Below, piece by piece: positions 1-64,000 of a stretch of 64,000 nucleotides of DNA. Source of the stretch: Hyphomicrobiales bacterium (GTDB lineage: Bacteria; Pseudomonadota; Alphaproteobacteria; Rhizobiales; Phreatobacteraceae). The translations under genes were made by a program, and so were the position numbers. The DNA lies in NCBI GenBank assembly GCA_017304475.1, contig JAFKKV010000016.1, forward strand, positions 1-64,000, in the 5' to 3' direction. Each line of letters opens with the position of its first letter. Positions within the stretch are counted from its first letter, which is position 1. Under the pieces are notes generated by a model. It saw nothing but the letters and a program-made list of their open reading frames with translations, was not told the DNA's origin and ran no database searches.

Positions 1-1
1 C

Positions 2-100
2 ACCGTCGAAACCCACGAAAACTGGATGGAGGCCAACCGATACCTCAACATGGACGACCTCAGAGAACACAAGAAAATCGCTCTCCGCCAAGCCGCCTAG
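2..100 (+). CDS. C-terminal tail of an unidentified protein (cut by window edge)
   Basis: An open frame enters from the left edge and ends at a TAG at 98-100, giving 32 residues that end in KIALRQAA. It is rich in charged residues (Asp, Glu, Lys, Arg) and less GC-rich than its neighbours. I do not recognise the family. The basic, helical character would suit the end of a transposase or DNA-binding protein, but nothing visible proves this. The 226 bases after it, up to the adhesin stop codon at 327, hold no gene I can support. Confidence 0.35.
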   Translation, partial: TVETHENWMEANRYLNMDDLREHKKIALRQAA

Positions 101-326
101 CCGGCCGCGCCGACCGCCCTAATTTGCAGAACTTGACGCACACAACCAAGTTTCCGATTCATCGGATCCCCGCATGCATCTGAACCGGCAGGCAAATCCG
201 GCCGGCACGAGGGAGCGCCCGCCGGCCGGCCGTATTGCGACGAGGCGAATCGCCTGCGCATTCAAAGCACTGCTGTCCGATCCAGCCCGCCAAGCCCCAT
301 GCCCAAGCCGGCTCGGGACCATGCCG

Positions 327-3300
327 TCACGGCGTCGCGAAACAGGCAGCCGATCCCAGGCCCAGGCAGACCATGCTGCCGTTGAAGCGCGGATCTTCGA
401 CAAGGCCTTTCGCGGGAGCTCCGGCCAGCATGGCGAAGGCCTTCATGGCGTAGAGCGATGCCGGTCCGATGCTATTGGCCCGCGACGCCCAATCGACCGC
501 GCTGGCAAGCTCGCTGCCCGAGGCGCCGGCCGGCGTGACCGAGAGGCTGCCGGCCTGGAATGTCACGAGATAATTGGCCGACGCGACCAAAGAGCCCTGG
601 GTGATGGCATAGCTGCCCGGTCCGCTGGTCGCGGTCGCCGAGGTCGCGAGTTCACCCGACAGGCTGTCGCCATTGACGAGGCCCCGGCCGCCAATGCCAT
701 AGGTGAGCGGCGGATTTGGCTGGCCGGCGAGCCGGCTGAGGTCGTTGGCCGTGATGGTAATGGCGCGCTGGGTGATCGTCAGGTTCGCGCCGACAACGGT
801 CAGGGCGTAGTTCGAGGACGCCGCCAGCGTCCCCTGGGTGATGCCGTAGCTGCCGACATCGGAGGTTGCGGTGGCGCTCGTTGCGAACCCACCGGTCAGG
901 CTGTCGCCATTGACCAGCGAACCGGACGTCACCCCGTAGCTGAAGGCCGGATTGGCGTCGCCATAGACCCTGGACGCGGCATTGGCGGTCACCGTGATCG
1001 CCCGCTGGTTCACCGTCAGGCTGGCGCCCGCATAGGTCACGGCATAGTTCGAGGAAGCCGCCAGCGTTCCCTGGGTGATGCCGTAGAGACCGACATTGGA
1101 GGTGGCCGTGGCTGATGTCGCCAAGGCGCCGCTCAGGGTGTCCCCGTTGACCAGCGAACCGGACGTCACCCCATAGGTGAAGGTCGGATTGGCGTCTCCG
1201 TAATCCCGGGAAGCGGCGTTGGCGGTCACCGTGATCGCCCGCTGGTTCACCGTCAGGTTGGCGCCCGCATAGGTCACAGCGTAGTTCGAGGACGCAGCCA
1301 GCGTTCCCTGGGTGATGCCGTAGAGACCGACATTGGAGGTGGCCGTGGCCGATGTCGTCAAGGCGCCGCTCAGCGTATCGCCGTTGACCAGCGAGCCGGA
1401 CGTCACGCCATAGGTGAAGGCCGGGTTGGTGTCGCCATAGGTCCTGGAAGCGGCATCAGCAGTCACCGTGATCGCCCGTTGCGTCACCGTCAGGTTCGCG
1501 CCGGCATAGCTCACGAGATAGTTCGGGTTGTTCGCCGTCGTCACCGTCCCCTGGGTAATGCCATAAGCGCCGACAGCGCTGCTGCCATCCGCCGTGGTCG
1601 CGAGCGTCCCGGTCAGCGCGGCGCCCGCGCCGAGCGACGTGGTGGTGAAGGTCAGAACCGGATTGGCGTCGCCATAGGCCCGGCTGAGCGCATTGGCGGT
1701 GACCGTCACGGCGCGCTGGTTCACCGTCAGGCTCGCGCCCGCATAGGTCACGGCATAGTTCGAGGAGGCCGCCAGCGTCCCCTGAGTGATGCCGTAGAGG
1801 CCGACATTGGAGGTCGCCGTGGCCGACGTCGCCAAGGCGCCGCTCAGAGTGTCGCCGTTGACCAGCGAACCGGACGTCACGCCATAGGTGAAGGCCGGGT
1901 TGGTGTCGCCGTAGTCCCTGAAGGCAGCATTGGCGGTCACCGTGATCGCGCGCTGGCTCACCGTCAGGTTCGCGCCGGCATAGGTCACGGCATAGTTCGA
2001 GGATGCGGCCAGCGTTCCCTGGGTGATGCCATAGAGGCCGACATCGGAGGTGGCCGTGGCTGATGTCGTCAAGGCGCCGGTCAAGGTGTCGCCGTTGACC
2101 AGCGAACCGGACGTCACTCCATAGGTGAGGGTCGGGTTGGCGTCGCCATAGGCCCTGGACGCACCATTGGCGGTCACCGTGATCGCCCGCTGGCCTACCG
2201 ACAGGTTGGCGCCCGCATAGGTCACGGCATAGTTCGATGACGCAGCCAGCGTTCCCTGGGTGATGCCATAGAGACCGACATTGGAGGTGGCCGTGGCCGA
2301 TGTCGTCAAGGCGCCGCTGAGGGTGTCGCCGTTGACCAGCGAGCCGGAGGTCACGCCATAGGTGAAGGCCGGATTGGCGTCGCCATAGGCCCGGGAGGCG
2401 GCGTCGGCGGTCACCGTGATCGCCCGCTGCGTTACCGTCAGGTTCGCGCCCGCATAGGTCACGGCATAGTTCGAGGACGCAGCCAGCGTTCCCTGGGTGA
2501 TGCCATAGAGGCCGACATTGGATGTTGCCGTGGCCGATGTCGCCAAGGCACCGCTCAGCGTGTCGCCGTTGACCAACGAACCGGAGGTCACGCCATAGGT
2601 GAAGACCGGATTGGCGTCGCCATAGGCCCTGGAAGCGGCATTGGCGGTCACCGTGATCGCCCGCTGCGTCACCGTCAGGTTCGCGCCGGAATAGCTGACG
2701 ACATAGTTCGGGTTGTTCGCCGTCGTCACCGTCCCCTGGGTAATGCCATAGGATCCGACGGCACTCGTGCCGTTGGCCACGCTCGCCAGCGTGCCGGTCA
2801 GCGCGGCCCCCGCACCGAGCGACGTCGTGGTGAAGGTGAAGACCGGATTGGCGTCGCCGTAAGCCCTGCTCGCGGTATTGGCCGTGACGGTGACCGCGCG
2901 CGCCGAAACGGTGAGGTTCCCACCGACATAAGTGATCGCGTAATTGGCATTGGCCAGGGTTCCCTGGGTGATGCCGTAGCTCCCGACATTGGATGTGGCC
3001 GTCGCCGCGCTGGCCAAAGCTCCGCCCAGCGTGTCGCCATTGATGAGCGAGCCCGCAGTCACCCCATAGGTGAAGGCCGGGTTGGCGTCACCGTAATCCC
3101 TGGAGGCGGTATTGGCCGTCACCGTGATGGCGCGCGGCGTGACGGTGAGGTTCGCGCCGACATAGGTGATGGCATAGTTCGAGGACGCCGCGAGCGACCC
3201 CATTGTGATTGCATAGGCGCCCACCCCTGACGTGCCATTGGCGCTGGTGGCGAGACTGCCCGACAGCGTGTCGCCATTGACGAGCGAACCCGAGGTCAAA

Positions 3301-6300
3301 AGATAGGTCAGCGCCGGATTGGCGTCGCCATAACCTCGGGTCGCGGCACTGGCCGTCACGGTCAGCGGGCGGGCGGCGACCGTCAGCTGCCCGCCGGAGA
3401 GATAGACGAAACGTGTCGCCCCGCCATTGGCGAAGCTCCCGACCGCGCCGGTTCCAACCGATGTCGAATAGCTGCCGACGCCGCTCGTGATCGTCGCCGT
3501 GGTCGAATAGCTCACCGCTGTCGTGATGGTGTTCCAGCGGCCCGCGCCATAATAGGTGGCGTCGGTCGGATTGGCGTCGCCGTAATAGCGGGTCGCGGCA
3601 CCCGACACGCCGACGACACCGGAGACGCCAAAGAGCTCCGGCCGGTAGCTGGCATTGGCCGGCGCCCATACCGTCGGGTCGAAGCCGACGAAATTGGCCG
3701 CCACCTGCATTTGCGCCGTGGTCAGTCCGGCGCCGCCATCACTGTCGGCCAGGCCGGAGGTCTGGACATTCCAATAGGAATTGGTCGTGGTGCCCCCGGC
3801 ATTGGTGGTGCCGACCAGGCCGCCAAGATAATTGGCGGCGCTGACCGCTCCGGTCGAATAGGACTGGCTGATCGCACCTCCGGCATTCCAGCCGACCAGG
3901 CCGCCCGCTCCCCAATTGCCGTTGACCGTGCCAGTCGCATAGGACTGGGTGACGACGCCGTAATTGGTGCCGACCAGGCCACCGGCCCAGAATGACGAGG
4001 CGCCGTTGACGGTGCCGGTCGCATAGGACTGCTCGACCCGGCCCCGGTTGGTGCCGACAAGCCCGCCGACTCCCTGGCTGCCGGACGAAGCGGTGACACT
4101 GCCGGTGGCATAGGACTGGCTGACCTTCCCCACCCCTTCGTTCATGCCGACGAGGCCGCCGGTATTGTAGCCGCCACTGACGGCGGCCGAACTCGATACG
4201 CCAGTGACAATCGTGCCCATGCTTCGGCCGATGACAGTACCGGTATACTGATTGCCGGCGATGCTGCCGCCAATGACGGAGACATTGCTGACCGATCCCT
4301 GCCAGGTGAGGCCGAAGAGGCCGACATTGTCCTCGGTCGGCCGGTTGATCGTCAGATTGGTGATCTTGTGGCCCTGACCGTCGAAATTGCCGGAATATTC
4401 AGTACCAAAGCTCTGGCCGATCGGGACGAAACCCGCACCGCCGTTCCAGCCGCTGGTGACGGTGGCGTCGATATCGCGGCCGAGCGCATAATTGCCGCCG
4501 CTATTGGTCGCCATGGCCTGCAACTGGCTGAGCGTATTGACCAGCATATAGGCCGTGGTCGGGCCGGTCGAAGCCGCGCTGTAATCGGTCGGGGCGGCAT
4601 AATTGGCGGTGTTGTAATAGATCCGCGTCGTGCCATTGGCGAGGCTGACCGTGCCGAGCAGGCTGACCGTGCCGGTGCCGGTGCCGGTCGCGTCGGACTG
4701 AAGGACGAGCCCGGCCCCGCCGGCGCTATTGCTGATGCTGACGCCGGCATTCACGGTGATGTTGCGATAGGCCGACAGCGTCAGCGTCGTCGGCGATGTC
4801 CAGGTGACGCTGTTGGCCACCGTGATGTCGCCGGACTGCGCGCCACCCGCACCCGTGGTGACCTTCACATTGGCGCCGGCCAGCGCGTTCTGCAGCGTGG
4901 TGACATTGATGACGCTGTTGTTGCCGGTGGCGCTGAAGCCGGATTGGTTCGCGTCCACGCCGTTGGAGATCGTCACGTCATAGGGGTCGAGCAGCAGGTC
5001 GCCGAAGCGGCCGAGCACCGCCGAGAGATCGGTGAAGCCGGTATAGCCGAGACGGGCCTTGCCGGAGACCTCGGCGAAGCCGCCATCGCCACCCTGGGCG
5101 CCGCCGCGGGCCGTGATCAGGCCGGCGAAACGCGTGTCGAGATCCGACCAGACGATGACCCGGCCGCCATTGCCTGATCGCAGCGCATCGGCCCGGATCG
5201 TCGTCGCCGCGTCGATCGTCGTGGTCTCGGCCCGCTGCAGCGTGCCCGTACCCTGATAGTCGCCGCCAATGCGGATCTGGCCGCCGCCGTCGCGCCCCGA
5301 AGCGTCGAGAGCGGCGCCGCGCATGTCGATGGTGCGTGCCGTCACCGTGATCCGCCCGCCGGTCGCAGGTGCCGCCGCTCGGGTCGGGCGCGCCGGCCGG
5401 GTCTGGCTCGCATGGCGCTGGCGGGTGGAGACATCAAGCCGGCCGGTCACCGTCACCGCACCGTCGCCGCCACCGAGGATGATCTCGCCCTGCCGGCCGG
5501 AGACCGAACGGGCCTCGACCACGCCGGAGAGATTGACCGCCTGGCGCACCGCGTCGCGCGCCTGCGCCGCCCGGATCTCGACCCGCCCGCCATCGGCGCT
5601 GATCCGGCCGGAATGGGTGACGAGTGCACCATTGCCCTGGGTCTTGGTGGGCAGCGCCACCTGCAGGAAGCCGTCGCCGGAGAGATCCAGCGTCGCCTGC
5701 TCGCCCGAGCCGAGGCCGACCCGCCCGAGCGGCACCGAGATGGTGCCGGCATTGTCGACCGAGCCGCCGATGAGCGCCGCATAGCCGCCCCGGCCGATAT
5801 TGATCGCGCCGGCATTGGAGACGGCGGCGGAAGAGCCACTGCCGGTGAAGGTGCGCCGGCCGGCATTGAAGTCCTCGTCGGAAATGCCCAGCGTGGAAGC
5901 CACGAAGCCGGCGGCATTGACCGTGCCGGTCGGGGTGATGGCGATGCCGTTGGGATTGACCAGGAAGACCTGGCCATTGGCATTGATCTGGCCCGCAATG
6001 GTCGACTGGGTATTGCCAGTGACCCGGTTGAGCAAAGCCGAGGAAGAGGAAGGCTGGACGATGTTGACGGTGGCGCCCGCCCCTACCGAGAAGCTCTGCC
6101 AGTTAACCACCGCCGAGCCGGTCGACTGGTTGATAGTCATCTGGGTCGCCGAGGGCGTGGCGATGGTCACCCCACCCGAGGCCACCGTGCCGCCGGTCGG
6201 CAGCGCCTGGCCATAGGCCGCCGAGGCGCTGACCAGCGCGGTGGAGGCGAGCAATAGGGTTGCAAGCGAGCCGTGCAATGGCCTGACAGGAGCTCCAACC

Positions 6301-6308
6301 CAACTCAT
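327..6308 (-). CDS. Filamentous-haemagglutinin-like secreted adhesin with GLUG and MBG repeats (TpsA type)
   Basis: A 1993-residue protein. The ATG at 6308 is preferred over an in-frame ATG at 6395 because GAGAGG lies 7 bases before it and a signal peptide of about 35 residues, ending near AYGQA, follows directly. Residues 36-150 match the TPS (haemagglutination activity) secretion domain, with NWQSFSVGAG, LLNRVTG and VNPNGI. Residues about 660-860 hold GLUG motifs (GGLVG...QSYATG). Residues about 979-1926 are twelve MBG repeats of about 79 residues, each opening RAITVTAN and containing YGDANP. Such proteins are normally exported by an outer-membrane TpsB partner and act as surface adhesins. 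No TpsB gene is visible here. The C-terminus ends with a Cys pair (VCLGLGSAAC) rather than an autotransporter barrel. Confidence 0.85.
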   Translation of the reverse strand: MSWVGAPVRPLHGSLATLLLASTALVSASAAYGQALPTGGTVASGGVTIATPSATQMTINQSTGSAVVNWQSFSVGAGATVNIVQPSSSSALLNRVTGNTQSTIAGQINANGQVFLVNPNGIAITPTGTVNAAGFVASTLGISDEDFNAGRRTFTGSGSSAAVSNAGAINIGRGGYAALIGGSVDNAGTISVPLGRVGLGSGEQATLDLSGDGFLQVALPTKTQGNGALVTHSGRISADGGRVEIRAAQARDAVRQAVNLSGVVEARSVSGRQGEIILGGGDGAVTVTGRLDVSTRQRHASQTRPARPTRAAAPATGGRITVTARTIDMRGAALDASGRDGGGQIRIGGDYQGTGTLQRAETTTIDAATTIRADALRSGNGGRVIVWSDLDTRFAGLITARGGAQGGDGGFAEVSGKARLGYTGFTDLSAVLGRFGDLLLDPYDVTISNGVDANQSGFSATGNNSVINVTTLQNALAGANVKVTTGAGGAQSGDITVANSVTWTSPTTLTLSAYRNITVNAGVSISNSAGGAGLVLQSDATGTGTGTVSLLGTVSLANGTTRIYYNTANYAAPTDYSAASTGPTTAYMLVNTLSQLQAMATNSGGNYALGRDIDATVTSGWNGGAGFVPIGQSFGTEYSGNFDGQGHKITNLTINRPTEDNVGLFGLTWQGSVSNVSVIGGSIAGNQYTGTVIGRSMGTIVTGVSSSAAVSGGYNTGGLVGMNEGVGKVSQSYATGSVTASSGSQGVGGLVGTNRGRVEQSYATGTVNGASSFWAGGLVGTNYGVVTQSYATGTVNGNWGAGGLVGWNAGGAISQSYSTGAVSAANYLGGLVGTTNAGGTTTNSYWNVQTSGLADSDGGAGLTTAQMQVAANFVGFDPTVWAPANASYRPELFGVSGVVGVSGAATRYYGDANPTDATYYGAGRWNTITTAVSYSTTATITSGVGSYSTSVGTGAVGSFANGGATRFVYLSGGQLTVAARPLTVTASAATRGYGDANPALTYLLTSGSLVNGDTLSGSLATSANGTSGVGAYAITMGSLAASSNYAITYVGANLTVTPRAITVTANTASRDYGDANPAFTYGVTAGSLINGDTLGGALASAATATSNVGSYGITQGTLANANYAITYVGGNLTVSARAVTVTANTASRAYGDANPVFTFTTTSLGAGAALTGTLASVANGTSAVGSYGITQGTVTTANNPNYVVSYSGANLTVTQRAITVTANAASRAYGDANPVFTYGVTSGSLVNGDTLSGALATSATATSNVGLYGITQGTLAASSNYAVTYAGANLTVTQRAITVTADAASRAYGDANPAFTYGVTSGSLVNGDTLSGALTTSATATSNVGLYGITQGTLAASSNYAVTYAGANLSVGQRAITVTANGASRAYGDANPTLTYGVTSGSLVNGDTLTGALTTSATATSDVGLYGITQGTLAASSNYAVTYAGANLTVSQRAITVTANAAFRDYGDTNPAFTYGVTSGSLVNGDTLSGALATSATATSNVGLYGITQGTLAASSNYAVTYAGASLTVNQRAVTVTANALSRAYGDANPVLTFTTTSLGAGAALTGTLATTADGSSAVGAYGITQGTVTTANNPNYLVSYAGANLTVTQRAITVTADAASRTYGDTNPAFTYGVTSGSLVNGDTLSGALTTSATATSNVGLYGITQGTLAASSNYAVTYAGANLTVNQRAITVTANAASRDYGDANPTFTYGVTSGSLVNGDTLSGALATSATATSNVGLYGITQGTLAASSNYAVTYAGASLTVNQRAITVTANAASRVYGDANPAFSYGVTSGSLVNGDSLTGGFATSATATSDVGSYGITQGTLAASSNYALTVVGANLTITQRAITITANDLSRLAGQPNPPLTYGIGGRGLVNGDSLSGELATSATATSGPGSYAITQGSLVASANYLVTFQAGSLSVTPAGASGSELASAVDWASRANSIGPASLYAMKAFAMLAGAPAKGLVEDPRFNGSMVCLGLGSAACFATP
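530..3371 (-). repeat. Twelve tandem ~237-bp MBG-domain repeats
   Basis: The coding repeats have a period of about 237 bp. Numbered in the reading direction from 3371 down, units 4-7 and 9-11 are very similar and units 1, 2 and 12 more diverged. Units 3 and 8 share a distinct variant (FTTTSLGAGAALTG in place of GVTSGSLVNGDTLSG, and TTANNPNY in place of AASSNY). A thirteenth, degenerate unit (YYGDANPTDA) precedes unit 1. The pattern indicates growth by unequal exchange, and copy number may vary between strains. Confidence 0.9.
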
Positions 6309-6506
6309 CGCGACCTCTCGACAGTGCACTTGGCCCGGCCCAAAGGCCGCCGATGGCGCACGGGGGCGCCATCTCACCAACCGTAAGCTGTGCATCCGTC
6401 GCGCGGCGTTGTCGTCGCACTCAGCGCAAAGAGACCTCTCATTGCGCGCAAAAGGACGAATTCCGCGATGAAATCGACCGGATCACCAGCAACCGGGCGC
6501 CGAGGC

Positions 6507-7277
6507 TCAGCGCTTGCGCGCCAGGAAGGCCTGCATATGCGCCTGCGGTTCGCCGGTGGCGAAAGCCTGGCCGAAGACCGGGACGCTCGCGGCGATCGCC
6601 TGGCTCAGCGGCAGTTCCTCGAACTGCCGCAGCAGCGCCTTTTGCGCGCGGATCGCTTCCGGCCCGCAGGCAAGAACCGGCGCAAGAGCCTGGTCCACCG
6701 CCGCGTCCAGGTCGCCGGGCGAAGCGATCACATCCACCAGGCCCCAATCGAGCGCGGTCCTGGCATCGATGGTGGCGCCGGTGAGGAGCAGCCAGCGCGC
6801 CCTGCCCGCGCCGATCAGCCGTGGCATCAAGGCGGCATGGATCACCGAGGGAATGCCGACCTTGACCTCCGGCATGGCAAACTTGGCGGTCTCGGCGGCG
6901 ATGCGCATGTCGCAGGCCATGGCGAGTTCCAGGCCGCCGCCGAGGCACCAGCCGCCGATCCGCGCCGCGACCGGGGCGGGAAACCGCCTGACCGCCTCGC
7001 AGAGATCACGCAGGCCCATGATGAAACGCTCGGCCGATGCCGGCTCGAGCCCGGCCATTTCCTTGATGTCGGCGCCGCCGATGAAACTCGTCTCGCCGGC
7101 GCCGGTCAGGATCAAGGCCCTGAGGTCGCGCTCGCCGGCCAGTTCGGCGAGGCCGGCGGTCAGCGCCGCGATGACCGGGCTGCCGAGAATATTCGACTTG
7201 CCGGCATTGCTGATGGTGAGCCTGACTACCCCCTGGCCGCGCCGCTCCACGGCGCAATGGTCGTTGAGCATGGTCAT
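6507..7277 (-). CDS. Enoyl-CoA hydratase/isomerase family protein
   Basis: A 256-residue crotonase-fold protein, the usual family length. The ATG at 7277 is chosen because the family's N-terminus begins here and a purine-rich GAAGAGA precedes it; the 48 residues of open frame upstream look non-coding. Both acid residues of true hydratases are present: Glu117 in GGGLELAM and Glu137 in AMPEVKVG. The oxyanion segments (GGADIKEM, GWCLGGG) are intact. It therefore probably adds water to, or isomerises, an enoyl-CoA in the cytoplasm. It is the last gene of the leftward operon beginning at 13798, after a 193-bp gap. Substrate is unknown; an aromatic or sugar-acid degradation role is only inferred from context. 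Confidence 0.8.
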   Translation of the reverse strand: MTMLNDHCAVERRGQGVVRLTISNAGKSNILGSPVIAALTAGLAELAGERDLRALILTGAGETSFIGGADIKEMAGLEPASAERFIMGLRDLCEAVRRFPAPVAARIGGWCLGGGLELAMACDMRIAAETAKFAMPEVKVGIPSVIHAALMPRLIGAGRARWLLLTGATIDARTALDWGLVDVIASPGDLDAAVDQALAPVLACGPEAIRAQKALLRQFEELPLSQAIAASVPVFGQAFATGEPQAHMQAFLARKR

Positions 7278-7470
7278 GACGGGATCTCTTCTCGCGTGGA
7301 CTTGGATCGCCAGCATTGGCCGTCGGCCACGGCCGGACAAGCCCCTGCCCCGCAAGGCCGGTCCTCTCGGCATATGAACCGGCCCCGATGCCGTCGTCAG
7401 CCATTCCTTGACGCCAGGCAATACGCCTCAGCGGTGCTCGTCGCGCGCACCGGTCAGCCAACCCGCCCGA

Positions 7471-8652
7471 TCAGGGCATCCTGGGCAAGACGACATATTT
7501 GATCGCCTGGCGGAAATGCGTATAGGCGACATGGATCCGGCCGTCCCGGGTCTGCAGGATCGAGGGATAGGACAGTTCGCGGTTCAGCTTTTCGCGCGAA
7601 TTGTTGGTCATGCAATAACCGCTGCCGGTTTCGAGGTCGTGACGGACGGGCCATGTCAGGCCCTCGTCGGAAGAGATCGCCAGGCTCATCGGCGCGCGCG
7701 GCGCCCCCCAGAAAGCGGTCTTTCGCCCAAGGGCCGGATCGTCGATCGCCGCATCGGCCAGGCCGTCCTCGTCCTCGATATCGTCATAGAGCGAGATGCG
7801 CCGGTCGGTCGCGTCCGCCGCGCTGGCATGGTTATAGACCATGGCAAGGCGGCCATCCTGGAGCCGGATCGCCTGGATCGAGGAATTGTTGTTGGGCAGC
7901 GGGGTCGGTTCAGGCGGGCTCCATGTCCGCCCCTGATCGCTGGACCGGCTCCGGTAGACATGGTCGGCGAAACGCGACCTGAAGAAAGCGACGAGCCGGC
8001 CGCCATCCAGTTCGACAATGTTCATGTGCACGCAGCCGGTGCTGCCGGGCACCGTATGGGTCACGAAGCTCGCGCCACCATCGGAGGAGATCTTCACTTC
8101 GCTGATATCGGCATCGCCGACCCATTTCCGGCCAGGCTCGGCCACGCAGCGGAAGATCGGCAGCAGCCAATCGCCATTGGCGAGAAAGACCGGTGGCTGG
8201 CGCACGAAGGTGCCGGGCTCGTCGATCAGCGTTCGGATCGGGCCCCAGGTCAGCCCGTCATCGCGCGATGTCCGGCTCATCACGATGGCCGTGTCCTGAT
8301 TGCCCGAGCGTTGCGAGGTATAGATCAGCCAGAGCAGGCCGTCCGGCGCATGGAACAGGATCGGGTTCTGCTCTGAGCGGGTCGGGTCGTCGGAGAGCTT
8401 GACCGGTTCGGTCCAGGCCGACGGCCCCTTGGGCAGCCGCGAGAAATAGGCGGAAATGTCCGGGATGCCCTCCTGGGTGCCGCCGAACCAGACGCAGGCG
8501 AGGTCGCCGTTCTGAAGCACCAGCAGGTTGGCCGCGTGGTTCTGTACGGTCGGCGCCGGCAGGAAGGCTTCCAGCCGACCTGGTGCGCCCGCCACTGGGC
8601 GCAGAATGCCGTCGAAGGCCACCGCCGGGAGAGTTTCGATGAGCTGGTCCAT
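7471..8652 (-). CDS. Asp-box (BNR) six-bladed propeller protein, sialidase-superfamily
   Basis: 393 residues with four Asp-box motifs of the form SxDxGxTW: SRDDGLTW near 129, SSDGGASF near 189, SSDQGRTW near 237 and SSDEGLTW near 327. This repeat defines the sialidase/neuraminidase beta-propeller superfamily (BNR_2 type). There is no signal peptide, so it is probably cytoplasmic, which is unusual for a host-glycan sialidase. Lying 20 bp from an HpcH/HpaI aldolase and in one operon with an ABC importer, it more likely acts on a small imported carbohydrate or lactone-like compound than on polymeric sialosides. The reaction is not predictable from sequence alone. Confidence 0.7.
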   Translation of the reverse strand: MDQLIETLPAVAFDGILRPVAGAPGRLEAFLPAPTVQNHAANLLVLQNGDLACVWFGGTQEGIPDISAYFSRLPKGPSAWTEPVKLSDDPTRSEQNPILFHAPDGLLWLIYTSQRSGNQDTAIVMSRTSRDDGLTWGPIRTLIDEPGTFVRQPPVFLANGDWLLPIFRCVAEPGRKWVGDADISEVKISSDGGASFVTHTVPGSTGCVHMNIVELDGGRLVAFFRSRFADHVYRSRSSDQGRTWSPPEPTPLPNNNSSIQAIRLQDGRLAMVYNHASAADATDRRISLYDDIEDEDGLADAAIDDPALGRKTAFWGAPRAPMSLAISSDEGLTWPVRHDLETGSGYCMTNNSREKLNRELSYPSILQTRDGRIHVAYTHFRQAIKYVVLPRMP

Positions 8653-8672
8653 GGCGATCTCCAGGCGCGCGA

Positions 8673-9452
8673 TCAGCCGCGCATGTCGCGGGCAAGAGCT
8701 GTGGCAGCGCGGGTGATCACCGAGGTATCGGTGCCGACGCCGACAAAATCGACGCCGTCGGCGAGCCGCCGCTTGGCCTCGGCTTCGTTGGCGGTGAGAT
8801 AGCCGGAAGGCTTGCCGATCGCCTTGAGCCGCCGGAAGGCATCGTCGATGGCCCGCTGCACGGTCGGATGCTGGTTATCTCCGAGATGACCGAGCGAAGC
8901 GGCGAGATCTGCCGGGCCGATGAACACGGCGTCGACGCCGGGAACCGTGGCGATCCGCTCGAGCTGTTCGAGAGCCTCGCCGGTTTCGATCTGGACGATG
9001 ACACAGAGCTCGGCGGCGACCTGGCTGAAATAATCAGGGATCAGGCCGAACTGGGCCGCCCGCGAACTGCCCGAGACGCCACGCACGCCATGCGGCGGGA
9101 AACGGGTATAGGACACCGCGCGCTCGGCCTCCTCCGCGCTCTGCACATAGGGAAACAGCAGCGACTGGGCGCCCGCGTCGAGCAGGCGCTTGACCAGCAC
9201 CATGTCGGACCAGGCCGGCCGCACGATCGGCGCCGTGCCATGCATGGCGAGCGCGCGCAGATGCTCGACCACGCCGGGCAGCTCGTTGGGCGAATGTTCG
9301 GTGTCGATCAGCAACCAGTCGTAACCGCAGCCGGCCAGGAGCTCGGCGAGCAACGGGCTCGCCAGCGTCGAGAACAGCCCGATCTGCTGGCGGCGGCCGA
9401 GGTCCTGCTTGAACTGGTTCTTTGGGAAGATGCGGGTCTGGGAGGCAGTCAC
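8673..9452 (-). CDS. HpcH/HpaI-family class II (metal-dependent) aldolase
   Basis: 259 residues from a GTG at 9452 with AGGA 9 bases before it. The longer open frame upstream runs into the IclR gene and is discarded. The family cleaves 2-keto-3-deoxy acids such as 4-hydroxy-2-oxoheptanedioate or 2-keto-3-deoxy sugar acids to pyruvate (or a keto acid) and an aldehyde. Active-site features are visible: EHSPN with His53, Arg78 in IVRPAW, and the metal ligands Glu156 in QIETGEA and Asp182 in IGPADLAASLG. The gene starts 28 bp after the IclR stop, in the same operon. Pyruvate-forming cleavage of an imported acid is the likely role. Confidence 0.85.
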   Translation of the reverse strand: MTASQTRIFPKNQFKQDLGRRQQIGLFSTLASPLLAELLAGCGYDWLLIDTEHSPNELPGVVEHLRALAMHGTAPIVRPAWSDMVLVKRLLDAGAQSLLFPYVQSAEEAERAVSYTRFPPHGVRGVSGSSRAAQFGLIPDYFSQVAAELCVIVQIETGEALEQLERIATVPGVDAVFIGPADLAASLGHLGDNQHPTVQRAIDDAFRRLKAIGKPSGYLTANEAEAKRRLADGVDFVGVGTDTSVITRAATALARDMRG

Positions 9453-9480
9453 GGGGTCAGGTCCTGTTGAGACGAAGGCG

Positions 9481-10284
9481 TCAGGATCGTGCCGCGGCCA
9501 CCGCCCCGAAGGACAGTTGCACGGCACGCGTGAGTTCGGCGGCGATCCGGCGGATCGCCGGCGCGGCGAGGTCGACAAAGGGTTCGAGCGGCATGCGCTG
9601 GGCATGAATGGTGGCGCTGACACCGCCGACCGGCAGGCCGTCGCCATCGAGGATCGCCGCCGCGACGGTCCTGAGGCCATAGGCGTTCTCGCCGTCCGAG
9701 ACGGCATAACCCTGCTGGCGCACATCCCCGAGGCGCTCGAGAATGGCATCGACATCGGTCAGGGTCTTTTCCGAAACCTTGATCCGGTTGCTGCGCTCCA
9801 GCACCGCCTGCTGTTCGTGAAGCGGCAGATAGGCCAGCATGGCATGCCCGAGCGCCGCGCTATAGGCGCCGGTCCGGCTGCCGGTCCGCCGGTCGAGGTT
9901 CATCGGCAGATTGGCCTGCACGCGTTCGACATAAACGACATCGGCGCCGTCGAGCATGCCGAGCGAGGCCGCGTCGACCATGTCAGGTACCAGTTCGGCC
10001 AGCAGCGGCCGGGCCAGAACCTTCAGGTCGGCCCGCGCGAGCGGCGTATAGCCGAGTTCCAGGCATTTCAGCGTCAGCCGGTAGCGCCGGCTATGCGGCA
10101 CCGCCGCGAGATAGCCGAGCTGGCAGAGCGTATGGACGAGGCGGAACGACGTGCCCCGGTCGAGCCCGGCCCGCCCGGCGACCTCGGTGATGGTCAGTTC
10201 CGGCAGAGTCACGTCAAAAGCCCGCAGCACGGCGAAGACCTTCCCGACCGATTGCACGACGTTTTTCGGATTGTCTTCCACCAC
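9481..10284 (-). CDS. IclR-family transcriptional regulator
   Basis: 267 residues. An N-terminal winged helix-turn-helix (about residues 10-70, with TITEVAGRAGLDRGTSFR as the recognition region) precedes an IclR effector domain (about 75-255). LGYTPLARADL and the YERVQANLP-like region resemble the PcaR/PobR branch that senses aromatic or small organic acids. It lies inside the operon it presumably controls, 12 bp from the SDR gene, so autoregulation from the promoter near 13980-14007 is likely. Paired half-site motifs downstream of that promoter (13947-13976) are candidate binding sites. Confidence 0.88.
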   Translation of the reverse strand: MVEDNPKNVVQSVGKVFAVLRAFDVTLPELTITEVAGRAGLDRGTSFRLVHTLCQLGYLAAVPHSRRYRLTLKCLELGYTPLARADLKVLARPLLAELVPDMVDAASLGMLDGADVVYVERVQANLPMNLDRRTGSRTGAYSAALGHAMLAYLPLHEQQAVLERSNRIKVSEKTLTDVDAILERLGDVRQQGYAVSDGENAYGLRTVAAAILDGDGLPVGGVSATIHAQRMPLEPFVDLAAPAIRRIAAELTRAVQLSFGAVAAARS

Positions 10285-10296
10285 TGTCTCCGCGAA

Positions 10297-11001
10297 TTAG
10301 AGCGATGCTCCGCCACATACCGTGATCGCCTGGCCGGTCATAGCCGAGGCCGATGGCGACAACAGGAAGGCGGCGAGCGCGGCGATTTCATCGGGGCGGA
10401 CGAAGCGTCCGATGGGCGGGCGTTTCGGCAGCACCGGTCCGCGCGCCGGATCGGTCAGCATGGGCGTCTCTGTGGCGCCGGGAGCAATGACGTTGACCGT
10501 CACGCCGCGCGGCGCGAGTTCGATCGCCCAGGAGCGCGCCATGCCGACCATCGCGGCCTTGGTCGCGGCATATTGGCTGCGGCCGGCCGAGCCCGCGCTG
10601 GTGCGCGAACCGATCAGCACGATGCGTCCGCCCGCGGGAAGCGACGGCGCCAGCCGGTTGGCGAGGTCCTCGGCGACAGCGACATGCAGGTGCCACATGG
10701 CCGCCAGATCCTCCGCCTTGAGCGCGCCGAGCGGCCCCGACCGCAGGAAACCGGCCGCATGGACCAGCGCGGTGACGCCGGTCACCTCGGCCAGCACCCG
10801 CTCGACCGCGCCAGGTTCGGCGAGATCGGCGATGATGCTGCGGATGCGCTCGCCGCGATCCGGCACCGGACGGCGCGCCACCCCGGTAACCTGCCAGCCG
10901 GCGCCCGCCAGATGCTCGGCGATCGCCAGGCCGATGCCGGAACTGGCACCGGTGACGAGCGCGTGGCCCGCCACGGCAGGGTCATGGGAGGCTTTGGTCA
11001 C
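10297..11001 (-). CDS. SDR-family NAD(P)-dependent oxidoreductase
   Basis: 234 residues, a classical short-chain dehydrogenase. The cofactor motif TGASSGIG spans residues 17-24, the catalytic pair is Tyr144 and Lys148 in YAATK, and Ser132 lies in LIGSRTS. The C-terminal TGQAITVCGG segment is typical. Being a little short, it lacks a long substrate loop. It sits 9 bp after the ABC binding-protein gene and 12 bp before the IclR gene, so it is co-transcribed and probably oxidises or reduces a hydroxyl/keto group of the imported compound. Substrate unknown. Confidence 0.85.
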   Translation of the reverse strand: MTKASHDPAVAGHALVTGASSGIGLAIAEHLAGAGWQVTGVARRPVPDRGERIRSIIADLAEPGAVERVLAEVTGVTALVHAAGFLRSGPLGALKAEDLAAMWHLHVAVAEDLANRLAPSLPAGGRIVLIGSRTSAGSAGRSQYAATKAAMVGMARSWAIELAPRGVTVNVIAPGATETPMLTDPARGPVLPKRPPIGRFVRPDEIAALAAFLLSPSASAMTGQAITVCGGASL

Positions 11002-11010
11002 GGCGTCGGC

Positions 11011-12084
11011 TCAGCCCTTGTAGACCAGCGCCTCAGCCCGGATCTTCTCCGGATCGAAGGCGTTGATGTCGTTGATCAGATCATTGGTGTAGAAGCCCGA
11101 GAGATCGGCGATCTGCAGGCCGTTCATCTGGGCCTCGGTCGCGAACTCCTTGGGATCGATGCTGCCCATCTTGGCGCCCGGATAAGGCGGCGCATAAAGC
11201 TTGATCCGCCGGGCGATGCCCTGCACCACCGACTTGACCGCGTCCTCGGTGGAACTGCCGCGCGGCGCGGTTTCCGGATACATCGAGAGGAAGGCGCGGG
11301 CGCCCGCCTGCGGGCTCGCCAGCAGGAAGGTCGAGGCCTTGGCGACCGAGCGGCCGAGGCCGACGGCGAGAGACCGCTTGGTCTCGATGAACGGCTTGCG
11401 GGCGGTCAGGAACTGGCCGCCGATCATCGGCAGGTTGGCCGGCCGGTCGACGAAGCGCAGCGGAATATTGGCCGCCTCGATGACACCGAACCCGGTATCG
11501 TAATAGGCCAGCGCGTCGATGGCGTCGCGCTGCAAGGCGACACCCGCCTGCACGCCATTGCCGACGGCGATCCATTTCACGTCGGCATCGGGATCGATGC
11601 CCAGCGTCTTCAGCACGTTGCGGGTGACCGGATATTCGGTCGCGCCGAAATCCGATACGCCGACGCGCTTGCCCTTGAGGTCGGCATAGGAACGGATCGC
11701 CGAGTCCGGCTTGACCACCACGTCCCACTTATAGGGATAGGTATATTCGTAGAAGTTCAGCGCGCCCTTCCATTCGCCCTTGGCCAGCAGCGGCAGGCCG
11801 AAGGACGGCACGCCGATGCCGATATCGACATCGCCCTTGTCGATCGCGATCTGGACATTGGCATTGGTGCCGAGCGCGGCGGGCACGATGGTAAAGCCCT
11901 CCTCGCGGTTATAGCCGAGCGCCTCGCCGATCAACGCATTGATCACCGAGGGGCCCATGGCCTTCAGCCCGACGCCGAATTTCAGGCTGGCGAGCCCCTG
12001 AGCCATGGCCGACCGGTTGCCGAGGGCGAGCGCCCCGGCGAAGGCGGTGGAAGCGAGCATCCATTGACGGCGAGTAACGTTCAT
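11011..12084 (-). CDS. ABC transporter substrate-binding protein, NMT1/SsuA-like
   Basis: 357 residues. The N-terminus (TRRQWMLASTAFAGALALG) is an export signal with a twin-arginine-like TRRQW motif and an Ala-rich core; cleavage is expected near SAMAQG. The mature part has the NMT1/THI5-SsuA/TauA fold, seen in AIDKGDVDIGIGVPS and the DLKGKRVGVSDFGA segment. These periplasmic proteins feed sulfonates, nitrate, pyrimidine precursors or aromatic acids to the membrane complex. Permease and ATPase genes lie directly upstream in the same operon. The ligand cannot be told from sequence. Confidence 0.85.
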   Translation of the reverse strand: MNVTRRQWMLASTAFAGALALGNRSAMAQGLASLKFGVGLKAMGPSVINALIGEALGYNREEGFTIVPAALGTNANVQIAIDKGDVDIGIGVPSFGLPLLAKGEWKGALNFYEYTYPYKWDVVVKPDSAIRSYADLKGKRVGVSDFGATEYPVTRNVLKTLGIDPDADVKWIAVGNGVQAGVALQRDAIDALAYYDTGFGVIEAANIPLRFVDRPANLPMIGGQFLTARKPFIETKRSLAVGLGRSVAKASTFLLASPQAGARAFLSMYPETAPRGSSTEDAVKSVVQGIARRIKLYAPPYPGAKMGSIDPKEFATEAQMNGLQIADLSGFYTNDLINDINAFDPEKIRAEALVYKG

Positions 12085-12128
12085 CGTGACCTCCCCTGGT
12101 CTTTGTTCAGATTATTTCCGGGCTCAGA

Positions 12129-12974
12129 TTATTTCTGGCCGCGCCGGCCCCAATGCACGATGCGGTGCTCCAGGCGGCGGACGATCGAATGCAAGGTGAT
12201 GCCGAGCGCGCCCAGGATGACCAGCGCAGCGAAGACGCCGGCGGTATCGGTCACCGCCTGAGCCTGGGTGATCACCACGCCCATGCCCTGCTGGGCGCCC
12301 AGGAACTCGGCGACGATGGTGCCGAGCAGGGCATAGACCACCGCCATGTCCAGGCCGGCGAAGATGAACGGCGCGGCATGCGGCAGCTTGACGATGCGAT
12401 AGGTCTCGAAGGCGCTCGCCGACAGCGAGCGCATCAGGTCGAGCTTTTCCGGCTCGACCGAGCGCAGCCCGGTAAACGAGTTGATCAGCACGGGAAAGAA
12501 GGCGAGCAGCGCCGAAATGGCGATCTTCGAGCCGTCACCGAAGCCGAACCAGATGACCACCAGCGGGGCGATGGCGACCTTCGGCAGGCTCTGCAGCGCG
12601 AAGGCATAGGGCATCAGGATCTTCTCGACCGTGCGGATCTCGGCCATCAGCGATCCCAGCAGCAGGCCGAGGCCGGTGCCGATGGTGAAGCCGAGGGCCG
12701 CGTTCTTCAGCGAGCCCCAGAGCGGCAGGTAATAGCCGAGCGGGCTCGACGGGCTGACGGCAATGCCGGACCAGAGCGCCCTCACCACCGCCTCGGGCGC
12801 CGGCAGGATATAGCTCGGCACCTGCAGGTAGCGTACCGACAGGAGCCAGGCAGCGAGCAGCAGGACGAAACCGAAGGCCGCCAGCAGGCCGCCGCCGGGG
12901 CGCCAGGGCTCGCGTTTGGCCTTGCGTTCGGTTGACGGGGCGGCGGGCGCCTCGACCAGATGAACGGAGCTCAT
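12129..12974 (-). CDS. ABC transporter permease, SsuC/TauC-like
   Basis: 281 residues with about six hydrophobic segments. The conserved EAA-type loop is near the middle (EPEKLDLMRSLSASAFETYR), followed by the LPHAAPFIFAGL segment typical of SsuC/TauC permeases. Its start codon overlaps the stop of the upstream ATPase gene by four bases (ATGA), so the two are translationally coupled. With the neighbouring ATPase and binding protein it forms a complete importer in the inner membrane. Confidence 0.88.
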   Translation of the reverse strand: MSSVHLVEAPAAPSTERKAKREPWRPGGGLLAAFGFVLLLAAWLLSVRYLQVPSYILPAPEAVVRALWSGIAVSPSSPLGYYLPLWGSLKNAALGFTIGTGLGLLLGSLMAEIRTVEKILMPYAFALQSLPKVAIAPLVVIWFGFGDGSKIAISALLAFFPVLINSFTGLRSVEPEKLDLMRSLSASAFETYRIVKLPHAAPFIFAGLDMAVVYALLGTIVAEFLGAQQGMGVVITQAQAVTDTAGVFAALVILGALGITLHSIVRRLEHRIVHWGRRGQK

Positions 12975-13798
12975 TCGACCTCTCCCTGGGCGTTGAGCAG
13001 GCCTCGGATCTCGCGCGACAGCCGCGCATAGTCCGGGTGGCTGATGATGCCGTCGAGATTGCGCGGACGCGGGATCGGCACATTGAGGTCGGCGATGATC
13101 TTGCCCGGCCGCGCCGACATGACGATCACCCGGTCGCCCAGGAAGATCGCCTCGGAGATCGAATGGGTGATCAGCACGATGGTCTTGGCATTGGCCTGCC
13201 AGATCCGCTGCAATTCGAGATTCATCCGCTCGCGCGTCAACGCATCGAGAGCGCCGAAAGGCTCGTCCATCAGCAGGATGCGCGGGTCGCGCACCAGGGC
13301 GCGGCAGATGCCGGCGCGCTGCTGCATGCCGCCCGAGAGCTCGTAGGGATAGCGCGGGCCGAAATCGCCGAGGCCGGTCATGTCGAGCAACTGGTCGACC
13401 CGGCCGTCCTCCTTCGCCTTGTTGCCGCCGACCCGCAACGGCAGGCGGACATTTTCGCGCACCGTCAGCCAGGGCAAGAGGTTGGCCGACTGGAAGACCA
13501 CGCCGACCTCGCGCGACGGGCCGGTGATCGGCCTGCCGTCCAGGTCGAGACCGCCATCCTCATGCTCGTCCAGTCCCGCGATCAGCCGTAGCAGCGTGCT
13601 CTTGCCGCAGCCCGACGGACCGACGATCGCCACGAATTCCCCATCGCCGATGGCAAGGTCGATGCCGTCGAGGGCATGGACGCCCGCGCCGGTGGCGGTG
13701 CGATAGGTCTTGGAAAGTTGGCGCGCCTCGATCAGCGGGGTTTGCGGGCGGGGAAAGGCGGTCACGCTCGGTGTGGCGGCCATGGCTGTCGACGCCAT
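12971..13798 (-). CDS. ABC transporter ATP-binding protein, SsuB/TauB-like
   Basis: 275 residues. Walker A GPSGCGKST at 60-68, Q-loop VFQSANLLPW near 101, signature LSGGMQQR at 154-161, Walker B ILLMDEP at 174-180 and the H-loop ITHSISEA are all intact. The start at 13798 has a strong AAGGAGG nine bases before it. It is the first gene of the leftward operon that ends near 6507, and powers import with the permease it overlaps. The family is that of sulfonate/nitrate/taurine importers, but the ligand is unknown. Confidence 0.9.
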   Translation of the reverse strand: MASTAMAATPSVTAFPRPQTPLIEARQLSKTYRTATGAGVHALDGIDLAIGDGEFVAIVGPSGCGKSTLLRLIAGLDEHEDGGLDLDGRPITGPSREVGVVFQSANLLPWLTVRENVRLPLRVGGNKAKEDGRVDQLLDMTGLGDFGPRYPYELSGGMQQRAGICRALVRDPRILLMDEPFGALDALTRERMNLELQRIWQANAKTIVLITHSISEAIFLGDRVIVMSARPGKIIADLNVPIPRPRNLDGIISHPDYARLSREIRGLLNAQGEVE

Positions 13799-13946
13799 CG
13801 GTCAGGTCCTCCTTGGAGTGGGCGATGATGAATGATGGCTGCGGGTGGGGCAGCCGAGGGCGGCCTTCAGCTTTGCGCAGGCCCGGCTTCGCCCAGGTGC
13901 GCAATTCGGCGCCTGCCGTCATTCATCGAGACCCCCCTTGATTTGC

Positions 13947-13976
13947 TCGGAATCCGAACATTAATTCGTTATCCGT
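13947..13976 (-). promoter_or_regulatory. Candidate IclR operator: two similar half-palindromic sites
   Basis: Read on the minus strand, ACGGATAACGA (13976-13966) and TCGGATTCCGA (13957-13947) agree at 8 of 11 positions and lie 19 bp apart. The second is a perfect inverted repeat, TCGGA-A-TCCGA on the plus strand. Both lie just downstream of the predicted -10 box, where a repressor would block the operon. The link to the IclR protein encoded in the operon is inference. Confidence 0.45.
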
Positions 13977-14007
13977 ATAGTAGCCTCTGGCCACCTCCCC
14001 TTGTCAA
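13977..14007 (-). promoter_or_regulatory. Sigma-70-type promoter of the 6.5-13.8 kb ABC/aldolase operon
   Basis: On the minus strand a perfect -35 box TTGACA (14007-14002) is followed after 19 bases by TACTAT (13982-13977), 4 of 6 to the -10 consensus. It lies about 180 bp before the ATPase start. A short leader frame of 19 codons (13926-13867, after an AAGGGGGG run) sits between, but I cannot tell if it is translated. The rest of the 13799-14362 gap holds no gene that I can support. Confidence 0.5.
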
Positions 14008-14362
14008 GGGCGACGCTGTCGCGGCGCACGGGCGATCGACCCGCCCGCGCCACGACAGTGGACGGGCAGGATGCGATCGCGATGGTGATGTCGAATGAGC
14101 CTGCGCGACGTGCTCGCCCTTGGCCGAGCGGCCCGGCGCGCTCTCGCCTGGTCGTCCGGCACGATTCGCCCGCCGCCAACGGCTACCGCGACGGCACCGG
14201 ACATCCCGCCGTCACCGGGCCTTCGCGCGATCCGCTCGACAGAAGGCGCGGGATGTTTCCGCCGGAATGCCCAACATGGCGGGCCGCGCCGCGGCGCATC
14301 GGGCGCTCCGCGGCGGCATCATCGCGGGGTCCTTGGGCGCCTCCGGCCCGGCTTGCGCGGTG

Positions 14363-14731
14363 CTACCAGAGGTTCTTGCCGTCGATGACTTCGACAGGCA
14401 CGGCGTCGAGGTCGAAATCGTCGAACAGCCGCGTATTCACGCTGACCTTCGGGTTGTCGAAATCCGCCGTGCCGGTCGACCAGTCGGGCGTCTCGGTAAA
14501 AGTGCCGCAGCCGCAGGTGGCGCAGAAATGATGGGCGACCGTCCTCGACCCCCAGCGATAGGTCGCGACCTGTTCGATCGGCGTGGTCAGCCGGAACTGT
14601 TCCGGCTTGTAATAGGCCCAGAGCGCGCCGCGCTTCGAACAGAAGGAACAGGTGCAGCGGGTCACGCTGGCCGGCGCCTCGTCCAGCTCGAACCGCGTCG
14701 CGCCGCAATGACAGCTTGCCTTGATCGTCAT
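14363..14731 (-). CDS. GFA-family (glutathione-dependent formaldehyde-activating) zinc protein
   Basis: 122 residues, full family length. The ATG at 14731 follows GGAGG by 8 bases. The CENP-V/GFA cysteine pattern is present: CHCG near 7-10, CTCSFCSKRGALW in the middle, and HFCATCGCGTF after it. These cysteines bind two zinc ions. Family members include Gfa, which condenses formaldehyde with glutathione, but most have unproved functions. It lies 92 bp after the class II aldolase gene on the same strand and may be the last gene of that operon. An aldehyde-handling role would suit an upstream pathway that releases an aldehyde, but that is inference. Confidence 0.8.
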   Translation of the reverse strand: MTIKASCHCGATRFELDEAPASVTRCTCSFCSKRGALWAYYKPEQFRLTTPIEQVATYRWGSRTVAHHFCATCGCGTFTETPDWSTGTADFDNPKVSVNTRLFDDFDLDAVPVEVIDGKNLW

Positions 14732-14823
14732 GACATCGTCCTCCGCAGGTCGCCCGCTTGCGACCCTTTCGAGGGGATCGCCTAGCAGCCCCCTGCTGAC
14801 AGGGCGTGTCAACAGCCGTGTCG

Positions 14824-15480
14824 CTATGTGAGGCGTGCAGCCGGCTGCTGGCCGTAGCTCTGGTATTTGCCGACCACGGTCATGATCTCCTGGTCGTCGA
14901 GGGTCGGCGGCGTGCCCAGGCTGCGGCAGAGGATATATTGCCTGGCAAGCTCCTCGACGGTCACCGCCAGCGACAGCGCCTTGGCCATCGAGACATGGGC
15001 GGCGACGACACCGTGATGGGCCAGGAGGCAGGCCCGCCGCCCGCGCATCGCCGCCGTCACGGCATCGGCGAGCTCCTGCGTGCCGAAGGTCGCGTAGCCG
15101 GCGCAACGGATATCCGGTCCGCCGGCCGCAGCGATCGAATAGTGGATGGCGGGAATGCCCAGTCCCATGATGGCGAGTGCCGTGGCATGGGTCGAATGGG
15201 TATGCACGACAGCGTTGAGGTCGTCGCGCGCCTTGAGGATATCGCGATGCAGACGCCATTCGCTCGACGGCAGCACGTCGCCGTCGAAGCTGCCGTCCCA
15301 GCGAACCTCGACGATCAGTTCGGGCCTCAGCGCATCATAGGCGATGCCGGTCGGCGAGATTAGGAAGCCGTCGCCATGGCGCATGCTGACATTGCCCGAC
15401 GTGCCTTTGTTGATGCCGAGCCGGTTCATGGCCCGACAGGTCTCGATCAGTTCTTCACGCAGTCCGGTGTCGCCGCTCAT
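14824..15480 (-). CDS. Class II aldolase (L-fuculose-1-phosphate aldolase-like)
   Basis: 218 residues. The ATG at 15480 is preferred to the one at 15486 because AGGAG lies exactly 6 bases before it, but abuts the other. Family residues are visible: GTSGNVS phosphate loop (27-33), Glu74 in SSEWRLH, zinc ligands His93 and His95 in HTHSTHA, and a third His in LLAHHG near 155. Relatives split sugar-1-phosphate ketoses (fuculose-1-P, ribulose-1-P, 5-deoxyribulose-1-P) into DHAP and an aldehyde. Standing beside an MtnA-like isomerase and a nucleoside phosphorylase, it resembles Ald2 of the DHAP shunt. It follows the deaminase gene by 16 bp. Confidence 0.85.
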   Translation of the reverse strand: MSGDTGLREELIETCRAMNRLGINKGTSGNVSMRHGDGFLISPTGIAYDALRPELIVEVRWDGSFDGDVLPSSEWRLHRDILKARDDLNAVVHTHSTHATALAIMGLGIPAIHYSIAAAGGPDIRCAGYATFGTQELADAVTAAMRGRRACLLAHHGVVAAHVSMAKALSLAVTVEELARQYILCRSLGTPPTLDDQEIMTVVGKYQSYGQQPAARLT

Positions 15481-15496
15481 CGTCATCTCCTGCCCG

Positions 15497-17011
15497 TCAG
15501 TCCGCCTTGAATCCGCCGGCCCCGATCGCGCCGCAGGCCGGACAGCCGCATGCCCCGTCGAAGACCCGCCTTTGCCAGGCGCCATAGGGCGCATGCAGGC
15601 CGGCCAGATCACTTTTGTCGGCGGCGAGCGCACGCAATTCGCCGGCGCAGGCCGCGGCCTCGTCGAGCGCCTCGTCCTCGTCGAAGCACTCGATACGGCC
15701 GTGGCGCATCAGCCATTCCCCACCGACCATCAAGGCGCTGACCGAGCGCGCATCGGCATGCATCACCAGGCTGTCGATCGAGATGGGCGCGGCCGTCAGC
15801 GGCTCCCGGCGAAAATTCAACACCATGAGATCGGCCGCCGCGCCCGGCGCCAGCAACCCCTGAACCTGTTCGACGCCGAGTGCGCCCGCCCCGCCGGCCG
15901 TCGCCGCGCGGAACGCTTCCACCGGCTTCAGCCAGGTTTCATGGTCCGAGCCCGGCGCGCGCCCGGACATGACGGCGAAGCGCATCGCCTCGAACAGGTC
16001 GTGGCGGCCGCCGGTATTCGAGCAGTCGGTGCCGAGCGCCAGTTTGAGCCCGGCATCGAGGCAAGCCCTGATATCGAGCTGGCCGGAGCCGAGCATGCGG
16101 TTGCTCGTCGGGTTGTGCACCAGGGTCACGCCGCGGCGTGCCAGCAGCTGGTGGTCACCCGGCTCCAGCCAGATCCCATGCGCGACCGACAATTTCGGGG
16201 TCAGCAGCCCCTGGCGGTTCATCTCGCCGACCAGGCCGCCCGGCCAGGCTGCCCGGCTCGCCGCGGCCTGCGGCAAGGTTTCCAGGAGATGGGTATGGGC
16301 GCCGAGCCCGAGCTCGTCCTGCAGCGCGTGCCAGAGCGCGATCATGACGGGCGAGCAGCGCTGCGGCCCATTGGGCCCGAGCAGCAGGCTGATGCGCGCG
16401 GCGTCACCACGCCCGGCCTCTGCCGCGAGATCGGCAAAGGAAGCGCGCACATCATCGGGCGAGCGCGTCACGCGCGGCGCCAGGTCGGCCAGCACGTCGG
16501 GGCTCAAGGGAATGCCGAGGAAGTCGTGGTCGGTGACATCCTGGAAGAACGGCGCGAAACCGACCCGCATGCCGGTCCTGGCATGGGCCTCGAACGCTGC
16601 CTGGAGGAAGCCGACCTGCGGATAATGGTCGACATAGCCGGCAATGCCGTTGCGGATCATTTCTGCGGCGGTGAGCATGATCGCCGCCCTGGCGCAGCGC
16701 TCGGAAAAGCCGCGGCCATATTTGATCGCGTAATAGGACCAGAGCTCGAGCGGCAGGGAGTTTTCCGTGCCGCGCAGCAAGGTCGAGCTCGAATGGACAT
16801 GGCCGTCATAGAGCGGCGGCGCGATCAACGCGCCGCGCACATAGAGCACGGCATCCGCGCCGGCGGCGGCCGCCTCGACTTCCCCGGGCGCCAGGATCGC
16901 GGCGATCCGGTCGCCCTCGACCAGCACTCCGCCGGGCACTGGTCCACGATCGTCCAGGCCGGTCCAGACCTGGCCACCGCCGATGCAGATACGCCTGGTC
17001 GCTCTCGCCAT
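15497..17011 (-). CDS. Amidohydrolase-family deaminase (ATZ/TRZ, 8-oxoguanine/MTA-SAH deaminase-like)
   Basis: 504 residues. Metal-site motifs of the amidohydrolase superfamily appear in order: DGHVHSS (His71, His73), HTHLLET, AHGIWLEPGD and ALGTDCSNTG, with HNPTSNRMLGSG before the last. This set is typical of the branch that deaminates guanine-type bases, S-adenosylhomocysteine, methylthioadenosine or 5'-deoxyadenosine. The start at 17011 lies 17 bp after the isomerase stop. The C-terminus carries an unusual extra Cys cluster, CGCPACG. In this operon the enzyme most likely deaminates an imported nucleoside or its free base. An alternative is a chlorohydrolase-type activity on a xenobiotic. 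Confidence 0.8.
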   Translation of the reverse strand: MARATRRICIGGGQVWTGLDDRGPVPGGVLVEGDRIAAILAPGEVEAAAAGADAVLYVRGALIAPPLYDGHVHSSSTLLRGTENSLPLELWSYYAIKYGRGFSERCARAAIMLTAAEMIRNGIAGYVDHYPQVGFLQAAFEAHARTGMRVGFAPFFQDVTDHDFLGIPLSPDVLADLAPRVTRSPDDVRASFADLAAEAGRGDAARISLLLGPNGPQRCSPVMIALWHALQDELGLGAHTHLLETLPQAAASRAAWPGGLVGEMNRQGLLTPKLSVAHGIWLEPGDHQLLARRGVTLVHNPTSNRMLGSGQLDIRACLDAGLKLALGTDCSNTGGRHDLFEAMRFAVMSGRAPGSDHETWLKPVEAFRAATAGGAGALGVEQVQGLLAPGAAADLMVLNFRREPLTAAPISIDSLVMHADARSVSALMVGGEWLMRHGRIECFDEDEALDEAAACAGELRALAADKSDLAGLHAPYGAWQRRVFDGACGCPACGAIGAGGFKAD

Positions 17012-17027
17012 GGTCGTCGCGTTTCCT

Positions 17028-18050
17028 TCAGCCGAAATGGGCGCGCAGCGCATCGGCCGCGAACACGCCCTCACCGGTCGCGATAGCACCGACGAATTCC
17101 GGCGGCGTGACATCGAAGGCCGGATACCAGCCGCGCGCCAGCGGCGTCGCGGTCGGCTGCCCCAGGCACATCAGGCTCTCGCGTCCGTCGCGCTCCTCCA
17201 TCGGCACCTGGTCGGGCGTCGCGGCATGGCGGTCGGGTGCCGGCACCATGGCGATATAGGGAATGCCGAAATGCCGGGCGGCGATGGCGATCTGCAAGGT
17301 GCCGACCTTGTTGATGACATGGCCCGACAAGGTGACGCGATCGGCGGCGGTCATGTAGCGGGTGACCAGGCCTCGATCCATGGCGTGCGCCGCCATGTTG
17401 TCGGTGATCACGGTGACGTCGATGCCCATTTCAGCGACGCTGTGGGCGGTCAGCCGCGACCCCTGCAGATAGGGCCGGGTCTCGGTGCAGACGACCTTGA
17501 CGCGCTTGCCGGCGCGCAGCGTCGCGGCCAGCGTCTCGATCAGGCTCGCCTCGGCCCAGCAATGGGTGAGAATGGTGTCGCCGTCCTCGACCAGTTCCGA
17601 GGCGTTCTGGCCGAGCCGCCGGTTGCGCGCGAAGCGCTTCTCCCAGGCATCCTCCATGATCCCTTGCATGCCCGATGCAAAATGATCCGGCGCCAGGCCC
17701 CGCGCCGCCTCGGCCATCATCGAGACGACGGTGCGGATATGGTTGTTGGTCGGCCGCGTCGCGGTCAACCGGGTCGCCGCCCGGTCGATGATCGCGAGCC
17801 GCTCCTCGACGCGCGCGCTGCGCTCGGCCAGACGGGCCGCCAGCACCATGCCGGCGCTGGCCGCGAAAAACGGACCGCTGCTCTGGGTCACCATCTCCTC
17901 GATGGCGACCGCGACATCCTCATAGGTGGTGCAGGTGACGAAACGGAGATCGAAGGGAAAGGTCCGGCGGTCGAGGATCCGCACCGCGTCGTCGTCGAGG
18001 ATGACGCTCCGGCGCACCAGGGTGGGTTCGACAAGGCTGATGTCATGCAT
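17028..18050 (-). CDS. MtnA-like sugar-1-phosphate isomerase (eIF2B-alpha fold)
   Basis: 340 residues. It aligns by eye with S-methyl-5-thioribose-1-phosphate isomerase: the catalytic cysteine in TILTHC (Cys164), ETRPYLQGSRLTA (190-202), the catalytic aspartate in VITDNMA (Asp217), AADRV and NKVGT. The usual GADRI is AADRV, and the glycine-rich stretch after the Cys (NTGALAT type) is replaced by WAEASLIET, so it is a diverged paralogue with possibly altered substrate. MtnA enzymes turn an aldose-1-phosphate into a ketose-1-phosphate. The gene is 8 bp after the phosphorylase, whose product would be its substrate. Confidence 0.82.
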   Translation of the reverse strand: MHDISLVEPTLVRRSVILDDDAVRILDRRTFPFDLRFVTCTTYEDVAVAIEEMVTQSSGPFFAASAGMVLAARLAERSARVEERLAIIDRAATRLTATRPTNNHIRTVVSMMAEAARGLAPDHFASGMQGIMEDAWEKRFARNRRLGQNASELVEDGDTILTHCWAEASLIETLAATLRAGKRVKVVCTETRPYLQGSRLTAHSVAEMGIDVTVITDNMAAHAMDRGLVTRYMTAADRVTLSGHVINKVGTLQIAIAARHFGIPYIAMVPAPDRHAATPDQVPMEERDGRESLMCLGQPTATPLARGWYPAFDVTPPEFVGAIATGEGVFAADALRAHFG

Positions 18051-18058
18051 GACCGGGC

Positions 18059-18907
18059 TCAGCTCCGATCGAGCGGCGTGACGGCCGCGGCCGTCAGCGT
18101 GGCGCCACCTTCGGCCACCCTGCGATTGTCCCAGAGGGTCAGCCGCCGGATCGCCTCGGCGCCGGTCTGGCAGGCCCTGAGGATGCCGCCATTGTCGCCC
18201 CATTCGCCGGTCATGCGGTTGGCGATGACCGAGCAGACCGAGCCGGCGCGCAGACCGGAGAGGCGCGCGAGCGTGAACAGCGCAGCTGTCTCCATCTCGA
18301 AATTCAGCACCTCGGCGCGCTTCATCTCCTCGAAGATGCGCTCGCCCTCCAGCGATTTGTGACCGTTGACCCCGGGACGCCCCTGCCCGGCCAGGAACGA
18401 GCCGGAGGTGGCGCCGGTACCGACGCGATAGGCATGGCCGAGCGTTGCCGCGGCATCGGCCAGTGCGAAGGTCACCTCATGCGAGGCGGCTGCCGGATAT
18501 TCCGGTCGGACATAGAGATTGGTGGTGCCGTCGAGCCTGACGGAGGCGTCGTTGATGATCAGCGAGCCGGTCTTGATGTCGTCGCGCAGGGCGCCGGTGG
18601 TGCCGACCCGGATGAAGGTGTCGATGCCCAGGCGGAACAGGTCGTGCAGGATGATCTCGAGCGAAGGCGCGCCGATGCTGGTCGACACCGCGCCGATGCG
18701 CACGCCGCCATAGCTGCCGACCGCGGCGCGATAGCCGCGCGGCAGGTCGACCACCCGGGCCTCCTGCCACTGCCCGGCCATCACCCTGACCCGGTCCGGA
18801 TCGCCGGGAAGCAGGACGTAGCGCGGCAGGTCGAGAGTGGCGAGCAGGTCATGGCGGGTGCTGTCGCCGGTATCGGCGGTCGCCTTGGTCGGCACGGGGG
18901 CATTCAT
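18059..18907 (-). CDS. Nucleoside phosphorylase (PNP/UDP family, uridine-phosphorylase-like)
   Basis: 282 residues; the ATG at 18907 has AAGGAG at 8 bases. The phosphate-binding GDPDRV lies at 35-40, followed by IRVGTTGAL and the ribose/base motif NFEMETAAL near 215, all of the uridine phosphorylase branch of PNP_UDP_1. The enzyme splits a nucleoside with phosphate into a free base and (deoxy)ribose-1-phosphate. Being directly followed by an MtnA-like isomerase and a class II aldolase, it is best read as the entry step of sugar recovery. Whether it prefers a purine, pyrimidine or 5'-deoxynucleoside is not decided by the visible residues. Confidence 0.85.
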   Translation of the reverse strand: MNAPVPTKATADTGDSTRHDLLATLDLPRYVLLPGDPDRVRVMAGQWQEARVVDLPRGYRAAVGSYGGVRIGAVSTSIGAPSLEIILHDLFRLGIDTFIRVGTTGALRDDIKTGSLIINDASVRLDGTTNLYVRPEYPAAASHEVTFALADAAATLGHAYRVGTGATSGSFLAGQGRPGVNGHKSLEGERIFEEMKRAEVLNFEMETAALFTLARLSGLRAGSVCSVIANRMTGEWGDNGGILRACQTGAEAIRRLTLWDNRRVAEGGATLTAAAVTPLDRS

Positions 18908-18963
18908 CGGGAAGACTCCTTGAAGATCGTGCGGGCGGAGGCCGTGCCTCCACCCGAGGCAAA

Positions 18964-19809
18964 TCAGGCCGTGCGCCAGCGGACGAAGCGCCATTCCAGG
19001 ACGGCGACCGTGCCGAACATGACCAGCGCCAAAGCCGACGAGGTCAGGATGGCGGCATAGAGCAGGTCGGTCCGGTAGTTGAACGTCGCCTGGATGATCA
19101 GCGCGCCGATGCCGGATTCGGATCCGATCCACTCGCTGACGATGGCACCGATGACGCTGGTGGTGCAGGCGATGCGGAGCGCCGAGAACAGGAACGGCAT
19201 GGAGCGCGGCAGACGCAGCCGGAAGAACACCTCGCGCCGGGTCGCCGACATCATGCGCATCAGCTCGAGTTCCGAGGGCGACACGGATTCGAAGCCGCGG
19301 ATCATGTTCACCAGGGTCGGAAAGAAGCAGATGATCGCAGCGATCATGATCTTGGAGGCGATCGACAGCCCGAAAATGGTGATCAGCACCGGCGAGAGCG
19401 CGATGACCGGGATCGTGTTGAAGATGATCGCGACCGGGAAATACATGCGCTTCAGCGTGGCGCTGTGAATGAAGATGCAGGCGACCGCGACGGCCGCAGC
19501 ATTGCCGATGAGGAAGCCCGTGAGGGCCTCGATCAGCGTCGGCCAGAGATTGATCAGCAGCAGGGCGCGATGCACGCCGACCGCCTCGATCACCCCGACC
19601 GGGCTCGGCGCGATGAACGGCTTGACGTCGAAGGCGACGATCGCCCCCCACCACAGGGCCAGCAGCGACAGGAGGCCGAGAACCGGCCAGAGCCCGTTCG
19701 CCAGGCGCCGGTAGGACGCGGATCGCGAAACGGCCCGTGTCGTCATGATTTTGGGCGAGGCGGCGGCTGCCCTCTCGGCCTGCGATCGCGTCGTTTCGAT
19801 GATGGTCAT
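18964..19809 (-). CDS. ABC transporter permease, SsuC/TauC-like
   Basis: 281 residues with about six hydrophobic stretches. The coupling loop (SPSELELMRMMSATRREVFFR) and LPRSMPFLFSALR are of the nitrate/sulfonate/pyrimidine-precursor permease family. The start overlaps the ATPase stop by four bases (ATGA), so expression is coupled. It is the second transporter set of this kind in the window and is only distantly similar to the permease at 12129-12974, so recent duplication is unlikely. Cargo is probably the nucleoside handled by the four enzymes that follow. Confidence 0.88.
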   Translation of the reverse strand: MTIIETTRSQAERAAAASPKIMTTRAVSRSASYRRLANGLWPVLGLLSLLALWWGAIVAFDVKPFIAPSPVGVIEAVGVHRALLLINLWPTLIEALTGFLIGNAAAVAVACIFIHSATLKRMYFPVAIIFNTIPVIALSPVLITIFGLSIASKIMIAAIICFFPTLVNMIRGFESVSPSELELMRMMSATRREVFFRLRLPRSMPFLFSALRIACTTSVIGAIVSEWIGSESGIGALIIQATFNYRTDLLYAAILTSSALALVMFGTVAVLEWRFVRWRTA

Positions 19810-20600
19810 GGCGCGCTCCCATAGGCGCGTTCCAGCACTGCGCGCAGATCCGATGTCATGGCGAAAAAGGCGGGGTCGTTGCGGTCGATGCGGTTGTCCG
19901 GCTTGCGCGCCCTCAAATCGATGGTCTCGATGATCCGGCCCGGCCCCGCGCCCATCACCACCACGGACTGGCCGAGAAAGGCCGCTTCCGTCAGGCTGTG
20001 GGTGACGAAGACGACGGTGGTTCCGGTCTCGCGCCAGATGCGCAGCAATTCGTCGTTGAGCCGGTCGCGGGTGATCTCGTCGAGCGCGCCGAAGGGCTCG
20101 TCCATCAGCAGCACGTCCGGACTGGTGACGAGCGCACGGGCGATCGAGACGCGCTGGCGCTGGCCGCCCGACAATTCGTGCGGCAGCGCGCTCTCGCGAC
20201 CCTTCAGACCGACCAGCTCGACCAGTTCCTCGGGCGTGCGGCCGTCGCGGCGGCGGCGCTCCCAGTCACCGACCTGCAGTGGCAGGCGCACATTGTCGAT
20301 GACGCTGCGCCAGGGCAGCAGCGTCGCGTCCTGGAAGACGAAGGAGATCCGTCGCTCGGCGCGGGCGCGGGCCGGCTCGGCGCCGAACACGGCGACCTCG
20401 CCCTCGGAACAGGGCAAGAGATCGGCGATCGCCCTGAGAAGCGTCGACTTGCCACAGCCGGACGGGCCGATGAGCACGACGAATTCGCCCGCCTCCGCCT
20501 TCAGCGACACGCCGGTGAAGGCGAGGATGTCCTGGTCGCCACGGCTGAACGCGACGCCGGCATCGGCGACGTCGATCGCCCATTGGATCGGTTGCAGCAT
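19806..20600 (-). CDS. ABC transporter ATP-binding protein, SsuB-like
   Basis: 264 residues from the ATG at 20600, placed just after the binding-protein stop (20605); an in-frame ATG at 20627 would overlap that gene. Walker A GPSGCGKST at 45-53, signature LSGGQRQR at 143-150, Walker B VLLMDEP at 163-169 and H-loop VTHSLTEA are intact. It energises the permease it overlaps. Confidence 0.9.
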   Translation of the reverse strand: MLQPIQWAIDVADAGVAFSRGDQDILAFTGVSLKAEAGEFVVLIGPSGCGKSTLLRAIADLLPCSEGEVAVFGAEPARARAERRISFVFQDATLLPWRSVIDNVRLPLQVGDWERRRRDGRTPEELVELVGLKGRESALPHELSGGQRQRVSIARALVTSPDVLLMDEPFGALDEITRDRLNDELLRIWRETGTTVVFVTHSLTEAAFLGQSVVVMGAGPGRIIETIDLRARKPDNRIDRNDPAFFAMTSDLRAVLERAYGSAP

Positions 20601-20604
20601 CGGA

Positions 20605-21669
20605 TCAGCCCAGTCGCGGCCGCGCATCGGCGGTCATGTCGAGAATGTCATGGGTGGCGAAGCCGGCGATATCAGGCACCCGGGTCTCGAAGCGTTTGAT
20701 GCTGTCGAACAGCTTGATCTGCCGTTCGATCCGCTCCGCTTCGAACCAGCCCCAGCCCTTGGTCCGGGTGATCCGGTCGAACGAGATTTCCATGACGATG
20801 TCGACGGTCGCCCGTTCAATCTCCCGGTCGAGATTGGGATAGGTGTCGCAAAGAATGTCGATCGCCTCTGCCCGGTTCTGGAACGCCCAGCCCCAGCCCT
20901 TGGCGACCGCCTTGATGAAGCGGGCCAGCACCGGCTTCTGCGCCTCATAGGTCTCGGACGAGGTGAAATAGGCATTGGCGTAATTGGTGATGCCCGCCGA
21001 TTCCGAGGTCATCACGATCCGGTCCGGACCGACCACCTGCATGGCCTTGGTATTGGTGATGAATCCGGTGACGGCATCGACCTGGCCGGTGGTCAGCGCG
21101 GTCATGTCGTGGCCCATATTGACCACCCTGACCTTGGCTGGGTCGATCCGGTGCTGCGCCAGGATCAGGTCCAGGATGAAGCGGCCGGTGGGCTGTACGG
21201 CGACCGTCTTGCCGACGAAGTCGGAGGGGATGCGGATCGGTGCGCGCGGCAGCGAGATGAAGGCATAAGGCGAATATTGATAGCCGCAGGCGAACATCTT
21301 CACCGGGCGTCCCGCGCCATAGGCCATCAGGGCCTGAGAGGTGCCGGAGAGCTGGCCGACCAGCGCCTGGCCGGTCAGCACCGGCGGCACGGTCTGGGCG
21401 TTCGGGCCGCCGGGCACGAAACTGACGTTCAAGCCCTGTTCGGCGAAGAAACCCTTCTTCTCGGCGATCACGTCGCCGATCTGGCCATTGCTCATCAGCC
21501 AGTCATATTGGACCTTGAGGGCGGTCAGCCCCTGGGCATCGGCCGGCCCGATACTGGCAAGCGCGCCGCCGCCGAGGCCGAGCCCGGCCAAGGTCGCGGC
21601 GGACGCGCGGAGCATGTCGCGGCGGCTCGGCGACGACACAAGCGAACGATCTGGCCCTGGTTTTCCCAT
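20605..21669 (-). CDS. ABC transporter substrate-binding protein, NMT1/THI5-like
   Basis: 354 residues. GGAGGGG precedes the ATG at 21669. The N-terminus has SRRDMLRASAATLAGLG, a good twin-arginine export signal (SRRxxL plus hydrophobic core), cleaved near PADAQG. The mature part shows the NMT1/THI5 fold (LKVQYDWLMSNGQIGDVIAEKKG is a typical opening, and TTGQVDAVTGF a typical mid segment). Relatives bind hydroxymethylpyrimidine, riboflavin precursors, taurine or nitrate. As first gene of an operon that encodes nucleoside breakdown, its ligand is probably a nucleoside or base, by inference. Confidence 0.85.
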   Translation of the reverse strand: MGKPGPDRSLVSSPSRRDMLRASAATLAGLGLGGGALASIGPADAQGLTALKVQYDWLMSNGQIGDVIAEKKGFFAEQGLNVSFVPGGPNAQTVPPVLTGQALVGQLSGTSQALMAYGAGRPVKMFACGYQYSPYAFISLPRAPIRIPSDFVGKTVAVQPTGRFILDLILAQHRIDPAKVRVVNMGHDMTALTTGQVDAVTGFITNTKAMQVVGPDRIVMTSESAGITNYANAYFTSSETYEAQKPVLARFIKAVAKGWGWAFQNRAEAIDILCDTYPNLDREIERATVDIVMEISFDRITRTKGWGWFEAERIERQIKLFDSIKRFETRVPDIAGFATHDILDMTADARPRLG

Positions 21670-21763
21670 CGACCCCTCCGGTCTCGATCTCGACTACTTT
21701 TTGGTCTTCGGCGCGGCGCAGCGCCGTCTGTCGCGGACACTAGGAGCGATAACCGACAGGGGT

Positions 21764-21797
21764 GAAGGGCCAGATGGGGTGAATCTGGAAGGCCAGA
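21764..21797. promoter_or_regulatory. Direct and inverted repeats between the MocR gene and the nucleoside operon
   Basis: GAAGGGCCAGA (21764-21774) and GAAGGCCAGA (21788-21797) form a direct repeat 24 bp apart. Inside it CCAGAT (21770-21775) and ATCTGG (21783-21788) make a perfect 6-bp inverted repeat with a 7-bp spacer. MocR/GabR regulators are known to bind direct repeats, and the gene for one ends 14 bp away, so this is a candidate operator for the operon starting at 21669. There is no T-run, so a terminator is less likely. Confidence 0.4.
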
Positions 21798-21810
21798 AAC
21801 AGCGCGGGGA

Positions 21811-23307
21811 TCAGGCCCGGCACTGCCGCACGGCCTCGGACAAGGCGCGGATGCCGGCGTCGATCTTCGCCGCCGGGATCGACGAGACGCCGAGCCGCAT
21901 GAAGCGGCGGCAGGGATCGGGACCATGGAAGAACCGGTCGCCGGCGTCGAACACCACGCCCCTGGCCGCCGCCGCTGGCGCGATCCGACGGCAATCGAAG
22001 CCTTCGGGACCCTCGACCCAGAAGCTTGAGGCGCCTTCCGAATGGCGCCAGGCGAAGTCCGGCATCCAGCGCCGCAGCGCGGCGTCGAGCGCCAGCGACC
22101 TTTCGCCCAGCGCCTTGGCCGCGCGGCGCAGATAGCCGCGGTAATAGCCACGCTCGATGAAGATCGCGAGGGCGCGCTGGTTGTTGCCGGGCGGGTGGCG
22201 ATGGATCAGCCGCCTGAGCGCCCTCACCTGCCGGATGACCAGGGCCGGCGCGACGATGAAGCCGAGGCGAAGCCCCGGCGCGACCAGTTTCGACAGGCTG
22301 CCGATATGAATGACCCGCTGGTGCCGATCGAGGCCCTTGAGGGCGGCGAGAGCGCTCGGCTCGCGCAGCAATTCGTTGTCGTAGCTGTCCTCGATGACGA
22401 TGAAGTCCCTGGCCGCCGCCCGCTCCAGCAGCGCCAGGCGGCGCTCGGCCGGCATGACCGCGGTGGTCGGACACTGGTGCCCGCCGGAGACATAGACATA
22501 GTCGCAGCGATCCAGGGCCTCGGACACGACGAGGCCTCCTTCGTCGATCACAAGTTCGCGGATGACGGCTTCGGTCGCCCCCAGGATATGGCGGAAATCG
22601 GCCAGACCCGGATTCTCCATGCCGACCACGGTGCCGCGTCCGGCCAGCAGCTGGGCGACCAGGTAGCGCGCCTGCTGGCCGCCCAACGTGATGATGATCT
22701 CGTCCGGCCGGGCCCAGATGCCGTGATGGGGCAGGATATGACGGCGCAACTGCTCGACCAGCTCGACATCGTCCTCGTCGACCACGTCGCGGCCCCATTG
22801 GGCGATCTCGAGCACGCTGAGCGCCGCCCGCTCGCATTCCCGCCAGTGATTGGTCGGAAACAGGCTCGGATCGAACTGGCCATAGGTGAAGGCAAAGACC
22901 GGTTCGGCATCGCCGGCCCGCGCCGCCCCGGCCGCGTCATCGGCGAGCGCGATCTTGAAGCGGCCGCGCCAGTCCGGACCCGCCGCCTCCCCGGCCTCGG
23001 CCGGCGGCGTCGCCGGGCTCGGCATCTGGTCCGCGACGACCACGCCGGAACGAGGCCGCACCACCAGGTAGCCCTGTTCCACCAGGCCGCCATAGGCGAG
23101 CATCGCCGTGTTGCGGCCGATCTTCAGCATGCGCGCGAGATCGCGCCCCGAGGGCAGACGCGTGCCACGCGCGAGCCGGCCGGCCTCGATCGCCCGGATC
23201 ACCGCACGCATGATCTCGACATAACTCAACCGGTCGCCGCGCTCGCCCGCCGGAAAGACCGATGTCCAGGCGAGATCGGCGGCGGTTCCTTTGGTCCTGG
23301 GCGCCAT
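21811..23307 (-). CDS. MocR/GabR-type regulator (GntR DNA-binding plus aminotransferase domain)
   Basis: 498 residues. A GntR winged helix lies at about 27-95 (SGRDLARMLKIGRNTA recognition region), then a Pro/Ala-rich linker, then a fold-type I aminotransferase domain (about 135-495). The PLP-binding lysine is Lys340 in GSLSK and Asp307 (IEDSYDNE) would hold the pyridine nitrogen, so PLP binding appears intact. Such regulators usually sense amines, GABA, taurine or pyridoxal itself and control a neighbouring operon. Here the nucleoside operon starts 141 bp downstream on the same strand, so read-through is possible too. Confidence 0.88.
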   Translation of the reverse strand: MAPRTKGTAADLAWTSVFPAGERGDRLSYVEIMRAVIRAIEAGRLARGTRLPSGRDLARMLKIGRNTAMLAYGGLVEQGYLVVRPRSGVVVADQMPSPATPPAEAGEAAGPDWRGRFKIALADDAAGAARAGDAEPVFAFTYGQFDPSLFPTNHWRECERAALSVLEIAQWGRDVVDEDDVELVEQLRRHILPHHGIWARPDEIIITLGGQQARYLVAQLLAGRGTVVGMENPGLADFRHILGATEAVIRELVIDEGGLVVSEALDRCDYVYVSGGHQCPTTAVMPAERRLALLERAAARDFIVIEDSYDNELLREPSALAALKGLDRHQRVIHIGSLSKLVAPGLRLGFIVAPALVIRQVRALRRLIHRHPPGNNQRALAIFIERGYYRGYLRRAAKALGERSLALDAALRRWMPDFAWRHSEGASSFWVEGPEGFDCRRIAPAAAARGVVFDAGDRFFHGPDPCRRFMRLGVSSIPAAKIDAGIRALSEAVRQCRA

Positions 23308-23318
23308 GGCTGCTCAGT

Positions 23319-23324
23319 ATAATA
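23319..23324 (-). promoter_or_regulatory. Probable -10 box of the MocR gene
   Basis: TATTAT on the minus strand lies 11 bp before the ATG at 23307, leaving a leader of only a few bases and no clear Shine-Dalgarno sequence. The mRNA may be nearly leaderless. No convincing -35 box is seen. Confidence 0.3.
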
Positions 23325-23354
23325 GCCTGGGCGCCTGCGGAAGGGCCCGCGGGT

Positions 23355-23840
23355 TCAGGCGGGCTCCGGCCTGAAGGCTTTGCTCGCGGCGATCGCCAGC
23401 GCCACGAAGACTACCAAAGTGAGGCCCTGGGACAGCGCGAAGGGCAATTCCGACTGGGTCGGCGCCGCGGCCCGCAGCACCGGGATCTTCATGAAGGCCT
23501 GGGCGATCGCGACGAAGACCAGGAAATAGAGGCTGAAAACCGAGCCGGCGGCATAGATCCAGCGCCAGGAACCCTCGAGGCGAAAGACGAAGCGCGCCAG
23601 GAGCACCACAGCCAGCAGCACGAGCGCGATGGCGCCGACCACATGGGACGGCAGGACGCCGTTGAACGGGAAACCGTAGCCGGTGGCGCTGGTCAGGACG
23701 GCGGTGGCCAGGAAGAGCGTCATCCAGAACGATGTCGTCACCGAGCCGAACAGGCCGACGACCGCCGGGATGCCTGCGACGATGGCGATGATGCTGATTG
23801 CCGTGTGGATGGCCGTGAATGTAGCCAGGTCGAAAATCAT
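23355..23840 (-). CDS. Small membrane protein of unknown function (four predicted helices)
   Basis: 161 residues from the ATG at 23840, preceded by AGGGGC. The protein is nearly all hydrophobic, with four probable transmembrane segments (about 8-30, 33-52, 62-83, 90-112) and perhaps a fifth near the C-terminus (LTLVVFVALAIAASKAF). I do not recognise a domain with known function. It is monocistronic, ending 47 bp from the MocR start. The 285 bp between it and the next gene hold no feature I can support. Confidence 0.7.
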   Translation of the reverse strand: MIFDLATFTAIHTAISIIAIVAGIPAVVGLFGSVTTSFWMTLFLATAVLTSATGYGFPFNGVLPSHVVGAIALVLLAVVLLARFVFRLEGSWRWIYAAGSVFSLYFLVFVAIAQAFMKIPVLRAAAPTQSELPFALSQGLTLVVFVALAIAASKAFRPEPA

Positions 23841-24125
23841 GACATGCCCCTGTTGCCCGCGAAACACGTCGTCTCGATCGCGCCGCACGCCGTCGGCCAT
23901 GGCCGTCACGCGAAACCGCGGAAGCGGAGCGGCGCGGCGGTTTGGCCCCCTATCGGCGATTGAGCATGGACGATCCGGATCAACCGATCTTGTCGCATGG
24001 AATGGCTTTAAACAAGGACATGCACGTGCCTGCCCGACCGGAAATCGGCCGATTGGATCTGGTCGGCCTTTCGCGACATAATCCGGCTCGGCGCAGTCAT
24101 CGCGTCGCGGCAGGGCTTGCATCTC

Positions 24126-24767
24126 ATGACCGTGATCTCGACGCCCCAGCGTGGGCCAGGCTCAGCCGAACGCGACCTGCATTGGACCTTGTGGGACTGG
24201 CGCCGGCAGGTGAGCGATCTCTATGGGCGCATCCGCGCCATGGATGATCCCGCGGCCGCCGCAACGCATTGGCGCGACGCGCGCGCCGCGCTGTTTCGTG
24301 ATCATCCCCAGACCCCGCTATTGCCGGGCGCGGCGCTGCCGCGCTATTTCGACCACGATCCGCGCCTGCGCTTCGCGGTCGAGGTCGCGCCCGCCCACGA
24401 GACCGCGCCCTACCACCTGCCGGCCGGCCGCGACGGCACGGTCGAACTGCTTCCCTTCGGCGAGACCGCCGGCTTGAGCGAAACGCTCGGGCGCGAGCTG
24501 ACACTCTATTGGATCGGCGGCTATGGCGGCGGCGTGTTCCTGCCGTTTCTCGACGCGACGACCGGCAAGACCACATTCGACGGCGGCCGCTACCTGCTCG
24601 ACACGATCAAGGGGGCAGATCTCGGCTGGACCGGGGCCGGTCGCATGATCGTCGACTTCAATTTCGCCTATAACCCGTCCTGTGCCTATTCGCCGCAATG
24701 GATCTGCCCGCTGCCGCCGGCCGCCAACCGGCTCGACGTCGCGATCCAAGCCGGCGAACGCCTCTGA
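24126..24767 (+). CDS. DUF1684 family protein
   Basis: 213 residues from the ATG at 24126; a TTG at 24117 is also possible, and AGGG at 24112-24115 would serve either. The C-terminal block GRYLLDTIKGAD ... VDFNFAYNPSCAYSPQW is the DUF1684 hallmark, and the family length is about 200. The conserved Asn, Pro, Ser and Cys residues suggest a ligand or metal site, but no activity is established. Next gene on the same strand is 109 bp away. Confidence 0.8.
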   Translation: MTVISTPQRGPGSAERDLHWTLWDWRRQVSDLYGRIRAMDDPAAAATHWRDARAALFRDHPQTPLLPGAALPRYFDHDPRLRFAVEVAPAHETAPYHLPAGRDGTVELLPFGETAGLSETLGRELTLYWIGGYGGGVFLPFLDATTGKTTFDGGRYLLDTIKGADLGWTGAGRMIVDFNFAYNPSCAYSPQWICPLPPAANRLDVAIQAGERL

Positions 24768-24876
24768 AAACCGCAACGCCGCGAGGGATCGGGCGAGTGT
24801 TCAGCGCACCGCAATCAGGGCATTGTGGAGCCCAAGCAACACAAGGCACGCCAAAGCGCGCGCCAGGGAGGGTCCC

Positions 24877-25641
24877 ATGACATTGTTCGATCTCGCCGGC
24901 AAAACCGCCATCATCACCGGCTCGTCGCGCGGCATCGGCAAGGCGATCGCGGAGCGTTTCGCCGAGCATGGCGCCCGCGTGGTGATCTCGTCGCGCAAGG
25001 CCGCCGCCTGCGAGGCGGTGGCCGCTGACATCAATGCTCGCCACGGCGCCGGCCGCGCCATTGCGATCCCCGCCAATATTTCGTCGAAGGACGATCTCCA
25101 GCGGCTGGTCGACGAGACCGGGCGCGCCTTCGGCGCCATCGACATTCTCGTCTGCAATGCCGCATCCAATCCCTATTACGGGCCGCTCGCCGGCATCAGC
25201 GATGACCAGTTCGGCAAGATCCTGAGCAACAATATCATCGCCAATAACTGGCTGATCTCGATGGTCGCGCCCGGCATGATCGAGCGCCGCGACGGCTCGG
25301 TGATCATCGTCTCGTCGATCGGCGGCTTGCGCGGCTCGCCTATCATCGGCGCCTATTGCATCTCGAAGGCGGCCGACATGCAGCTCGCCCGCAATCTCGC
25401 GGTCGAATATGGACCGCATAACGTGCGGGTGAACTGCATCGCCCCCGGCCTGATCAAGACCGATTTCGCCCGGGCCTTGTGGGAAGACCCGAAGGGCTTG
25501 GCCGAGCGCACCGCCACCACGCCGCTCAGGCGGATCGGCGAGCCCGACGAGATCGCCGGCGCCGCCGTCTTCCTCGCTTCCCGGGCCGGTTCCTTCGTCA
25601 CCGGCCAAAACATCGTGATCGACGGCGGCGTGACCATTTGA
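24877..25641 (+). CDS. SDR-family oxidoreductase (DHRS4/FabG-like)
   Basis: 254 residues; AGGGAGGG lies just before the ATG at 24877. Motifs: TGSSRGIG cofactor loop (15-22), NAA in LVCNAASNP, Ser in IIVSSIGG, and YCISK with catalytic Tyr and Lys. The end FVTGQNIVIDGGVTI is typical of FabG-like enzymes. The overall look is that of the DHRS4-like carbonyl reductases. Likely a cytoplasmic NAD(P)H-dependent ketone/alcohol oxidoreductase; substrate unknown. Confidence 0.87.
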   Translation: MTLFDLAGKTAIITGSSRGIGKAIAERFAEHGARVVISSRKAAACEAVAADINARHGAGRAIAIPANISSKDDLQRLVDETGRAFGAIDILVCNAASNPYYGPLAGISDDQFGKILSNNIIANNWLISMVAPGMIERRDGSVIIVSSIGGLRGSPIIGAYCISKAADMQLARNLAVEYGPHNVRVNCIAPGLIKTDFARALWEDPKGLAERTATTPLRRIGEPDEIAGAAVFLASRAGSFVTGQNIVIDGGVTI

Positions 25642-25652
25642 ACTGAGCGGTT

Positions 25653-26075
25653 TCAGAGAGCCACGACATACATGACGAAGCTCTCGACCGGCGGGCCGCC
25701 GCGCTCCGCGTAGAGGGCCCGCGCCGGCCAATTGTCCGGCTCGGTGCCGACCCAGGCCTCCCCGCAGCCGAGGCTCTTGCCGAGGGCGAACATCCGGTCG
25801 AGCATCGCCCGTGCGATGCCGTGCCGCTGAAAGGCCGGGCTCACGCCGACCTCGTCGATATAGAGCTCCGTCACCTTGTCGGGGTGACGGTGAACCACCG
25901 CCGCCGTCTGGCCGACAATCCAGCCGTCATGGAGCGCGACCATCATGTGGTGGCCCGGCGTGGCCAGATAGGCGGTCAGGCGAGCGATATCGACCGGTTC
26001 GTCGAAGACCGCGTCGGCTACCCGCTCGAACAGCGCCGCGTCACCTTGCCCGACCTCACGGATCTCGACCTGCAT
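25653..26075 (-). CDS. GNAT-family N-acetyltransferase
   Basis: 140 residues from the ATG at 26075, with AGAGGG before it. The acetyl-CoA motif is VSPAFQRHGIARAML (Q/RxxGxA form), followed by WVGTEPDNWPARALYAERGG, a common GNAT beta-6/7 region. Similar sequence features occur in aminoglycoside 6'-N-acetyltransferase-like proteins, but resistance cannot be claimed. The gene is divergent from the lytic transglycosylase. Confidence 0.8.
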   Translation of the reverse strand: MQVEIREVGQGDAALFERVADAVFDEPVDIARLTAYLATPGHHMMVALHDGWIVGQTAAVVHRHPDKVTELYIDEVGVSPAFQRHGIARAMLDRMFALGKSLGCGEAWVGTEPDNWPARALYAERGGPPVESFVMYVVAL

Positions 26076-26141
26076 CACACCCTCTTTGTACGGATCGTCC
26101 GAAATGATAATGCGCTTGCCATGCCTGACCAGGGTGAAGCC

Positions 26142-27035
26142 TTGAAACGCCGCCGCTTCGGCCCGCTTGCGATCGTATCGGCGCTCTGGCTCGCTGCGAC
26201 CGGCCTTGCACTCACGCCGACACGGGCCCATGCGCAGGCGGCCGATGGCGAGACGCTGGAACAGACACTCTGCCGGCTGATCGAGACCGGAGCGCGGCGG
26301 CATAACCTGCCGGTGCATTTCTTCACCCGCCTGATCTGGGCGGAGAGCAGCTTCCGGATCGGCGTGGTGAGCCCGGCCGGCGCCCAGGGCGTCGCGCAAT
26401 TCATGCCCGGCACGGCGCGCGAGCGCGGCCTCGCCGACCCCTTCGACCCGGAACAGGCGATCGCCGCCTCGGCCGCCCTGCTCGCCGATCACGTCCGGCA
26501 ATTCGGCAATCTCGGCCTCGCCGCCGCCGCCTACAATGGCGGCCCGACCCGGGTGGCCAATTTTCTGGAGGGCCGGGGCGGCCTGCCCGCCGAAACCCAG
26601 GACTATGTCTACAAGATCACCGGGCGCACGGCCCAGGACTGGGTCGAGGAGGTCAGGCGCGCGGCACCGCCGGCCGGCGTCCTGCAGGACCATCCACAGC
26701 AGGCCTGCCTGCAGGTTACCGCGCTGCTGCGCCGGCCCGGCGGTAGCCTGGCTGCCGTCGAAGGCCCCTTTGCTCCCTGGGGCGTGCAGCTCGCCGGCCA
26801 TTTCTCCAAGGCCATCGCCTTGGCGAGCTATGGCCGCGCGCGGGCAAGGCTCGCCGGTATTCTCGGCGATACCCAGCCGATGATCATCGGCTCGCGCCTG
26901 CGCAGCCGCGGTTCGAGCACATTCTACCGGGTCCGCGCGCCTGCCCCGACACGCCGGGCGGCCGATGCGCTCTGCGACCGGATCCGCGCCGCCGGCGGCG
27001 CCTGTATCGTGCTGAGGAATGGCGGCCGGACCTGA
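26142..27035 (+). CDS. Secreted lytic transglycosylase (SLT domain), C-terminal SPOR-like region
   Basis: 297 residues if started at the TTG at 26142, which has AGGGTGA at the right distance and gives a clean signal peptide (MKRRRFGPL... cut near AHAQ). The ATG at 26121 adds 7 residues and lacks a ribosome-binding site. The SLT motif is complete: catalytic Glu68 in WAESSF, GAQGVAQFMPGTA and AAAYNGGP. Residues about 265-297 (FYRVRAPAPTRRAADALCDRIRAAGG) resemble a SPOR peptidoglycan-binding repeat. The enzyme cleaves peptidoglycan between MurNAc and GlcNAc in the periplasm, probably at division or for wall turnover. Confidence 0.85.
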   Translation: MKRRRFGPLAIVSALWLAATGLALTPTRAHAQAADGETLEQTLCRLIETGARRHNLPVHFFTRLIWAESSFRIGVVSPAGAQGVAQFMPGTARERGLADPFDPEQAIAASAALLADHVRQFGNLGLAAAAYNGGPTRVANFLEGRGGLPAETQDYVYKITGRTAQDWVEEVRRAAPPAGVLQDHPQQACLQVTALLRRPGGSLAAVEGPFAPWGVQLAGHFSKAIALASYGRARARLAGILGDTQPMIIGSRLRSRGSSTFYRVRAPAPTRRAADALCDRIRAAGGACIVLRNGGRT

Positions 27036-27059
27036 GGCGCATGGTTTCCGCCTCCTGCC

Positions 27060-27088
27060 CTTGAAATCTCCCCCGCTTCCCGCCATCT
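27060..27088 (+). promoter_or_regulatory. RpoH (sigma-32)-type heat-shock promoter of htpG
   Basis: CTTGAAA (27060-27066), 14 bases, then CGCCATCT (27081-27088), 7 of 8 to the classical CCCCATnT -10 box. It ends 37 bp before the htpG ATG. A near-identical arrangement precedes groEL (62412-62440). Confidence 0.65.
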
Positions 27089-27125
27089 GGTCGCTCGCCC
27101 GCAACGAAGAGAGCCATAGCCTGCC

Positions 27126-29024
27126 ATGACCAGTGTCGACGCTAGCGTCCCCGAGAGCCGCACCTTCGAGGCCGATGTCGCCAAGCTGCTGCATCTGATG
27201 GTGCATTCGGTCTATTCCGACAAGGACGTCTTCCTGCGCGAATTGATCTCGAATGCCGCGGATGCCTGCGAGAAGCTGCGCTACGAGGCGATCGCCGCAC
27301 CGGCGTTGCTCGGTGACGACCCGAAGCCGCGCATCACCTTGACGCTCGACACCGACAACCGCCGCCTGACGGTGGAAGACAATGGCATCGGCATGAGCCT
27401 CGCCGACATGGTGGAAGCGCTCGGCACCATCGCCCGCTCCGGCACGAAAGCCTTCATGGAGCGGATCGAGGCCAACAAGGCGGGTGAAGGCGCCCAGTTG
27501 ATCGGCCAGTTCGGCGTCGGCTTCTATTCGGCCTTCATGGTCGCCGACAAGGTCGACGTGATCTCGCGCCGCGCCGGCACGGATGAGGCCACCCTCTGGT
27601 CGTCGGACGGCAAGGGCTCCTATACGGTCGGCCACGCGGCGCTCGACGACGCGCCGGCGCGCGGCACCCGCGTCGTCCTGCACCTGATGGAGGACGCCAA
27701 GTCCTATGCCGAGCGCTTCACGCTCGAGCGCATCGTCAAGGCGCAGTCCGGCCATGTGCCGGTGCCGATCGCCATCCTGGACAAGCCGGGCGCCGAACCC
27801 GCCGAGATCGCCGACGGCGCCGCGCTCTGGACCAAGCCGAAATCGGAGATCAGCGAAGACGACTATGCCGATTTCTACCGCAGCGTCGCCGGCCAATTCG
27901 ACAAGCCTGCTTTGACCCTGCACTACCGTGCCGAAGGCCGGCACGAATATTCGGTGCTCGCCTTCGTGCCCGGCTCCAAGCCGTTCGACCTGTTCGACCC
28001 GGACCGCCACGGCCGGATGAAGCTCTATGTGAAACGTGTCTTCATCACCGACGAGGCCGAACTCTTGCCGCGCTATCTGCGCTTCGTGCGCGGCCTGGTC
28101 GATTCAGCCGATCTGCCGCTCAACGTCTCGCGCGAGATGATCCAGGAAAGCCCGATCCTCAGCGCTATCAAGAAGGGCGTCACCCACCGGGTGCTCGGCG
28201 AGCTCGACAAGCTCGCGAGCAACGATGCCGAGGCCTATGCGACCGTCTGGGAAACCTTTGGCGCGGTCCTCAAGGAAGGCCTCTATGAGGATTTCGAACG
28301 GCGCGAGGCGCTGCTCGGCCTGGCCCGCTTCAAGACGACCGCTTCCGGCGGCGCATGGCGCACGCTGAAGGACTATGTCGCCGGCTTCAAGGAAAACCAG
28401 ACCGCCATCTATTACGTCACCGGCAACGACCTGGAGCGGCTCGAGGCCTCGCCCCAGCTCGAGGGCTTCCGCGCCCGCAGCATCGAGGTGCTGCTGCTGC
28501 CTGACCAGGTCGACAGCTTCTGGGTCACCGCCGGCATCGACTTCGAGGGCAAGCCGTTCAAGTCGGTGACGCAGGGCGCCGCCGACCTGACCCTGATCCC
28601 GCTCGCCGAAGGCAAGAGCCAGCCCTCGACGGAAGCCAGCGAGGCGGTCACCGGCTTCATCGCCTTCGTCAAGCTAACGCTGGGCGATGCCGTCTCGGAC
28701 GTGCGCGCCTCGGACCGGCTGACCGAAAGCGCGGTCTGCCTGGTGGCGCCCGATCACGGCATGGACCGGCAATTGGAGAAGCTGCTCGCCGGTTCCGGCC
28801 GGCTGCCGGCCGCGACCAAGCCGATCCTGGAGATCAATCCCGGCCATGACCTCGTCGTGCGGCTTGCGGCACTCGGCGAGGGCGAGGCGGCGTTCCGCGA
28901 GGACGCCGCTCATCTCCTGCTCGACGAGGCGCAGATCCTCGACGGCGAGCGCCCGACCGATGCCAGGGCTTTTTCCGGCCGGCTCGGCCGGCTCATCGGC
29001 CGCGGCCTGAAGGCGGCCGGCTGA
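27126..29024 (+). CDS. htpG: Molecular chaperone HtpG (Hsp90)
   Basis: 632 residues, full bacterial Hsp90 length. N-terminal ATPase domain motifs are intact: FLRELISNAADACEKLR (Glu/Asn of the ATP site), VEDNGIGM, and LIGQFGVGFYSAFM. The middle domain has RGLVDSADLPLNVSREM with the conserved catalytic-loop arginine. It refolds or holds client proteins in an ATP-driven cycle in the cytoplasm. An RpoH-type promoter precedes it. Monocistronic; ends 25 bp from the convergent NHL-repeat gene. Confidence 0.96.
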   Translation: MTSVDASVPESRTFEADVAKLLHLMVHSVYSDKDVFLRELISNAADACEKLRYEAIAAPALLGDDPKPRITLTLDTDNRRLTVEDNGIGMSLADMVEALGTIARSGTKAFMERIEANKAGEGAQLIGQFGVGFYSAFMVADKVDVISRRAGTDEATLWSSDGKGSYTVGHAALDDAPARGTRVVLHLMEDAKSYAERFTLERIVKAQSGHVPVPIAILDKPGAEPAEIADGAALWTKPKSEISEDDYADFYRSVAGQFDKPALTLHYRAEGRHEYSVLAFVPGSKPFDLFDPDRHGRMKLYVKRVFITDEAELLPRYLRFVRGLVDSADLPLNVSREMIQESPILSAIKKGVTHRVLGELDKLASNDAEAYATVWETFGAVLKEGLYEDFERREALLGLARFKTTASGGAWRTLKDYVAGFKENQTAIYYVTGNDLERLEASPQLEGFRARSIEVLLLPDQVDSFWVTAGIDFEGKPFKSVTQGAADLTLIPLAEGKSQPSTEASEAVTGFIAFVKLTLGDAVSDVRASDRLTESAVCLVAPDHGMDRQLEKLLAGSGRLPAATKPILEINPGHDLVVRLAALGEGEAAFREDAAHLLLDEAQILDGERPTDARAFSGRLGRLIGRGLKAAG

Positions 29025-29049
29025 GCCGCGACACCAATGACTCGGGCCC

Positions 29050-29907
29050 TCAGGCGATCGCGCGATATTTCGCGACGCCCGAGGGCAGGAGTTCGGCGAC
29101 GAAGAGATTGCCTTTTCCATCGCCCCAGAGGCCATGGGGATAGACCGAAAAGGCCCGCATGGCGCCCCTCACCCGGCCATCCCCGCCGAGCCTGACGATG
29201 CGCGGCGTCTGATCGGACACGAAGAGGTCGCCGCTCGCATCGCCCCAGATGTCCATCGGCTTGGTGAAGCCGGTCCAGACATCCAAGAGGCCGCCGGAAC
29301 GGTCGAACACCTGGATCCGGTTGTTGTCGCGATCAAGCACGATCACCCTGTCATCGGCGGTGACCCAGACGCCATGCGGACAGGCGAACTGGCCAGGCGC
29401 GATGCCGGGCTCGCCCCAGCTCGCGATCAGCCGACCGTCAGGGCTGAAGCGATGCACCCGGGCATTGCCGTAGCCGTCGGTGACATAGATCTCGCCATCG
29501 GCGGCAACCGCCATATCGGTCGGATGGTTGAAGGCCCCGGCCCAGCACGGCCGGTTGAACGTGCCGAGCTCCAGCGTGATCTCCCGATCGCGGTTGAAGC
29601 GCAGCACCTGATGGGCGTCGAAAGACGTGATGAAGAGATTGTCGGCGGTATCGAAAGCGATGCCGTGCACGCTCGGCAATCGTTCGTGGTGCCAGCTCTC
29701 TTCCAGACGGCCATCCGGGGCGAAGACCAGCACCGCCGGCGTGCTGCGTTGGACCACGACGACGCGACCATCGCTGCGCACCGCCAATTGGCTGATCGGC
29801 CCTAACTCCTGGCCGGCGGGCAGTTTCGCCCAATTGCGCTCGACGGCGTAATGGCTGACGCCGTCGGTGGTGATCAGGCTTGCTGTCGAAAACGGGCTAG
29901 GCTGCAC
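29050..29907 (-). CDS. NHL-repeat beta-propeller protein (peptidylglycine lyase-like)
   Basis: 285 residues from a GTG at 29907 with GGAG 7 bases upstream. At least five NHL blades are visible, for example FNHPTDMAVAADGEIYVTDG, ACPHGVWVTADDRVIVLDRD, PMDIWGDASGDLFVSDQ. The general form is that of the peptidyl-alpha-hydroxyglycine alpha-amidating lyase / SMP30-like propellers found in bacteria. No signal peptide is visible. Function unknown; a lyase or lactonase is possible. Confidence 0.75.
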   Translation of the reverse strand: MQPSPFSTASLITTDGVSHYAVERNWAKLPAGQELGPISQLAVRSDGRVVVVQRSTPAVLVFAPDGRLEESWHHERLPSVHGIAFDTADNLFITSFDAHQVLRFNRDREITLELGTFNRPCWAGAFNHPTDMAVAADGEIYVTDGYGNARVHRFSPDGRLIASWGEPGIAPGQFACPHGVWVTADDRVIVLDRDNNRIQVFDRSGGLLDVWTGFTKPMDIWGDASGDLFVSDQTPRIVRLGGDGRVRGAMRAFSVYPHGLWGDGKGNLFVAELLPSGVAKYRAIA

Positions 29908-30039
29908 GATGCATCTCCGTCGGGATTGCGGGCCACTCTTAACCTCTTCCCGGAGCGGCAACGGGATTCGCGCATCTCAAAAGTATCCGTGTGCTCGGTG
30001 GCCTGCGCGGTGGTCAACTGCCCTTCGACGCCTCGTGCG

Positions 30040-30268
30040 AGAACCACTGCCCGACCTCGCCCCGGCGGGGAGAGGTCGACCGTGAGCGTAGCGAGCGGTC
30101 GGGAGAGGGGGCGAGGCGCTCGACGACAAGTCACCATGCGAAGCGCGTGGAGCCTTGTTCTGAATGCTCAATTCCCCCTCTCCCGGCGCAATAGCATCGA
30201 GCGAACGCGAGATGCGTTCGCACTCGCTATCCGCGCCGACCTCTCCCCGCTGGGGAGAGGTGAATGGC
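30040..30268. repeat. Palindromic intergenic repeat (rhizobial type), copy 1
   Basis: Arms such as CTCGCCCCGGCGGGGAGAGG (about 30055-30074) and CTCTCCCCGCTGGGGAGAGG (30241-30260) each fold on themselves and flank GC-rich dyads like GTGAGCGTAGCGAGCGGTC. It sits in the 29908-30358 gap between a leftward gene start and a leftward gene end; I see no coding sequence there. It resembles multicopy intergenic mosaics of rhizobial genomes. Confidence 0.6.
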
Positions 30269-30358
30269 GGTGGTTCAGGCGCTACCTGGGAAGGCGCGAA
30301 CGATTGTCGAACGCCATTTCTTGCCTCGCCTGGGAGCAGGCGTCTCGCCCTCTCCCAA

Positions 30359-31663
30359 TCACTCGTTCAGGTGATCCCGCGAGGTCTCACGTGCGATGGC
30401 CAGCATGGTCAAGGTGATCGCCAGCGCGGCCACGACATAGAGCGAGATCGCCGTCGTCGTACCGTAACGCTGGAACAGAGCCGCGATGATCAAGGGCGCG
30501 AAACCGCCGCCGACCACGCCGGCGAATGTATAGGCGAGCGAGGAGCCGCTATAGCGCACATGGGTCGGGAACTGCTCGACGATGAAGGCGGCCTGGGGGC
30601 CATACATGGCCGCGTGGAACAGCAGGCCGACGGTTGCGCCCACCACGATCATCACCGGCTCCTTGGTGTCGAGCAGCGTGAAGAAGGCGAAGGCCCAGAC
30701 GACGCCGCCAATGGCGCCGAGCGCATAGACCGGCCGCCGGCCGATCTTGTCGGACAGGAGCCCGAACAGCGGCACCGCCAAGGCGTTGAAGCCGGCGCCG
30801 ATGAGCACGGCGGTCAAGGCCAGCGAACGCGGCAGGTTCAAGACCTGCGTCACATAGGTCAGGATGAACACCACGACGAGAGCGTAGAGCACGTCCGAGC
30901 CGATGCGCACGCCGCCGGCGACGATCAGGCGACGCCAGTGCTGGCTCAGCACCTCACCGATCGGCGCCTCGGCCTTGGTGTTGTGCTCCTCCATCTCCTT
31001 GAACATCGGCGTCTCGTCGACGCCACGGCGGATCCACAGGCCGAAGATCACCAGGACGACGCTGAGAATGAAGGGAATGCGCCAGCCCCAGGCGAGGAAG
31101 TCCTGGTCCGACAGGCCGAAAGTGACGAGCGCGATGACCGCGGTGGCGATCAGCGTGCCGGCGGAGGGTCCCATCTGGGTCCAGGAGGCGTTGAGGCCAC
31201 GCCTGTCCTGGCGGCCGTGCTCGACCGACAGCAACACCGCACCGGCCCATTCACCGCCGAGCGCCACACCCTGGATGAAGCGCAGCGCCACCAGCAGGAT
31301 CGGGCTCATCACGCCGATCGTCTCATAGGTCGGCAGAAGCCCCATCAGCAGAGTCGTCACGCCCATCAGCACCAGGGTCGCCACCAGCACGAAGCGGCGG
31401 CCGAGCTTGTCGCCGAGATGGCCGAAAATGACACCGCCGAAGGGCCGGGAGACATAACCCACCGCATAGGTGGAAAAGGCCAGGATGATGCCCACCAGCG
31501 GATCGAAGGAGGGAAAGAACACCTTGTTGAAGATCAGCGCAGCCATCGTGTTGTAGATGGTGAACTCATACCATTCGAGCGTGGTGCCGATCAGACTGGC
31601 GGAGGCCAGTTTGCGCATATCCGGGCTCTCGGGCAGTCGATCTGTCGCGGTAACGGCCGTCAT
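30359..31663 (-). CDS. MFS transporter, metabolite:H+ symporter (MHS) family
   Basis: 434 residues, about 12 transmembrane helices; AAGGGGA precedes the ATG at 31663. The MHS signature after helix 1 (GTTLEWYEFTIYN) and the loop 2-3 motif GHLGDKLGRRFVL are clear, as is ALGGEWAGAVLLSVEH. Family members carry organic acids, shikimate, ketoglutarate or betaines with protons. It is the last gene of the leftward cluster 30.4-36.4 kb with an amidase just upstream (93 bp), so it likely imports the amidase substrate or a related acid. Confidence 0.87.
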   Translation of the reverse strand: MTAVTATDRLPESPDMRKLASASLIGTTLEWYEFTIYNTMAALIFNKVFFPSFDPLVGIILAFSTYAVGYVSRPFGGVIFGHLGDKLGRRFVLVATLVLMGVTTLLMGLLPTYETIGVMSPILLVALRFIQGVALGGEWAGAVLLSVEHGRQDRRGLNASWTQMGPSAGTLIATAVIALVTFGLSDQDFLAWGWRIPFILSVVLVIFGLWIRRGVDETPMFKEMEEHNTKAEAPIGEVLSQHWRRLIVAGGVRIGSDVLYALVVVFILTYVTQVLNLPRSLALTAVLIGAGFNALAVPLFGLLSDKIGRRPVYALGAIGGVVWAFAFFTLLDTKEPVMIVVGATVGLLFHAAMYGPQAAFIVEQFPTHVRYSGSSLAYTFAGVVGGGFAPLIIAALFQRYGTTTAISLYVVAALAITLTMLAIARETSRDHLNE

Positions 31664-31756
31664 GTGGTTTCCCCTTGCTGGATTGTTTCCATGCGTGAAG
31701 GTCGCGGCTTGCGCGCGAGCGCGCGGCCGAAGCACCGCGACGAATTGATCTCGACC

Positions 31757-33079
31757 TCAGCCGGCGAGCATCGCCTCGACCGCGCGGGCAATCGCCAGGA
31801 AGGCGCGGTCGGTCCCCCTGCGGCCGATCAGCATCAGCCCCACCGGCAGTCCCGGCGTGGCGATCGGCAGCGAGATCGACGGGCAATCGAGGAGATTGGC
31901 CACGCGCGGGTTGCGCAGGACCAGCCCATTGACCCGGTGGAAGGCCTGGTCCTCCCTGACATCCGCGATCAGCGGCGCGGTGATCGGCACGGTCGGCAGC
32001 GCGAAGACGATATTGTCCCGCATGCGCGCCTGGAGGTCGCCGACCAGCCGGTTGCGCAACCTGATCATGCGGACATAGTCCGGCGCCGCCTTGCCCTGGC
32101 CGGCCTCAATCCGGGCGCGGGTCTTGGGATCGACCTCGGCCAGGCTCTCGACGCCGAGTTCCTTCAAGGTCGCGCCGAGTTCGATGGCGGTGAAGGCGCC
32201 GATCGCATCGATGGCCGCGAGCCGCTCGAGTTCGGGCTCGAGCGAGCCGTCCTCGACGACGGTTCCGGCGGCGCGCAGCCGGCCGAGCGCGTCGTCGAAA
32301 GCCGCCATGACCGCCGGTTCGGCGTCGGCGAACAGTCGCCCGCGTGGGAGCACGAGGCGAAACCCATCGGCTGGAAACCGGGGCAGCGCTACAGGCGCCT
32401 CGCCGGCCAGGATCGCATCGGCGAGCGCGCAATCCTCGACATGACCGGCCATCGGCCCGACAACATCGAGCGTGGATGACAGCGAAAAGGCGCCCGATGT
32501 CGGCACGCGGCCGGCCGTCGGCTTGAACCCGACGGCGCCGCAGAGCGCCGCGGGAATGCGCAGGGAACCGCCGGTATCGCTGCCGATGGCGATCTCGCTC
32601 AGACCATCGACGACCGAGATCGCCGCCCCGGTCGAAGAACCACCGGCAATGCGCGCCCGGTCATGCGGATTGCCGGGATCGCCGTCATGCGGGTTGAGAC
32701 CGACCGCCGAGAAGGCGAATTCGGTCATCAGCGTCTTGCCGACAACGACGGCGCCGGCCTGTCTCAGCCGTGCGACCGCCGTCGCGTCCTGTCCGGCCGG
32801 CGGCTGCCGGCGCAACACCGCCGAGCCCGCGGTGGTCACCTCGCCGGCGACGTCGAACAGGTCCTTGATCGACAGGATGCGGCCATCGAGCGGGCCGAGG
32901 CTACGCCCCTCGCCGCTGCGCCGGTCGCTTTCGGCCGCGGCACGCCCCGCATCATCGCGGTAGAGCCTGGTGAAAGGCGACGGGGCCCGGTCCGCGGCGT
33001 CGATCCGCTCCAGGGCCTGGGCGAGGCGGGCAACGGCGCCTTCATTGCGGTTGTCGGCAGTGCGATCGGCTATCGTCAT
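31757..33079 (-). CDS. Amidase-signature family amidohydrolase
   Basis: 440 residues. The Ser-cisSer-Lys triad is present: Lys72 in SIKDLFDV, Ser148 in AGGSSTGAA and nucleophile Ser172 in GSDTGGSLRIPA. The family hydrolyses small-molecule amides (or allophanate, or tRNA-bound Glu in GatA). The absence of GatB/GatC partners and the catabolic neighbours favour a small-molecule amidase. It starts 12 bp after the small ferredoxin-like gene and is co-transcribed with it. Confidence 0.87.
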   Translation of the reverse strand: MTIADRTADNRNEGAVARLAQALERIDAADRAPSPFTRLYRDDAGRAAAESDRRSGEGRSLGPLDGRILSIKDLFDVAGEVTTAGSAVLRRQPPAGQDATAVARLRQAGAVVVGKTLMTEFAFSAVGLNPHDGDPGNPHDRARIAGGSSTGAAISVVDGLSEIAIGSDTGGSLRIPAALCGAVGFKPTAGRVPTSGAFSLSSTLDVVGPMAGHVEDCALADAILAGEAPVALPRFPADGFRLVLPRGRLFADAEPAVMAAFDDALGRLRAAGTVVEDGSLEPELERLAAIDAIGAFTAIELGATLKELGVESLAEVDPKTRARIEAGQGKAAPDYVRMIRLRNRLVGDLQARMRDNIVFALPTVPITAPLIADVREDQAFHRVNGLVLRNPRVANLLDCPSISLPIATPGLPVGLMLIGRRGTDRAFLAIARAVEAMLAG

Positions 33080-33091
33080 GGCCCTGCCCTC

Positions 33092-33760
33092 TCACGCAGC
33101 CGGGCGGTTGATTTCGGTCGACTGCAGACGCCACATCATCTCCATCGTGGCGATCTCACCGGAGGGAATGCCCATCTGCTCGGTCACCACGCGCGCGGCA
33201 TTGGAGACCGCGGGCTCCGAGGTCCCCTCGATCAGCAGGATCGGATCGAGGATCCGGTTTTCGCGCGGTTCGGCCGGCAAGGGCGTCGAGAGCGCGGCAT
33301 CGGGCTCGAGCAGGCGGGTGACGATCACGCCGTCAATGGTCGAGACGGTCTTGCCGAGATCGGCGAGCGTCAGGAGTTCGGTCGGGGTCGCCGGGCGGCC
33401 GAGCCTGACGATGGCGAGCCAGCTGCCGGCGCCGATGCCGCTTTCGGCCGTGATCGCGCAGACCCGGCGGAAAGCGTCGCGCATCCGGCCGAAATTGGCG
33501 ACCGACCAGGGGGTCTGGTGCGCGAAGGCCTTGCTGTATTCGGCGCTGGTGAACACGCCCATATTCTCGGTCCTGTAGAGCCCGAGATATTTGCGCGGCG
33601 CCTGGCTCGAAATGTAGCGCGTGCCGACCACGAACCCCTCGATCGCGATACGCTCCTCGACATGCTCGCGATCATACCACTTGTTGAAATCAGCCTCGAA
33701 CAGCGGATCGATATTGGTCCAGACGAACAGAAGCCCCGGGCAATTCGCGTGATCGGCCAT
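33092..33760 (-). CDS. Small alpha/beta-barrel (ferredoxin-like) protein, DUF4286-like
   Basis: 222 residues from the ATG at 33760, with GAGGG 5 bases upstream. The first half has FNKWYDREHVEERI ... GFVVGTRYIS, a pattern typical of dimeric ferredoxin-like (EthD/Dabb/DUF4286) proteins; the second half probably repeats the fold. Members are often companions of catabolic enzymes with unproved roles. It lies 12 bp before the amidase gene, suggesting a linked function in the same degradation route. Confidence 0.55.
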   Translation of the reverse strand: MADHANCPGLLFVWTNIDPLFEADFNKWYDREHVEERIAIEGFVVGTRYISSQAPRKYLGLYRTENMGVFTSAEYSKAFAHQTPWSVANFGRMRDAFRRVCAITAESGIGAGSWLAIVRLGRPATPTELLTLADLGKTVSTIDGVIVTRLLEPDAALSTPLPAEPRENRILDPILLIEGTSEPAVSNAARVVTEQMGIPSGEIATMEMMWRLQSTEINRPAA

Positions 33761-33904
33761 TTTCACCCTCGATAGACTGGCAAGATGGGCCGTCATATCG
33801 ATGCCGGGCCGGCGAAGGGTCAAACGGGATATTTTGATGGCCGGCGATAGAATTTTCTGCGCATGGCCTTTCGGTGCCCGCGCCCAACAGGCCTCGGCGG
33901 GCGA

Positions 33905-34915
33905 TCAGCGCTCGACGGCAGCGTCGCCGAGCACCGCGCGGGCGGTGTCCAGCTCGCCCATCATCGCCCAGTCGCGCCCGAGATCGGCGAAGGCGCGATA
34001 GGATCGCAGGGCATCGGCGAAATGGCGGTCGCCCGCCGCCAGCTCGTCGAGCACTTCAGCGGTTGCCCTTCTCAGTGCGGCGACGACATGATCCGGGAAA
34101 CGGACGACCGTGACGCCGTCCTCCCGCAACCCCGCCAGGGCGATGGGGTTGAGCGTATCGTAGCGAATGAGCAGAGCCCGTTCGACCGCGGCGGCGGCAC
34201 AATGCAAGGCCGCACGGTAGCCGTCGGGCAGCGCCTCCCATCCGGCGCGGCCGACGACCAGGGACAACTGAGCGGAAGGCTCCAGCACACCGGGATAGTG
34301 ATGGAACGGCGCGACGCGATGGAACCCCATCATCCGGTCGTCATGCGGGCCGATCCAGTCGGCGGCATCGAGCTCGCCGCTGCGAAGCTGCGCCAGGATC
34401 TGGCTTGCGGAAAGCGAGCGCGGTTTCGCCCCCAGCCGTTCCAGGACCAGGGCCGGCAGACCGGCGGTCCGGATCCGCAGGCCGGAGAATGACGCGGCAT
34501 CCTGCACCGGCCGGCGAAACCAGCCGCCGGTCTGTGCCCCGGTATTGCCGCAGGCCAACGCGACCAGCCCCTGCCGCTCCCAGGCCGCTGCCGCACGCTC
34601 CGCCCCCGGCCCCGCGAGCCAGGCGGCGTGCCGCCTGGCGTCGAGCCCGAATGGGACGAAGGTGGCGAGCGCCAGCACGGGGTCGCGATCGACGAAGAAG
34701 GACCCCGCCGTGTGACCACATTGCACATCGCCACGGATGACCAGATCCAGGACGTCGGTCGCAGCGTGAGGCTCGCCGGCCGGGCTCGGCTCAATGACGA
34801 AACCGCCATCGGTGAGCATGGCGACCCGGTCGGCGAGGTCGGTCATCGCCGGCCAGATCGTATCGGACGACCGGGGGAAACTGCTCGCCAGCCGCCACCT
34901 TATCGACGCACCCAT
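33905..34915 (-). CDS. TRAP transporter binding protein (TakP-like), lacking a signal peptide
   Basis: 336 residues; GGGAG lies 8 bases before the ATG at 34915. The sequence starts straight with the mature fold (WRLASSFPRSSDTIW), then shows GNTGAQTGGWFRRPV, SGLRIRTAG, SGELDAADWIGPHDD and YPGVLEPSAQ, all characteristic of the DctP/TakP alpha-keto-acid and lactate binding proteins. No export signal is seen at the chosen start, and extending upstream gives no hydrophobic helix. No TRAP membrane genes (DctQ/DctM) are nearby. It may be a cytoplasmic ligand sensor or binding protein, or a decayed import component. Confidence 0.75.
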   Translation of the reverse strand: MGASIRWRLASSFPRSSDTIWPAMTDLADRVAMLTDGGFVIEPSPAGEPHAATDVLDLVIRGDVQCGHTAGSFFVDRDPVLALATFVPFGLDARRHAAWLAGPGAERAAAAWERQGLVALACGNTGAQTGGWFRRPVQDAASFSGLRIRTAGLPALVLERLGAKPRSLSASQILAQLRSGELDAADWIGPHDDRMMGFHRVAPFHHYPGVLEPSAQLSLVVGRAGWEALPDGYRAALHCAAAAVERALLIRYDTLNPIALAGLREDGVTVVRFPDHVVAALRRATAEVLDELAAGDRHFADALRSYRAFADLGRDWAMMGELDTARAVLGDAAVER

Positions 34916-35083
34916 TCATCCAGCTCCCAAGTCACGGCCGTGCCGCATTTCTGCCCGGCATCCGGCAAGTCGATCCCGGATGGGCCTCCCCGGCCCCGAA
35001 GCCCGGAGACATCGCGGCTGGCCGCGGCCGGCGAGGTCCCGCTGTCCGGGGCCGCGCCGCGCTCCTCGGCGCGAAGGCCCTGC

Positions 35084-36436
35084 TCAGGCGCGTACCGCGC
35101 CCTGGCTCTCCTGACGGGCGGAGGCGCCGAGATCGCGCTTCAGCGTCTCCGCGAGCCAGATCAGGGCGACCACCGAGAGCGCCGCCGAGCCGATCATGTA
35201 CCAGGCGACTGACGAGCCCCGGCCGGTGGCCGACAGCAGCGCCGTCGTGATGATCGGCGTCGCCGCGCTGCCGAGCAGGCCGGACAGCATGTAGCTGATC
35301 GACAGGCCGGAATAGCGGACCTGGGTGCCGAAGAGCTCGGCCAGGAAGGTTGCGATCGGTCCGTAATTCGCCGCGAACGCGATCATCATCAGGAGATAGC
35401 CGAGCAGCGCGAACGAGAAGACCCCGGTATCCATCAGCCAGAACATCGGAAAGGCGAACAGGGCTTCGGCAACGATGCCGCCGATGATGACCGGCTTGCG
35501 GCCGACGAGATCGGACAGGCGGCCGAAGAGCGGCAACAGCACGACGCAGAGCGCGCAGGATGCCAGCACGATGCCCAGCATGGCATTGCGCGAGAAGCCG
35601 AGCGTCTGGGTGCCGTAGGTCAGGCCGAAGGCGACCATCAGGTTGAACGAGGTGCCGGTCGACATGGTGGCGACACCGCCGAGCAGCACTTCCTTCCAAT
35701 ATTTCGACATGACGGTGGCGAGCGGAACCTTCACCTGCGCGGCGGCATCCTTGACCTTGCGAAACGACGGCGTCTCCGAGGTGTTGAGACGGATATAGAG
35801 GCCGACCGCCACGAGCACGATGCTGGCGAGGAACGGAATGCGCCACCCCCAGGCCAGCAGCGCTTCGTTGGACATGGCGGCGCTGCTCAGCAGGAAGGCG
35901 AAATTGGCGATCAAGGTACCCGCGGGCACGCCGATCTGCACCCAGGAGCCGTAGAGGCCACGCTTGTCGGCCGGCGCGTGCTCGACCGCCATCAGCACCG
36001 CCCCACCCCATTCGCCCCCGAGCGCCAGGCCCTGAACGACGCGCAGCGTCAGCAGCAGGATCGGCGCCCAGATGCCGATCGATTGGTAATTCGGCAGAAG
36101 GCCAATGGCGAAAGTGGCGATGCCCATGGTCACCAGCGAGACCAGCAGCATCGACTTGCGCCCGAGCCGGTCGCCGAAATGGCCGAACAGGGCAGCGCCC
36201 ACCATGCGCGCGAGATAGGCCGAGGCGAATGTGCCGAAGGCCAGCAGCGTCCCGACCAGCGGATCGAAGCTCGGAAAGAACACCTTGTTGAAGACGAGCG
36301 CCGAGGCCGTCGCGAAGATGAACAGGTCATACCATTCGACCGTGGTCCCGATGACGCTCGCGACCGCGATCTTCTTCATGTTGCGCGGCTCCTCCACGGG
36401 CTCCAGCACCGCGTCGACGGGTTGAGTATAAGTCAT
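35084..36436 (-). CDS. MFS transporter, metabolite:H+ symporter (MHS) family
   Basis: 450 residues with about 12 transmembrane helices; AGAGGGA precedes the ATG at 36436. Motifs: GTTVEWYDLFIFATASA in helix 1, FGHFGDRLGRKSML in loop 2-3, ALGGEWGGAVLMAVEHAP. It is clearly related to the carrier at 30359-31663. As the first gene of the leftward amide cluster and divergent from an N-carbamoyl hydrolase gene, it probably imports the compound that the cluster degrades. Confidence 0.87.
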   Translation of the reverse strand: MTYTQPVDAVLEPVEEPRNMKKIAVASVIGTTVEWYDLFIFATASALVFNKVFFPSFDPLVGTLLAFGTFASAYLARMVGAALFGHFGDRLGRKSMLLVSLVTMGIATFAIGLLPNYQSIGIWAPILLLTLRVVQGLALGGEWGGAVLMAVEHAPADKRGLYGSWVQIGVPAGTLIANFAFLLSSAAMSNEALLAWGWRIPFLASIVLVAVGLYIRLNTSETPSFRKVKDAAAQVKVPLATVMSKYWKEVLLGGVATMSTGTSFNLMVAFGLTYGTQTLGFSRNAMLGIVLASCALCVVLLPLFGRLSDLVGRKPVIIGGIVAEALFAFPMFWLMDTGVFSFALLGYLLMMIAFAANYGPIATFLAELFGTQVRYSGLSISYMLSGLLGSAATPIITTALLSATGRGSSVAWYMIGSAALSVVALIWLAETLKRDLGASARQESQGAVRA

Positions 36437-36699
36437 CGTATTCCCTCTGGTTTTTGGACTTTTGGATCAAGGCCCGGGGCACGCACCGGCATTGCGCGGA
36501 GCGCCGCATGGCAGCGCCCGCCTCTGCGTCATGACGCGTTATGTGGAATGCGGCGCCGGATCGGCCTTGCACGCCGCGCGGCCGCGGCACCGCCGGCGGG
36601 CCGACCAAGCCTGGAAACGCTCGCCGCAACCGGCATGCCCGAGCCTCGTCAGACCCGATTTGCCAAGACTATCCGCAGCTTGCGCCAAACTCTCATAGA

Positions 36700-36715
36700 A
36701 AATGCAGATGCATTT
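36700..36715. promoter_or_regulatory. 16-bp palindrome between divergent MFS and M20 hydrolase genes
   Basis: AAATGCA-GA-TGCATTT is a perfect 7-bp inverted repeat in the 436-bp divergent gap 36437-36872, an otherwise GC-rich stretch. It could be the operator for the LysR gene at 38207 or another regulator. No other gene is supported in this gap. Confidence 0.4.
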
Positions 36716-36872
36716 CATGCCCCGTTTCTATTTTCCTTTCGGCCGGCATTTGGGCAAGAACGGCTGGCAGACGCCTCCCCGCCATGGGCTCGCGTCCACG
36801 ACATCGTCTGGCGACGGTCGCCTCGCCCGAGGCGCGGCCGCGCCTCCTCCCCACGCAATCCGGAGACCCGTT

Positions 36873-38114
36873 ATGGCACGACATGAAAACGTCCGTGTGG
36901 ACATGGCGCGGCTCTGGTCGACCCTGATGCGTTCCGCCGAGATCGGCGCCACCCCGCGCGGCGGCCTGCGGCGACTGGCGCTGTCCGAGGAAGACGGTCA
37001 GATGCGCCGCCAGTTCGGCGCCTGGTGCGAGGCGGCGGGCTGCACCCTTCACGTGGACGCCATCGGCAACATGATGGCGCTGCGCCCCGGCACCGATCCC
37101 GACGGCAAGGCCGTCCTGGTCGGCAGCCATCTCGACACCCAGATCAAGGGCGGCCGCTTCGACGGCGTGCTGGGCGTGCTCGCCGGCCTCGAGCTCATCC
37201 GGACCCTGAACGACCATGACATCCAGACCCGGCTGCCGATCGCCGTGGTCAACTGGACGAATGAGGAAGGCGCCCGCTTCGAGCCGCCAATGATCGGATC
37301 GGCGGTCTTCACAGGCGAGAAGAGCGTCGACTTCGCCTGCTCGCGCACCGATCGCGACGGCATCACGCTGGGCGCCGCACTCGATGCCATTGGCTTCCGC
37401 GGCGGCGATACGATCGGGCCCGCGCAGTGCGACAGCCTGTTCGAACTGCATATCGAACAGGGCCCGCGCCTCGACGCCGAAAAGATCCAGGTCGGCATCG
37501 TCACCGGCGCCTTCGCCGTGCGCGGCTTCATCGTCGAGGTGACCGGCGAGACCGGCCATGTCGGCCCGACGCCGATGCCGGCCCGGCGCAACGCCTTGGT
37601 CGGCGCCGCCCATGTCACGCTCGCCGTCGAGGATATCGGCTGGAGCAGGCACGAGACCGGCGGCAAGTCGACGACCATGCGGCTCAAGGCCGAACCGAAC
37701 CTGCTCGGCATCCTCCCCGATCGGGTCGAGATGACCTGCGACCTGCGCCACGCACGCGAGGACGTCGTGGCGCAGATGATGGATGCGTTCGTGCAGCGCA
37801 TTCCGGACCTCGAAGCCCGGTCGCGCTGCCGGATCGCGATCCGCGAAAGCTGGTCCTATGGCGGCATGCAGTTCGATGCCGGCTGCATCGGCCTGGTGCG
37901 CGCCGCCGTCGACCGGCTCGGCGCCAGCCACACGGACCTTTTGACCGAGGCTGGACATGACGCCATGCATGTCGCCCGGCACCTGCCGACCGCCATGATC
38001 TTCACGCCATGCGAGGATGGGCTGTCGCATAACGAGGCGGAGAACGTGACGCTGGCCGACATCGAGCCGGGCGTGAACGTGCTGCTCCAGGCGGTCCTGG
38101 CCCGCGCCCTCTAG
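36873..38114 (+). CDS. M20-family N-carbamoyl-L-amino-acid hydrolase / beta-ureidopropionase-like
   Basis: 413 residues from the ATG at 36873, GGAG 7 bases upstream. Binuclear metal motifs are complete: GSHLDTQIKGGRFDG (His86, Asp97), NWTNEEGARF (Glu131/132), ELHIEQGP and LSHNEAE. SGDTGHxGPTPM-like ETGHVGPTPMPARRNA is the dimerisation/substrate region of allantoate amidohydrolase and HyuC relatives. The enzyme removes the carbamoyl group from an N-carbamoyl amino acid or opens allantoate. With the amidase and two carriers it suggests ureide or amide nitrogen use. Confidence 0.87.
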   Translation: MARHENVRVDMARLWSTLMRSAEIGATPRGGLRRLALSEEDGQMRRQFGAWCEAAGCTLHVDAIGNMMALRPGTDPDGKAVLVGSHLDTQIKGGRFDGVLGVLAGLELIRTLNDHDIQTRLPIAVVNWTNEEGARFEPPMIGSAVFTGEKSVDFACSRTDRDGITLGAALDAIGFRGGDTIGPAQCDSLFELHIEQGPRLDAEKIQVGIVTGAFAVRGFIVEVTGETGHVGPTPMPARRNALVGAAHVTLAVEDIGWSRHETGGKSTTMRLKAEPNLLGILPDRVEMTCDLRHAREDVVAQMMDAFVQRIPDLEARSRCRIAIRESWSYGGMQFDAGCIGLVRAAVDRLGASHTDLLTEAGHDAMHVARHLPTAMIFTPCEDGLSHNEAENVTLADIEPGVNVLLQAVLARAL

Positions 38115-38206
38115 ACGGCGCCAACAGCCCGCGTGTTGACGGCCTCGGGGCGTTCATCAAGAGTGCGTCTTCGCTCTCGGATTGCCGGCTTCCCCAGGGT
38201 CCCCAC

Positions 38207-39169
38207 ATGTCTCGATCGGAGCGCTGGACCAATGGCCTGGATTGGAACCTGCTGCGGACCTTCCTGATCATCGCGGAGGAACGCAGCATCACCCGCGCGG
38301 CCGAGCGGCTTCTGCTGCAGCAACCGAGCGTCAGCACCGCGCTGAAGCGTCTGGAGGATACCTGCGGATGCCGCCTGTTCGAGCGCGGGCGGCCGCTCAC
38401 CCTCACGCCGCAAGGCGAACTCCTGTTCGCCGAATGCCGCGACCTCTATCGCGCGATCGCCAATCTCGAACCCAAGCTCGCGACCGCCGCCCGCGGCATT
38501 ACCGGGCTGGTGCGGCTCACCGTGGTGACGCAGGTCGTCAATCCCGAACTCGACGACGTGTTCCGGCGGCTACATTCCAGGCATCCCGGCATTTCGTTCC
38601 AGGTCGAGGTCTCGACCAGCCACGAGATCGTCCGCGCGGTGTCGCAGCAGATCACGCCGTTCGGCCTGTGCCTGCTGGCCAAGCCGATCTCGACGCTCAC
38701 CTGCCAGTTCCTGTTCCGCGAGAGCTTCAGCATCTTCTGCGGCCCCAGCCATCCTCTGTTCGGCGCCACAGAGGTCGGGCTGCAGAATATCCGGGCGGAG
38801 CCCTGGGTGTCCTTTGCCTGCGCCGAATTCTCCAATTCGCTCGAACCCATGCTGTCGCTGCGCCTGGGCGCCGATCTGGCCAACCGGGTCGTCGCGGTGA
38901 GCCCCGACCTTCAGGAGGTCAGGCGTTTCATCGCGGCGGGCATCGGCATCGGCATTCTCCCGGTCGCCTCCGTCGCCCATGAAATCGCCGACGGCCGGCT
39001 GTGGCAGATACCCGTCCTCGGGCCCGGAGATCTCGGGGCCGACGTCTATTTCCTCGCCAATCCCGCGGCCCAGCATGGGCCGGCGGAGCTCGCCTTCATT
39101 GCGGAAATGCAGACGTTCAGGACGGCGGAAACCGTCGACGCCATCTCTGCCGCCGCGAGAGCTCTTTAG
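38207..39169 (+). CDS. LysR-family transcriptional regulator
   Basis: 320 residues. The N-terminal helix-turn-helix (about 12-70) has the LysR form LLRTFLIIAEERSITRAAERL, followed by an effector domain (about 95-300). It lies 92 bp after the M20 hydrolase on the same strand and may regulate the 30-38 kb amide cluster. Its stop codon overlaps the stop of the convergent LysR gene: the four bases TTAG at 39166-39169 serve both. Confidence 0.9.
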   Translation: MSRSERWTNGLDWNLLRTFLIIAEERSITRAAERLLLQQPSVSTALKRLEDTCGCRLFERGRPLTLTPQGELLFAECRDLYRAIANLEPKLATAARGITGLVRLTVVTQVVNPELDDVFRRLHSRHPGISFQVEVSTSHEIVRAVSQQITPFGLCLLAKPISTLTCQFLFRESFSIFCGPSHPLFGATEVGLQNIRAEPWVSFACAEFSNSLEPMLSLRLGADLANRVVAVSPDLQEVRRFIAAGIGIGILPVASVAHEIADGRLWQIPVLGPGDLGADVYFLANPAAQHGPAELAFIAEMQTFRTAETVDAISAAARAL

Positions 39170-40086
39170 CCGCGCCCCGGTGTCGCCATACCGGCGCCGA
39201 CGCCCAGGGCAAATTTCAGCGCCTCCTCGGAGGCGAGTGCCGCGACCGCTTCCGAGGCCCGATTGGTCGGGTCGATGCGATAGCTGACGACCAGGCGCAG
39301 CGGCCCGAGGCTCGCCGAACAAGGAATGATCGACAAGGTGCCGGCGGCAAGCTCGGCGCGAATGGCGGCGAGCGGGAGGACCGCGGCGCCGAAGCCCGCG
39401 GCGGCGAGCCGGATGATGGCGGCGATCGAGCTGACGCAATGAATGGTTTTCGGGCTGACACCTTCGCGCCGGCAGGTGTCGAGCAAGGCGAGGTGCGGCT
39501 GCGACCCGCGGGTCATGGTGATCAGGGGCTGTTCGGCGAGTTCGGCGAGCGTCAACGCCGTGTCGGCGGTAGCGCTTGGCGGCCCGACCCAGCCCATGGG
39601 CATCAGGCCGATCTCCCGGTTGCGGATCGTCTCGTCCAGCACCGCGTCCGTCTGGATGGCGATGTCCATCTGGCCGCGCCTGAGATCGTCGTGCAGGCGA
39701 TGCGTCGGTTCGGCGGTCAGCTGGATCTCGAGTGCCCCGTGCCGGACCTTCAGCTCATTGAGGAAATCGATCAGCCAGGTGTGCACGATGGTCTCGACCA
39801 CCCCGATGCGCAGCGTGCCCGACAGCTCGGAATTGGTGCGCATGGCGGCCTGCATGTCGCTGCCGATCTCCAGCATGCGCTCGGCATAGGTCAGCAAAAC
39901 CCGCCCGGCTGCGGTCAGCCGCAATTCGCGCGGGTCGCGGTCGAACAGCTTCTGGCCGAAATCCTCTTCGAGCGACGCGATGCGGCTCGAGATCGCCGCC
40001 TGGGTCAGGTTCAGCCGCTCCGCCGCGGCGCGGAAACTGCCGAGCCTGACGACCCAGACGAAGGCTTCGAGAAAGCGCGTGTTCAC
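39166..40086 (-). CDS. LysR-family transcriptional regulator
   Basis: 306 residues from a GTG at 40086, chosen because the LysR fold begins at once (TRFLEAFVWVVRLGSFRAAAERL) and upstream sequence belongs to a palindromic repeat. The effector domain spans about 90-295. No good Shine-Dalgarno sequence is seen. It overlaps the stop codon of the convergent LysR gene. Target unknown. Confidence 0.85.
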   Translation of the reverse strand: MNTRFLEAFVWVVRLGSFRAAAERLNLTQAAISSRIASLEEDFGQKLFDRDPRELRLTAAGRVLLTYAERMLEIGSDMQAAMRTNSELSGTLRIGVVETIVHTWLIDFLNELKVRHGALEIQLTAEPTHRLHDDLRRGQMDIAIQTDAVLDETIRNREIGLMPMGWVGPPSATADTALTLAELAEQPLITMTRGSQPHLALLDTCRREGVSPKTIHCVSSIAAIIRLAAAGFGAAVLPLAAIRAELAAGTLSIIPCSASLGPLRLVVSYRIDPTNRASEAVAALASEEALKFALGVGAGMATPGRG

Positions 40087-40104
40087 AGATCGAGCTCGCG
40101 AATG

Positions 40105-40262
40105 AACCCTCTCCCAGAGGGGGAGGGTGGCAGCGTCAGCTGCCGGGTGAGGGGTCGTCCGCTTCAGGACTAACACCAACGCAGGCGGGGCGCACCGCCC
40201 GACGCGGAGACGGACCTCCCCTCACCCGGGTCCTCCGGACCTCCCCCATTTCTCCGGTAGAT
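40105..40262. repeat. Palindromic intergenic repeat, copy 2 (partly degenerate)
   Basis: The left half (about 40107-40154) reads CCTCTCCCAGAGGGGGAGGG, then the stem GGCAGC-GTCA-GCTGCC (40129-40144), then GGGTGAGGGG. The right half (CCTCCCCTCACCCGGGTCC) is a degenerate inverted copy. The same 48-bp unit occurs in copy 3 at 42309-42477. It lies between two leftward genes and may act as a transcript end. Confidence 0.65.
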
Positions 40263-40312
40263 GGTTGCTTCATAAGCGCGTTCGTCCGCTGCCCTTGGAA
40301 CGGACAAGTCGA

Positions 40313-41275
40313 TCAGCCGAGCGACCCCAGCCCTTTCAGCGTCGTCCGCACCGCCTCGTCCAGCGGCGTATGGGGTTCTTCACCGAGCACCGCCTTCAGG
40401 CGCGCATTGCCCATGCGCAGCGGCACCTCCCAGAGATAGCGCATCTCCCGCATCTCCTTGAACAGCGGCACGACCGGCGAGGCCAGCGCGATCAGCCACC
40501 AGGGAAAGGCGTTCGCCTTCAGGGCCGGCTTGGCCATTGCCCGGCGGATCGCCCCGATCATGCCCGTGCCATCGGCATCCCAATGGCCTTCCATGTGGAA
40601 TACCGCGAAGGGAGCGAGCTGGTCGTCGCGCTCGACCAGCCGGACCATGGTCTCGGCCACGTCGGGCAAGTAGGCCCATTGATGACCGACGCCCGGCTTG
40701 CCGGGATAGCTGATGCTCGCGACCGGCCGGCCGGGCTTCACCAGGCCTTGCGAGAACCAGTTATTGGCGGCCCTGGGCCCGAAGAAATCACCGGCGCGGA
40801 CGATCAGGCTGCGGATGCCCTCATGCGAGGCGGCTTCGAGGCGGCGCTCCATCTCGACGCGAATGGCGCCCTTGCGGGTCACCGGTCTCTGTGGCGCGGC
40901 TTCGTCGACATCGGGGAAGCTGTCCGGCCCGAAATTATAGACGGTGCCGGGCAGCAGGATGCGCGCGCCCGAGGCCCGGGCCGCGGCGATGCTGCTGTCC
41001 AGCATGGGCAGCACCAGCTCACTCCATTTGCGATAACCGGGCGGGTTGACCGCATGGACGATCAGCGAGACGCCATCGGCCGCCGCGACGACGTCGCCGG
41101 TGTTCATGGCATCGCCCTGGATCCAGGTGAGACCAGTCCGTGCGACCGCGGCAAGCTGCATTGGATTGCGGTTCAGCGCCCGCACCTGCCAGCCGCGCGC
41201 GACGAGCCGCCTTGCGACCTCGCCGCCGATGCCGCCCGTCGCGCCCAGAACCAGTGCCGTCTTCTCGTGTGCCAT
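40313..41275 (-). CDS. NAD(P)-binding Rossmann-fold reductase/epimerase (atypical SDR)
   Basis: 320 residues from the ATG at 41275, GGAG 7 bases upstream. GATGGIGGEVARRL is the dinucleotide-binding loop. HAVNPPGYRKW, PGTVYNFGP and RAGDFFGP follow the extended/atypical SDR pattern of NAD-dependent epimerase-dehydratase relatives. It diverges from a LysR gene with a 92-bp gap, so that regulator probably controls it. Substrate unknown. Confidence 0.8.
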   Translation of the reverse strand: MAHEKTALVLGATGGIGGEVARRLVARGWQVRALNRNPMQLAAVARTGLTWIQGDAMNTGDVVAAADGVSLIVHAVNPPGYRKWSELVLPMLDSSIAAARASGARILLPGTVYNFGPDSFPDVDEAAPQRPVTRKGAIRVEMERRLEAASHEGIRSLIVRAGDFFGPRAANNWFSQGLVKPGRPVASISYPGKPGVGHQWAYLPDVAETMVRLVERDDQLAPFAVFHMEGHWDADGTGMIGAIRRAMAKPALKANAFPWWLIALASPVVPLFKEMREMRYLWEVPLRMGNARLKAVLGEEPHTPLDEAVRTTLKGLGSLG

Positions 41276-41332
41276 CTCGTGTCTCCATCGGCGTGATGGG
41301 AGCAAGATGGGCAAAGGCCACACCAAACAAAA

Positions 41333-41369
41333 TTGCCAAAATTCGTAGCATCGCTATACATATTTGTAT
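41333..41369 (+). promoter_or_regulatory. LysR-gene promoter with near-leaderless start and overlapping palindrome
   Basis: TTGCCA (41333-41338), 16 bases, then TATACA (41355-41360) is followed only 7 bases later by the ATG at 41368, predicting a leaderless mRNA. No Shine-Dalgarno sequence exists. The inverted repeat ATACA-TATT-TGTAT (41356-41369) covers the -10 box and start codon, a place where the LysR protein could repress itself. Confidence 0.5.
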
Positions 41370-42306
41370 GACACAGATTGACCCCGCCTGGGATCTCTAT
41401 CGCAGCTTCCTTGCCGTGCTCGACGAAGACTCGTTGTCCGGTGCCGCCCGGGCGCTCGGCCTCGCCCAGCCGACCATCGGCCGCCATGTCGACGCTCTCG
41501 AACAGGCGCTCGGGCTCGAACTGTTCACCCGCTCGCAGCATGGCCTTTCGCCGACCGATGCCGCGCTCGAACTGAGGCCCTATGCGCAGAGCCTGGCGGC
41601 GACCACCGCTGCCCTGGTCCGCGCGGCGTCCGGCGAACGTGAGGCCGTGCAGGGCGTGGTCAGGATCGCGGCGAGCGAGGTGATCGGCGTCGAGGTGCTG
41701 CCGCCGATCCTGACGGGCCTGCGCGAGCGTTATCCGGCCCTGGTGATCGAGCTGACCCTGTCGAGCAGCGCCGAGGACCTGATCCGCCGGGAAGCGGATG
41801 TCGCGGTCCGCATGTTCAAGCCGAGCCAGGAGGCGCTGGTGGCGCGCCATATCGGCAAAATCGAGGTCCGGCTCCATGCGCACCGGCGCTATCTTGAGCG
41901 CATGGGTACGCCGGCAAATGCCGAGGACCTCACCGGCCACACCCTGATCGGCTTCGACCGGGAGACGGCGGCGATCCGCAGCATGGGCCGCCGCGTCACC
42001 GGCTTCGACCGCGCCATGTTCGCGCTGCGCGCCGACAGCGACCTCGCCCAGCTCGCCATGATCCGTGCCGGCTACGGCATAGGCGGTTGCCAGGTCGGCG
42101 TCGCCCGGCGCGACCCCGCGCTGGTGCCGGTGGTGCCCTCGGCCTTCCAGCTGACGCTCGACACCTGGGTGGCAATGCACGAAGACCTGCGCTCCAGCCG
42201 CCGCTGCCGCGTGGTGTTCGATGCGCTGGTCGCGGGTTTGGGGGATTACGTGAAATGGCAGGATGCGTATCTTGCCGAGCGGCCCGGCGTCAAAAATGAG
42301 CAGTAA
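41368..42306 (+). CDS. LysR-family transcriptional regulator
   Basis: 312 residues. The DNA-binding domain opens with DLYRSFLAVLDEDSLSGAARALGLAQPTIGRHV and the effector domain (about 95-300) has IAASEVIGVEVLPPIL. The IGRHVDALEQALG form is that of the branch regulating adjacent oxidoreductases. It is divergent from the reductase gene at 40313-41275. Confidence 0.9.
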   Translation: MTQIDPAWDLYRSFLAVLDEDSLSGAARALGLAQPTIGRHVDALEQALGLELFTRSQHGLSPTDAALELRPYAQSLAATTAALVRAASGEREAVQGVVRIAASEVIGVEVLPPILTGLRERYPALVIELTLSSSAEDLIRREADVAVRMFKPSQEALVARHIGKIEVRLHAHRRYLERMGTPANAEDLTGHTLIGFDRETAAIRSMGRRVTGFDRAMFALRADSDLAQLAMIRAGYGIGGCQVGVARRDPALVPVVPSAFQLTLDTWVAMHEDLRSSRRCRVVFDALVAGLGDYVKWQDAYLAERPGVKNEQ

Positions 42307-42308
42307 AG

Positions 42309-42477
42309 CCAACCTTCTCCCAGAGGGAGAGGGTGGCGCCGTCAGGCGCCGGGTGAGGGGCGCAAGCGCCGAGAACGAGCCCCACGCTCAAGGTCGCATA
42401 CTGCTCTATTCGGAGATGGACGTCCCCTCACCCGGCAGCTGTCGCTGCCACCCTCTCCCTTTGGGAGAGGGTTGATT
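42309..42477. repeat. Palindromic intergenic repeat, copy 3 (two inverted 48-bp units)
   Basis: Left unit: TTCTCCCAGAGGGAGAGGG, stem GGCGCC-GTCA-GGCGCC (42335-42350), GGGTGAGGGG. Right unit is inverted: CCCCTCACCC, stem GGCAGC-TGTC-GCTGCC (42434-42449), CCCTCTCCCTTTGGGAGAGGG. Stem bases differ from copy 2 but remain paired. It starts 3 bp after the LysR stop and could end that transcript. Confidence 0.75.
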
Positions 42478-42534
42478 TGTCGGCGCTTTTCGCCCTGCGC
42501 TCCGCCATGTCGAGCGCCCACAATCCCTTCCCCT

Positions 42535-42650
42535 TCACCCCAGTCCTTTCCGCAACTCCGCCTTGGCGACCTTTTCCAGCGTGACGCGCGGCATATCGTC
42601 GACGAGGTGGACCTCGCGCGGCGCCTTGGAGGCGGCGTGTGACGCGTGGT
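42535..42650 (-). pseudogene. Remnant of an AMP-binding acyl-CoA synthetase (C-terminus only)
   Basis: A leftward frame ends at 42535 with SKAPREVHLVDDMPRVTLE followed by KVAKAELRKG. This is the C-terminal block of acyl/aryl-CoA ligases, containing the catalytic-lysine (A10) motif region. Only about 35 residues remain; the sequence before about 42650 no longer matches the family and no start or core domain exists. The gene was evidently cut by a deletion or insertion next to the palindromic repeat. Confidence 0.6.
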
Positions 42651-42874
42651 GTTTGGCTTGGGAAGCCGGACCGCGATAACGTGCCACAGAAGGTTGACAC
42701 TTACCCACCCCGGCCTCCACGCAAGAACTCGGCATCCTCACTCAGCTCAAACCATCTTGCGTCATTGTATATGAAAAATTACTTATCCAAGAAACGTTAA
42801 ATGCATGTTGCAACAAAACCACCAAAGAAAACAAATACAACAGCGAAAATCACTCTCAGCCAGTTTCCGGTATA

Positions 42875-42903
42875 TTTTCGACGATTAATTCCGCATCTAT
42901 AAA
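42875..42903 (+). promoter_or_regulatory. Promoter of the outer-membrane barrel gene
   Basis: TTTTCG (42875-42880), a 17-base gap, then TATAAA (42898-42903), within an unusually AT-rich stretch (42770-42930). The start codon at 42937 is preceded by GAGGT at 7 bases. Confidence 0.45.
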
Positions 42904-42936
42904 GCACCAAATTGCGCACCAGCCGAGGTCACTGAA

Positions 42937-43785
42937 ATGATCAAACGTGTCATCGCAGCCGCCGGTTTCGCGGTGCTCGCTTTCAGCGCCCAGGCGGCCG
43001 ATCTCGGCGGCCGGCCGATCTCTGTCCCCTCGGCCATCCTGAGCCCGGGCTTCAACTGGACGGGTTTTTATCTCGGCGCCACCGTCGGCGGCGCTTTCGG
43101 CACGTCGTCGCGGACGACCGATACGGTGTTCGATCCGACAGGCTATTTCGCCGCGACCAGCGTTTCGGCAATTGGTGCGCAAGGCCGGCAGTCGAAAACC
43201 ACCAGCGGCTTCACTGGCGGGGTCACGGCCGGTTATAATTGGCAGTTCAACAACATCGTCGCGGGCATCGAGACCGATTTTCAATATTTCGGTCAGAATG
43301 GAACGGCGACGAACGGCGCGGTCTATCCTTGCTGCGCGCCAACCGCCTTCACCGTTCAGTCACGCGTGAGCACCAACTGGTTGTGGACGCTTCGCCCCCG
43401 TCTTGGTGTGCTCGCGACGCCAAACCTGCTGCTGTTCGTCTCCGGCGGCCTCGCGCTGACCAGCATCCGGGCCAATTTCAACTTCACCGATACGTTCGCC
43501 ACTGCCGCGGAATCCGCGTCATTCTCGAACACCAAGCTGGGCTTCGCCGTCGGCGCCGGCGCCGAATATGCGATCGCCAGCAATTGGACGATCAAGGCCG
43601 AATATCTCTACGTGAATTTCGGACGCGTCTCGACGACCAGCTCGAACCTGACGGCGTTCACACCGGCCATCGCCTTCCCGGGCAATGCGTTCACCCACAG
43701 CGCCAATCTGAACTCGCATATCGTGCGGATCGGCGCCAATTACATGTTCTCGACAGGCGGCCCCGCGATCGCCGCCCGCTACTGA
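42937..43785 (+). CDS. Outer-membrane beta-barrel protein, Omp25/31 type
   Basis: 282 residues. A signal peptide (MIKRVIAAAGFAVLAFSAQA) ends near AQAAD, a classic opening of rhizobial Omp25/Omp31 proteins. The mature part shows FNWTGFYLGATVGGAFG, FTGGVTAGYNWQFNNIVAGIETDF and a last strand ending in VRIGANYMFSTGGPAIAARY. The terminal aromatic residue is Tyr rather than Phe. It is an abundant-type surface protein with no enzymatic role. It has its own promoter and a strong terminator, so it is monocistronic. Confidence 0.88.
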   Translation: MIKRVIAAAGFAVLAFSAQAADLGGRPISVPSAILSPGFNWTGFYLGATVGGAFGTSSRTTDTVFDPTGYFAATSVSAIGAQGRQSKTTSGFTGGVTAGYNWQFNNIVAGIETDFQYFGQNGTATNGAVYPCCAPTAFTVQSRVSTNWLWTLRPRLGVLATPNLLLFVSGGLALTSIRANFNFTDTFATAAESASFSNTKLGFAVGAGAEYAIASNWTIKAEYLYVNFGRVSTTSSNLTAFTPAIAFPGNAFTHSANLNSHIVRIGANYMFSTGGPAIAARY

Positions 43786-43813
43786 TCAGCCACCTTCCCT
43801 TCCATTGCATCAG

Positions 43814-43846
43814 CGGGCCGCCGTCAGGGCGGCCCGTTTTGCTTTG
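43814..43846 (+). terminator. Rho-independent terminator of the barrel gene
   Basis: A perfect 9-bp stem, CGGGCCGCC (43814-43822) and GGCGGCCCG (43828-43836), with loop GTCAG, is followed by TTTTGCTTT. It lies 28 bp after the stop codon. Confidence 0.85.
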
Positions 43847-44053
43847 ACGCCCATCGGGCTGGCTGCCAGTCGTTCCCGCAAGCCGACCCTGGTCCCGCCG
43901 GGTCGGGACCGTGCCCGATCGGGACAAGGGCCCCTGCCCCAGGCGCAGATCAGGGCCGGCCGCCGTGCGGCCCTACGTCTCTTGATCCCGGTCGGAACGC
44001 GCGCCATGTCTCGACGTTGGTCATCAGGTGAAATGGCCAGGGATCGAGCCACC

Positions 44054-44329
44054 ATGAACGAACGCATTCACGACAATATCGACGCCAACAGGTTCGAGCT
44101 CGACCTGGGTGGCCAGATCGTCTTCGCCAACTATCGGCGCGAGCCGTCATCCATCGTGATCTTCCACGTCGAGGCACCGGTTCCCCTGCGCGGAACCGGC
44201 GCGGCCGGCCGATTGATGGAAGGCATCGTGGCGCAGGCAAAGGCCGAGCATCGCGAACTGGTGCCGCTCTGCTCCTATGCCTCCGCCTGGATGCGCCGCC
44301 ACGGCCAGCCGGTCGGCCTGTCGGGTTGA
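44054..44329 (+). CDS. Small GNAT-like acetyltransferase (COG2388 type)
   Basis: 91 residues from the ATG at 44054; an in-frame ATG at 44033 has too short a ribosome-binding spacing. ELDLGGQIVFANYRR, VPLRGTGAAGRLMEGI and VPLCSYASAWMRRH match the short YjdJ/COG2388 acetyltransferase-like proteins, where the RGTGAAGRL loop binds acetyl-CoA. Role unknown. The stretch from 44330 to 44525 after it shows nothing. Confidence 0.75.
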   Translation: MNERIHDNIDANRFELDLGGQIVFANYRREPSSIVIFHVEAPVPLRGTGAAGRLMEGIVAQAKAEHRELVPLCSYASAWMRRHGQPVGLSG

Positions 44330-44525
44330 GTGCGCCCCGACGCGATCGCATCCCTGCCCGCCTGCGCTGAAATGCCGCCCCTGGCATCGGACCGCTTGCG
44401 GTTTGCCCGTCGCCTCGGCCATTGAGCTACTGCGCGTTCGCGCGGCGTGTGCTCATGCAACAGGCGATTTGGGATAGGCGATCCTGGCCAGACTTCTCGA
44501 CGGCAAGATCTTCGAAAAGCAGAAC

Positions 44526-45407
44526 GTGTCGCTCGGCATCGCGATGATGCTGCTCGGCTTCTTTCTGTTCGCCGCCAATGACACGCTCGGCAAATGGCTG
44601 CTCGGCACCTTTACGGTCGGCCAGATCATGCTGGTGCGGGCCGTGGTGGGCCTGAGCATCATCCTGCCTCTGCTGCTGCGCGGCGGCGTCACTCCGATCC
44701 GCAGCCAGCCACGCCCCTGGCTGCAGTTGCTGCGCGGCATCCTGTCGACGCTCGAAGCCTCGCTGTTCTTCTGGGCACTCAGCTTCCTGCCGCTGGCCAG
44801 CGTCATGACCTATTATCTCGCCGGGCCGATCTATGTGACCGCCCTGTCGCCCTGGCTGCTGGGTGAACATGTCGGCTGGCGGCGCTGGAGCGCCGTCGGC
44901 GTCGGCTTCCTCGGCGTCGTGCTGGCGCTGTCGCCCTCGGCCGAGAGCCTGTCGCTCGGCGCATTCTGCGCGCTCGCGGGCAGCTTCAGCTATGCCTGCT
45001 TCATGGTCGCCACGCGCAAGCTCGCCGGCACCAGCAACGCCGTGCTGATGAGCTGGCAACTCATGATGGCGCTCGCCTTCGGCATCGTCATGGTCGCCTG
45101 GCAGGGCTGGACACCTCCCGGACGCCTGGATGCCCTGCTGCTCGCCATCCTCGGCATTGGCTCGCTTGCCGGCAATCTCTGTGTCAACCTGGCGCTCAAG
45201 CTGGCGCCTGCCTCGGTGGTCGTGCCCTATCAATATACCCTGATCGTCTGGGGCATCCTGTTCGGCTATCTCGTCTTCGGTGAGATCTCCGACCTGAAGA
45301 CGATGGCGGGCGCCGCGATCATCGTCGGCGCCGGCCTGTTCATCTTCCTGCGCGAGCAACAGCTCCAGCGCCAGAAGCGGCGAGAGGCGAGCCCCGAGAC
45401 GCCATGA
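44526..45407 (+). CDS. DMT-superfamily permease (EamA, 10 TMS)
   Basis: 293 residues starting at a GTG; an ATG at 44547 is an alternative. Two EamA repeats of five helices each are visible (about 1-140 and 150-280), with FWALSFLPLASVMTYYLAGP in the first and SVVVPYQYTLIVWGILFGYLVFGE in the second. Such permeases export or import amino acids, nucleobases or metabolites in the inner membrane. Cargo not predictable. Confidence 0.85.
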   Translation: MSLGIAMMLLGFFLFAANDTLGKWLLGTFTVGQIMLVRAVVGLSIILPLLLRGGVTPIRSQPRPWLQLLRGILSTLEASLFFWALSFLPLASVMTYYLAGPIYVTALSPWLLGEHVGWRRWSAVGVGFLGVVLALSPSAESLSLGAFCALAGSFSYACFMVATRKLAGTSNAVLMSWQLMMALAFGIVMVAWQGWTPPGRLDALLLAILGIGSLAGNLCVNLALKLAPASVVVPYQYTLIVWGILFGYLVFGEISDLKTMAGAAIIVGAGLFIFLREQQLQRQKRREASPETP

Positions 45408-45522
45408 CAGCCAGCCGCGCGTCCGGTGACGGCCGCCGCCCCATCGATGGCGCGAGCGGCATTCACAACTGTGGCGCGCGCGGCTACCATGCCTGCGACT
45501 CGATCATGGGCAGCGGTGACCC

Positions 45523-45618
45523 GTGCTGTTTTCAAACAACCAACTGACCGGCCGCGCGATGGTCCTCTGGGGCTGCCTCGGCGTCGTCCTGATGGCCGCA
45601 CTGTGGATGGCGGAATGA
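45523..45618 (+). CDS. Possible small membrane protein (31 residues)
   Basis: A GTG-started frame of 31 codons: MLFSNNQLTGRAMVLWG followed by a hydrophobic stretch (VVLMAALWMAE). One transmembrane helix is likely. No strong Shine-Dalgarno sequence is seen and I know no family, so it may be chance. It lies in the 252-bp gap between the DMT permease and the flavin reductase. Confidence 0.25.
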   Translation: MLFSNNQLTGRAMVLWGCLGVVLMAALWMAE

Positions 45619-45659
45619 CCGGCCCTCGCGCCTGATCCAACAGCCATCGCGTGCCGTGC

Positions 45660-46265
45660 TCATGGCCGGATCATCTGGAACAGATCGGTCGAATGGGCAT
45701 ACCAGCCGCTGCCATGCATGCGGCTGATGAGACCGAGCGCCGTGGCATCGATATGGCCGCGTGCGGCGTCGAGCACGAATTCATCCGAGACATGGGCGCA
45801 GACCACCTCGCCGATCACGGTCAACTGGCGTGGGCCGGTGACCACGGAGGTGAGGTTGCGGCATTCGAAAGCCACCGGGCTGTCGGCGATGCGCGGCGGC
45901 GCGACCTTCTCCGACGACACGGTACGCAAACCGGCGATCGCCAGTTCGTCGACCTCGGGCGGCGCGTCGACGCAGGTCGCATTCATCGCCTCCGCCATGC
46001 GAGCCGGCACCAGATGCACGACGAACTCGCCGGTCGCCAAAATATTCGCGGCCGTGTCCTTGAAGCCCTTTTGCGGGTGACGCAGCAGGCCGAGCGCCAC
46101 GGTCGGCGGCTCATGGCCCATGACGTTGAAGAAGCTGAACGGCGCGGCATTGGCGACGCCCTCGGGCGAGCGCGTGGTGACCCAGGCGATCGGTCGCGGG
46201 GTCACGGTGGCGGTGAGGATCTTGTAGCGAATGTCGGCCGCGAGTGCGGTCATGTCGAACAGCAT
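45660..46265 (-). CDS. Flavin-reductase-like FMN-binding protein
   Basis: 201 residues. The split-barrel flavoprotein family is shown by TATVTPRPIAWVTTRSPEG, NAAPFSFFNVMGHEPPTVALGL and KDTAANILATGEFVVHLV. Relatives supply reduced FMN to a monooxygenase or act alone. No partner monooxygenase is visible. The start is 7 bp after the nitrilase stop, so they share one transcript and probably one pathway. Confidence 0.85.
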   Translation of the reverse strand: MLFDMTALAADIRYKILTATVTPRPIAWVTTRSPEGVANAAPFSFFNVMGHEPPTVALGLLRHPQKGFKDTAANILATGEFVVHLVPARMAEAMNATCVDAPPEVDELAIAGLRTVSSEKVAPPRIADSPVAFECRNLTSVVTGPRQLTVIGEVVCAHVSDEFVLDAARGHIDATALGLISRMHGSGWYAHSTDLFQMIRP

Positions 46266-46272
46266 GGGTCCC

Positions 46273-47235
46273 TCAGGCTCCGGCCTTCACGCCGCCGACC
46301 GTCGCGACCGCGGCTTTCGGCGCGATATCGACGACGAGCTGAAACACGTCGGGCCGCGCGTAGTGGCCGGTCGCGTCGAAATCGAACTTGCCGCGTGCGA
46401 CCTCGTCGAGGTCGATCTCGGCATAGAGGATGGTCTCCCCGGTGAAATCCGGGCCGGCCAGCACCTTGCCGAGCGGGTCGACGATGGCGCTGCCGCCGCG
46501 CATCAGCACGGTCTCGGGATCGTCGCCCAGCGCGCATTCGAAGTCGGCGGCATAGGCGTCGCGCCGGATGTGCTGGCACGCGGTCAGCACGAAGCACCGG
46601 CCCTCCAGCGCGACGTGGCGCATGGACGGCAGCCAGGTGTCGCGATCATCCGCCGTCGGCGCGCAATAGATGCTGATGCCCTGGCTGAACATGTGCATGC
46701 GCAGCATGGGCATGTAGTTCTCCCAGCAGATCACCGCCCCGATCCGCCCGAGCGAGGTGTCGAAGACCGGCATGGTGGAGCCGTCGCCGAACCCCCAGAT
46801 CAGCCTTTCGCCGGCGGTCGGCATCAGCTTGCGATGCTTGCCGACGAGACCCGCCTTGCCGTCGAAGAACAGCACGGTGCAGTAGAGCGTGCCCAGCTCA
46901 CGCTCGATGCAGCCGATCACCGCGAACAGGCCGGTCGCGGCCGTGGCCGCGGCAATCGTCTCGACCTCCGGTCCGTCGAGGCCGATCGCCTGCTCCCAAT
47001 AGAGCCGGAAGGCCTCGCGGCCCTCCGGCCTGCGCATGCCGACGGGCGCGCCGAAGGAGGCGCCCTTCGGATAGCCGCCGAGGAAAGCCTCGGGAAAGAC
47101 GATCAGCCGGGCGCCGGCCTTGGCGGCCTCGTCGATCAGGGTGGCGGCCTTGGCCGCGGAGGCGATGGTGTCGTCAGGGCACGATGCCGCCTGGGCGACG
47201 GCGGCCTTGTAGCTGATGGTCTGGGTGCGCGTCAT
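46273..47235 (-). CDS. Nitrilase (carbon-nitrogen hydrolase)
   Basis: 320 residues. The catalytic triad is complete: Glu49 in VFPEAFLGGYPKG, Lys136 in KHRKLMPTAGERLIWGFG, and Cys170 in ICWENYMP. CWEN plus the RRPEGREAFRLYW segment mark true branch-1 nitrilases (nitrile to carboxylic acid plus ammonia) rather than amidases. It is 77 bp after an MFS carrier gene and 7 bp before a flavin reductase, forming a nitrile-use operon. Confidence 0.88.
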   Translation of the reverse strand: MTRTQTISYKAAVAQAASCPDDTIASAAKAATLIDEAAKAGARLIVFPEAFLGGYPKGASFGAPVGMRRPEGREAFRLYWEQAIGLDGPEVETIAAATAATGLFAVIGCIERELGTLYCTVLFFDGKAGLVGKHRKLMPTAGERLIWGFGDGSTMPVFDTSLGRIGAVICWENYMPMLRMHMFSQGISIYCAPTADDRDTWLPSMRHVALEGRCFVLTACQHIRRDAYAADFECALGDDPETVLMRGGSAIVDPLGKVLAGPDFTGETILYAEIDLDEVARGKFDFDATGHYARPDVFQLVVDIAPKAAVATVGGVKAGA

Positions 47236-47312
47236 GGTGTCGATCCGGAATGCGAGGCGCGGACGGGAACCACGGGCCACCGGAGGCGGCCCGTGGCACG
47301 GGAGCGTCGGGT

Positions 47313-48947
47313 TCAGAATTCCCGGGTCAGTTGCGGCTTGTTCGGCAGAACCAGGATGCCGACGACCAGGGTGACGGCGGTGATGACCACCGGGTACCAG
47401 AGGCCGGCGAAGACGTCGCCGACCGCCAGCGACAGATAGGTCGCGAAGAACGGCAGGAAGCCGCCGAAAATGCCGGCGCCGATGTGATAGGGGAACGACA
47501 GCGCGGTGTAGCGGATATTGGCCGGGAACAGCTCGACCAGGAACGACGCCACCGGGCCGTAGATCATCGCCACCACGATGGTCATGATCACCAGCAGCAG
47601 GACGATCTTGGCGGAAGCGACCTCCGCCGGGTTGGCCTTGGCGGGGTAACCGGCCTCGCTCAGCACCTTGCGATAGGCCGCGGCATCATAACCTTGAACG
47701 GTCTTGCCCTGGACCGAAATCGCCACCGCCTGGCCTTGGACCGGCGCGGCATAGGTGAAGTTGATGCCGCTGGCGATCAGCAGCTTCTTGGCCTGCACGC
47801 AGGGCTTGGCATGGTCGCCGTGGGTGTTCAGGAGCGATGCGGCGAGCCCGAAGCTGCAGGCATCGCTGGCGCTGTCGGCATGGACGGTGACCGGCGCCGT
47901 GCGGGTCACCGCGACCAGCTGCGGGTTGCCGGCCTCCATCAGCATGGCGAACATCGGCCGGTAGCACAGCGCCGCCAGCAGCAGCCCCGCCATCATCAGC
48001 CACTTGCGGCCGATCCGGTCCGACAGCCAGCCGAACAGGATGAAGCTCGGCGAGCCGATCAAGAGGCCGACGGCCATCAGCATGTAGGAGGTCTGCAGGT
48101 CGATCTTCACCACCTGCTGCATGAAGATCATCACGTAGAACTGGCCGGTGAAATAGGACGCGCCCATGCCGGCGGTGACGCCGAATAGCGCGATCAGGAT
48201 GAGGCGCAGGCTGGACCAGCGGCCGAAGGTGTCGCGCACCGGGTTCTTCGACAGGCGGCGCTCGGCCTTCATGCGCGCGAAAACCGGCGATTCATGCAGT
48301 TTGGCGCGGACATAGATCGAGAAGGCCAGCATGGCGATCGACAGAATGAAGGGAAGGCGCCAGCCCCAGGCCTTGAAAGCCTCCTCGGTCATGAAGGCCT
48401 GCGTGCCCAGGATGACGACGATCGACAGTGCGAGCCCGATCGACGAGGTGATCTGGATCCAGCCGGTCAGCAGGCCGCGCCGGTCGGCACGGGAATGCTC
48501 GGCGACATAGATGACCGCGCCGCCATATTCGCCGCCGACCGCCAACCCCTGCACCAGGCGCAGCACCAGCAACGAGATCCAGGCGGCGTGGCCGACCGAT
48601 GCATAGCTCGGCAGGAAACCGATCAGCGCGGTGCTGCCGCCCATCATCACGATGGTGATCAGGAAGGTGTATTTGCGGCCGACCATATCGCCGATGCGGC
48701 CGAACAGGATGGCGCCGAGCGGCCGGATGACGAAACCCGCGGCCAGCGCACCGAGCGAGGCCAAAAGCGCCGCGGTCGGGTTGTCGGGCGGAAACAGCAC
48801 CGAGCTCATGAACACGGCGAGCGAGCCGTAGATGAAGAAATCATACCACTCGAACACCGTGCCGAGTGTCGAGGCGAGCACGACCTGCCGCTCCTCGCGG
48901 CGCGTGAAGTCGTGATCGGCGGTCGCCGTCATCGTCGTCGCATCCAT
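47313..48947 (-). CDS. MFS transporter (MHS family) with a large extracytoplasmic insertion
   Basis: 544 residues; AGGGGA lies 6 bases before the ATG at 48947, better placed than for the ATG at 48953. GTVFEWYDFFIYGSLAVF, FGRIGDMVGRKYTF and AVGGEYGGAVIYVAEHS define the MHS family. A hydrophilic insertion of about 100 residues (TRTAPVTVHADSASDACS ... AGYPAKANPAEV) interrupts the late helices and contains two Cys (DACS, KPCV) that could form a disulfide. First gene of the nitrilase operon, so it may import a nitrile or the acid. Confidence 0.85.
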   Translation of the reverse strand: MDATTMTATADHDFTRREERQVVLASTLGTVFEWYDFFIYGSLAVFMSSVLFPPDNPTAALLASLGALAAGFVIRPLGAILFGRIGDMVGRKYTFLITIVMMGGSTALIGFLPSYASVGHAAWISLLVLRLVQGLAVGGEYGGAVIYVAEHSRADRRGLLTGWIQITSSIGLALSIVVILGTQAFMTEEAFKAWGWRLPFILSIAMLAFSIYVRAKLHESPVFARMKAERRLSKNPVRDTFGRWSSLRLILIALFGVTAGMGASYFTGQFYVMIFMQQVVKIDLQTSYMLMAVGLLIGSPSFILFGWLSDRIGRKWLMMAGLLLAALCYRPMFAMLMEAGNPQLVAVTRTAPVTVHADSASDACSFGLAASLLNTHGDHAKPCVQAKKLLIASGINFTYAAPVQGQAVAISVQGKTVQGYDAAAYRKVLSEAGYPAKANPAEVASAKIVLLLVIMTIVVAMIYGPVASFLVELFPANIRYTALSFPYHIGAGIFGGFLPFFATYLSLAVGDVFAGLWYPVVITAVTLVVGILVLPNKPQLTREF

Positions 48948-49011
48948 TCCCATTCCCCTGATCTGGCCTTTCGAGAGCCTGCCGAAGGGTCTTCGGTCGG
49001 CCCCTAAATTC

Positions 49012-49046
49012 TCTATCGTCAAAAAGATATGATATTGTCAAATATC
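49012..49046 (-). promoter_or_regulatory. MFS/nitrilase operon promoter with overlapping IclR-type palindrome
   Basis: The perfect dyad GATATT-GTCA-AATATC (49031-49046) contains, on the minus strand, the -35 box TTGACA (49041-49036). After 18 bases comes GATAGA (49017-49012), a weak -10 box. The dyad lies in the 184-bp gap between the MFS gene and the divergent IclR gene and would block the promoter when bound. Confidence 0.6.
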
Positions 49047-49131
49047 GCAAGCTTGAATTTTCAGCCGCCAGCGCCCACACTTCCGGCACGCGCAAGACCC
49101 GACAGAAGCATTTGATTCCAAAGGATATTCA

Positions 49132-50034
49132 GTGGCAGAGCCCCGCGAACCCAAAGCCATCAGGGCTTTGGAAAAGTCGATGCCCGGCCGTGCGGCGGCG
49201 CCGCAGAAACAGGCGAAGGTGGCCAAACCGCCCAAGGCGGAACGCTCCGGCCGGCGCGGCATCCAGTCGATCGAGATCGGCTTCAAGATCCTCGACTACC
49301 TGCGCACCGAGCGGCGCCCGGTGCCGCTCAAGATGATCGCCGCCGGCACCGGCATGTCGGCTGCCAATGTCCACTATTATCTCGTGAGCTTTCAGGCCGT
49401 CGGCATCGTCCGGCAGGAGGCCGACACCGGCTGCTACGCGCTCGGGCCCTATGCCCTGAAGCTCGGCATGGCGGCGATCGAGCAGTTCGACGTGTTCACC
49501 GCGGCCCGGCCGGTCATGGCGGAACTCGCCACCACCATCGGCCATACCGTGTTTCTCGGCGTCTGGGGCAATCGCGGGCCGACCATCGTCTATCGCGTCG
49601 AGGGTGGCAGCAGCCGGCCGATCATCGAATTGCGCGTCGGCAGCGTGCTGACCCTGCTGCGCTCGGCGCTCGGCCGCAATTTCCTGGCGCATTTGCCCGG
49701 CGACATCACCAGCGCGATGCTCGACCAGGAACTGCTGGAAGAGCGGTCGCACGCCGCCGTCACCAGGGCCGATGACACGCCCACTGCCAGGGCCGAAGTG
49801 GAGGACATGGTGGCGACGATCCGGCAGAACGGCATCAGCCGCTGCCGCGACGCGCTGCTCGCCAATTTCACCTCGCTCTCGGCGCCGATCTTCGACCAGG
49901 GCGGCTTCATGATTGCCGCCATCACGCTGATGGGACCGATCGGCACGCTCGACGACGACCTGAAGGGTCCGACCGCGGAGGCCCTGCGCGCCCAGGCGCG
50001 CGCCATCTCTGCAACCGCCGGCTGGGCGCCTTGA
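49132..50034 (+). CDS. IclR-family transcriptional regulator
   Basis: 300 residues from a GTG at 49132 with AGGA 6 bases upstream. An extra, basic, Ala/Lys/Pro-rich tail of about 42 residues precedes the winged helix (about 43-105, IQSIEIGFKILDYLRTERRP). The IclR effector domain spans about 115-290 with HTVFLGVWGNRGPTIVYRVEGG. It is divergent from the MFS/nitrilase operon and probably represses it. The long basic N-terminus is unusual. Confidence 0.88.
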   Translation: MAEPREPKAIRALEKSMPGRAAAPQKQAKVAKPPKAERSGRRGIQSIEIGFKILDYLRTERRPVPLKMIAAGTGMSAANVHYYLVSFQAVGIVRQEADTGCYALGPYALKLGMAAIEQFDVFTAARPVMAELATTIGHTVFLGVWGNRGPTIVYRVEGGSSRPIIELRVGSVLTLLRSALGRNFLAHLPGDITSAMLDQELLEERSHAAVTRADDTPTARAEVEDMVATIRQNGISRCRDALLANFTSLSAPIFDQGGFMIAAITLMGPIGTLDDDLKGPTAEALRAQARAISATAGWAP

Positions 50035-50082
50035 TCGAAGCGGATATGCGCCTCGGGGCCCCCTACTCGGCGAATGCCACCT

Positions 50083-50826
50083 TCATCCGGCGCCCTTTTG
50101 CGCCGCCACCAGCAGGAAGGCCGGGCGTTCGCGCTCCACGGCCAGCGCCGGCTGCGCGGCGATCTGGCCCGCCGTCGGCCCCCATTCCTCGACATGGGTG
50201 ACGGTGAAGCCAAGGCCGATGAGCAGGTTGAGATAGGTCCCGATGGTCCGGTGCTGCTTGATCACGCCCCTGGCGAGCCAGTCGGTGGTCCTCGGGCCCT
50301 CGGCGAGATAGCCGTCGACCGGCCAGACCTTGCGGCCGGCGGCGTCGACGGTCCAGCCGGGCGCCGAAGGCGCGGTATAGATCGGGTGTTCCGCCGAGAA
50401 GACCAGACGGCCGCCGGGAACGAGGGACCGGCTCACCTCGGCCATCAGCCGTTCCAGCTTTTCGAGATAATGGAGCGTCAGCGAGCTGTAGACCAGGTCG
50501 AAGGCAGCCGGCGGCAAGGTGATCTGCTCCAGATCCTCCCTGGCATAGCTGATCGCTTCGTCGGTGGTGACGTCCCTCGCCCGCGCCAGCATGTTCTCGG
50601 AGACGTCGACGCCGTGAACCTCGGCCGCCCCCATGGCGCGGGCTGCCCGACAGAACCAGCCGAAGCCGCAGCCGAGATCCAGGACCTTGCATCCGGCAAG
50701 ATCCGGCAGCAGGGCTTTCAGCGCCGGCCATTCCGGCGCGGCGGCGAGGCCCTCGACCGAGCGCGGCAGCCGGCTGTAACCCTCGAAAAAGGCCGGCTGA
50801 TCGTAGATGTTCTGGGTCATCGTCAT
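50083..50826 (-). CDS. Class I SAM-dependent methyltransferase (UbiE-like)
   Basis: 247 residues. SAM motif I is VLDLGCGFGWFCRAA (about 48-62), motif II VHGVDVSENML and motif III SLVPGGRLVFSAEHP. This set is that of small-molecule methyltransferases of the Methyltransf_11 type. The acceptor is unknown. It is monocistronic, converging with the IclR gene. Confidence 0.85.
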   Translation of the reverse strand: MTMTQNIYDQPAFFEGYSRLPRSVEGLAAAPEWPALKALLPDLAGCKVLDLGCGFGWFCRAARAMGAAEVHGVDVSENMLARARDVTTDEAISYAREDLEQITLPPAAFDLVYSSLTLHYLEKLERLMAEVSRSLVPGGRLVFSAEHPIYTAPSAPGWTVDAAGRKVWPVDGYLAEGPRTTDWLARGVIKQHRTIGTYLNLLIGLGFTVTHVEEWGPTAGQIAAQPALAVERERPAFLLVAAQKGAG

Positions 50827-50942
50827 GCTCGCTGCGGGTCGCGGTGCCCGGCCATAACGGTCGGGGCCGAACCATTGCCAGCCGGCCGCCGGGCGTCAAG
50901 GCGGCGACACCGGCGCCGCCATGCGCCCGGACCGGCCGACGG

Positions 50943-52190
50943 CTATCGTATCGCCGGTGCGAGGTCCGCGGTCGGCGCCGGCCGCGGTTTCAGGCCGAAA
51001 AGCGGCCGGAGCCAGCCGGCCCGCCTGACGATCTCATAGGTCAGCGCGCAGGTCGCGGCGGTCGCCAGGATGATGATCGAAGCCTCGAGCCAGGCCGGCA
51101 GATCCAGGTCGCGGAGCGCATGGGCGGCGATGATGATCGCGGTCTGATGGACAATGTAGTAGGGGAAGACGGCATCGGTGAGATAGCGCCGCGCCGGCGT
51201 GTCGCGGGTCGGCAGCCAGCGCCGGCCGAAGCCGAGGACGGCGACGATCCAGCACCATTGGTCGATGCCATAGACCAGCCTTTGGCCGAACAGCAGGGCC
51301 TCCGAGGACAGGCCCTGCTGGCGGGCCAGATAGGCGGCGAGATAAAGCGCATAGGCGACCAGCGCGCCGGCCAGAGCCGGCCAGCGCCATTGCTCCACCT
51401 CATGCCAGACCGCTTCCGAACGCGCGACCAGGAAACCGAGCAGGAAGGCCGAGGCGTAGAGCGCGTGGGCATACCAGTCGCCGAACAGGGCGTGAGTTTC
51501 GGGAAATCGCGGAAACAGGACGATCCGGTAGGCCGCCAGTACGATGCAGGGCCAGAGCAGCAGGCCGGGCCCTGCAAGCAGCCTAGTCAATACGGATTCG
51601 GCGCGCCTGGCGAAGCCGGGCACCAGCGCCAGCAAGCCGAACAGCAGCATCGAATAGACCCAGAGATAGACCACGAACCAGAGATGGTTCCAGGTCGGCA
51701 TGACGATGCAGGACGACCGTCCGGCCCCACCCGCACAGAACTGCCCGGCGAAAGCCAGGTAATGCTGGCGGTAGAACTCGGCGAAGCTTCCCGCATAGCC
51801 GAAGCCTTCCACCACCTGCAGGTAGGACTGGGGCGGCACGATGACGAGCATGCCGAAGATCAAAGGCGGCAGCAGGCGCGCCGAGCGCTGGCCCGCGAGC
51901 CGCCCCGGCCGCAGCCGGCCGGCCATGAAGGCGGTGGCCGCGCCTGAAACCAGAAACAGCAGCACCAGCCGCCAGGGATTGAGCGCCAGCATGAACGGTT
52001 CGAGGGCTGCGAGCCGATGGCCGCTCTTCACATGAAAGGTCCAGGTCACGTAGAGCATGCCGACGTGGTAGAGAATGAGCAGGCCGAATGCCGCGATGCG
52101 GATCCAGTCGAGATCGATCCGGCGCATGTCCGGCCCTGGCGTCGGTTCAGTCATGATATCGGGTCCGCTCGTGGTCATCGGCATGTCCAT
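50943..52190 (-). CDS. Acyltransferase-3 family membrane protein
   Basis: 415 residues with about ten transmembrane helices. The family opening RRIDLDWIRIAAFGLLILYHVGM (acyltransferase 3/OafA type) contains the conserved arginine and catalytic His. It also has NHLWFVVYLWVYSM and YYIVHQTAII near the end. Such proteins transfer acyl groups to surface sugars or lipids. The divergent LytTR gene is 113 bp away; this pairing is common and suggests control by that regulator. Confidence 0.85.
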   Translation of the reverse strand: MDMPMTTSGPDIMTEPTPGPDMRRIDLDWIRIAAFGLLILYHVGMLYVTWTFHVKSGHRLAALEPFMLALNPWRLVLLFLVSGAATAFMAGRLRPGRLAGQRSARLLPPLIFGMLVIVPPQSYLQVVEGFGYAGSFAEFYRQHYLAFAGQFCAGGAGRSSCIVMPTWNHLWFVVYLWVYSMLLFGLLALVPGFARRAESVLTRLLAGPGLLLWPCIVLAAYRIVLFPRFPETHALFGDWYAHALYASAFLLGFLVARSEAVWHEVEQWRWPALAGALVAYALYLAAYLARQQGLSSEALLFGQRLVYGIDQWCWIVAVLGFGRRWLPTRDTPARRYLTDAVFPYYIVHQTAIIIAAHALRDLDLPAWLEASIIILATAATCALTYEIVRRAGWLRPLFGLKPRPAPTADLAPAIR

Positions 52191-52303
52191 CCCTTCGAAA
52201 CCTTATCGAGCCCGCCCCGCCGGCCGCCGTCCAGGGGACGCGGGAGCAAAGGCCGGACGGATGGGACGAGCGGAACCATGCAGGTACGGGCGGTGGTGAC
52301 AGC

Positions 52304-53230
52304 GTGACGAGCGGCAGCGGATATCCCCTGAAACCGGAACCGGCGACGCGCCTCGTGCGCTGGAAGATCCTTGCCGTGCTGGCAGCGGTCCTGCTCGCGG
52401 TGGCCGTGGTCAATGCCGTCACCACGGTGGACGACGCGGCCCGCTTCGCCGGGCGCGCCCTCTCGCTACCGCGAATCCTGCTCTGGGAGCTTTCGAGCGT
52501 CGTCGTCATTTTCGCGCTGGTGCCGCTGATCCGCTGGGGCGCCCTGCATGTCCGAGGCGGCAGCGGCACGGCGGTCGCGCGGGCCCTCCTGATCAATATC
52601 GGCACGATCCTGGTCTTCACCGCCCTGCACATCGCCGGCATGGTCGTACTGCGCAAGATCGCCCATGGCATCGCCGGCTATGGGCCCTACATCTTCGACC
52701 TGTCGCTCGCCAATCTCATCTACGAGCTGCGCAAGGACGCACTGACCTATCTGCTGATCGGCGCCACCTTCTGGCTCAACGAGAGCTGGAGCCATCGCAG
52801 GCCGCAAGCGGACGGCGCAGCCGCCGGAGCGGGTCCGGTCCCGGCGTCACAGGCGGCCGCCGCCGAAGCATCCCTGCCGCAACCGGCGGTGCCACAGGCC
52901 TTCTGGCTACGCGACGGGACGACAAGCATCAGAATCGACCCTGCGGCCATCGTCTGGGTTCAGTCGGCCGGAAACTATGTCGAATATCTGCTGACCGGCG
53001 GCCGGCGCCATCTGGTCCGCGGAACGCTGCGTGCCGAGGAGGAACGCCTGCGTCCTCATGGCATTGTTCGGGTGCACCGGACGCGGCTGGTCAACCCCAC
53101 GCGCATTACCCGCATCGATATGCGCCCGTCAGGCGATGCGGAGCTGAGGCTCGAGACCGGCGAGACCATCGCGGGCAGCCGCCGCTACGGTCTCGGCGAG
53201 AGCCTGAAACAGGCGGTGCAGGCGCCCTGA
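52304..53230 (+). CDS. Membrane-anchored LytTR-family regulator
   Basis: 308 residues from a GTG. Four predicted helices occupy residues about 18-160; an Ala/Pro-rich linker follows; residues about 205-305 form the LytTR DNA-binding domain (IVWVQSAGNYVEYLLTGGRRHLVRGTL ... IVRVHRTRLVNPTRI). No receiver domain or histidine kinase is nearby, so the sensor is the membrane part itself. It probably controls the divergent acyltransferase gene. Confidence 0.87.
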   Translation: MTSGSGYPLKPEPATRLVRWKILAVLAAVLLAVAVVNAVTTVDDAARFAGRALSLPRILLWELSSVVVIFALVPLIRWGALHVRGGSGTAVARALLINIGTILVFTALHIAGMVVLRKIAHGIAGYGPYIFDLSLANLIYELRKDALTYLLIGATFWLNESWSHRRPQADGAAAGAGPVPASQAAAAEASLPQPAVPQAFWLRDGTTSIRIDPAAIVWVQSAGNYVEYLLTGGRRHLVRGTLRAEEERLRPHGIVRVHRTRLVNPTRITRIDMRPSGDAELRLETGETIAGSRRYGLGESLKQAVQAP

Positions 53231-53306
53231 ACGGCGCGCGGCTGGCGCGTCCCGAGGCCAGCCCCCGCCGCTCCCCTCTTGGGACGGACCGGACATCGTG
53301 CCGCAG

Positions 53307-53337
53307 TTGACCTTACGTTAGGTCAATGCAAGATCAG
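53307..53337 (+). promoter_or_regulatory. MerR-type dyad promoter upstream of the DUF1176 gene
   Basis: TTGACCTTACGTTAGGTCAA (53307-53326) is a near-perfect 20-bp palindrome (only one base pair, the T/T at positions 8 and 13, breaks symmetry). Its first six bases form a -35 box and, after a 19-base spacer, GATCAG (53332-53337) is a weak -10. The long spacer holding a dyad is the MerR-promoter layout. No MerR gene is in the window. Confidence 0.5.
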
Positions 53338-53403
53338 TCCGGGCGACGTGGGACAGGTTCGAAATGAAGGGCGACCGCGCAAGCGGCGGCTCCAGGGAAT
53401 TCC

Positions 53404-54513
53404 ATGCCGTTCAACAGATCTTTTCGCGCCGCCCTCACGCTCGCGCTGATGGGCTTCACCACCAACTCCGCCTCTGCCGCAACCGGGATCCGCACCTTCG
53501 ACAACTGGCTCGTCGGCTGCGACAACACGCTGACCTGCCGGGCGATCGGCACCATGGCCGACGAAACCGATGCCGGATCCTATGTCGTGCTCGACCGGGC
53601 GGCCGGCCCCGGCGCGACCGCCACGCTGCGTTTCGTGCGCGAGAATACGCCTGTCGGTGACGCCCAGGGGCTGGTGCTGCGCGTCGACACCGGCGCGGCG
53701 CTGACGCTCGCCGGCTCCGCATTCCGGGCCATTGAGCAGGAATCCGACGACAAGCCGGAAGCCTCGGAACTCGTCGAACCGACGGCGGTGACGCACGCCC
53801 TCGAGGCCATGGGCCAAGGCCGCGCGCTGCGTTTCGGCAAACAGGCGCCCGCCGCCGATGCCCCCGCGGTCTCGCTCGCAGGACTGGCAGCCGCGCTGCG
53901 CTTCATCGACGAGGCGCAGGGCCGCCAGGACACCGTCACGGCGTTGCTGGTCAGAGGCAGCAAGTCCGCTTCCGCCGTACCGGCCGCGCCGGCCATGCCG
54001 GTGCTGGCCGTGGTGGTGCCGAACCCGACCCGGGCGGCGCCTGCTGCCGTGCCGCGCGCGCTGATCCAGCGGCATATCCGCGAAACCCGGGACGACGATT
54101 GCGACCTGGGCAACCGGGCGCCGTCCGGCCGCGTCATCCGGCTGTCGAACAGCACGCTGCTCTACGAGATCGGCTGCTGGCGCGCCGCGTCCCAGTCGGG
54201 ATCGATGTTCTATCTCGGCTCCGACACCCAACCCGCCAATGCGAGCCGGGTCGATTTCGAGACCCTCGACGCCGAAACCGGGCGCCTGGGCCGGCCGATC
54301 CAGGCCCTGACCAGCGCCAGCGGCCTGGAGGAAATGTCCGCCGCCACCCTCTCCTCCCTGCACAAGGACCGGGGCGCCGGCGATTGCGGCACGGCCGCGA
54401 GCTGGGTCTGGACCGGGCGTGCATTCCGGCTGAGCAGCTATGCCACGATGCCCGTCTGCAAGGGCGTGCCCCCGGAGGACTGGATCACGCTCTGGCGCAC
54501 GGGCGCGCGTTAG
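53404..54513 (+). CDS. DUF1176 family secreted protein
   Basis: 369 residues with a signal peptide (NRSFRAALTLALMGFTTNSASA). The DUF1176 pattern is seen in FDNWLVGCDNTLTCRAIG, TLLYEIGCWRAASQSG and a final Cys-containing segment (GDCGTAASWVWTG, MPVCKGV). Conserved cysteine pairs suggest disulfides in the periplasm. Function unknown. The promoter has a MerR-type dyad. Confidence 0.8.
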   Translation: MPFNRSFRAALTLALMGFTTNSASAATGIRTFDNWLVGCDNTLTCRAIGTMADETDAGSYVVLDRAAGPGATATLRFVRENTPVGDAQGLVLRVDTGAALTLAGSAFRAIEQESDDKPEASELVEPTAVTHALEAMGQGRALRFGKQAPAADAPAVSLAGLAAALRFIDEAQGRQDTVTALLVRGSKSASAVPAAPAMPVLAVVVPNPTRAAPAAVPRALIQRHIRETRDDDCDLGNRAPSGRVIRLSNSTLLYEIGCWRAASQSGSMFYLGSDTQPANASRVDFETLDAETGRLGRPIQALTSASGLEEMSAATLSSLHKDRGAGDCGTAASWVWTGRAFRLSSYATMPVCKGVPPEDWITLWRTGAR

Positions 54514-54522
54514 GATCGAGGC

Positions 54523-54807
54523 TCAGCGCGGCGGCGGCGAGGCGCCGACCCGCACCAGCACCTCGCGCGGAATGCCGTAGTCCCTGATGGCGTCGTCATG
54601 CCGGCGAAACCCGCAAAGCTCGCGCTGGACGAAATAGCTGAACACCGCGTCGGCCGCCGCCTGCACCAGTCCGGCGCGTTCCGGGCCATCACCACCGAAA
54701 GCCGCGAGCGCCTCGAGGCTCGCGGCGACCGCCCGCCCGGCGCGACCGAGCGAGGAGGCCTGTTCGGCGATGATCTCATGGGCAAGAGCCGTATCCACCG
54801 CGTCCAT
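54523..54807 (-). CDS. Small DUF6665-like protein
   Basis: 94 residues from the ATG at 54807, chosen because family-like sequence begins there (DTALAHEIIAEQASSLGRAGR). AADAVFSYFVQRELCGFR and IRDYGIPREVLVRVG follow. I assign DUF6665 from memory of this pattern only. No good ribosome-binding site is seen. Predicted helical and cytoplasmic; function unknown. It converges with the DUF1176 gene 9 bp away. Confidence 0.6.
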   Translation of the reverse strand: MDAVDTALAHEIIAEQASSLGRAGRAVAASLEALAAFGGDGPERAGLVQAAADAVFSYFVQRELCGFRRHDDAIRDYGIPREVLVRVGASPPPR

Positions 54808-54998
54808 CGAGCGCTGGGACAAACGGCTGCGCGGCGAAAACGAGACCAAGGGCCACTCCCCTTCAATTGACCACGCCAGCCAACCAGCAGCCGGCACCGC
54901 TGGCAAGTCCCTGACTTGACAGACAGCACAGGCGCGCGCGTCACTCATCTGCAAGCATGTTGTCGTTACCTTTGGCTCTACTTTCGGATGTACCCACC

Positions 54999-56384
54999 AT
55001 GCCAGCTTCGACGTCGCACAAGACCGCCCCCCTGCCGTCACGCACCGAACGCGCGGAAGCCGGCAAGACGCTGCGCGCGGCGGTTCCGCGCGAAAGCCAT
55101 GCCGATTTCGCCCCCGCGCCGGGCCGCAATCCCACGGCCATCCTGGCCGAGTCCGATTCGAGCCGGATCGCCAGCCTGGTTCCGATCCGCTACGAGCGCA
55201 TGCTGGCCTCGCCCTTCACTTTCCTGCGCGGTGCGGCGTCGATCATGGCGACCGACCTCGCGGCCATGCCGGCCATCGGCCTTCCCGTGCAGGCCTGCGG
55301 CGATTGCCACCTCATGAATTTCGGCGCGTTCGGCACGCCCGAAGGCCGCATCCTCTTCGACATCAATGATTTCGACGAGACCCTGCCGGGTGTCGACTTC
55401 ATCGTCGACCTGAAGCGCCTCGTCGCAAGCATCGCCGTGGCAGCACTCGATGCCGGTCATTCCGAAAAGAAGGCCCGGACCTTCGCGGCCACCACCGCGC
55501 GCGCCTATCGCGAATTCATGCGCGAGCTGGCCGGCCTCCCGCCACTCGCCATCTGGCACACCCGCATGGATCTCGCCCGCGAAGCCGAGCGGATCGCCGA
55601 TGCCAAGCTGCGCGAGCAGATCCTCGCCACCCTCGTCAAAGCCAAGAAGACGCTGTCGCTCGACGACAATTTCCCGCATCTCGCCAAGACCAAGAACGGC
55701 GTCTGCAGGATCGAGGACCGGCCACCGCTGATCTACCATCTCGATGAGGCCGGCAACGGCCATGATGCGGTCAATGCCCGCGCAACGCTGGTGACCTATC
55801 AGGCCGCCCTGCCGCCCGAACGACGCGTTCTGCTGGACCGCTTCCATCTGGAGGACGTCGCCTTCAAGGTCGTCGGCGTCGGCAGCGTCGGCACGTTCTG
55901 CGCCATCGGGCTTTATCTGACCGGCGATGACGAGCCTATGTTCCTGCAGATCAAGGAAGCCCAGGCCTCGGTCCTGGAGCGGCTGCGTCCCGGCGGCAAG
56001 CGTGTCACCCATCAGGGCACCAGGGTCGTCGAGGGCCAGCGGATCATGCAGGCCGCGAGCGACGCCTTTCTCGGCTGGGTCGAGGACCGCAAGGCCAACC
56101 GATATTACTACGTGCGGCAATTGAAGAACCGCCGGCTCGGGTCGATCGGCGAGGTCATGGAAGGCAATGCCCTGGTCGAATATGCCTCGCTTTGCGGCCG
56201 GACGCTGGCGCGCGCCCATGCCCGCTCGGGTGACCCTGCCGCGATCAGCGGCTATATCGGCAAATCCGGCGCGCTCGACGGCGCGCTGGGGTCCTTCGCG
56301 CTGAGCTATGCCCACCAGACGGTCGCCGATCATGCCGCCGTAACGCAAGACCGGGCCAAGCCGAAGCGGCGTTCGCGCGGCTAG
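54999..56384 (+). CDS. DUF2252 family protein (kinase-like fold)
   Basis: 461 residues from the ATG at 54999; an upstream in-frame ATG at 54957 cannot be excluded and neither has a clear ribosome-binding site. The family hallmarks are FLRGAASIMATDLA, GDCHLMNFGAFGTPEGRILFDINDFDET, QIKEAQASVLE and TLARAHARSGD. DUF2252 resembles aminoglycoside-phosphotransferase/kinase folds, and the GDxHLxNFG and DFDE motifs look like a catalytic loop and metal site. Substrate unknown. Confidence 0.82.
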   Translation: MPASTSHKTAPLPSRTERAEAGKTLRAAVPRESHADFAPAPGRNPTAILAESDSSRIASLVPIRYERMLASPFTFLRGAASIMATDLAAMPAIGLPVQACGDCHLMNFGAFGTPEGRILFDINDFDETLPGVDFIVDLKRLVASIAVAALDAGHSEKKARTFAATTARAYREFMRELAGLPPLAIWHTRMDLAREAERIADAKLREQILATLVKAKKTLSLDDNFPHLAKTKNGVCRIEDRPPLIYHLDEAGNGHDAVNARATLVTYQAALPPERRVLLDRFHLEDVAFKVVGVGSVGTFCAIGLYLTGDDEPMFLQIKEAQASVLERLRPGGKRVTHQGTRVVEGQRIMQAASDAFLGWVEDRKANRYYYVRQLKNRRLGSIGEVMEGNALVEYASLCGRTLARAHARSGDPAAISGYIGKSGALDGALGSFALSYAHQTVADHAAVTQDRAKPKRRSRG

Positions 56385-56515
56385 CCTCGCGGCCAGGCGA
56401 AGGCTCGGCCGCGGCTGGCTACGGGCTCGCCGCGCGGTCGGATTGCCGCGCCTTGTCAGGCCCTTGGACGATGTCCTTGCGATCTTGATTCCGGCAGCGC
56501 TTCGTCGATGCTGGC

Positions 56516-57631
56516 TCATTCCGTCAAGTTGAGCGGCGCGAAATCGGACAGCCAGACCGATTGCCGCCAGCGCGCCAGCAGCTTCAACGCGGCGCCGGGT
56601 GCGCCGTCATTCACCACGGCGCTCCACAGGCCGACCGTCGCTCCGCCGGCCGGAACGATGCGCTGCTCCACCGCACTGAGAGGCAATCCCTCGATCGGCA
56701 CCGTCATCTCGGGCTTCCAGGCGGCCAGCCGCGTGGCGGCCGTCGCAAGCCCCTGCTTGGCATCCGCCGGCGGGCCTTCGTAGTGGAGCGCCACGACGAT
56801 CCGTTCCTGCTCACCGCGCCCGACCACGCCGACCAGGGCGTAGCTCCAGGGCGGCATGACCATCCGCAGGGGCGGCCGCAGCTCCAGGGCGCCCGATAGC
56901 GCCGATGTCGCGTCCGGCAGCGGGCGGGCCGGCAAAGCGAAGCGCTCGACGTCGAGGCCGAAGCCGGCCATGAGATCGCCCCGGCCGCCACCGGCCGTGG
57001 CGGCCACCTGGTTCAGGGACCTGAATGCCGCGATGCGGGGCCTGGCCGGCTGGGCGAGATTGCCCGCCGCCGCGTCGAACCCCGCCCAGTTCACCGCCCA
57101 GACGAGCACACGGCCGGAAAGCGCCAGGCGCTGTGCGGCCCAGGGCTGCAGCCGGAACGGATCGGGCGTTCGGCGCGGATCGATGGTGTCGTCGGCACCA
57201 AAGGCGAAGGCCTCGCCCGTCGGACGGACATGACGCTGAAAATCACGTGCGGAAAGCGCCGCCGGCAGGGCGCCGGCGAAGCCGTCCGGACCGGTGACGG
57301 CGATGACCTGGGTCGTCGCGTCACCGATGACGAGAACGCCCGTCAAGGCCTTGAAGTCGACACCGGTCAGCGCACGCGCTTCGTCCGGACGGACGAAGCC
57401 GCTGAGAAGACGATTGAGAGCGATCGAGCCCGAGATACCCTCCTGCGGCACCGCGACCAGGCGCGGATCGACGAAGTCGAAGGCGGTCGGCTGGCTGGCG
57501 GGCGACGGCGTGTCGGCCAGAACACCGGCGAGCCGGTCGAGGCCGTCGGAGGCAAGCGCGGGCTGGAGTGTCAGGAGAATGGCGAGGCAGGCGCCGGCAA
57601 GGCGCCCCGATCCGATCGTCGATGACGGCAT
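56516..57631 (-). CDS. Secreted or periplasmic protein of unknown function
   Basis: 371 residues from the ATG at 57631, with a signal peptide (GRLAGACLAILLTLQPALA) cut near LASDG. The rest is soluble beta-rich sequence, for example LTGVLVIGDATTQVIAVTGPDGF, LSGRVLVWAVNWAGF and YALVGVVGRGEQERIVVALHYEG. I recognise no domain. It is monocistronic and lies 153 bp from the LysR gene end. Confidence 0.65.
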   Translation of the reverse strand: MPSSTIGSGRLAGACLAILLTLQPALASDGLDRLAGVLADTPSPASQPTAFDFVDPRLVAVPQEGISGSIALNRLLSGFVRPDEARALTGVDFKALTGVLVIGDATTQVIAVTGPDGFAGALPAALSARDFQRHVRPTGEAFAFGADDTIDPRRTPDPFRLQPWAAQRLALSGRVLVWAVNWAGFDAAAGNLAQPARPRIAAFRSLNQVAATAGGGRGDLMAGFGLDVERFALPARPLPDATSALSGALELRPPLRMVMPPWSYALVGVVGRGEQERIVVALHYEGPPADAKQGLATAATRLAAWKPEMTVPIEGLPLSAVEQRIVPAGGATVGLWSAVVNDGAPGAALKLLARWRQSVWLSDFAPLNLTE

Positions 57632-57784
57632 TCTGATGCGGGCCTGTTTCAGCGTTCGAGGGCGCGAAGCCGGCAAGGCGGATCACCGGCTCCGGCGCCT
57701 TGATCGCAACCGGCCATTTCCGGCGGTCGCCGTGCGGACGAGGCCTCGCCACATCAAACCGAAACAGTCATGCCCGCGCCCGCC

Positions 57785-58714
57785 TCAGGTCCCCACCTGC
57801 GCCAGATGGGCCGCCGCTTCGTCGAGGAGCCATTCGCGAAAGGCACGGATCGCCGGCCGCATGGCCGAAGCCTCCAGGCAGACCACATAATATTGATAAG
57901 GCCCGCGCACCTGCTGCGGAAATGGCCGCACCAGCCGTCCGGCGTCGAGATAGTCGCCGATCAGCACGCTGGTGGCCATGGCGACCCCCTGCCCCGATGC
58001 CGCGGCCTGCAGGGACAGGAACGTATGGGAGAATTGCGGTCCGCGGTTGCCGTCGACGCCCTCGACGCCGAGGAGCTCGAGCCAGCGCGGCCAGGTGACG
58101 CGGTCTGGTTCGCCCTCGGGAATCTCTTGCAGCAGCGTGTGATGGCGCAGATCGGCCGGCTCGCGCAGCGGCCGGTCGGGATCATTGAGCAGGGCGGCAC
58201 TGCACACGGGGAAGAAATTTTCCTCCATCAGCAGGTCGCTGCGCAGCCCCGGATAGACCCCGCGCCCGGAGCGGATGCCGACATCGACATCGTCGCTGAT
58301 GAAATCGGCGAGGCCATGGGACACCGAGATGCGCACCTCGAATTCCGGGTGGCGCGCCTTGAAGCCGCCGAGCCGTGGGATCAGCCAGCTCGTGGCGAGG
58401 CTCGGCAAGGTACTGACCGTCAGCACATTGGCGGTGTCCGGGCGCAAGGCCTTGATGGTCGCCTCGTTCAGCTGGTCGAGCAGTTGCGAGAGCGAAGCGG
58501 CATAACGCTCGCCCATCGCGGTCAGGGCAACGCCCTTGCTCGGCAGCCGAACGAAGAGCGGGCGCTTCAACCAGGCTTCGAGGGTCCGCACCTGTTGGCC
58601 GACCGCGCTCGCCGTAACCGCGAGTTCGTCGCCCGCCCTTTCGAAATTGAGGTGGCGAGCCGCCGCCTCGAAAACACGCAGCGCAGTGAGGGGCGGCAAG
58701 TGGCGGCGGGTCAT
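57785..58714 (-). CDS. LysR-family regulator, GcvA-like
   Basis: 309 residues from the ATG at 58714, where the GcvA-type N-terminus (RRHLPPLTALRVFEAAARHLNFERAGDEL) begins. The effector domain has ISVSHGLADFISDDVDVGIRSGRG. This subfamily commonly stands opposite a DUF1127 gene in rhizobia, as here. The divergent gap carries inverted repeats that may be its operator. Confidence 0.88.
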   Translation of the reverse strand: MTRRHLPPLTALRVFEAAARHLNFERAGDELAVTASAVGQQVRTLEAWLKRPLFVRLPSKGVALTAMGERYAASLSQLLDQLNEATIKALRPDTANVLTVSTLPSLATSWLIPRLGGFKARHPEFEVRISVSHGLADFISDDVDVGIRSGRGVYPGLRSDLLMEENFFPVCSAALLNDPDRPLREPADLRHHTLLQEIPEGEPDRVTWPRWLELLGVEGVDGNRGPQFSHTFLSLQAAASGQGVAMATSVLIGDYLDAGRLVRPFPQQVRGPYQYYVVCLEASAMRPAIRAFREWLLDEAAAHLAQVGT

Positions 58715-58751
58715 GGGATGGCCAAGCTGTTCTTGGGCAGAGGCGTAGAAC

Positions 58752-58807
58752 ATGTCATTTGCTCCACCCCCAAGCAAGGAGCAATGTCCATATAGAGAAT
58801 ATGACAT
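58752..58807. promoter_or_regulatory. Nested inverted repeats between LysR and DUF1127 genes
   Basis: ATGTCAT (58752-58758) pairs with ATGACAT (58801-58807), and within it CATTTGCTCC (58756-58765) pairs with GGAGCAATG (58778-58786) apart from one extra T. A TATAGA box (58791-58796) precedes the DUF1127 gene. The layout suits LysR binding sites. Confidence 0.45.
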
Positions 58808-58821
58808 CAGGGACGGCGATC

Positions 58822-59058
58822 ATGAACATCGGATGTGCCACAGACGACCTTCTTCACCAGGGCATCGCGACGAGGGCCGGCGAGAGCCGCATGCTGGCGC
58901 TGGTGCTGCGCATCGAGGCCTGGTTTGCCGCCCGCGCCAGCGCGCGCTCACTCTACGGCCTCGACGACCGCGCCCTCGCCGATCTCGGCCTGTCACGTGC
59001 CGATGTCGAAGCCGTCAATGCCAAGGCCGGGGTGGTCAACCCCATCCCCTCGCTCTGA
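58822..59058 (+). CDS. DUF1127 domain protein
   Basis: 78 residues from the ATG at 58822 (AGGGA upstream; ATG at 58801 also in frame). The C-terminal DUF1127 motif SLYGLDDRALADLGLSRADV is intact. Small DUF1127 proteins in alphaproteobacteria bind RNA or affect phosphate and stress physiology in known cases. It is followed by a second, more diverged copy. Confidence 0.8.
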   Translation: MNIGCATDDLLHQGIATRAGESRMLALVLRIEAWFAARASARSLYGLDDRALADLGLSRADVEAVNAKAGVVNPIPSL

Positions 59059-59111
59059 TCGACCGGCCGGCAGGCTTCGCCCCCGCGCCTCGCCATTGAA
59101 AGGTTGCTCCC

Positions 59112-59375
59112 ATGACCTGCTCCGCCTGCCTGCCCGTTCGCCCCCGCTCGGCCGCGACCGACACCTCGCCGCTTCAAGCCTTCCTGGACCGTGCGGCGCA
59201 TTTCGTCGCTCTCGGCGACTGGTCCATCGCACGCATCAGGACCCGCAGGGCGGTGGCCGGGCTGTCGGCCCGCCAACTCGCCGATGCCGGCATCGACCGC
59301 TCGGCCGTCTGCCGGGCGCAGCCGGTTTTCGAGGTCAAGGGCGGGCTGATCGCCAACCTCTCATCGCTGCAATAA
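59112..59375 (+). CDS. Second DUF1127-like small protein
   Basis: 87 residues, 53 bp after the first DUF1127 gene. TRRAVAGLSARQLADAGIDRSAV keeps the spacing of the DUF1127 motif (L-x-D/Q-L-x-D-x-G) but with changed residues, so the pair looks like an old tandem duplication. Probably co-transcribed with its neighbour. Confidence 0.7.
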   Translation: MTCSACLPVRPRSAATDTSPLQAFLDRAAHFVALGDWSIARIRTRRAVAGLSARQLADAGIDRSAVCRAQPVFEVKGGLIANLSSLQ

Positions 59376-59489
59376 TGCCCGGACGTCGACTACGCGGCTG
59401 ATGCGCCGGCAGGCGAAAATAGTTCGCCCGATGCGTCCAGATCGGCAGTCTTTGCGCTGGATGCGACGACAGCCCCGATGACTCGTGGC

Positions 59490-59523
59490 AAGGCCCTGCG
59501 ATCCATGATCGGAGGGCCTTTTT
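59490..59523 (+). terminator. Intrinsic-terminator-like hairpin overlapping the ribosome-binding site of the next gene
   Basis: AAGGCCCT (59490-59497) pairs with AGGGCCTT (59513-59520); inside, CGATC (59499-59503) pairs with GATCG (59507-59511) around a CAT loop, giving 13 base pairs with a single G-G mismatch. A T-run (59519-59523) ends one base before the ATG at 59525. The only Shine-Dalgarno sequence (GGAGGG, 59511-59516) is within the 3' arm. Confidence 0.7.
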
Positions 59524-59524
59524 C

Positions 59525-60016
59525 ATGTCTCGATTGATCCTCGCAGCGGCTCTTGCCCTGCTCTTGCCCGTCGCCGCGGAAGCCGGAAGTTTCCGGCTCG
59601 GCGCGCCCGTCGTCGCCACCGTCGAAATTCCCGACGCCTGGTCGCCCAATGTGACCGAACGCGGCGTCGAAGCCACCACCGACGATGACGAGATCTATGT
59701 CGCAGTGACGATCGCCAGCGTCACCAATGTCGAGGACTCGACCAAGCAGGCCCTCGCTTATCTGCTCTCGCAAGGCGTCGAGATCGACCCGTCGACGCAG
59801 CGCCAGCAGTCCATGACCGTCAACGGCATGCCGACCATCTTTCTCGGCTTCAGCGGCAAGGATTCGGACGGCGAGCAGGCCGAAATCAGCGTCGGCATCC
59901 TCATCGTCAATCCGTCGACCGTTCTGATCCTCAGCTATTGGGGCTCGAAGGAAGGCGAAAAGACCTATGCCGCGCAGCTCGGCGGCATTCTGCAGAGCCT
60001 GACCAAGGTCGAATAG
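59525..60016 (+). CDS. Small secreted protein of unknown function
   Basis: 163 residues with a signal peptide (SRLILAAALALLLPVAAEA). The rest is beta-rich, for example VEIPDAWSPNVTERGVEATTDDDEIYVAV and ISVGILIVNPSTVLILSYWG. I know no named family. The start codon is unusual: the Shine-Dalgarno sequence is buried in a terminator-like hairpin, so expression should depend on read-through or melting of that structure. Confidence 0.75.
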   Translation: MSRLILAAALALLLPVAAEAGSFRLGAPVVATVEIPDAWSPNVTERGVEATTDDDEIYVAVTIASVTNVEDSTKQALAYLLSQGVEIDPSTQRQQSMTVNGMPTIFLGFSGKDSDGEQAEISVGILIVNPSTVLILSYWGSKEGEKTYAAQLGGILQSLTKVE

Positions 60017-60035
60017 GCCGCGGGCTACCCGCGGC
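60017..60035. terminator. Candidate bidirectional hairpin between convergent genes
   Basis: GCCGCGGG-CTA-CCCGCGGC is a perfect 8-bp stem with a 3-base loop, filling nearly all of the 21 bp between two convergent stop codons. It lacks a T-run. Confidence 0.45.
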
Positions 60036-60037
60036 GG

Positions 60038-60427
60038 TCAGGGGTAAAGACCGTAGTCTTCCCAGTCGCGTTCCGGGATCTGGTCGCCGATCGCATAGTT
60101 CAGCGACAGGACCCGCATCCGATCCGGCGTCGCCTGGCATTCGAATGTCAGGCGATACCAATGGCCGCCGCTGCGGAACGCGGCGCCTTCCGTGTCGATC
60201 GAATCGCCCGAGCGGCGCGGTTCCGAGATCGCGCCCGCCAGCACCTTGTCCGGCCGGTAAGGACTGGTGTCGTCCTTGATCCGCTGCATGACGGCGATGT
60301 CGCAGACCTGCTCCAGCCGTGTTTCCGGTTCCAGGCGGCGAAGCGAGGCCTCGAGCCGCGCATCCGCGCCCATGGCGCTCGACAGCGCCAGGCCGGTCCC
60401 GATGACGCCAAGCACGCATGCCTTCAT
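60038..60427 (-). CDS. DUF930 family secreted protein
   Basis: 129 residues from the ATG at 60427, AAGGAA at the right distance. Signal peptide to about residue 22 (SSAMGADA). DUF930 features: RRLEPETRLEQVCDIAVMQRI, YRPDKVLAGAI, GAAFRSGGHWYRLTFECQ and IPERDWEDYGLY. Found in rhizobia as small periplasmic proteins of unknown role. Confidence 0.75.
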   Translation of the reverse strand: MKACVLGVIGTGLALSSAMGADARLEASLRRLEPETRLEQVCDIAVMQRIKDDTSPYRPDKVLAGAISEPRRSGDSIDTEGAAFRSGGHWYRLTFECQATPDRMRVLSLNYAIGDQIPERDWEDYGLYP

Positions 60428-60586
60428 GCTGAACGATTCCTTACGTTTCGACGGCCGGCTTCTAACAACCGGATCTGGGCGCCAGCAAGGCAAGCGACCG
60501 GAGACCGGGGCTGAACGGAACGCATCGCATGCGTGCCACGACGGCCCCGCGCGGCCGGCGACCGAAAACGACCGGATCCGGCCCGC

Positions 60587-62850
<2,264 letters not shown>

Positions 62851-62983
62851 TGCGGCGATCAACCCGTCATGACCACTGTGCAGCGATACGCGTGACGAGC
62901 AGGACGTGATGCCTGACGGGCGGGCGCTGCGATGGGCCGCCGCGCCGAAGAGCCGGTCGCCGCCGGCGAGTAAGCGCTGCGCA

Positions 62984-63574
62984 TCAGGCCTTCGACGAAA
63001 GCCATGCCGAGATCAACGAGGCGAGGGCCGCCGCGGCGGCCGCTTCGTCGACGCGCTGGCGGATCATGTCTTGGGCAATCGCCTCGGCTGCGCCGATGAT
63101 GCCGACGCAGCGCAGATGCAGGTCCGCCTCCGGCAGGTCGGTGCAAGGCCGAAACGCGTCGCGATAGATCGCCACATAGTGATCGATCAACTGGATCTGG
63201 AAGGCCTCCATGTCCTCATCGCCCTTCAGCGCCGCCGAGACCGCATGCCATTCCGGCCCGGCAGCGGTGTAGCAGGCCATATAGGCGCGGCTGACGACGC
63301 GGGCGACCTCATCCAGCCGGCGCGGCGCGCGGGCGAGCGCGTCGACGAGAGCAGCAACCTGGCCGTCGTCGATTTCCTTGTAGAGCGCGATCAGCAGGCC
63401 CGACCGCGTCCGGAAATGCTCATAAGCGATCGGTTTGCTGACCCCTGCCCGCTCCGCGAGACGGCCGAGCGTCAGCGCGTCGGTTCCCTCCTCCCGCACG
63501 ATCGCATGGGCGGTCTCGAGCAGCTGTTCGCGCCGCCCCGCTTTGGTGAGCTTCTTCCCGGATGTCGCGGTCAT
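62984..63574 (-). CDS. TetR-family transcriptional regulator
   Basis: 196 residues from the ATG at 63574 (an in-frame ATG at 63625 is possible). The helix-turn-helix is in TLGRLAERAGVSKPIAYEHFRTR. A ligand domain follows (about 75-190). The gene is divergent from a saccharopine-dehydrogenase-like gene and the gap holds a 19-bp palindrome, so it probably represses that gene and itself. Confidence 0.88.
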   Translation of the reverse strand: MTATSGKKLTKAGRREQLLETAHAIVREEGTDALTLGRLAERAGVSKPIAYEHFRTRSGLLIALYKEIDDGQVAALVDALARAPRRLDEVARVVSRAYMACYTAAGPEWHAVSAALKGDEDMEAFQIQLIDHYVAIYRDAFRPCTDLPEADLHLRCVGIIGAAEAIAQDMIRQRVDEAAAAAALASLISAWLSSKA

Positions 63575-63654
63575 CACAGACGGCACATCTTTTTCAATTC
63601 TCCGGCTCCGGTCTGCGCTTGACATCACCGGCCTGCGCACCACCTACCATAAGT

Positions 63655-63673
63655 AACTTACTAAATGTAAGTT
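63655..63673. promoter_or_regulatory. TetR-type operator palindrome
   Basis: AACTTAC-TAAAT-GTAAGTT is a perfect 7-bp inverted repeat with a 5-bp spacer, the usual TetR operator form. It lies in the divergent gap 63575-63748. TTGACA (63619-63624) and TACCAT (63645-63650, 20-base spacer) could be the rightward promoter. Confidence 0.65.
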
Positions 63674-63748
63674 TCCTCGTCCCGGGTCGGCGCCGCCATC
63701 GGCAGCCGCCCTCCTCCCCGTCAGTCCGGCCAAGGAGCCAGAGCCATC

Positions 63749-64000
63749 ATGTCCGCGCAAGACAAGAATTCCGTCCTCATCATCGGCGGTTCGGGTATCG
63801 TCGGCCGACGGGCCGCCGAAACACTGCGCAAGCTGCATCCGGACCTGCCGATCACCATTGGCGGACGCGACCTCCGCCGGGCCGAAGCGGTGGCCAGGGC
63901 GATCGGCCGGGCCGATGCGGCGACGATCGACCTGAGCCGGCCGGACCTCGGCCAACCCGCGGACAAGACCTATGGCGCGATCGTCATGTTCCTCAAGGAC
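63749..64000 (+). CDS. Saccharopine-dehydrogenase-like NAD(P)-binding protein (cut by window edge)
   Basis: 84 codons before the edge; AAGGAG 11 bases before the ATG. VLIIGGSGIVGRRAAETLRK is a Rossmann nucleotide loop and TIGGRDLRRAEAVARA follows the pattern of saccharopine-dehydrogenase-related oxidoreductases. Function of this branch is mostly unknown. Probably controlled by the divergent TetR protein. Confidence 0.75.
   Translation, partial: MSAQDKNSVLIIGGSGIVGRRAAETLRKLHPDLPITIGGRDLRRAEAVARAIGRADAATIDLSRPDLGQPADKTYGAIVMFLKD

Follow-up and report, generated by a model that had tools for sequence, protein, structure and literature searches.

In a stretch of 64,000 nucleotides from a Hyphomicrobiales bacterium (called the window below) we identified a seven-gene operon that we read, with a probability of about one half, as serving the catabolism of a pyrimidine-type ribonucleoside taken up from outside, whose sugar would be cleaved to DHAP and an aldehyde. 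As judged from its protein sequences, the operon looks like a pyrimidine-nucleoside version of the DHAP shunt and thus a variant of it. If this is true, such a shunt with its own importer would widen the range of nucleosides that are edible to bacteria by DHAP-shunt chemistry, and a function would be given to a well-separated isomerase clade spanning the six phyla or classes in which we met it. Among the listed titles and abstracts of open-licence papers we found no description of the operon.

Results and Discussion

The seven genes between positions 14824 and 21669 are all encoded on the minus strand with gaps of at most 56 bp (Table 1). The genes for the substrate-binding protein (SBP), the ATPase and the permease overlap, and the gaps following the permease gene are 56, 8, 16 and 16 bp in this order. 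Re-checking of frames, families and order upheld the leftward run of importer, phosphorylase, isomerase, amidohydrolase and aldolase genes that had been described from the sequence alone. An identical order of the seven genes is present in G207, a genome from the genus of the window, in Reyranella sp. CPCC 100927 (L014) and in a Rhizobiaceae MAG (L018), with protein identities to the window operon of 39.5–94%; in G207 the match to the binding-protein gene is spread over two reading frames. As the order is the same in these three further genomes, which answers the earlier proposal to look for conservation of the gene set, the operon is more than a chance arrangement. Nevertheless, it is rare: homologues of the isomerase at E ≤ 1e-40 were found in five of 397 genomes of the order, two of which (the own genome and G207) carry the operon, and in a sample of 398 genomes of the phylum the own genome was the sole match at E ≤ 1e-50.

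Table 1: The seven operon genes and their two neighbours in the window.
Feature	Position	Strand	Family match	Remark
GFA-family protein	14363..14731	-	PF04828	92 bp downstream of aldolase
FucA-type class II aldolase	14824..15480	-	PF00596 8.6e-52	218 aa
ATZ/TRZ-type amidohydrolase	15497..17011	-	PF01979 1.6e-39	504 aa, extra C-terminal tail
Putative aldose-1-phosphate isomerase, variant-clade MtnA-fold (IF-2B/MtnA-like)	17028..18050	-	PF01008 3.8e-49	340 aa
Uridine-phosphorylase-type nucleoside phosphorylase (PNP/UDP)	18059..18907	-	PF01048 4.4e-30	282 aa
ABC importer permease	18964..19809	-	PF00528 4.4e-27	
ABC importer ATPase	19806..20627	-	PF00005	overlaps SBP and permease genes
NMT1/THI5-type substrate-binding protein (SBP)	20605..21669	-	PF09084 2.6e-40	354 aa
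MocR-type regulator (GntR + aminotransferase-like)	21811..23307	-	PF00392 + PF00155	

At 14 of 18 checked positions of E. coli Udp the phosphorylases of all four operons have the identical residue (G26, R30, R48, R91, G93, T94, F162, Q166, R168, E196, M197, E198, I220 and R223), which bears out the earlier description of the enzyme as uridine-phosphorylase-like. They differ from Udp at positions 8, 195 and 221 in all four operons and at position 95 in L018, they are longer at both the N- and the C-terminus, and the window enzyme reaches 213.8 bits with the equivalog model TIGR01718, below its cut-off of 280.3. This score does not tell the base, since a Rhizobium UP-like protein (L060) without Q166 and R168 scores equally well (216.6 bits). 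Gln166 and Arg168, which we take to be the uracil-binding residues of Udp, are absent from the tabulated UP-like enzymes of other clusters of the isomerase clade (L022, L023 and L025). The counterpart of His8, presumably the residue at the ribose 5' position, is aligned as D or T, and an alternative register read by hand gives H, H, L and I. The 14 kept positions, including Q166 and R168, favour a pyrimidine nucleoside as predicted substrate over 5'-deoxyadenosine, MTA or inosine. These three had been put forward in the sequence-only reading and are disfavoured by Q166, R168, F162, I220 and R223 in all four operons, as well as by the genome itself, which holds an MTAP-like gene and, on another contig, genes for MtnK, a canonical MtnA and a class II aldolase. 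Four PF01048 genes are present in the genome, and the window phosphorylase is the only one of the UP type.

The isomerase has the MtnA fold according to its predicted structure (pLDDT 92.3), which gave TMq values of 0.79–0.87 to the five best matches, all MtnA or eIF2B-related, with 0.85 for B. subtilis MtnA (2yvk). Its score is 277.3 for the subfamily model NF004326 (cut-off 271), 192.4 for TIGR00524 (185.85) and 208.7 for the equivalog TIGR00512 (279). R94, C160, Q199 and N250 of B. velezensis MtnA are kept, as is the GADR aspartate. The catalytic residues Cys160 and Asp240 of MtnA have their counterparts in Cys164 and Asp237 of the window isomerase, which are unchanged in all 20 aligned rows. 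WAEASLIET indeed follows the catalytic-type Cys, and in place of the Cys-Asn-Ala-Gly loop of MtnA the site reads Cys-Trp-Ala-Glu with a seven-residue gap. Where MtnA has its RGAP segment the window isomerase has QSSGP, and, compared with 2yvk, the RGA at 51–53, presumably part of the phosphate site, is replaced by Q-S-x or Q-G-G in the variant isomerases, which are also shorter by seven residues behind the catalytic Cys. The altered site was found in 37 of 41 clustered rows, a proportion that gives no prevalence because similarity to the window isomerase was the criterion by which the rows were collected, and some of these rows lie in apparent methionine-salvage clusters with MtnB and MtnC. 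A site unique to the operon is thereby excluded, and as the change is clade-wide it is on its own no proof of a new substrate: the changed site noted earlier stands, and the suggestion of a new substrate attached to it is weakened. For the isomerase part of the phylogeny proposed earlier, a tree that included the MtnA of the E. coli DHAP shunt and left out DrdI places the window protein in a separate clade with a support of 100/100, so that the E. coli enzyme is excluded as a clade member. We met the variant clade in Alphaproteobacteria, Betaproteobacteria, Actinomycetota, Chloroflexota, Bacillota and Fusobacteriota, and the accessible parts of the literature found name no characterised member.

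The aldolase is 48.6% identical to E. coli FucA and 45.3% to E. coli Ald2, and 12 of 14 checked FucA positions are identical, including H92, H94 and H155, which we regard as the zinc ligands, and E73 and Y113, taken to be the catalytic Glu and Tyr. It falls below the cut-offs of the L-fuculose-phosphate aldolase models (NF005984, 246.2 vs 264; TIGR01086, 227.2 vs 400.25). The L018 aldolase is only 39.5% identical and lies outside the group of the other operon aldolases. A family search detected no dedicated aldehyde dehydrogenase or reductase among the genes of the operon.

To analyze the company of the variant isomerase we compared 37 loci of its clade. At nine of them a nucleoside phosphorylase and a class II aldolase are both encoded within 6 kb, which speaks for the transport-linked, DHAP-shunt-like route via a nucleoside phosphorylase as it had been proposed before. 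The importers at these nine loci are of the NMT1 (three), CNT (three), BMP (one) and ECF type with a QueT-family component (two); the importer of the Chloroflexi cluster is of the ECF type, and an EcfT-type protein was found. Possible sources of the sugar 1-phosphate are a phosphorylase (17 loci) or MtnK (7), never together, and possible sinks an aldolase (17) or MtnB/MtnC (9), again never together. On the tree this exclusivity goes back to one and three changes, and significance was out of reach for pair tests, so that we dropped it as independent evidence. Other clusters of the clade contain PNP or MTAP-type phosphorylases and a different type of amidohydrolase. A Polaromonas plasmid carries, distributed over both strands, a like isomerase and aldolase, each split between frames, in the vicinity of genes for an NMT1-like importer, for an MTI phosphorylase and for a protein annotated as nucleoside deaminase. 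The pathway logic, as far as it can be deduced from sequences, is supported by the conserved active-site positions and by the clusters that pair the isomerase clade with phosphorylases and aldolases.

In the proposed pathway, whose individual reactions and their succession are inferred, as are base and sugar, the ABC importer would take up the nucleoside and the amidohydrolase would probably hydrolyse the base side first, e.g. from a cytosine-type to a uracil-type base. The phosphorylase would then release uracil to give ribose-1-phosphate, possibly 5'-modified, which the variant MtnA-fold isomerase may convert into ribulose-1-phosphate, and the FucA-type aldolase would cleave the latter to DHAP and an aldehyde. 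The aldehyde would be glycolaldehyde for plain ribose and a different acetaldehyde derivative for a sugar with a modified 5' position. What we observed directly is the gene order and its conservation, the family membership, the conserved positions and the clade structure.

The operon shares with the DHAP shunt an MtnA-fold isomerase and a class II aldolase, here predicted to act in the same succession of sugar-1-phosphate isomerisation and cleavage to DHAP and an aldehyde. Examples of the shunt, or of 5-deoxyribose disposal, are mtnK-mtnA-ald2 of E. coli ATCC 25922 and drdK, drdI and drdA of Bacillus thuringiensis, and phosphorylase-fed clusters as well as clusters with sugar transporters have already been predicted (PMC6079011, as far as accessible). 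In the accessible parts of the papers, the substrates of the shunt are purine-derived 5'-deoxynucleosides and 5-deoxypentoses. In contrast, the entry enzyme here is of the uridine-phosphorylase type and replaces an MTR kinase or an MTA/5'-deoxyadenosine phosphorylase, and the gene set is extended by an NMT1 importer and by an amidohydrolase. A further relative, according to the part of the source available, is the haloarchaeal non-carboxylating pentose bisphosphate pathway, in which DHAP is reached through a nucleoside phosphorylase, an isomerase that belongs to the same superfamily, and a Ru1P aldolase resembling FucA, but via ribose-1,5-bisphosphate and with a kinase and a phosphatase (PMC9700705); by family search neither of the latter two was identified among the genes of the operon.

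Which nucleoside enters the pathway is a matter of several competing readings. Plain cytidine or uridine, a sub-case of our best explanation in which ribose-1-phosphate would pass via ribulose-1-phosphate to DHAP and glycolaldehyde and phosphopentomutase would be bypassed, fits the majority of Udp active-site positions kept, the 173 bits of the aldolase with the Ru1P aldolase model NF053831 (cut-off 300) and the haloarchaeal Ru1P-aldolase precedent, even if the isomerase step there is different (PMC9700705, as far as accessible). We consider it doubtful, as DeoB, a pyrimidine phosphorylase, cytidine deaminase, PNP and a BMP importer are encoded together in the genome, which would make another route for these nucleosides superfluous; a lack of phosphopentomutase or cytidine deaminase, which would favour this role, is refuted because both are present. 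Since this conventional cluster would serve ordinary nucleosides, we slightly favour a pyrimidine nucleoside with a modified 5' position. Extending this, the operon might be a dedicated pathway for a natural 5'-modified pyrimidine nucleoside as a new bacterial nutrient, a tentative idea in which the altered phosphate and C5 pockets of the isomerase would fit several C5-modified ribose-1-phosphates, and in which importer, deaminase and phosphorylase would have been exchanged around a constant core of isomerase and aldolase in Alphaproteobacteria, Betaproteobacteria, Actinomycetota and Chloroflexota.

A purine 5'-deoxynucleoside such as 5'-deoxyadenosine or MTA, which the amidohydrolase would deaminate before phosphorolysis along the lines of the DHAP shunt, would agree with the resemblance of isomerase and aldolase to shunt enzymes and with the phosphorylases and amidohydrolases of the other clade clusters. 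It is quite unlikely given the uracil-type positions of the phosphorylase and the shunt genes elsewhere in the genome; moreover, deaminase models for 5'-deoxyadenosine and MTA do match the amidohydrolase, but far below their cut-offs (NF005557, 153.8 bits vs 522; NF012037, 110.6 vs 779), and the operon amidohydrolases have Asn at a position where His was seen in seven of seven amidohydrolases of the other clusters. Importer and amidohydrolase might also serve a non-nucleoside nitrogen compound, with phosphorylase, isomerase and aldolase salvaging something else from a shared transcript. Amidohydrolase homologues with 42–47% identity and the motif GPN[AG]P.RCS occur in seven other genomes among 385 of the class, and in what we call type-B operons such a homologue accompanies an NMT1-type importer without phosphorylase or isomerase, next to an acyl-CoA gene set of FAD oxidoreductase, CoA-transferase and enoyl-CoA hydratase, so that the pair need not serve nucleosides. 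This too is unlikely, as the seven genes keep one order in four genomes and two of three examined plasmid relatives of the amidohydrolase have a BMP importer together with a nucleoside hydrolase as neighbours. Methionine salvage, with the isomerase as an MtnA acting on methylthioribose-1-phosphate, is highly improbable: MtnB and MtnC do occur at nine of the 37 variant-clade loci, but L008, L014 and L018 have the aldolase and no MtnB/MtnC within 6 kb, neither was seen among the window genes family-searched, and the canonical MtnA is encoded elsewhere in the genome.

The importer is placed by its NMT1 family alone, and a nucleoside looks to be its predicted cargo; to our knowledge, NMT1-type importers are not classic nucleoside importers. 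Among solved chains the SBP has its best, weak matches in 4nmy and 3ix1, a formyl-aminopyrimidine-binding protein (both about 1e-14). Importer homologues with 45–48% identity on Rhizobium plasmids (three of 347 records examined) lack an enzyme set or lie beside a type-B-like set, and their context gave no clue to the ligand.

With respect to the flanking genes, the GFA-family gene is present at L008 and has no match at L014 or L018; we therefore set it aside as a loose associate of the operon. Inspection by eye of the aligned MocR-SBP intergenic stretch revealed no obvious shared operator. The MocR-type protein, encoded 141 bp upstream of the operon, is its probable controller, and a homologue adjoins all four operons, upstream in the window, L008 and L014 and downstream on the opposite strand in L018.

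Results and Discussion

From their sequences, the seven leftward genes for an NMT1-type ABC importer (three genes), a phosphorylase, an isomerase, an amidohydrolase and an aldolase would form a variant of the DHAP shunt not described before in the cited literature, in which a predicted series of reactions is fed by the phosphorylase and linked to the importer. As far as excerpts of the papers go, drd clusters combine a kinase or phosphorylase with an isomerase and an aldolase and in some cases sugar transporter genes (PMC6079011), the E. coli DHAP shunt handles 5'-deoxynucleosides (PMC10986504, PMC12632272) and haloarchaea have a Ru1P aldolase pathway (PMC9700705); the operon itself is not described in the excerpts of these four or of PMC10418091 and PMC6302742.

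The run was borne out as the sequence-only reading had drawn it, with intergenic gaps of at most 56 bp and an overlap among the first three genes. A pattern-based scan of a species genome collection with a single isomerase sequence as query gave 38 loci, and the complete order of importer, phosphorylase, isomerase, amidohydrolase and aldolase found in the window recurs in L008 (genome G207, same genus), L014 (Reyranella sp. CPCC 100927) and L018 (a Rhizobiaceae MAG). Next to each of these four operons stands a MocR homologue, which precedes the operon in the window, L008 and L014; in L018 it follows on the opposite strand. Within the order the isomerase is rare, with matches in 5 of 397 genomes (E ≤ 1e-40), namely its own, G207 and three from one other family (40–41%). 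The window genome (79 contigs, 8.38 Mb) has a completeness of 100% and a contamination of 5.44%; an origin of the operon from a contaminating contig is argued against by its presence in the same-genus G207, with 77–94% identity over the genes compared.

Coordinates of the operon and of neighbouring or related features
Sequence	Positions	Strand	Feature
Window	14824–21669	−	seven-gene operon
Window	327–6254	−	1975-aa protein, two-partner-secretion domain and twelve MBG_2 matches
Window	6507–13798	−	enoyl-CoA hydratase-type, BNR-repeat, HpcH/HpaI aldolase, IclR and SDR genes, then apparent second importer
Window	11011–12084	−	binding protein of apparent second importer, with permease and ATPase (read from translations)
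L008 (G207)	7652–8727		substrate-binding protein gene of operon, matches in two reading frames, apparently frameshifted
L025, L026, L028, L034 (Amycolatopsis)	~2770–11940		one run: BMP-type importer, UP-like phosphorylase, DszC/SfnB-like monooxygenase, variant isomerase, MtnC, MtnB, ARD-family protein (families checked in L025)
L056 (Polaromonas plasmid)	6420–7047		aldolase, two pieces, apparently broken or mis-sequenced
L056 (Polaromonas plasmid)	9001–9986		isomerase, two pieces, apparently broken or mis-sequenced

The binding protein of the apparent second importer, the only importer gene compared with solved structures, gave weak matches.

The model of the isomerase (pLDDT 92.3) indicates an MtnA fold, as its best five Foldseek matches (TMq 0.79–0.87) are titled MtnA or eIF2B-related and it resembles the product complex of B. 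subtilis MtnA (2yvk) with a TMq of 0.85. The MtnA-like character assigned earlier holds for the fold. In a midpoint-rooted tree of 50 isomerase sequences, flagged for long branches meeting, the enzyme groups apart from known MtnA: 42 sequences form one clade, split (100/100) from the other 8, which include MtnA of E. coli ATCC 25922 and B. velezensis and the second isomerase copy encoded by the window genome. Where canonical MtnA has RGAP and CNAG...GTAL, the clade shows MVTQ[SG].GP and C[WYF][AG][ED], the latter seven residues shorter. Both variant motifs occur in 38 of the 42 (the window and 37 of 41 clustered loci), and the remaining four (L012, L047, L048, L049) have RGAP. All ten variant sequences tabulated share four residues with B. 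velezensis MtnA (R94, C160, Q199, N250), and the GADR segment has its aspartate in 20/20 sequences; these five residues are presumed to be catalytic. A characterised member of this clade was not found in the literature and database matches searched.

The window aldolase shares 48.6% identity with E. coli FucA and 45.3% with E. coli Ald2. In the aldolases of the window, L008 and L014, 12 of 14 FucA positions checked are kept (G28, N29, T43, G44, S71, S72, E73, H92, H94, Y113, H155, Y209), F206 and R212 being replaced by Y and Q; that of L018 is changed at T43 too. In the aldolase tree the three group with the enzyme of L015 (100/98), and that of L018 lies elsewhere on a long branch.

For the phosphorylase a uracil-type base is preferred, mainly on the basis of its residues. 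All four operon enzymes are identical to E. coli Udp at 14 of 18 positions checked (G26, R30, R48, R91, G93, T94, F162, Q166, R168, E196, M197, E198, I220, R223), among them those that presumably decide the base as in Udp. Positions 8, 195 and 221 are changed in all four (Y195 to F, V221 to A) and position 95 in L018. In L022, L023 and L025 the UP-like enzyme has Asp at 221 and an alignment gap where Q166 and R168 would fall. With the uridine phosphorylase model the window enzyme scores 213.8 bits, below the cut-off of 280.3, and this score is no guide to the base because L060, a Rhizobium UP-like protein beside deoC with E at 166 and N at 168, reaches 216.6 bits. His8 of Udp, which we take to contact the ribose 5'-OH, corresponds to D or T as aligned, in an uncertain register, or to H, H, L and I after a shift by hand. 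The operon would thus probably feed on a pyrimidine nucleoside. The earlier proposed route from an imported nucleoside to DHAP would stand as a phosphorylase-fed, importer-linked variant, but its base would rather be uracil-type, with Q166/R168 kept in 4/4.

Ordinary nucleosides and MTA/5-deoxyribose seem to be catered for already by other genes of the genome. Contig C51 carries a conventional cluster of BMP binding protein, double ATPase, permease, cytidine deaminase, PNP, DeoC/LacD-type aldolase, pyrimidine phosphorylase (of a family other than PF01048) and DeoB. The four PF01048 genes of the genome are that of the window, a PNP and an AMP nucleosidase, both above cut-off, and an MTAP-like gene on contig C14 (TIGR01694, 268.6 vs 274.85, matched stretch only). 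Contig C75 encodes canonical MtnA and an MTR kinase (493.8 bits against a cut-off of 275), about 6 kb or less from a double ABC ATPase and a class II aldolase on the opposite strand. Since these substrates seem provided for, a further one, distinct from them, is plausible for the window operon; it may also be redundant with these genes.

The amidohydrolase belongs to the ATZ/TRZ family, all 25 NCBIfam matches shown being far below cut-off. Among 385 genomes of the class (E ≤ 1e-60), enzymes of seven others with 42–47% identity share RGTEN[SA].PLE.W and GPN[AG]P.RCS with the operon enzymes. Five (L087, L090–L093) stand beside a homologous NMT1 importer (binding protein 33–39%); L088, a 3.7-kb contig, has the amidohydrolase with enoyl-CoA hydratase, and in the 10.5 kb of L089 no importer match was found. 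Between importer and amidohydrolase L087 and L090 encode an FAD oxidoreductase-type protein, CoA-transferase, enoyl-CoA hydratase and LysR regulator; L091 and L092 additionally have ferredoxin, other genes of L091–L093 being assigned from size alone. Phosphorylase or isomerase matches were not found in the stretches of this type searched; in L091 a gene past the importer matches the aldolase weakly (33%, 82 bits). Rhizobium leguminosarum GLR17 has the same set by annotation, its amidohydrolase, truncated by the stretch end, matching only in part (37%). This gene set speaks against importer and amidohydrolase serving nucleosides alone. Of 320 plasmid records with an amidohydrolase match, three (31.6–33%) were looked at: in two the gene stands beside a BMP importer and nucleoside hydrolase, and in the third its neighbours are a nucleoside deaminase and an ABC importer of another kind. 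From both kinds of neighbourhood, the amidohydrolase recurs near nucleoside or importer genes.

Within 6 kb around 37 variant isomerases, counted by sequence clusters, possible sources are a nucleoside phosphorylase (17) or an MTR-kinase cluster (7; both 0, neither 13) and possible sinks a class II aldolase (17) or MtnB and MtnC (9; both 0, neither 11). Families were checked for cluster members of L016, L039, L010, L015 and L025: PNP of Arthrobacter L016, MTR kinase of L010 and L015, and MtnC and MtnB of Amycolatopsis L025, which also has an ARD-family protein, are above cut-off, and the MTAP-like protein of Chloroflexi L039 is below (222.2 vs 274.85). Such a distribution is consistent with an enzyme that works on a ribose-1-phosphate between source and sink; it is weak as independent evidence because on the tree it amounts to one sink change and three source changes.

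Transporters comprise the NMT1 importer (L008, L014, L018), CNT (L016, L017, L027) and BMP-type importers (L022, L023, L025, L026, L028, L034). Six Chloroflexi loci (L037, L038, L039, L041, L043, L044) have a set of ECF type with double ATPase, EcfT-like protein and QueT-family membrane component (checked in L039); there the isomerase stands in one run with the importer, and in five of the six also with an MTAP-like phosphorylase. The Amycolatopsis run looks like methionine salvage supplied by an imported nucleoside. TPP-dependent enzyme and TRAP transporter genes lie near the variant isomerase in L015 (Paenochrobactrum) and L057 (Pseudorhodobacter), the former also having CoA-transferases, MTR kinase and aldolase. 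An aldolase adjoins the isomerase in L019–L021 and L045 (Geodermatophilus); in L020 the pair is preceded by genes for a three-subunit molybdenum hydroxylase and a 5'-nucleotidase-type protein, and a CstA-type transporter gene lies farther along. The Polaromonas plasmid L056 carries pieces of isomerase (59–76%) and aldolase (63–69%) and an MTI phosphorylase (323.8 bits against a cut-off of 223). It also has an importer, with 26% identity for the binding protein, and a gene annotated as nucleoside deaminase that gave only a weak TadA-model match (55.4 vs 150); isomerase and importer share one strand, all others being opposite.
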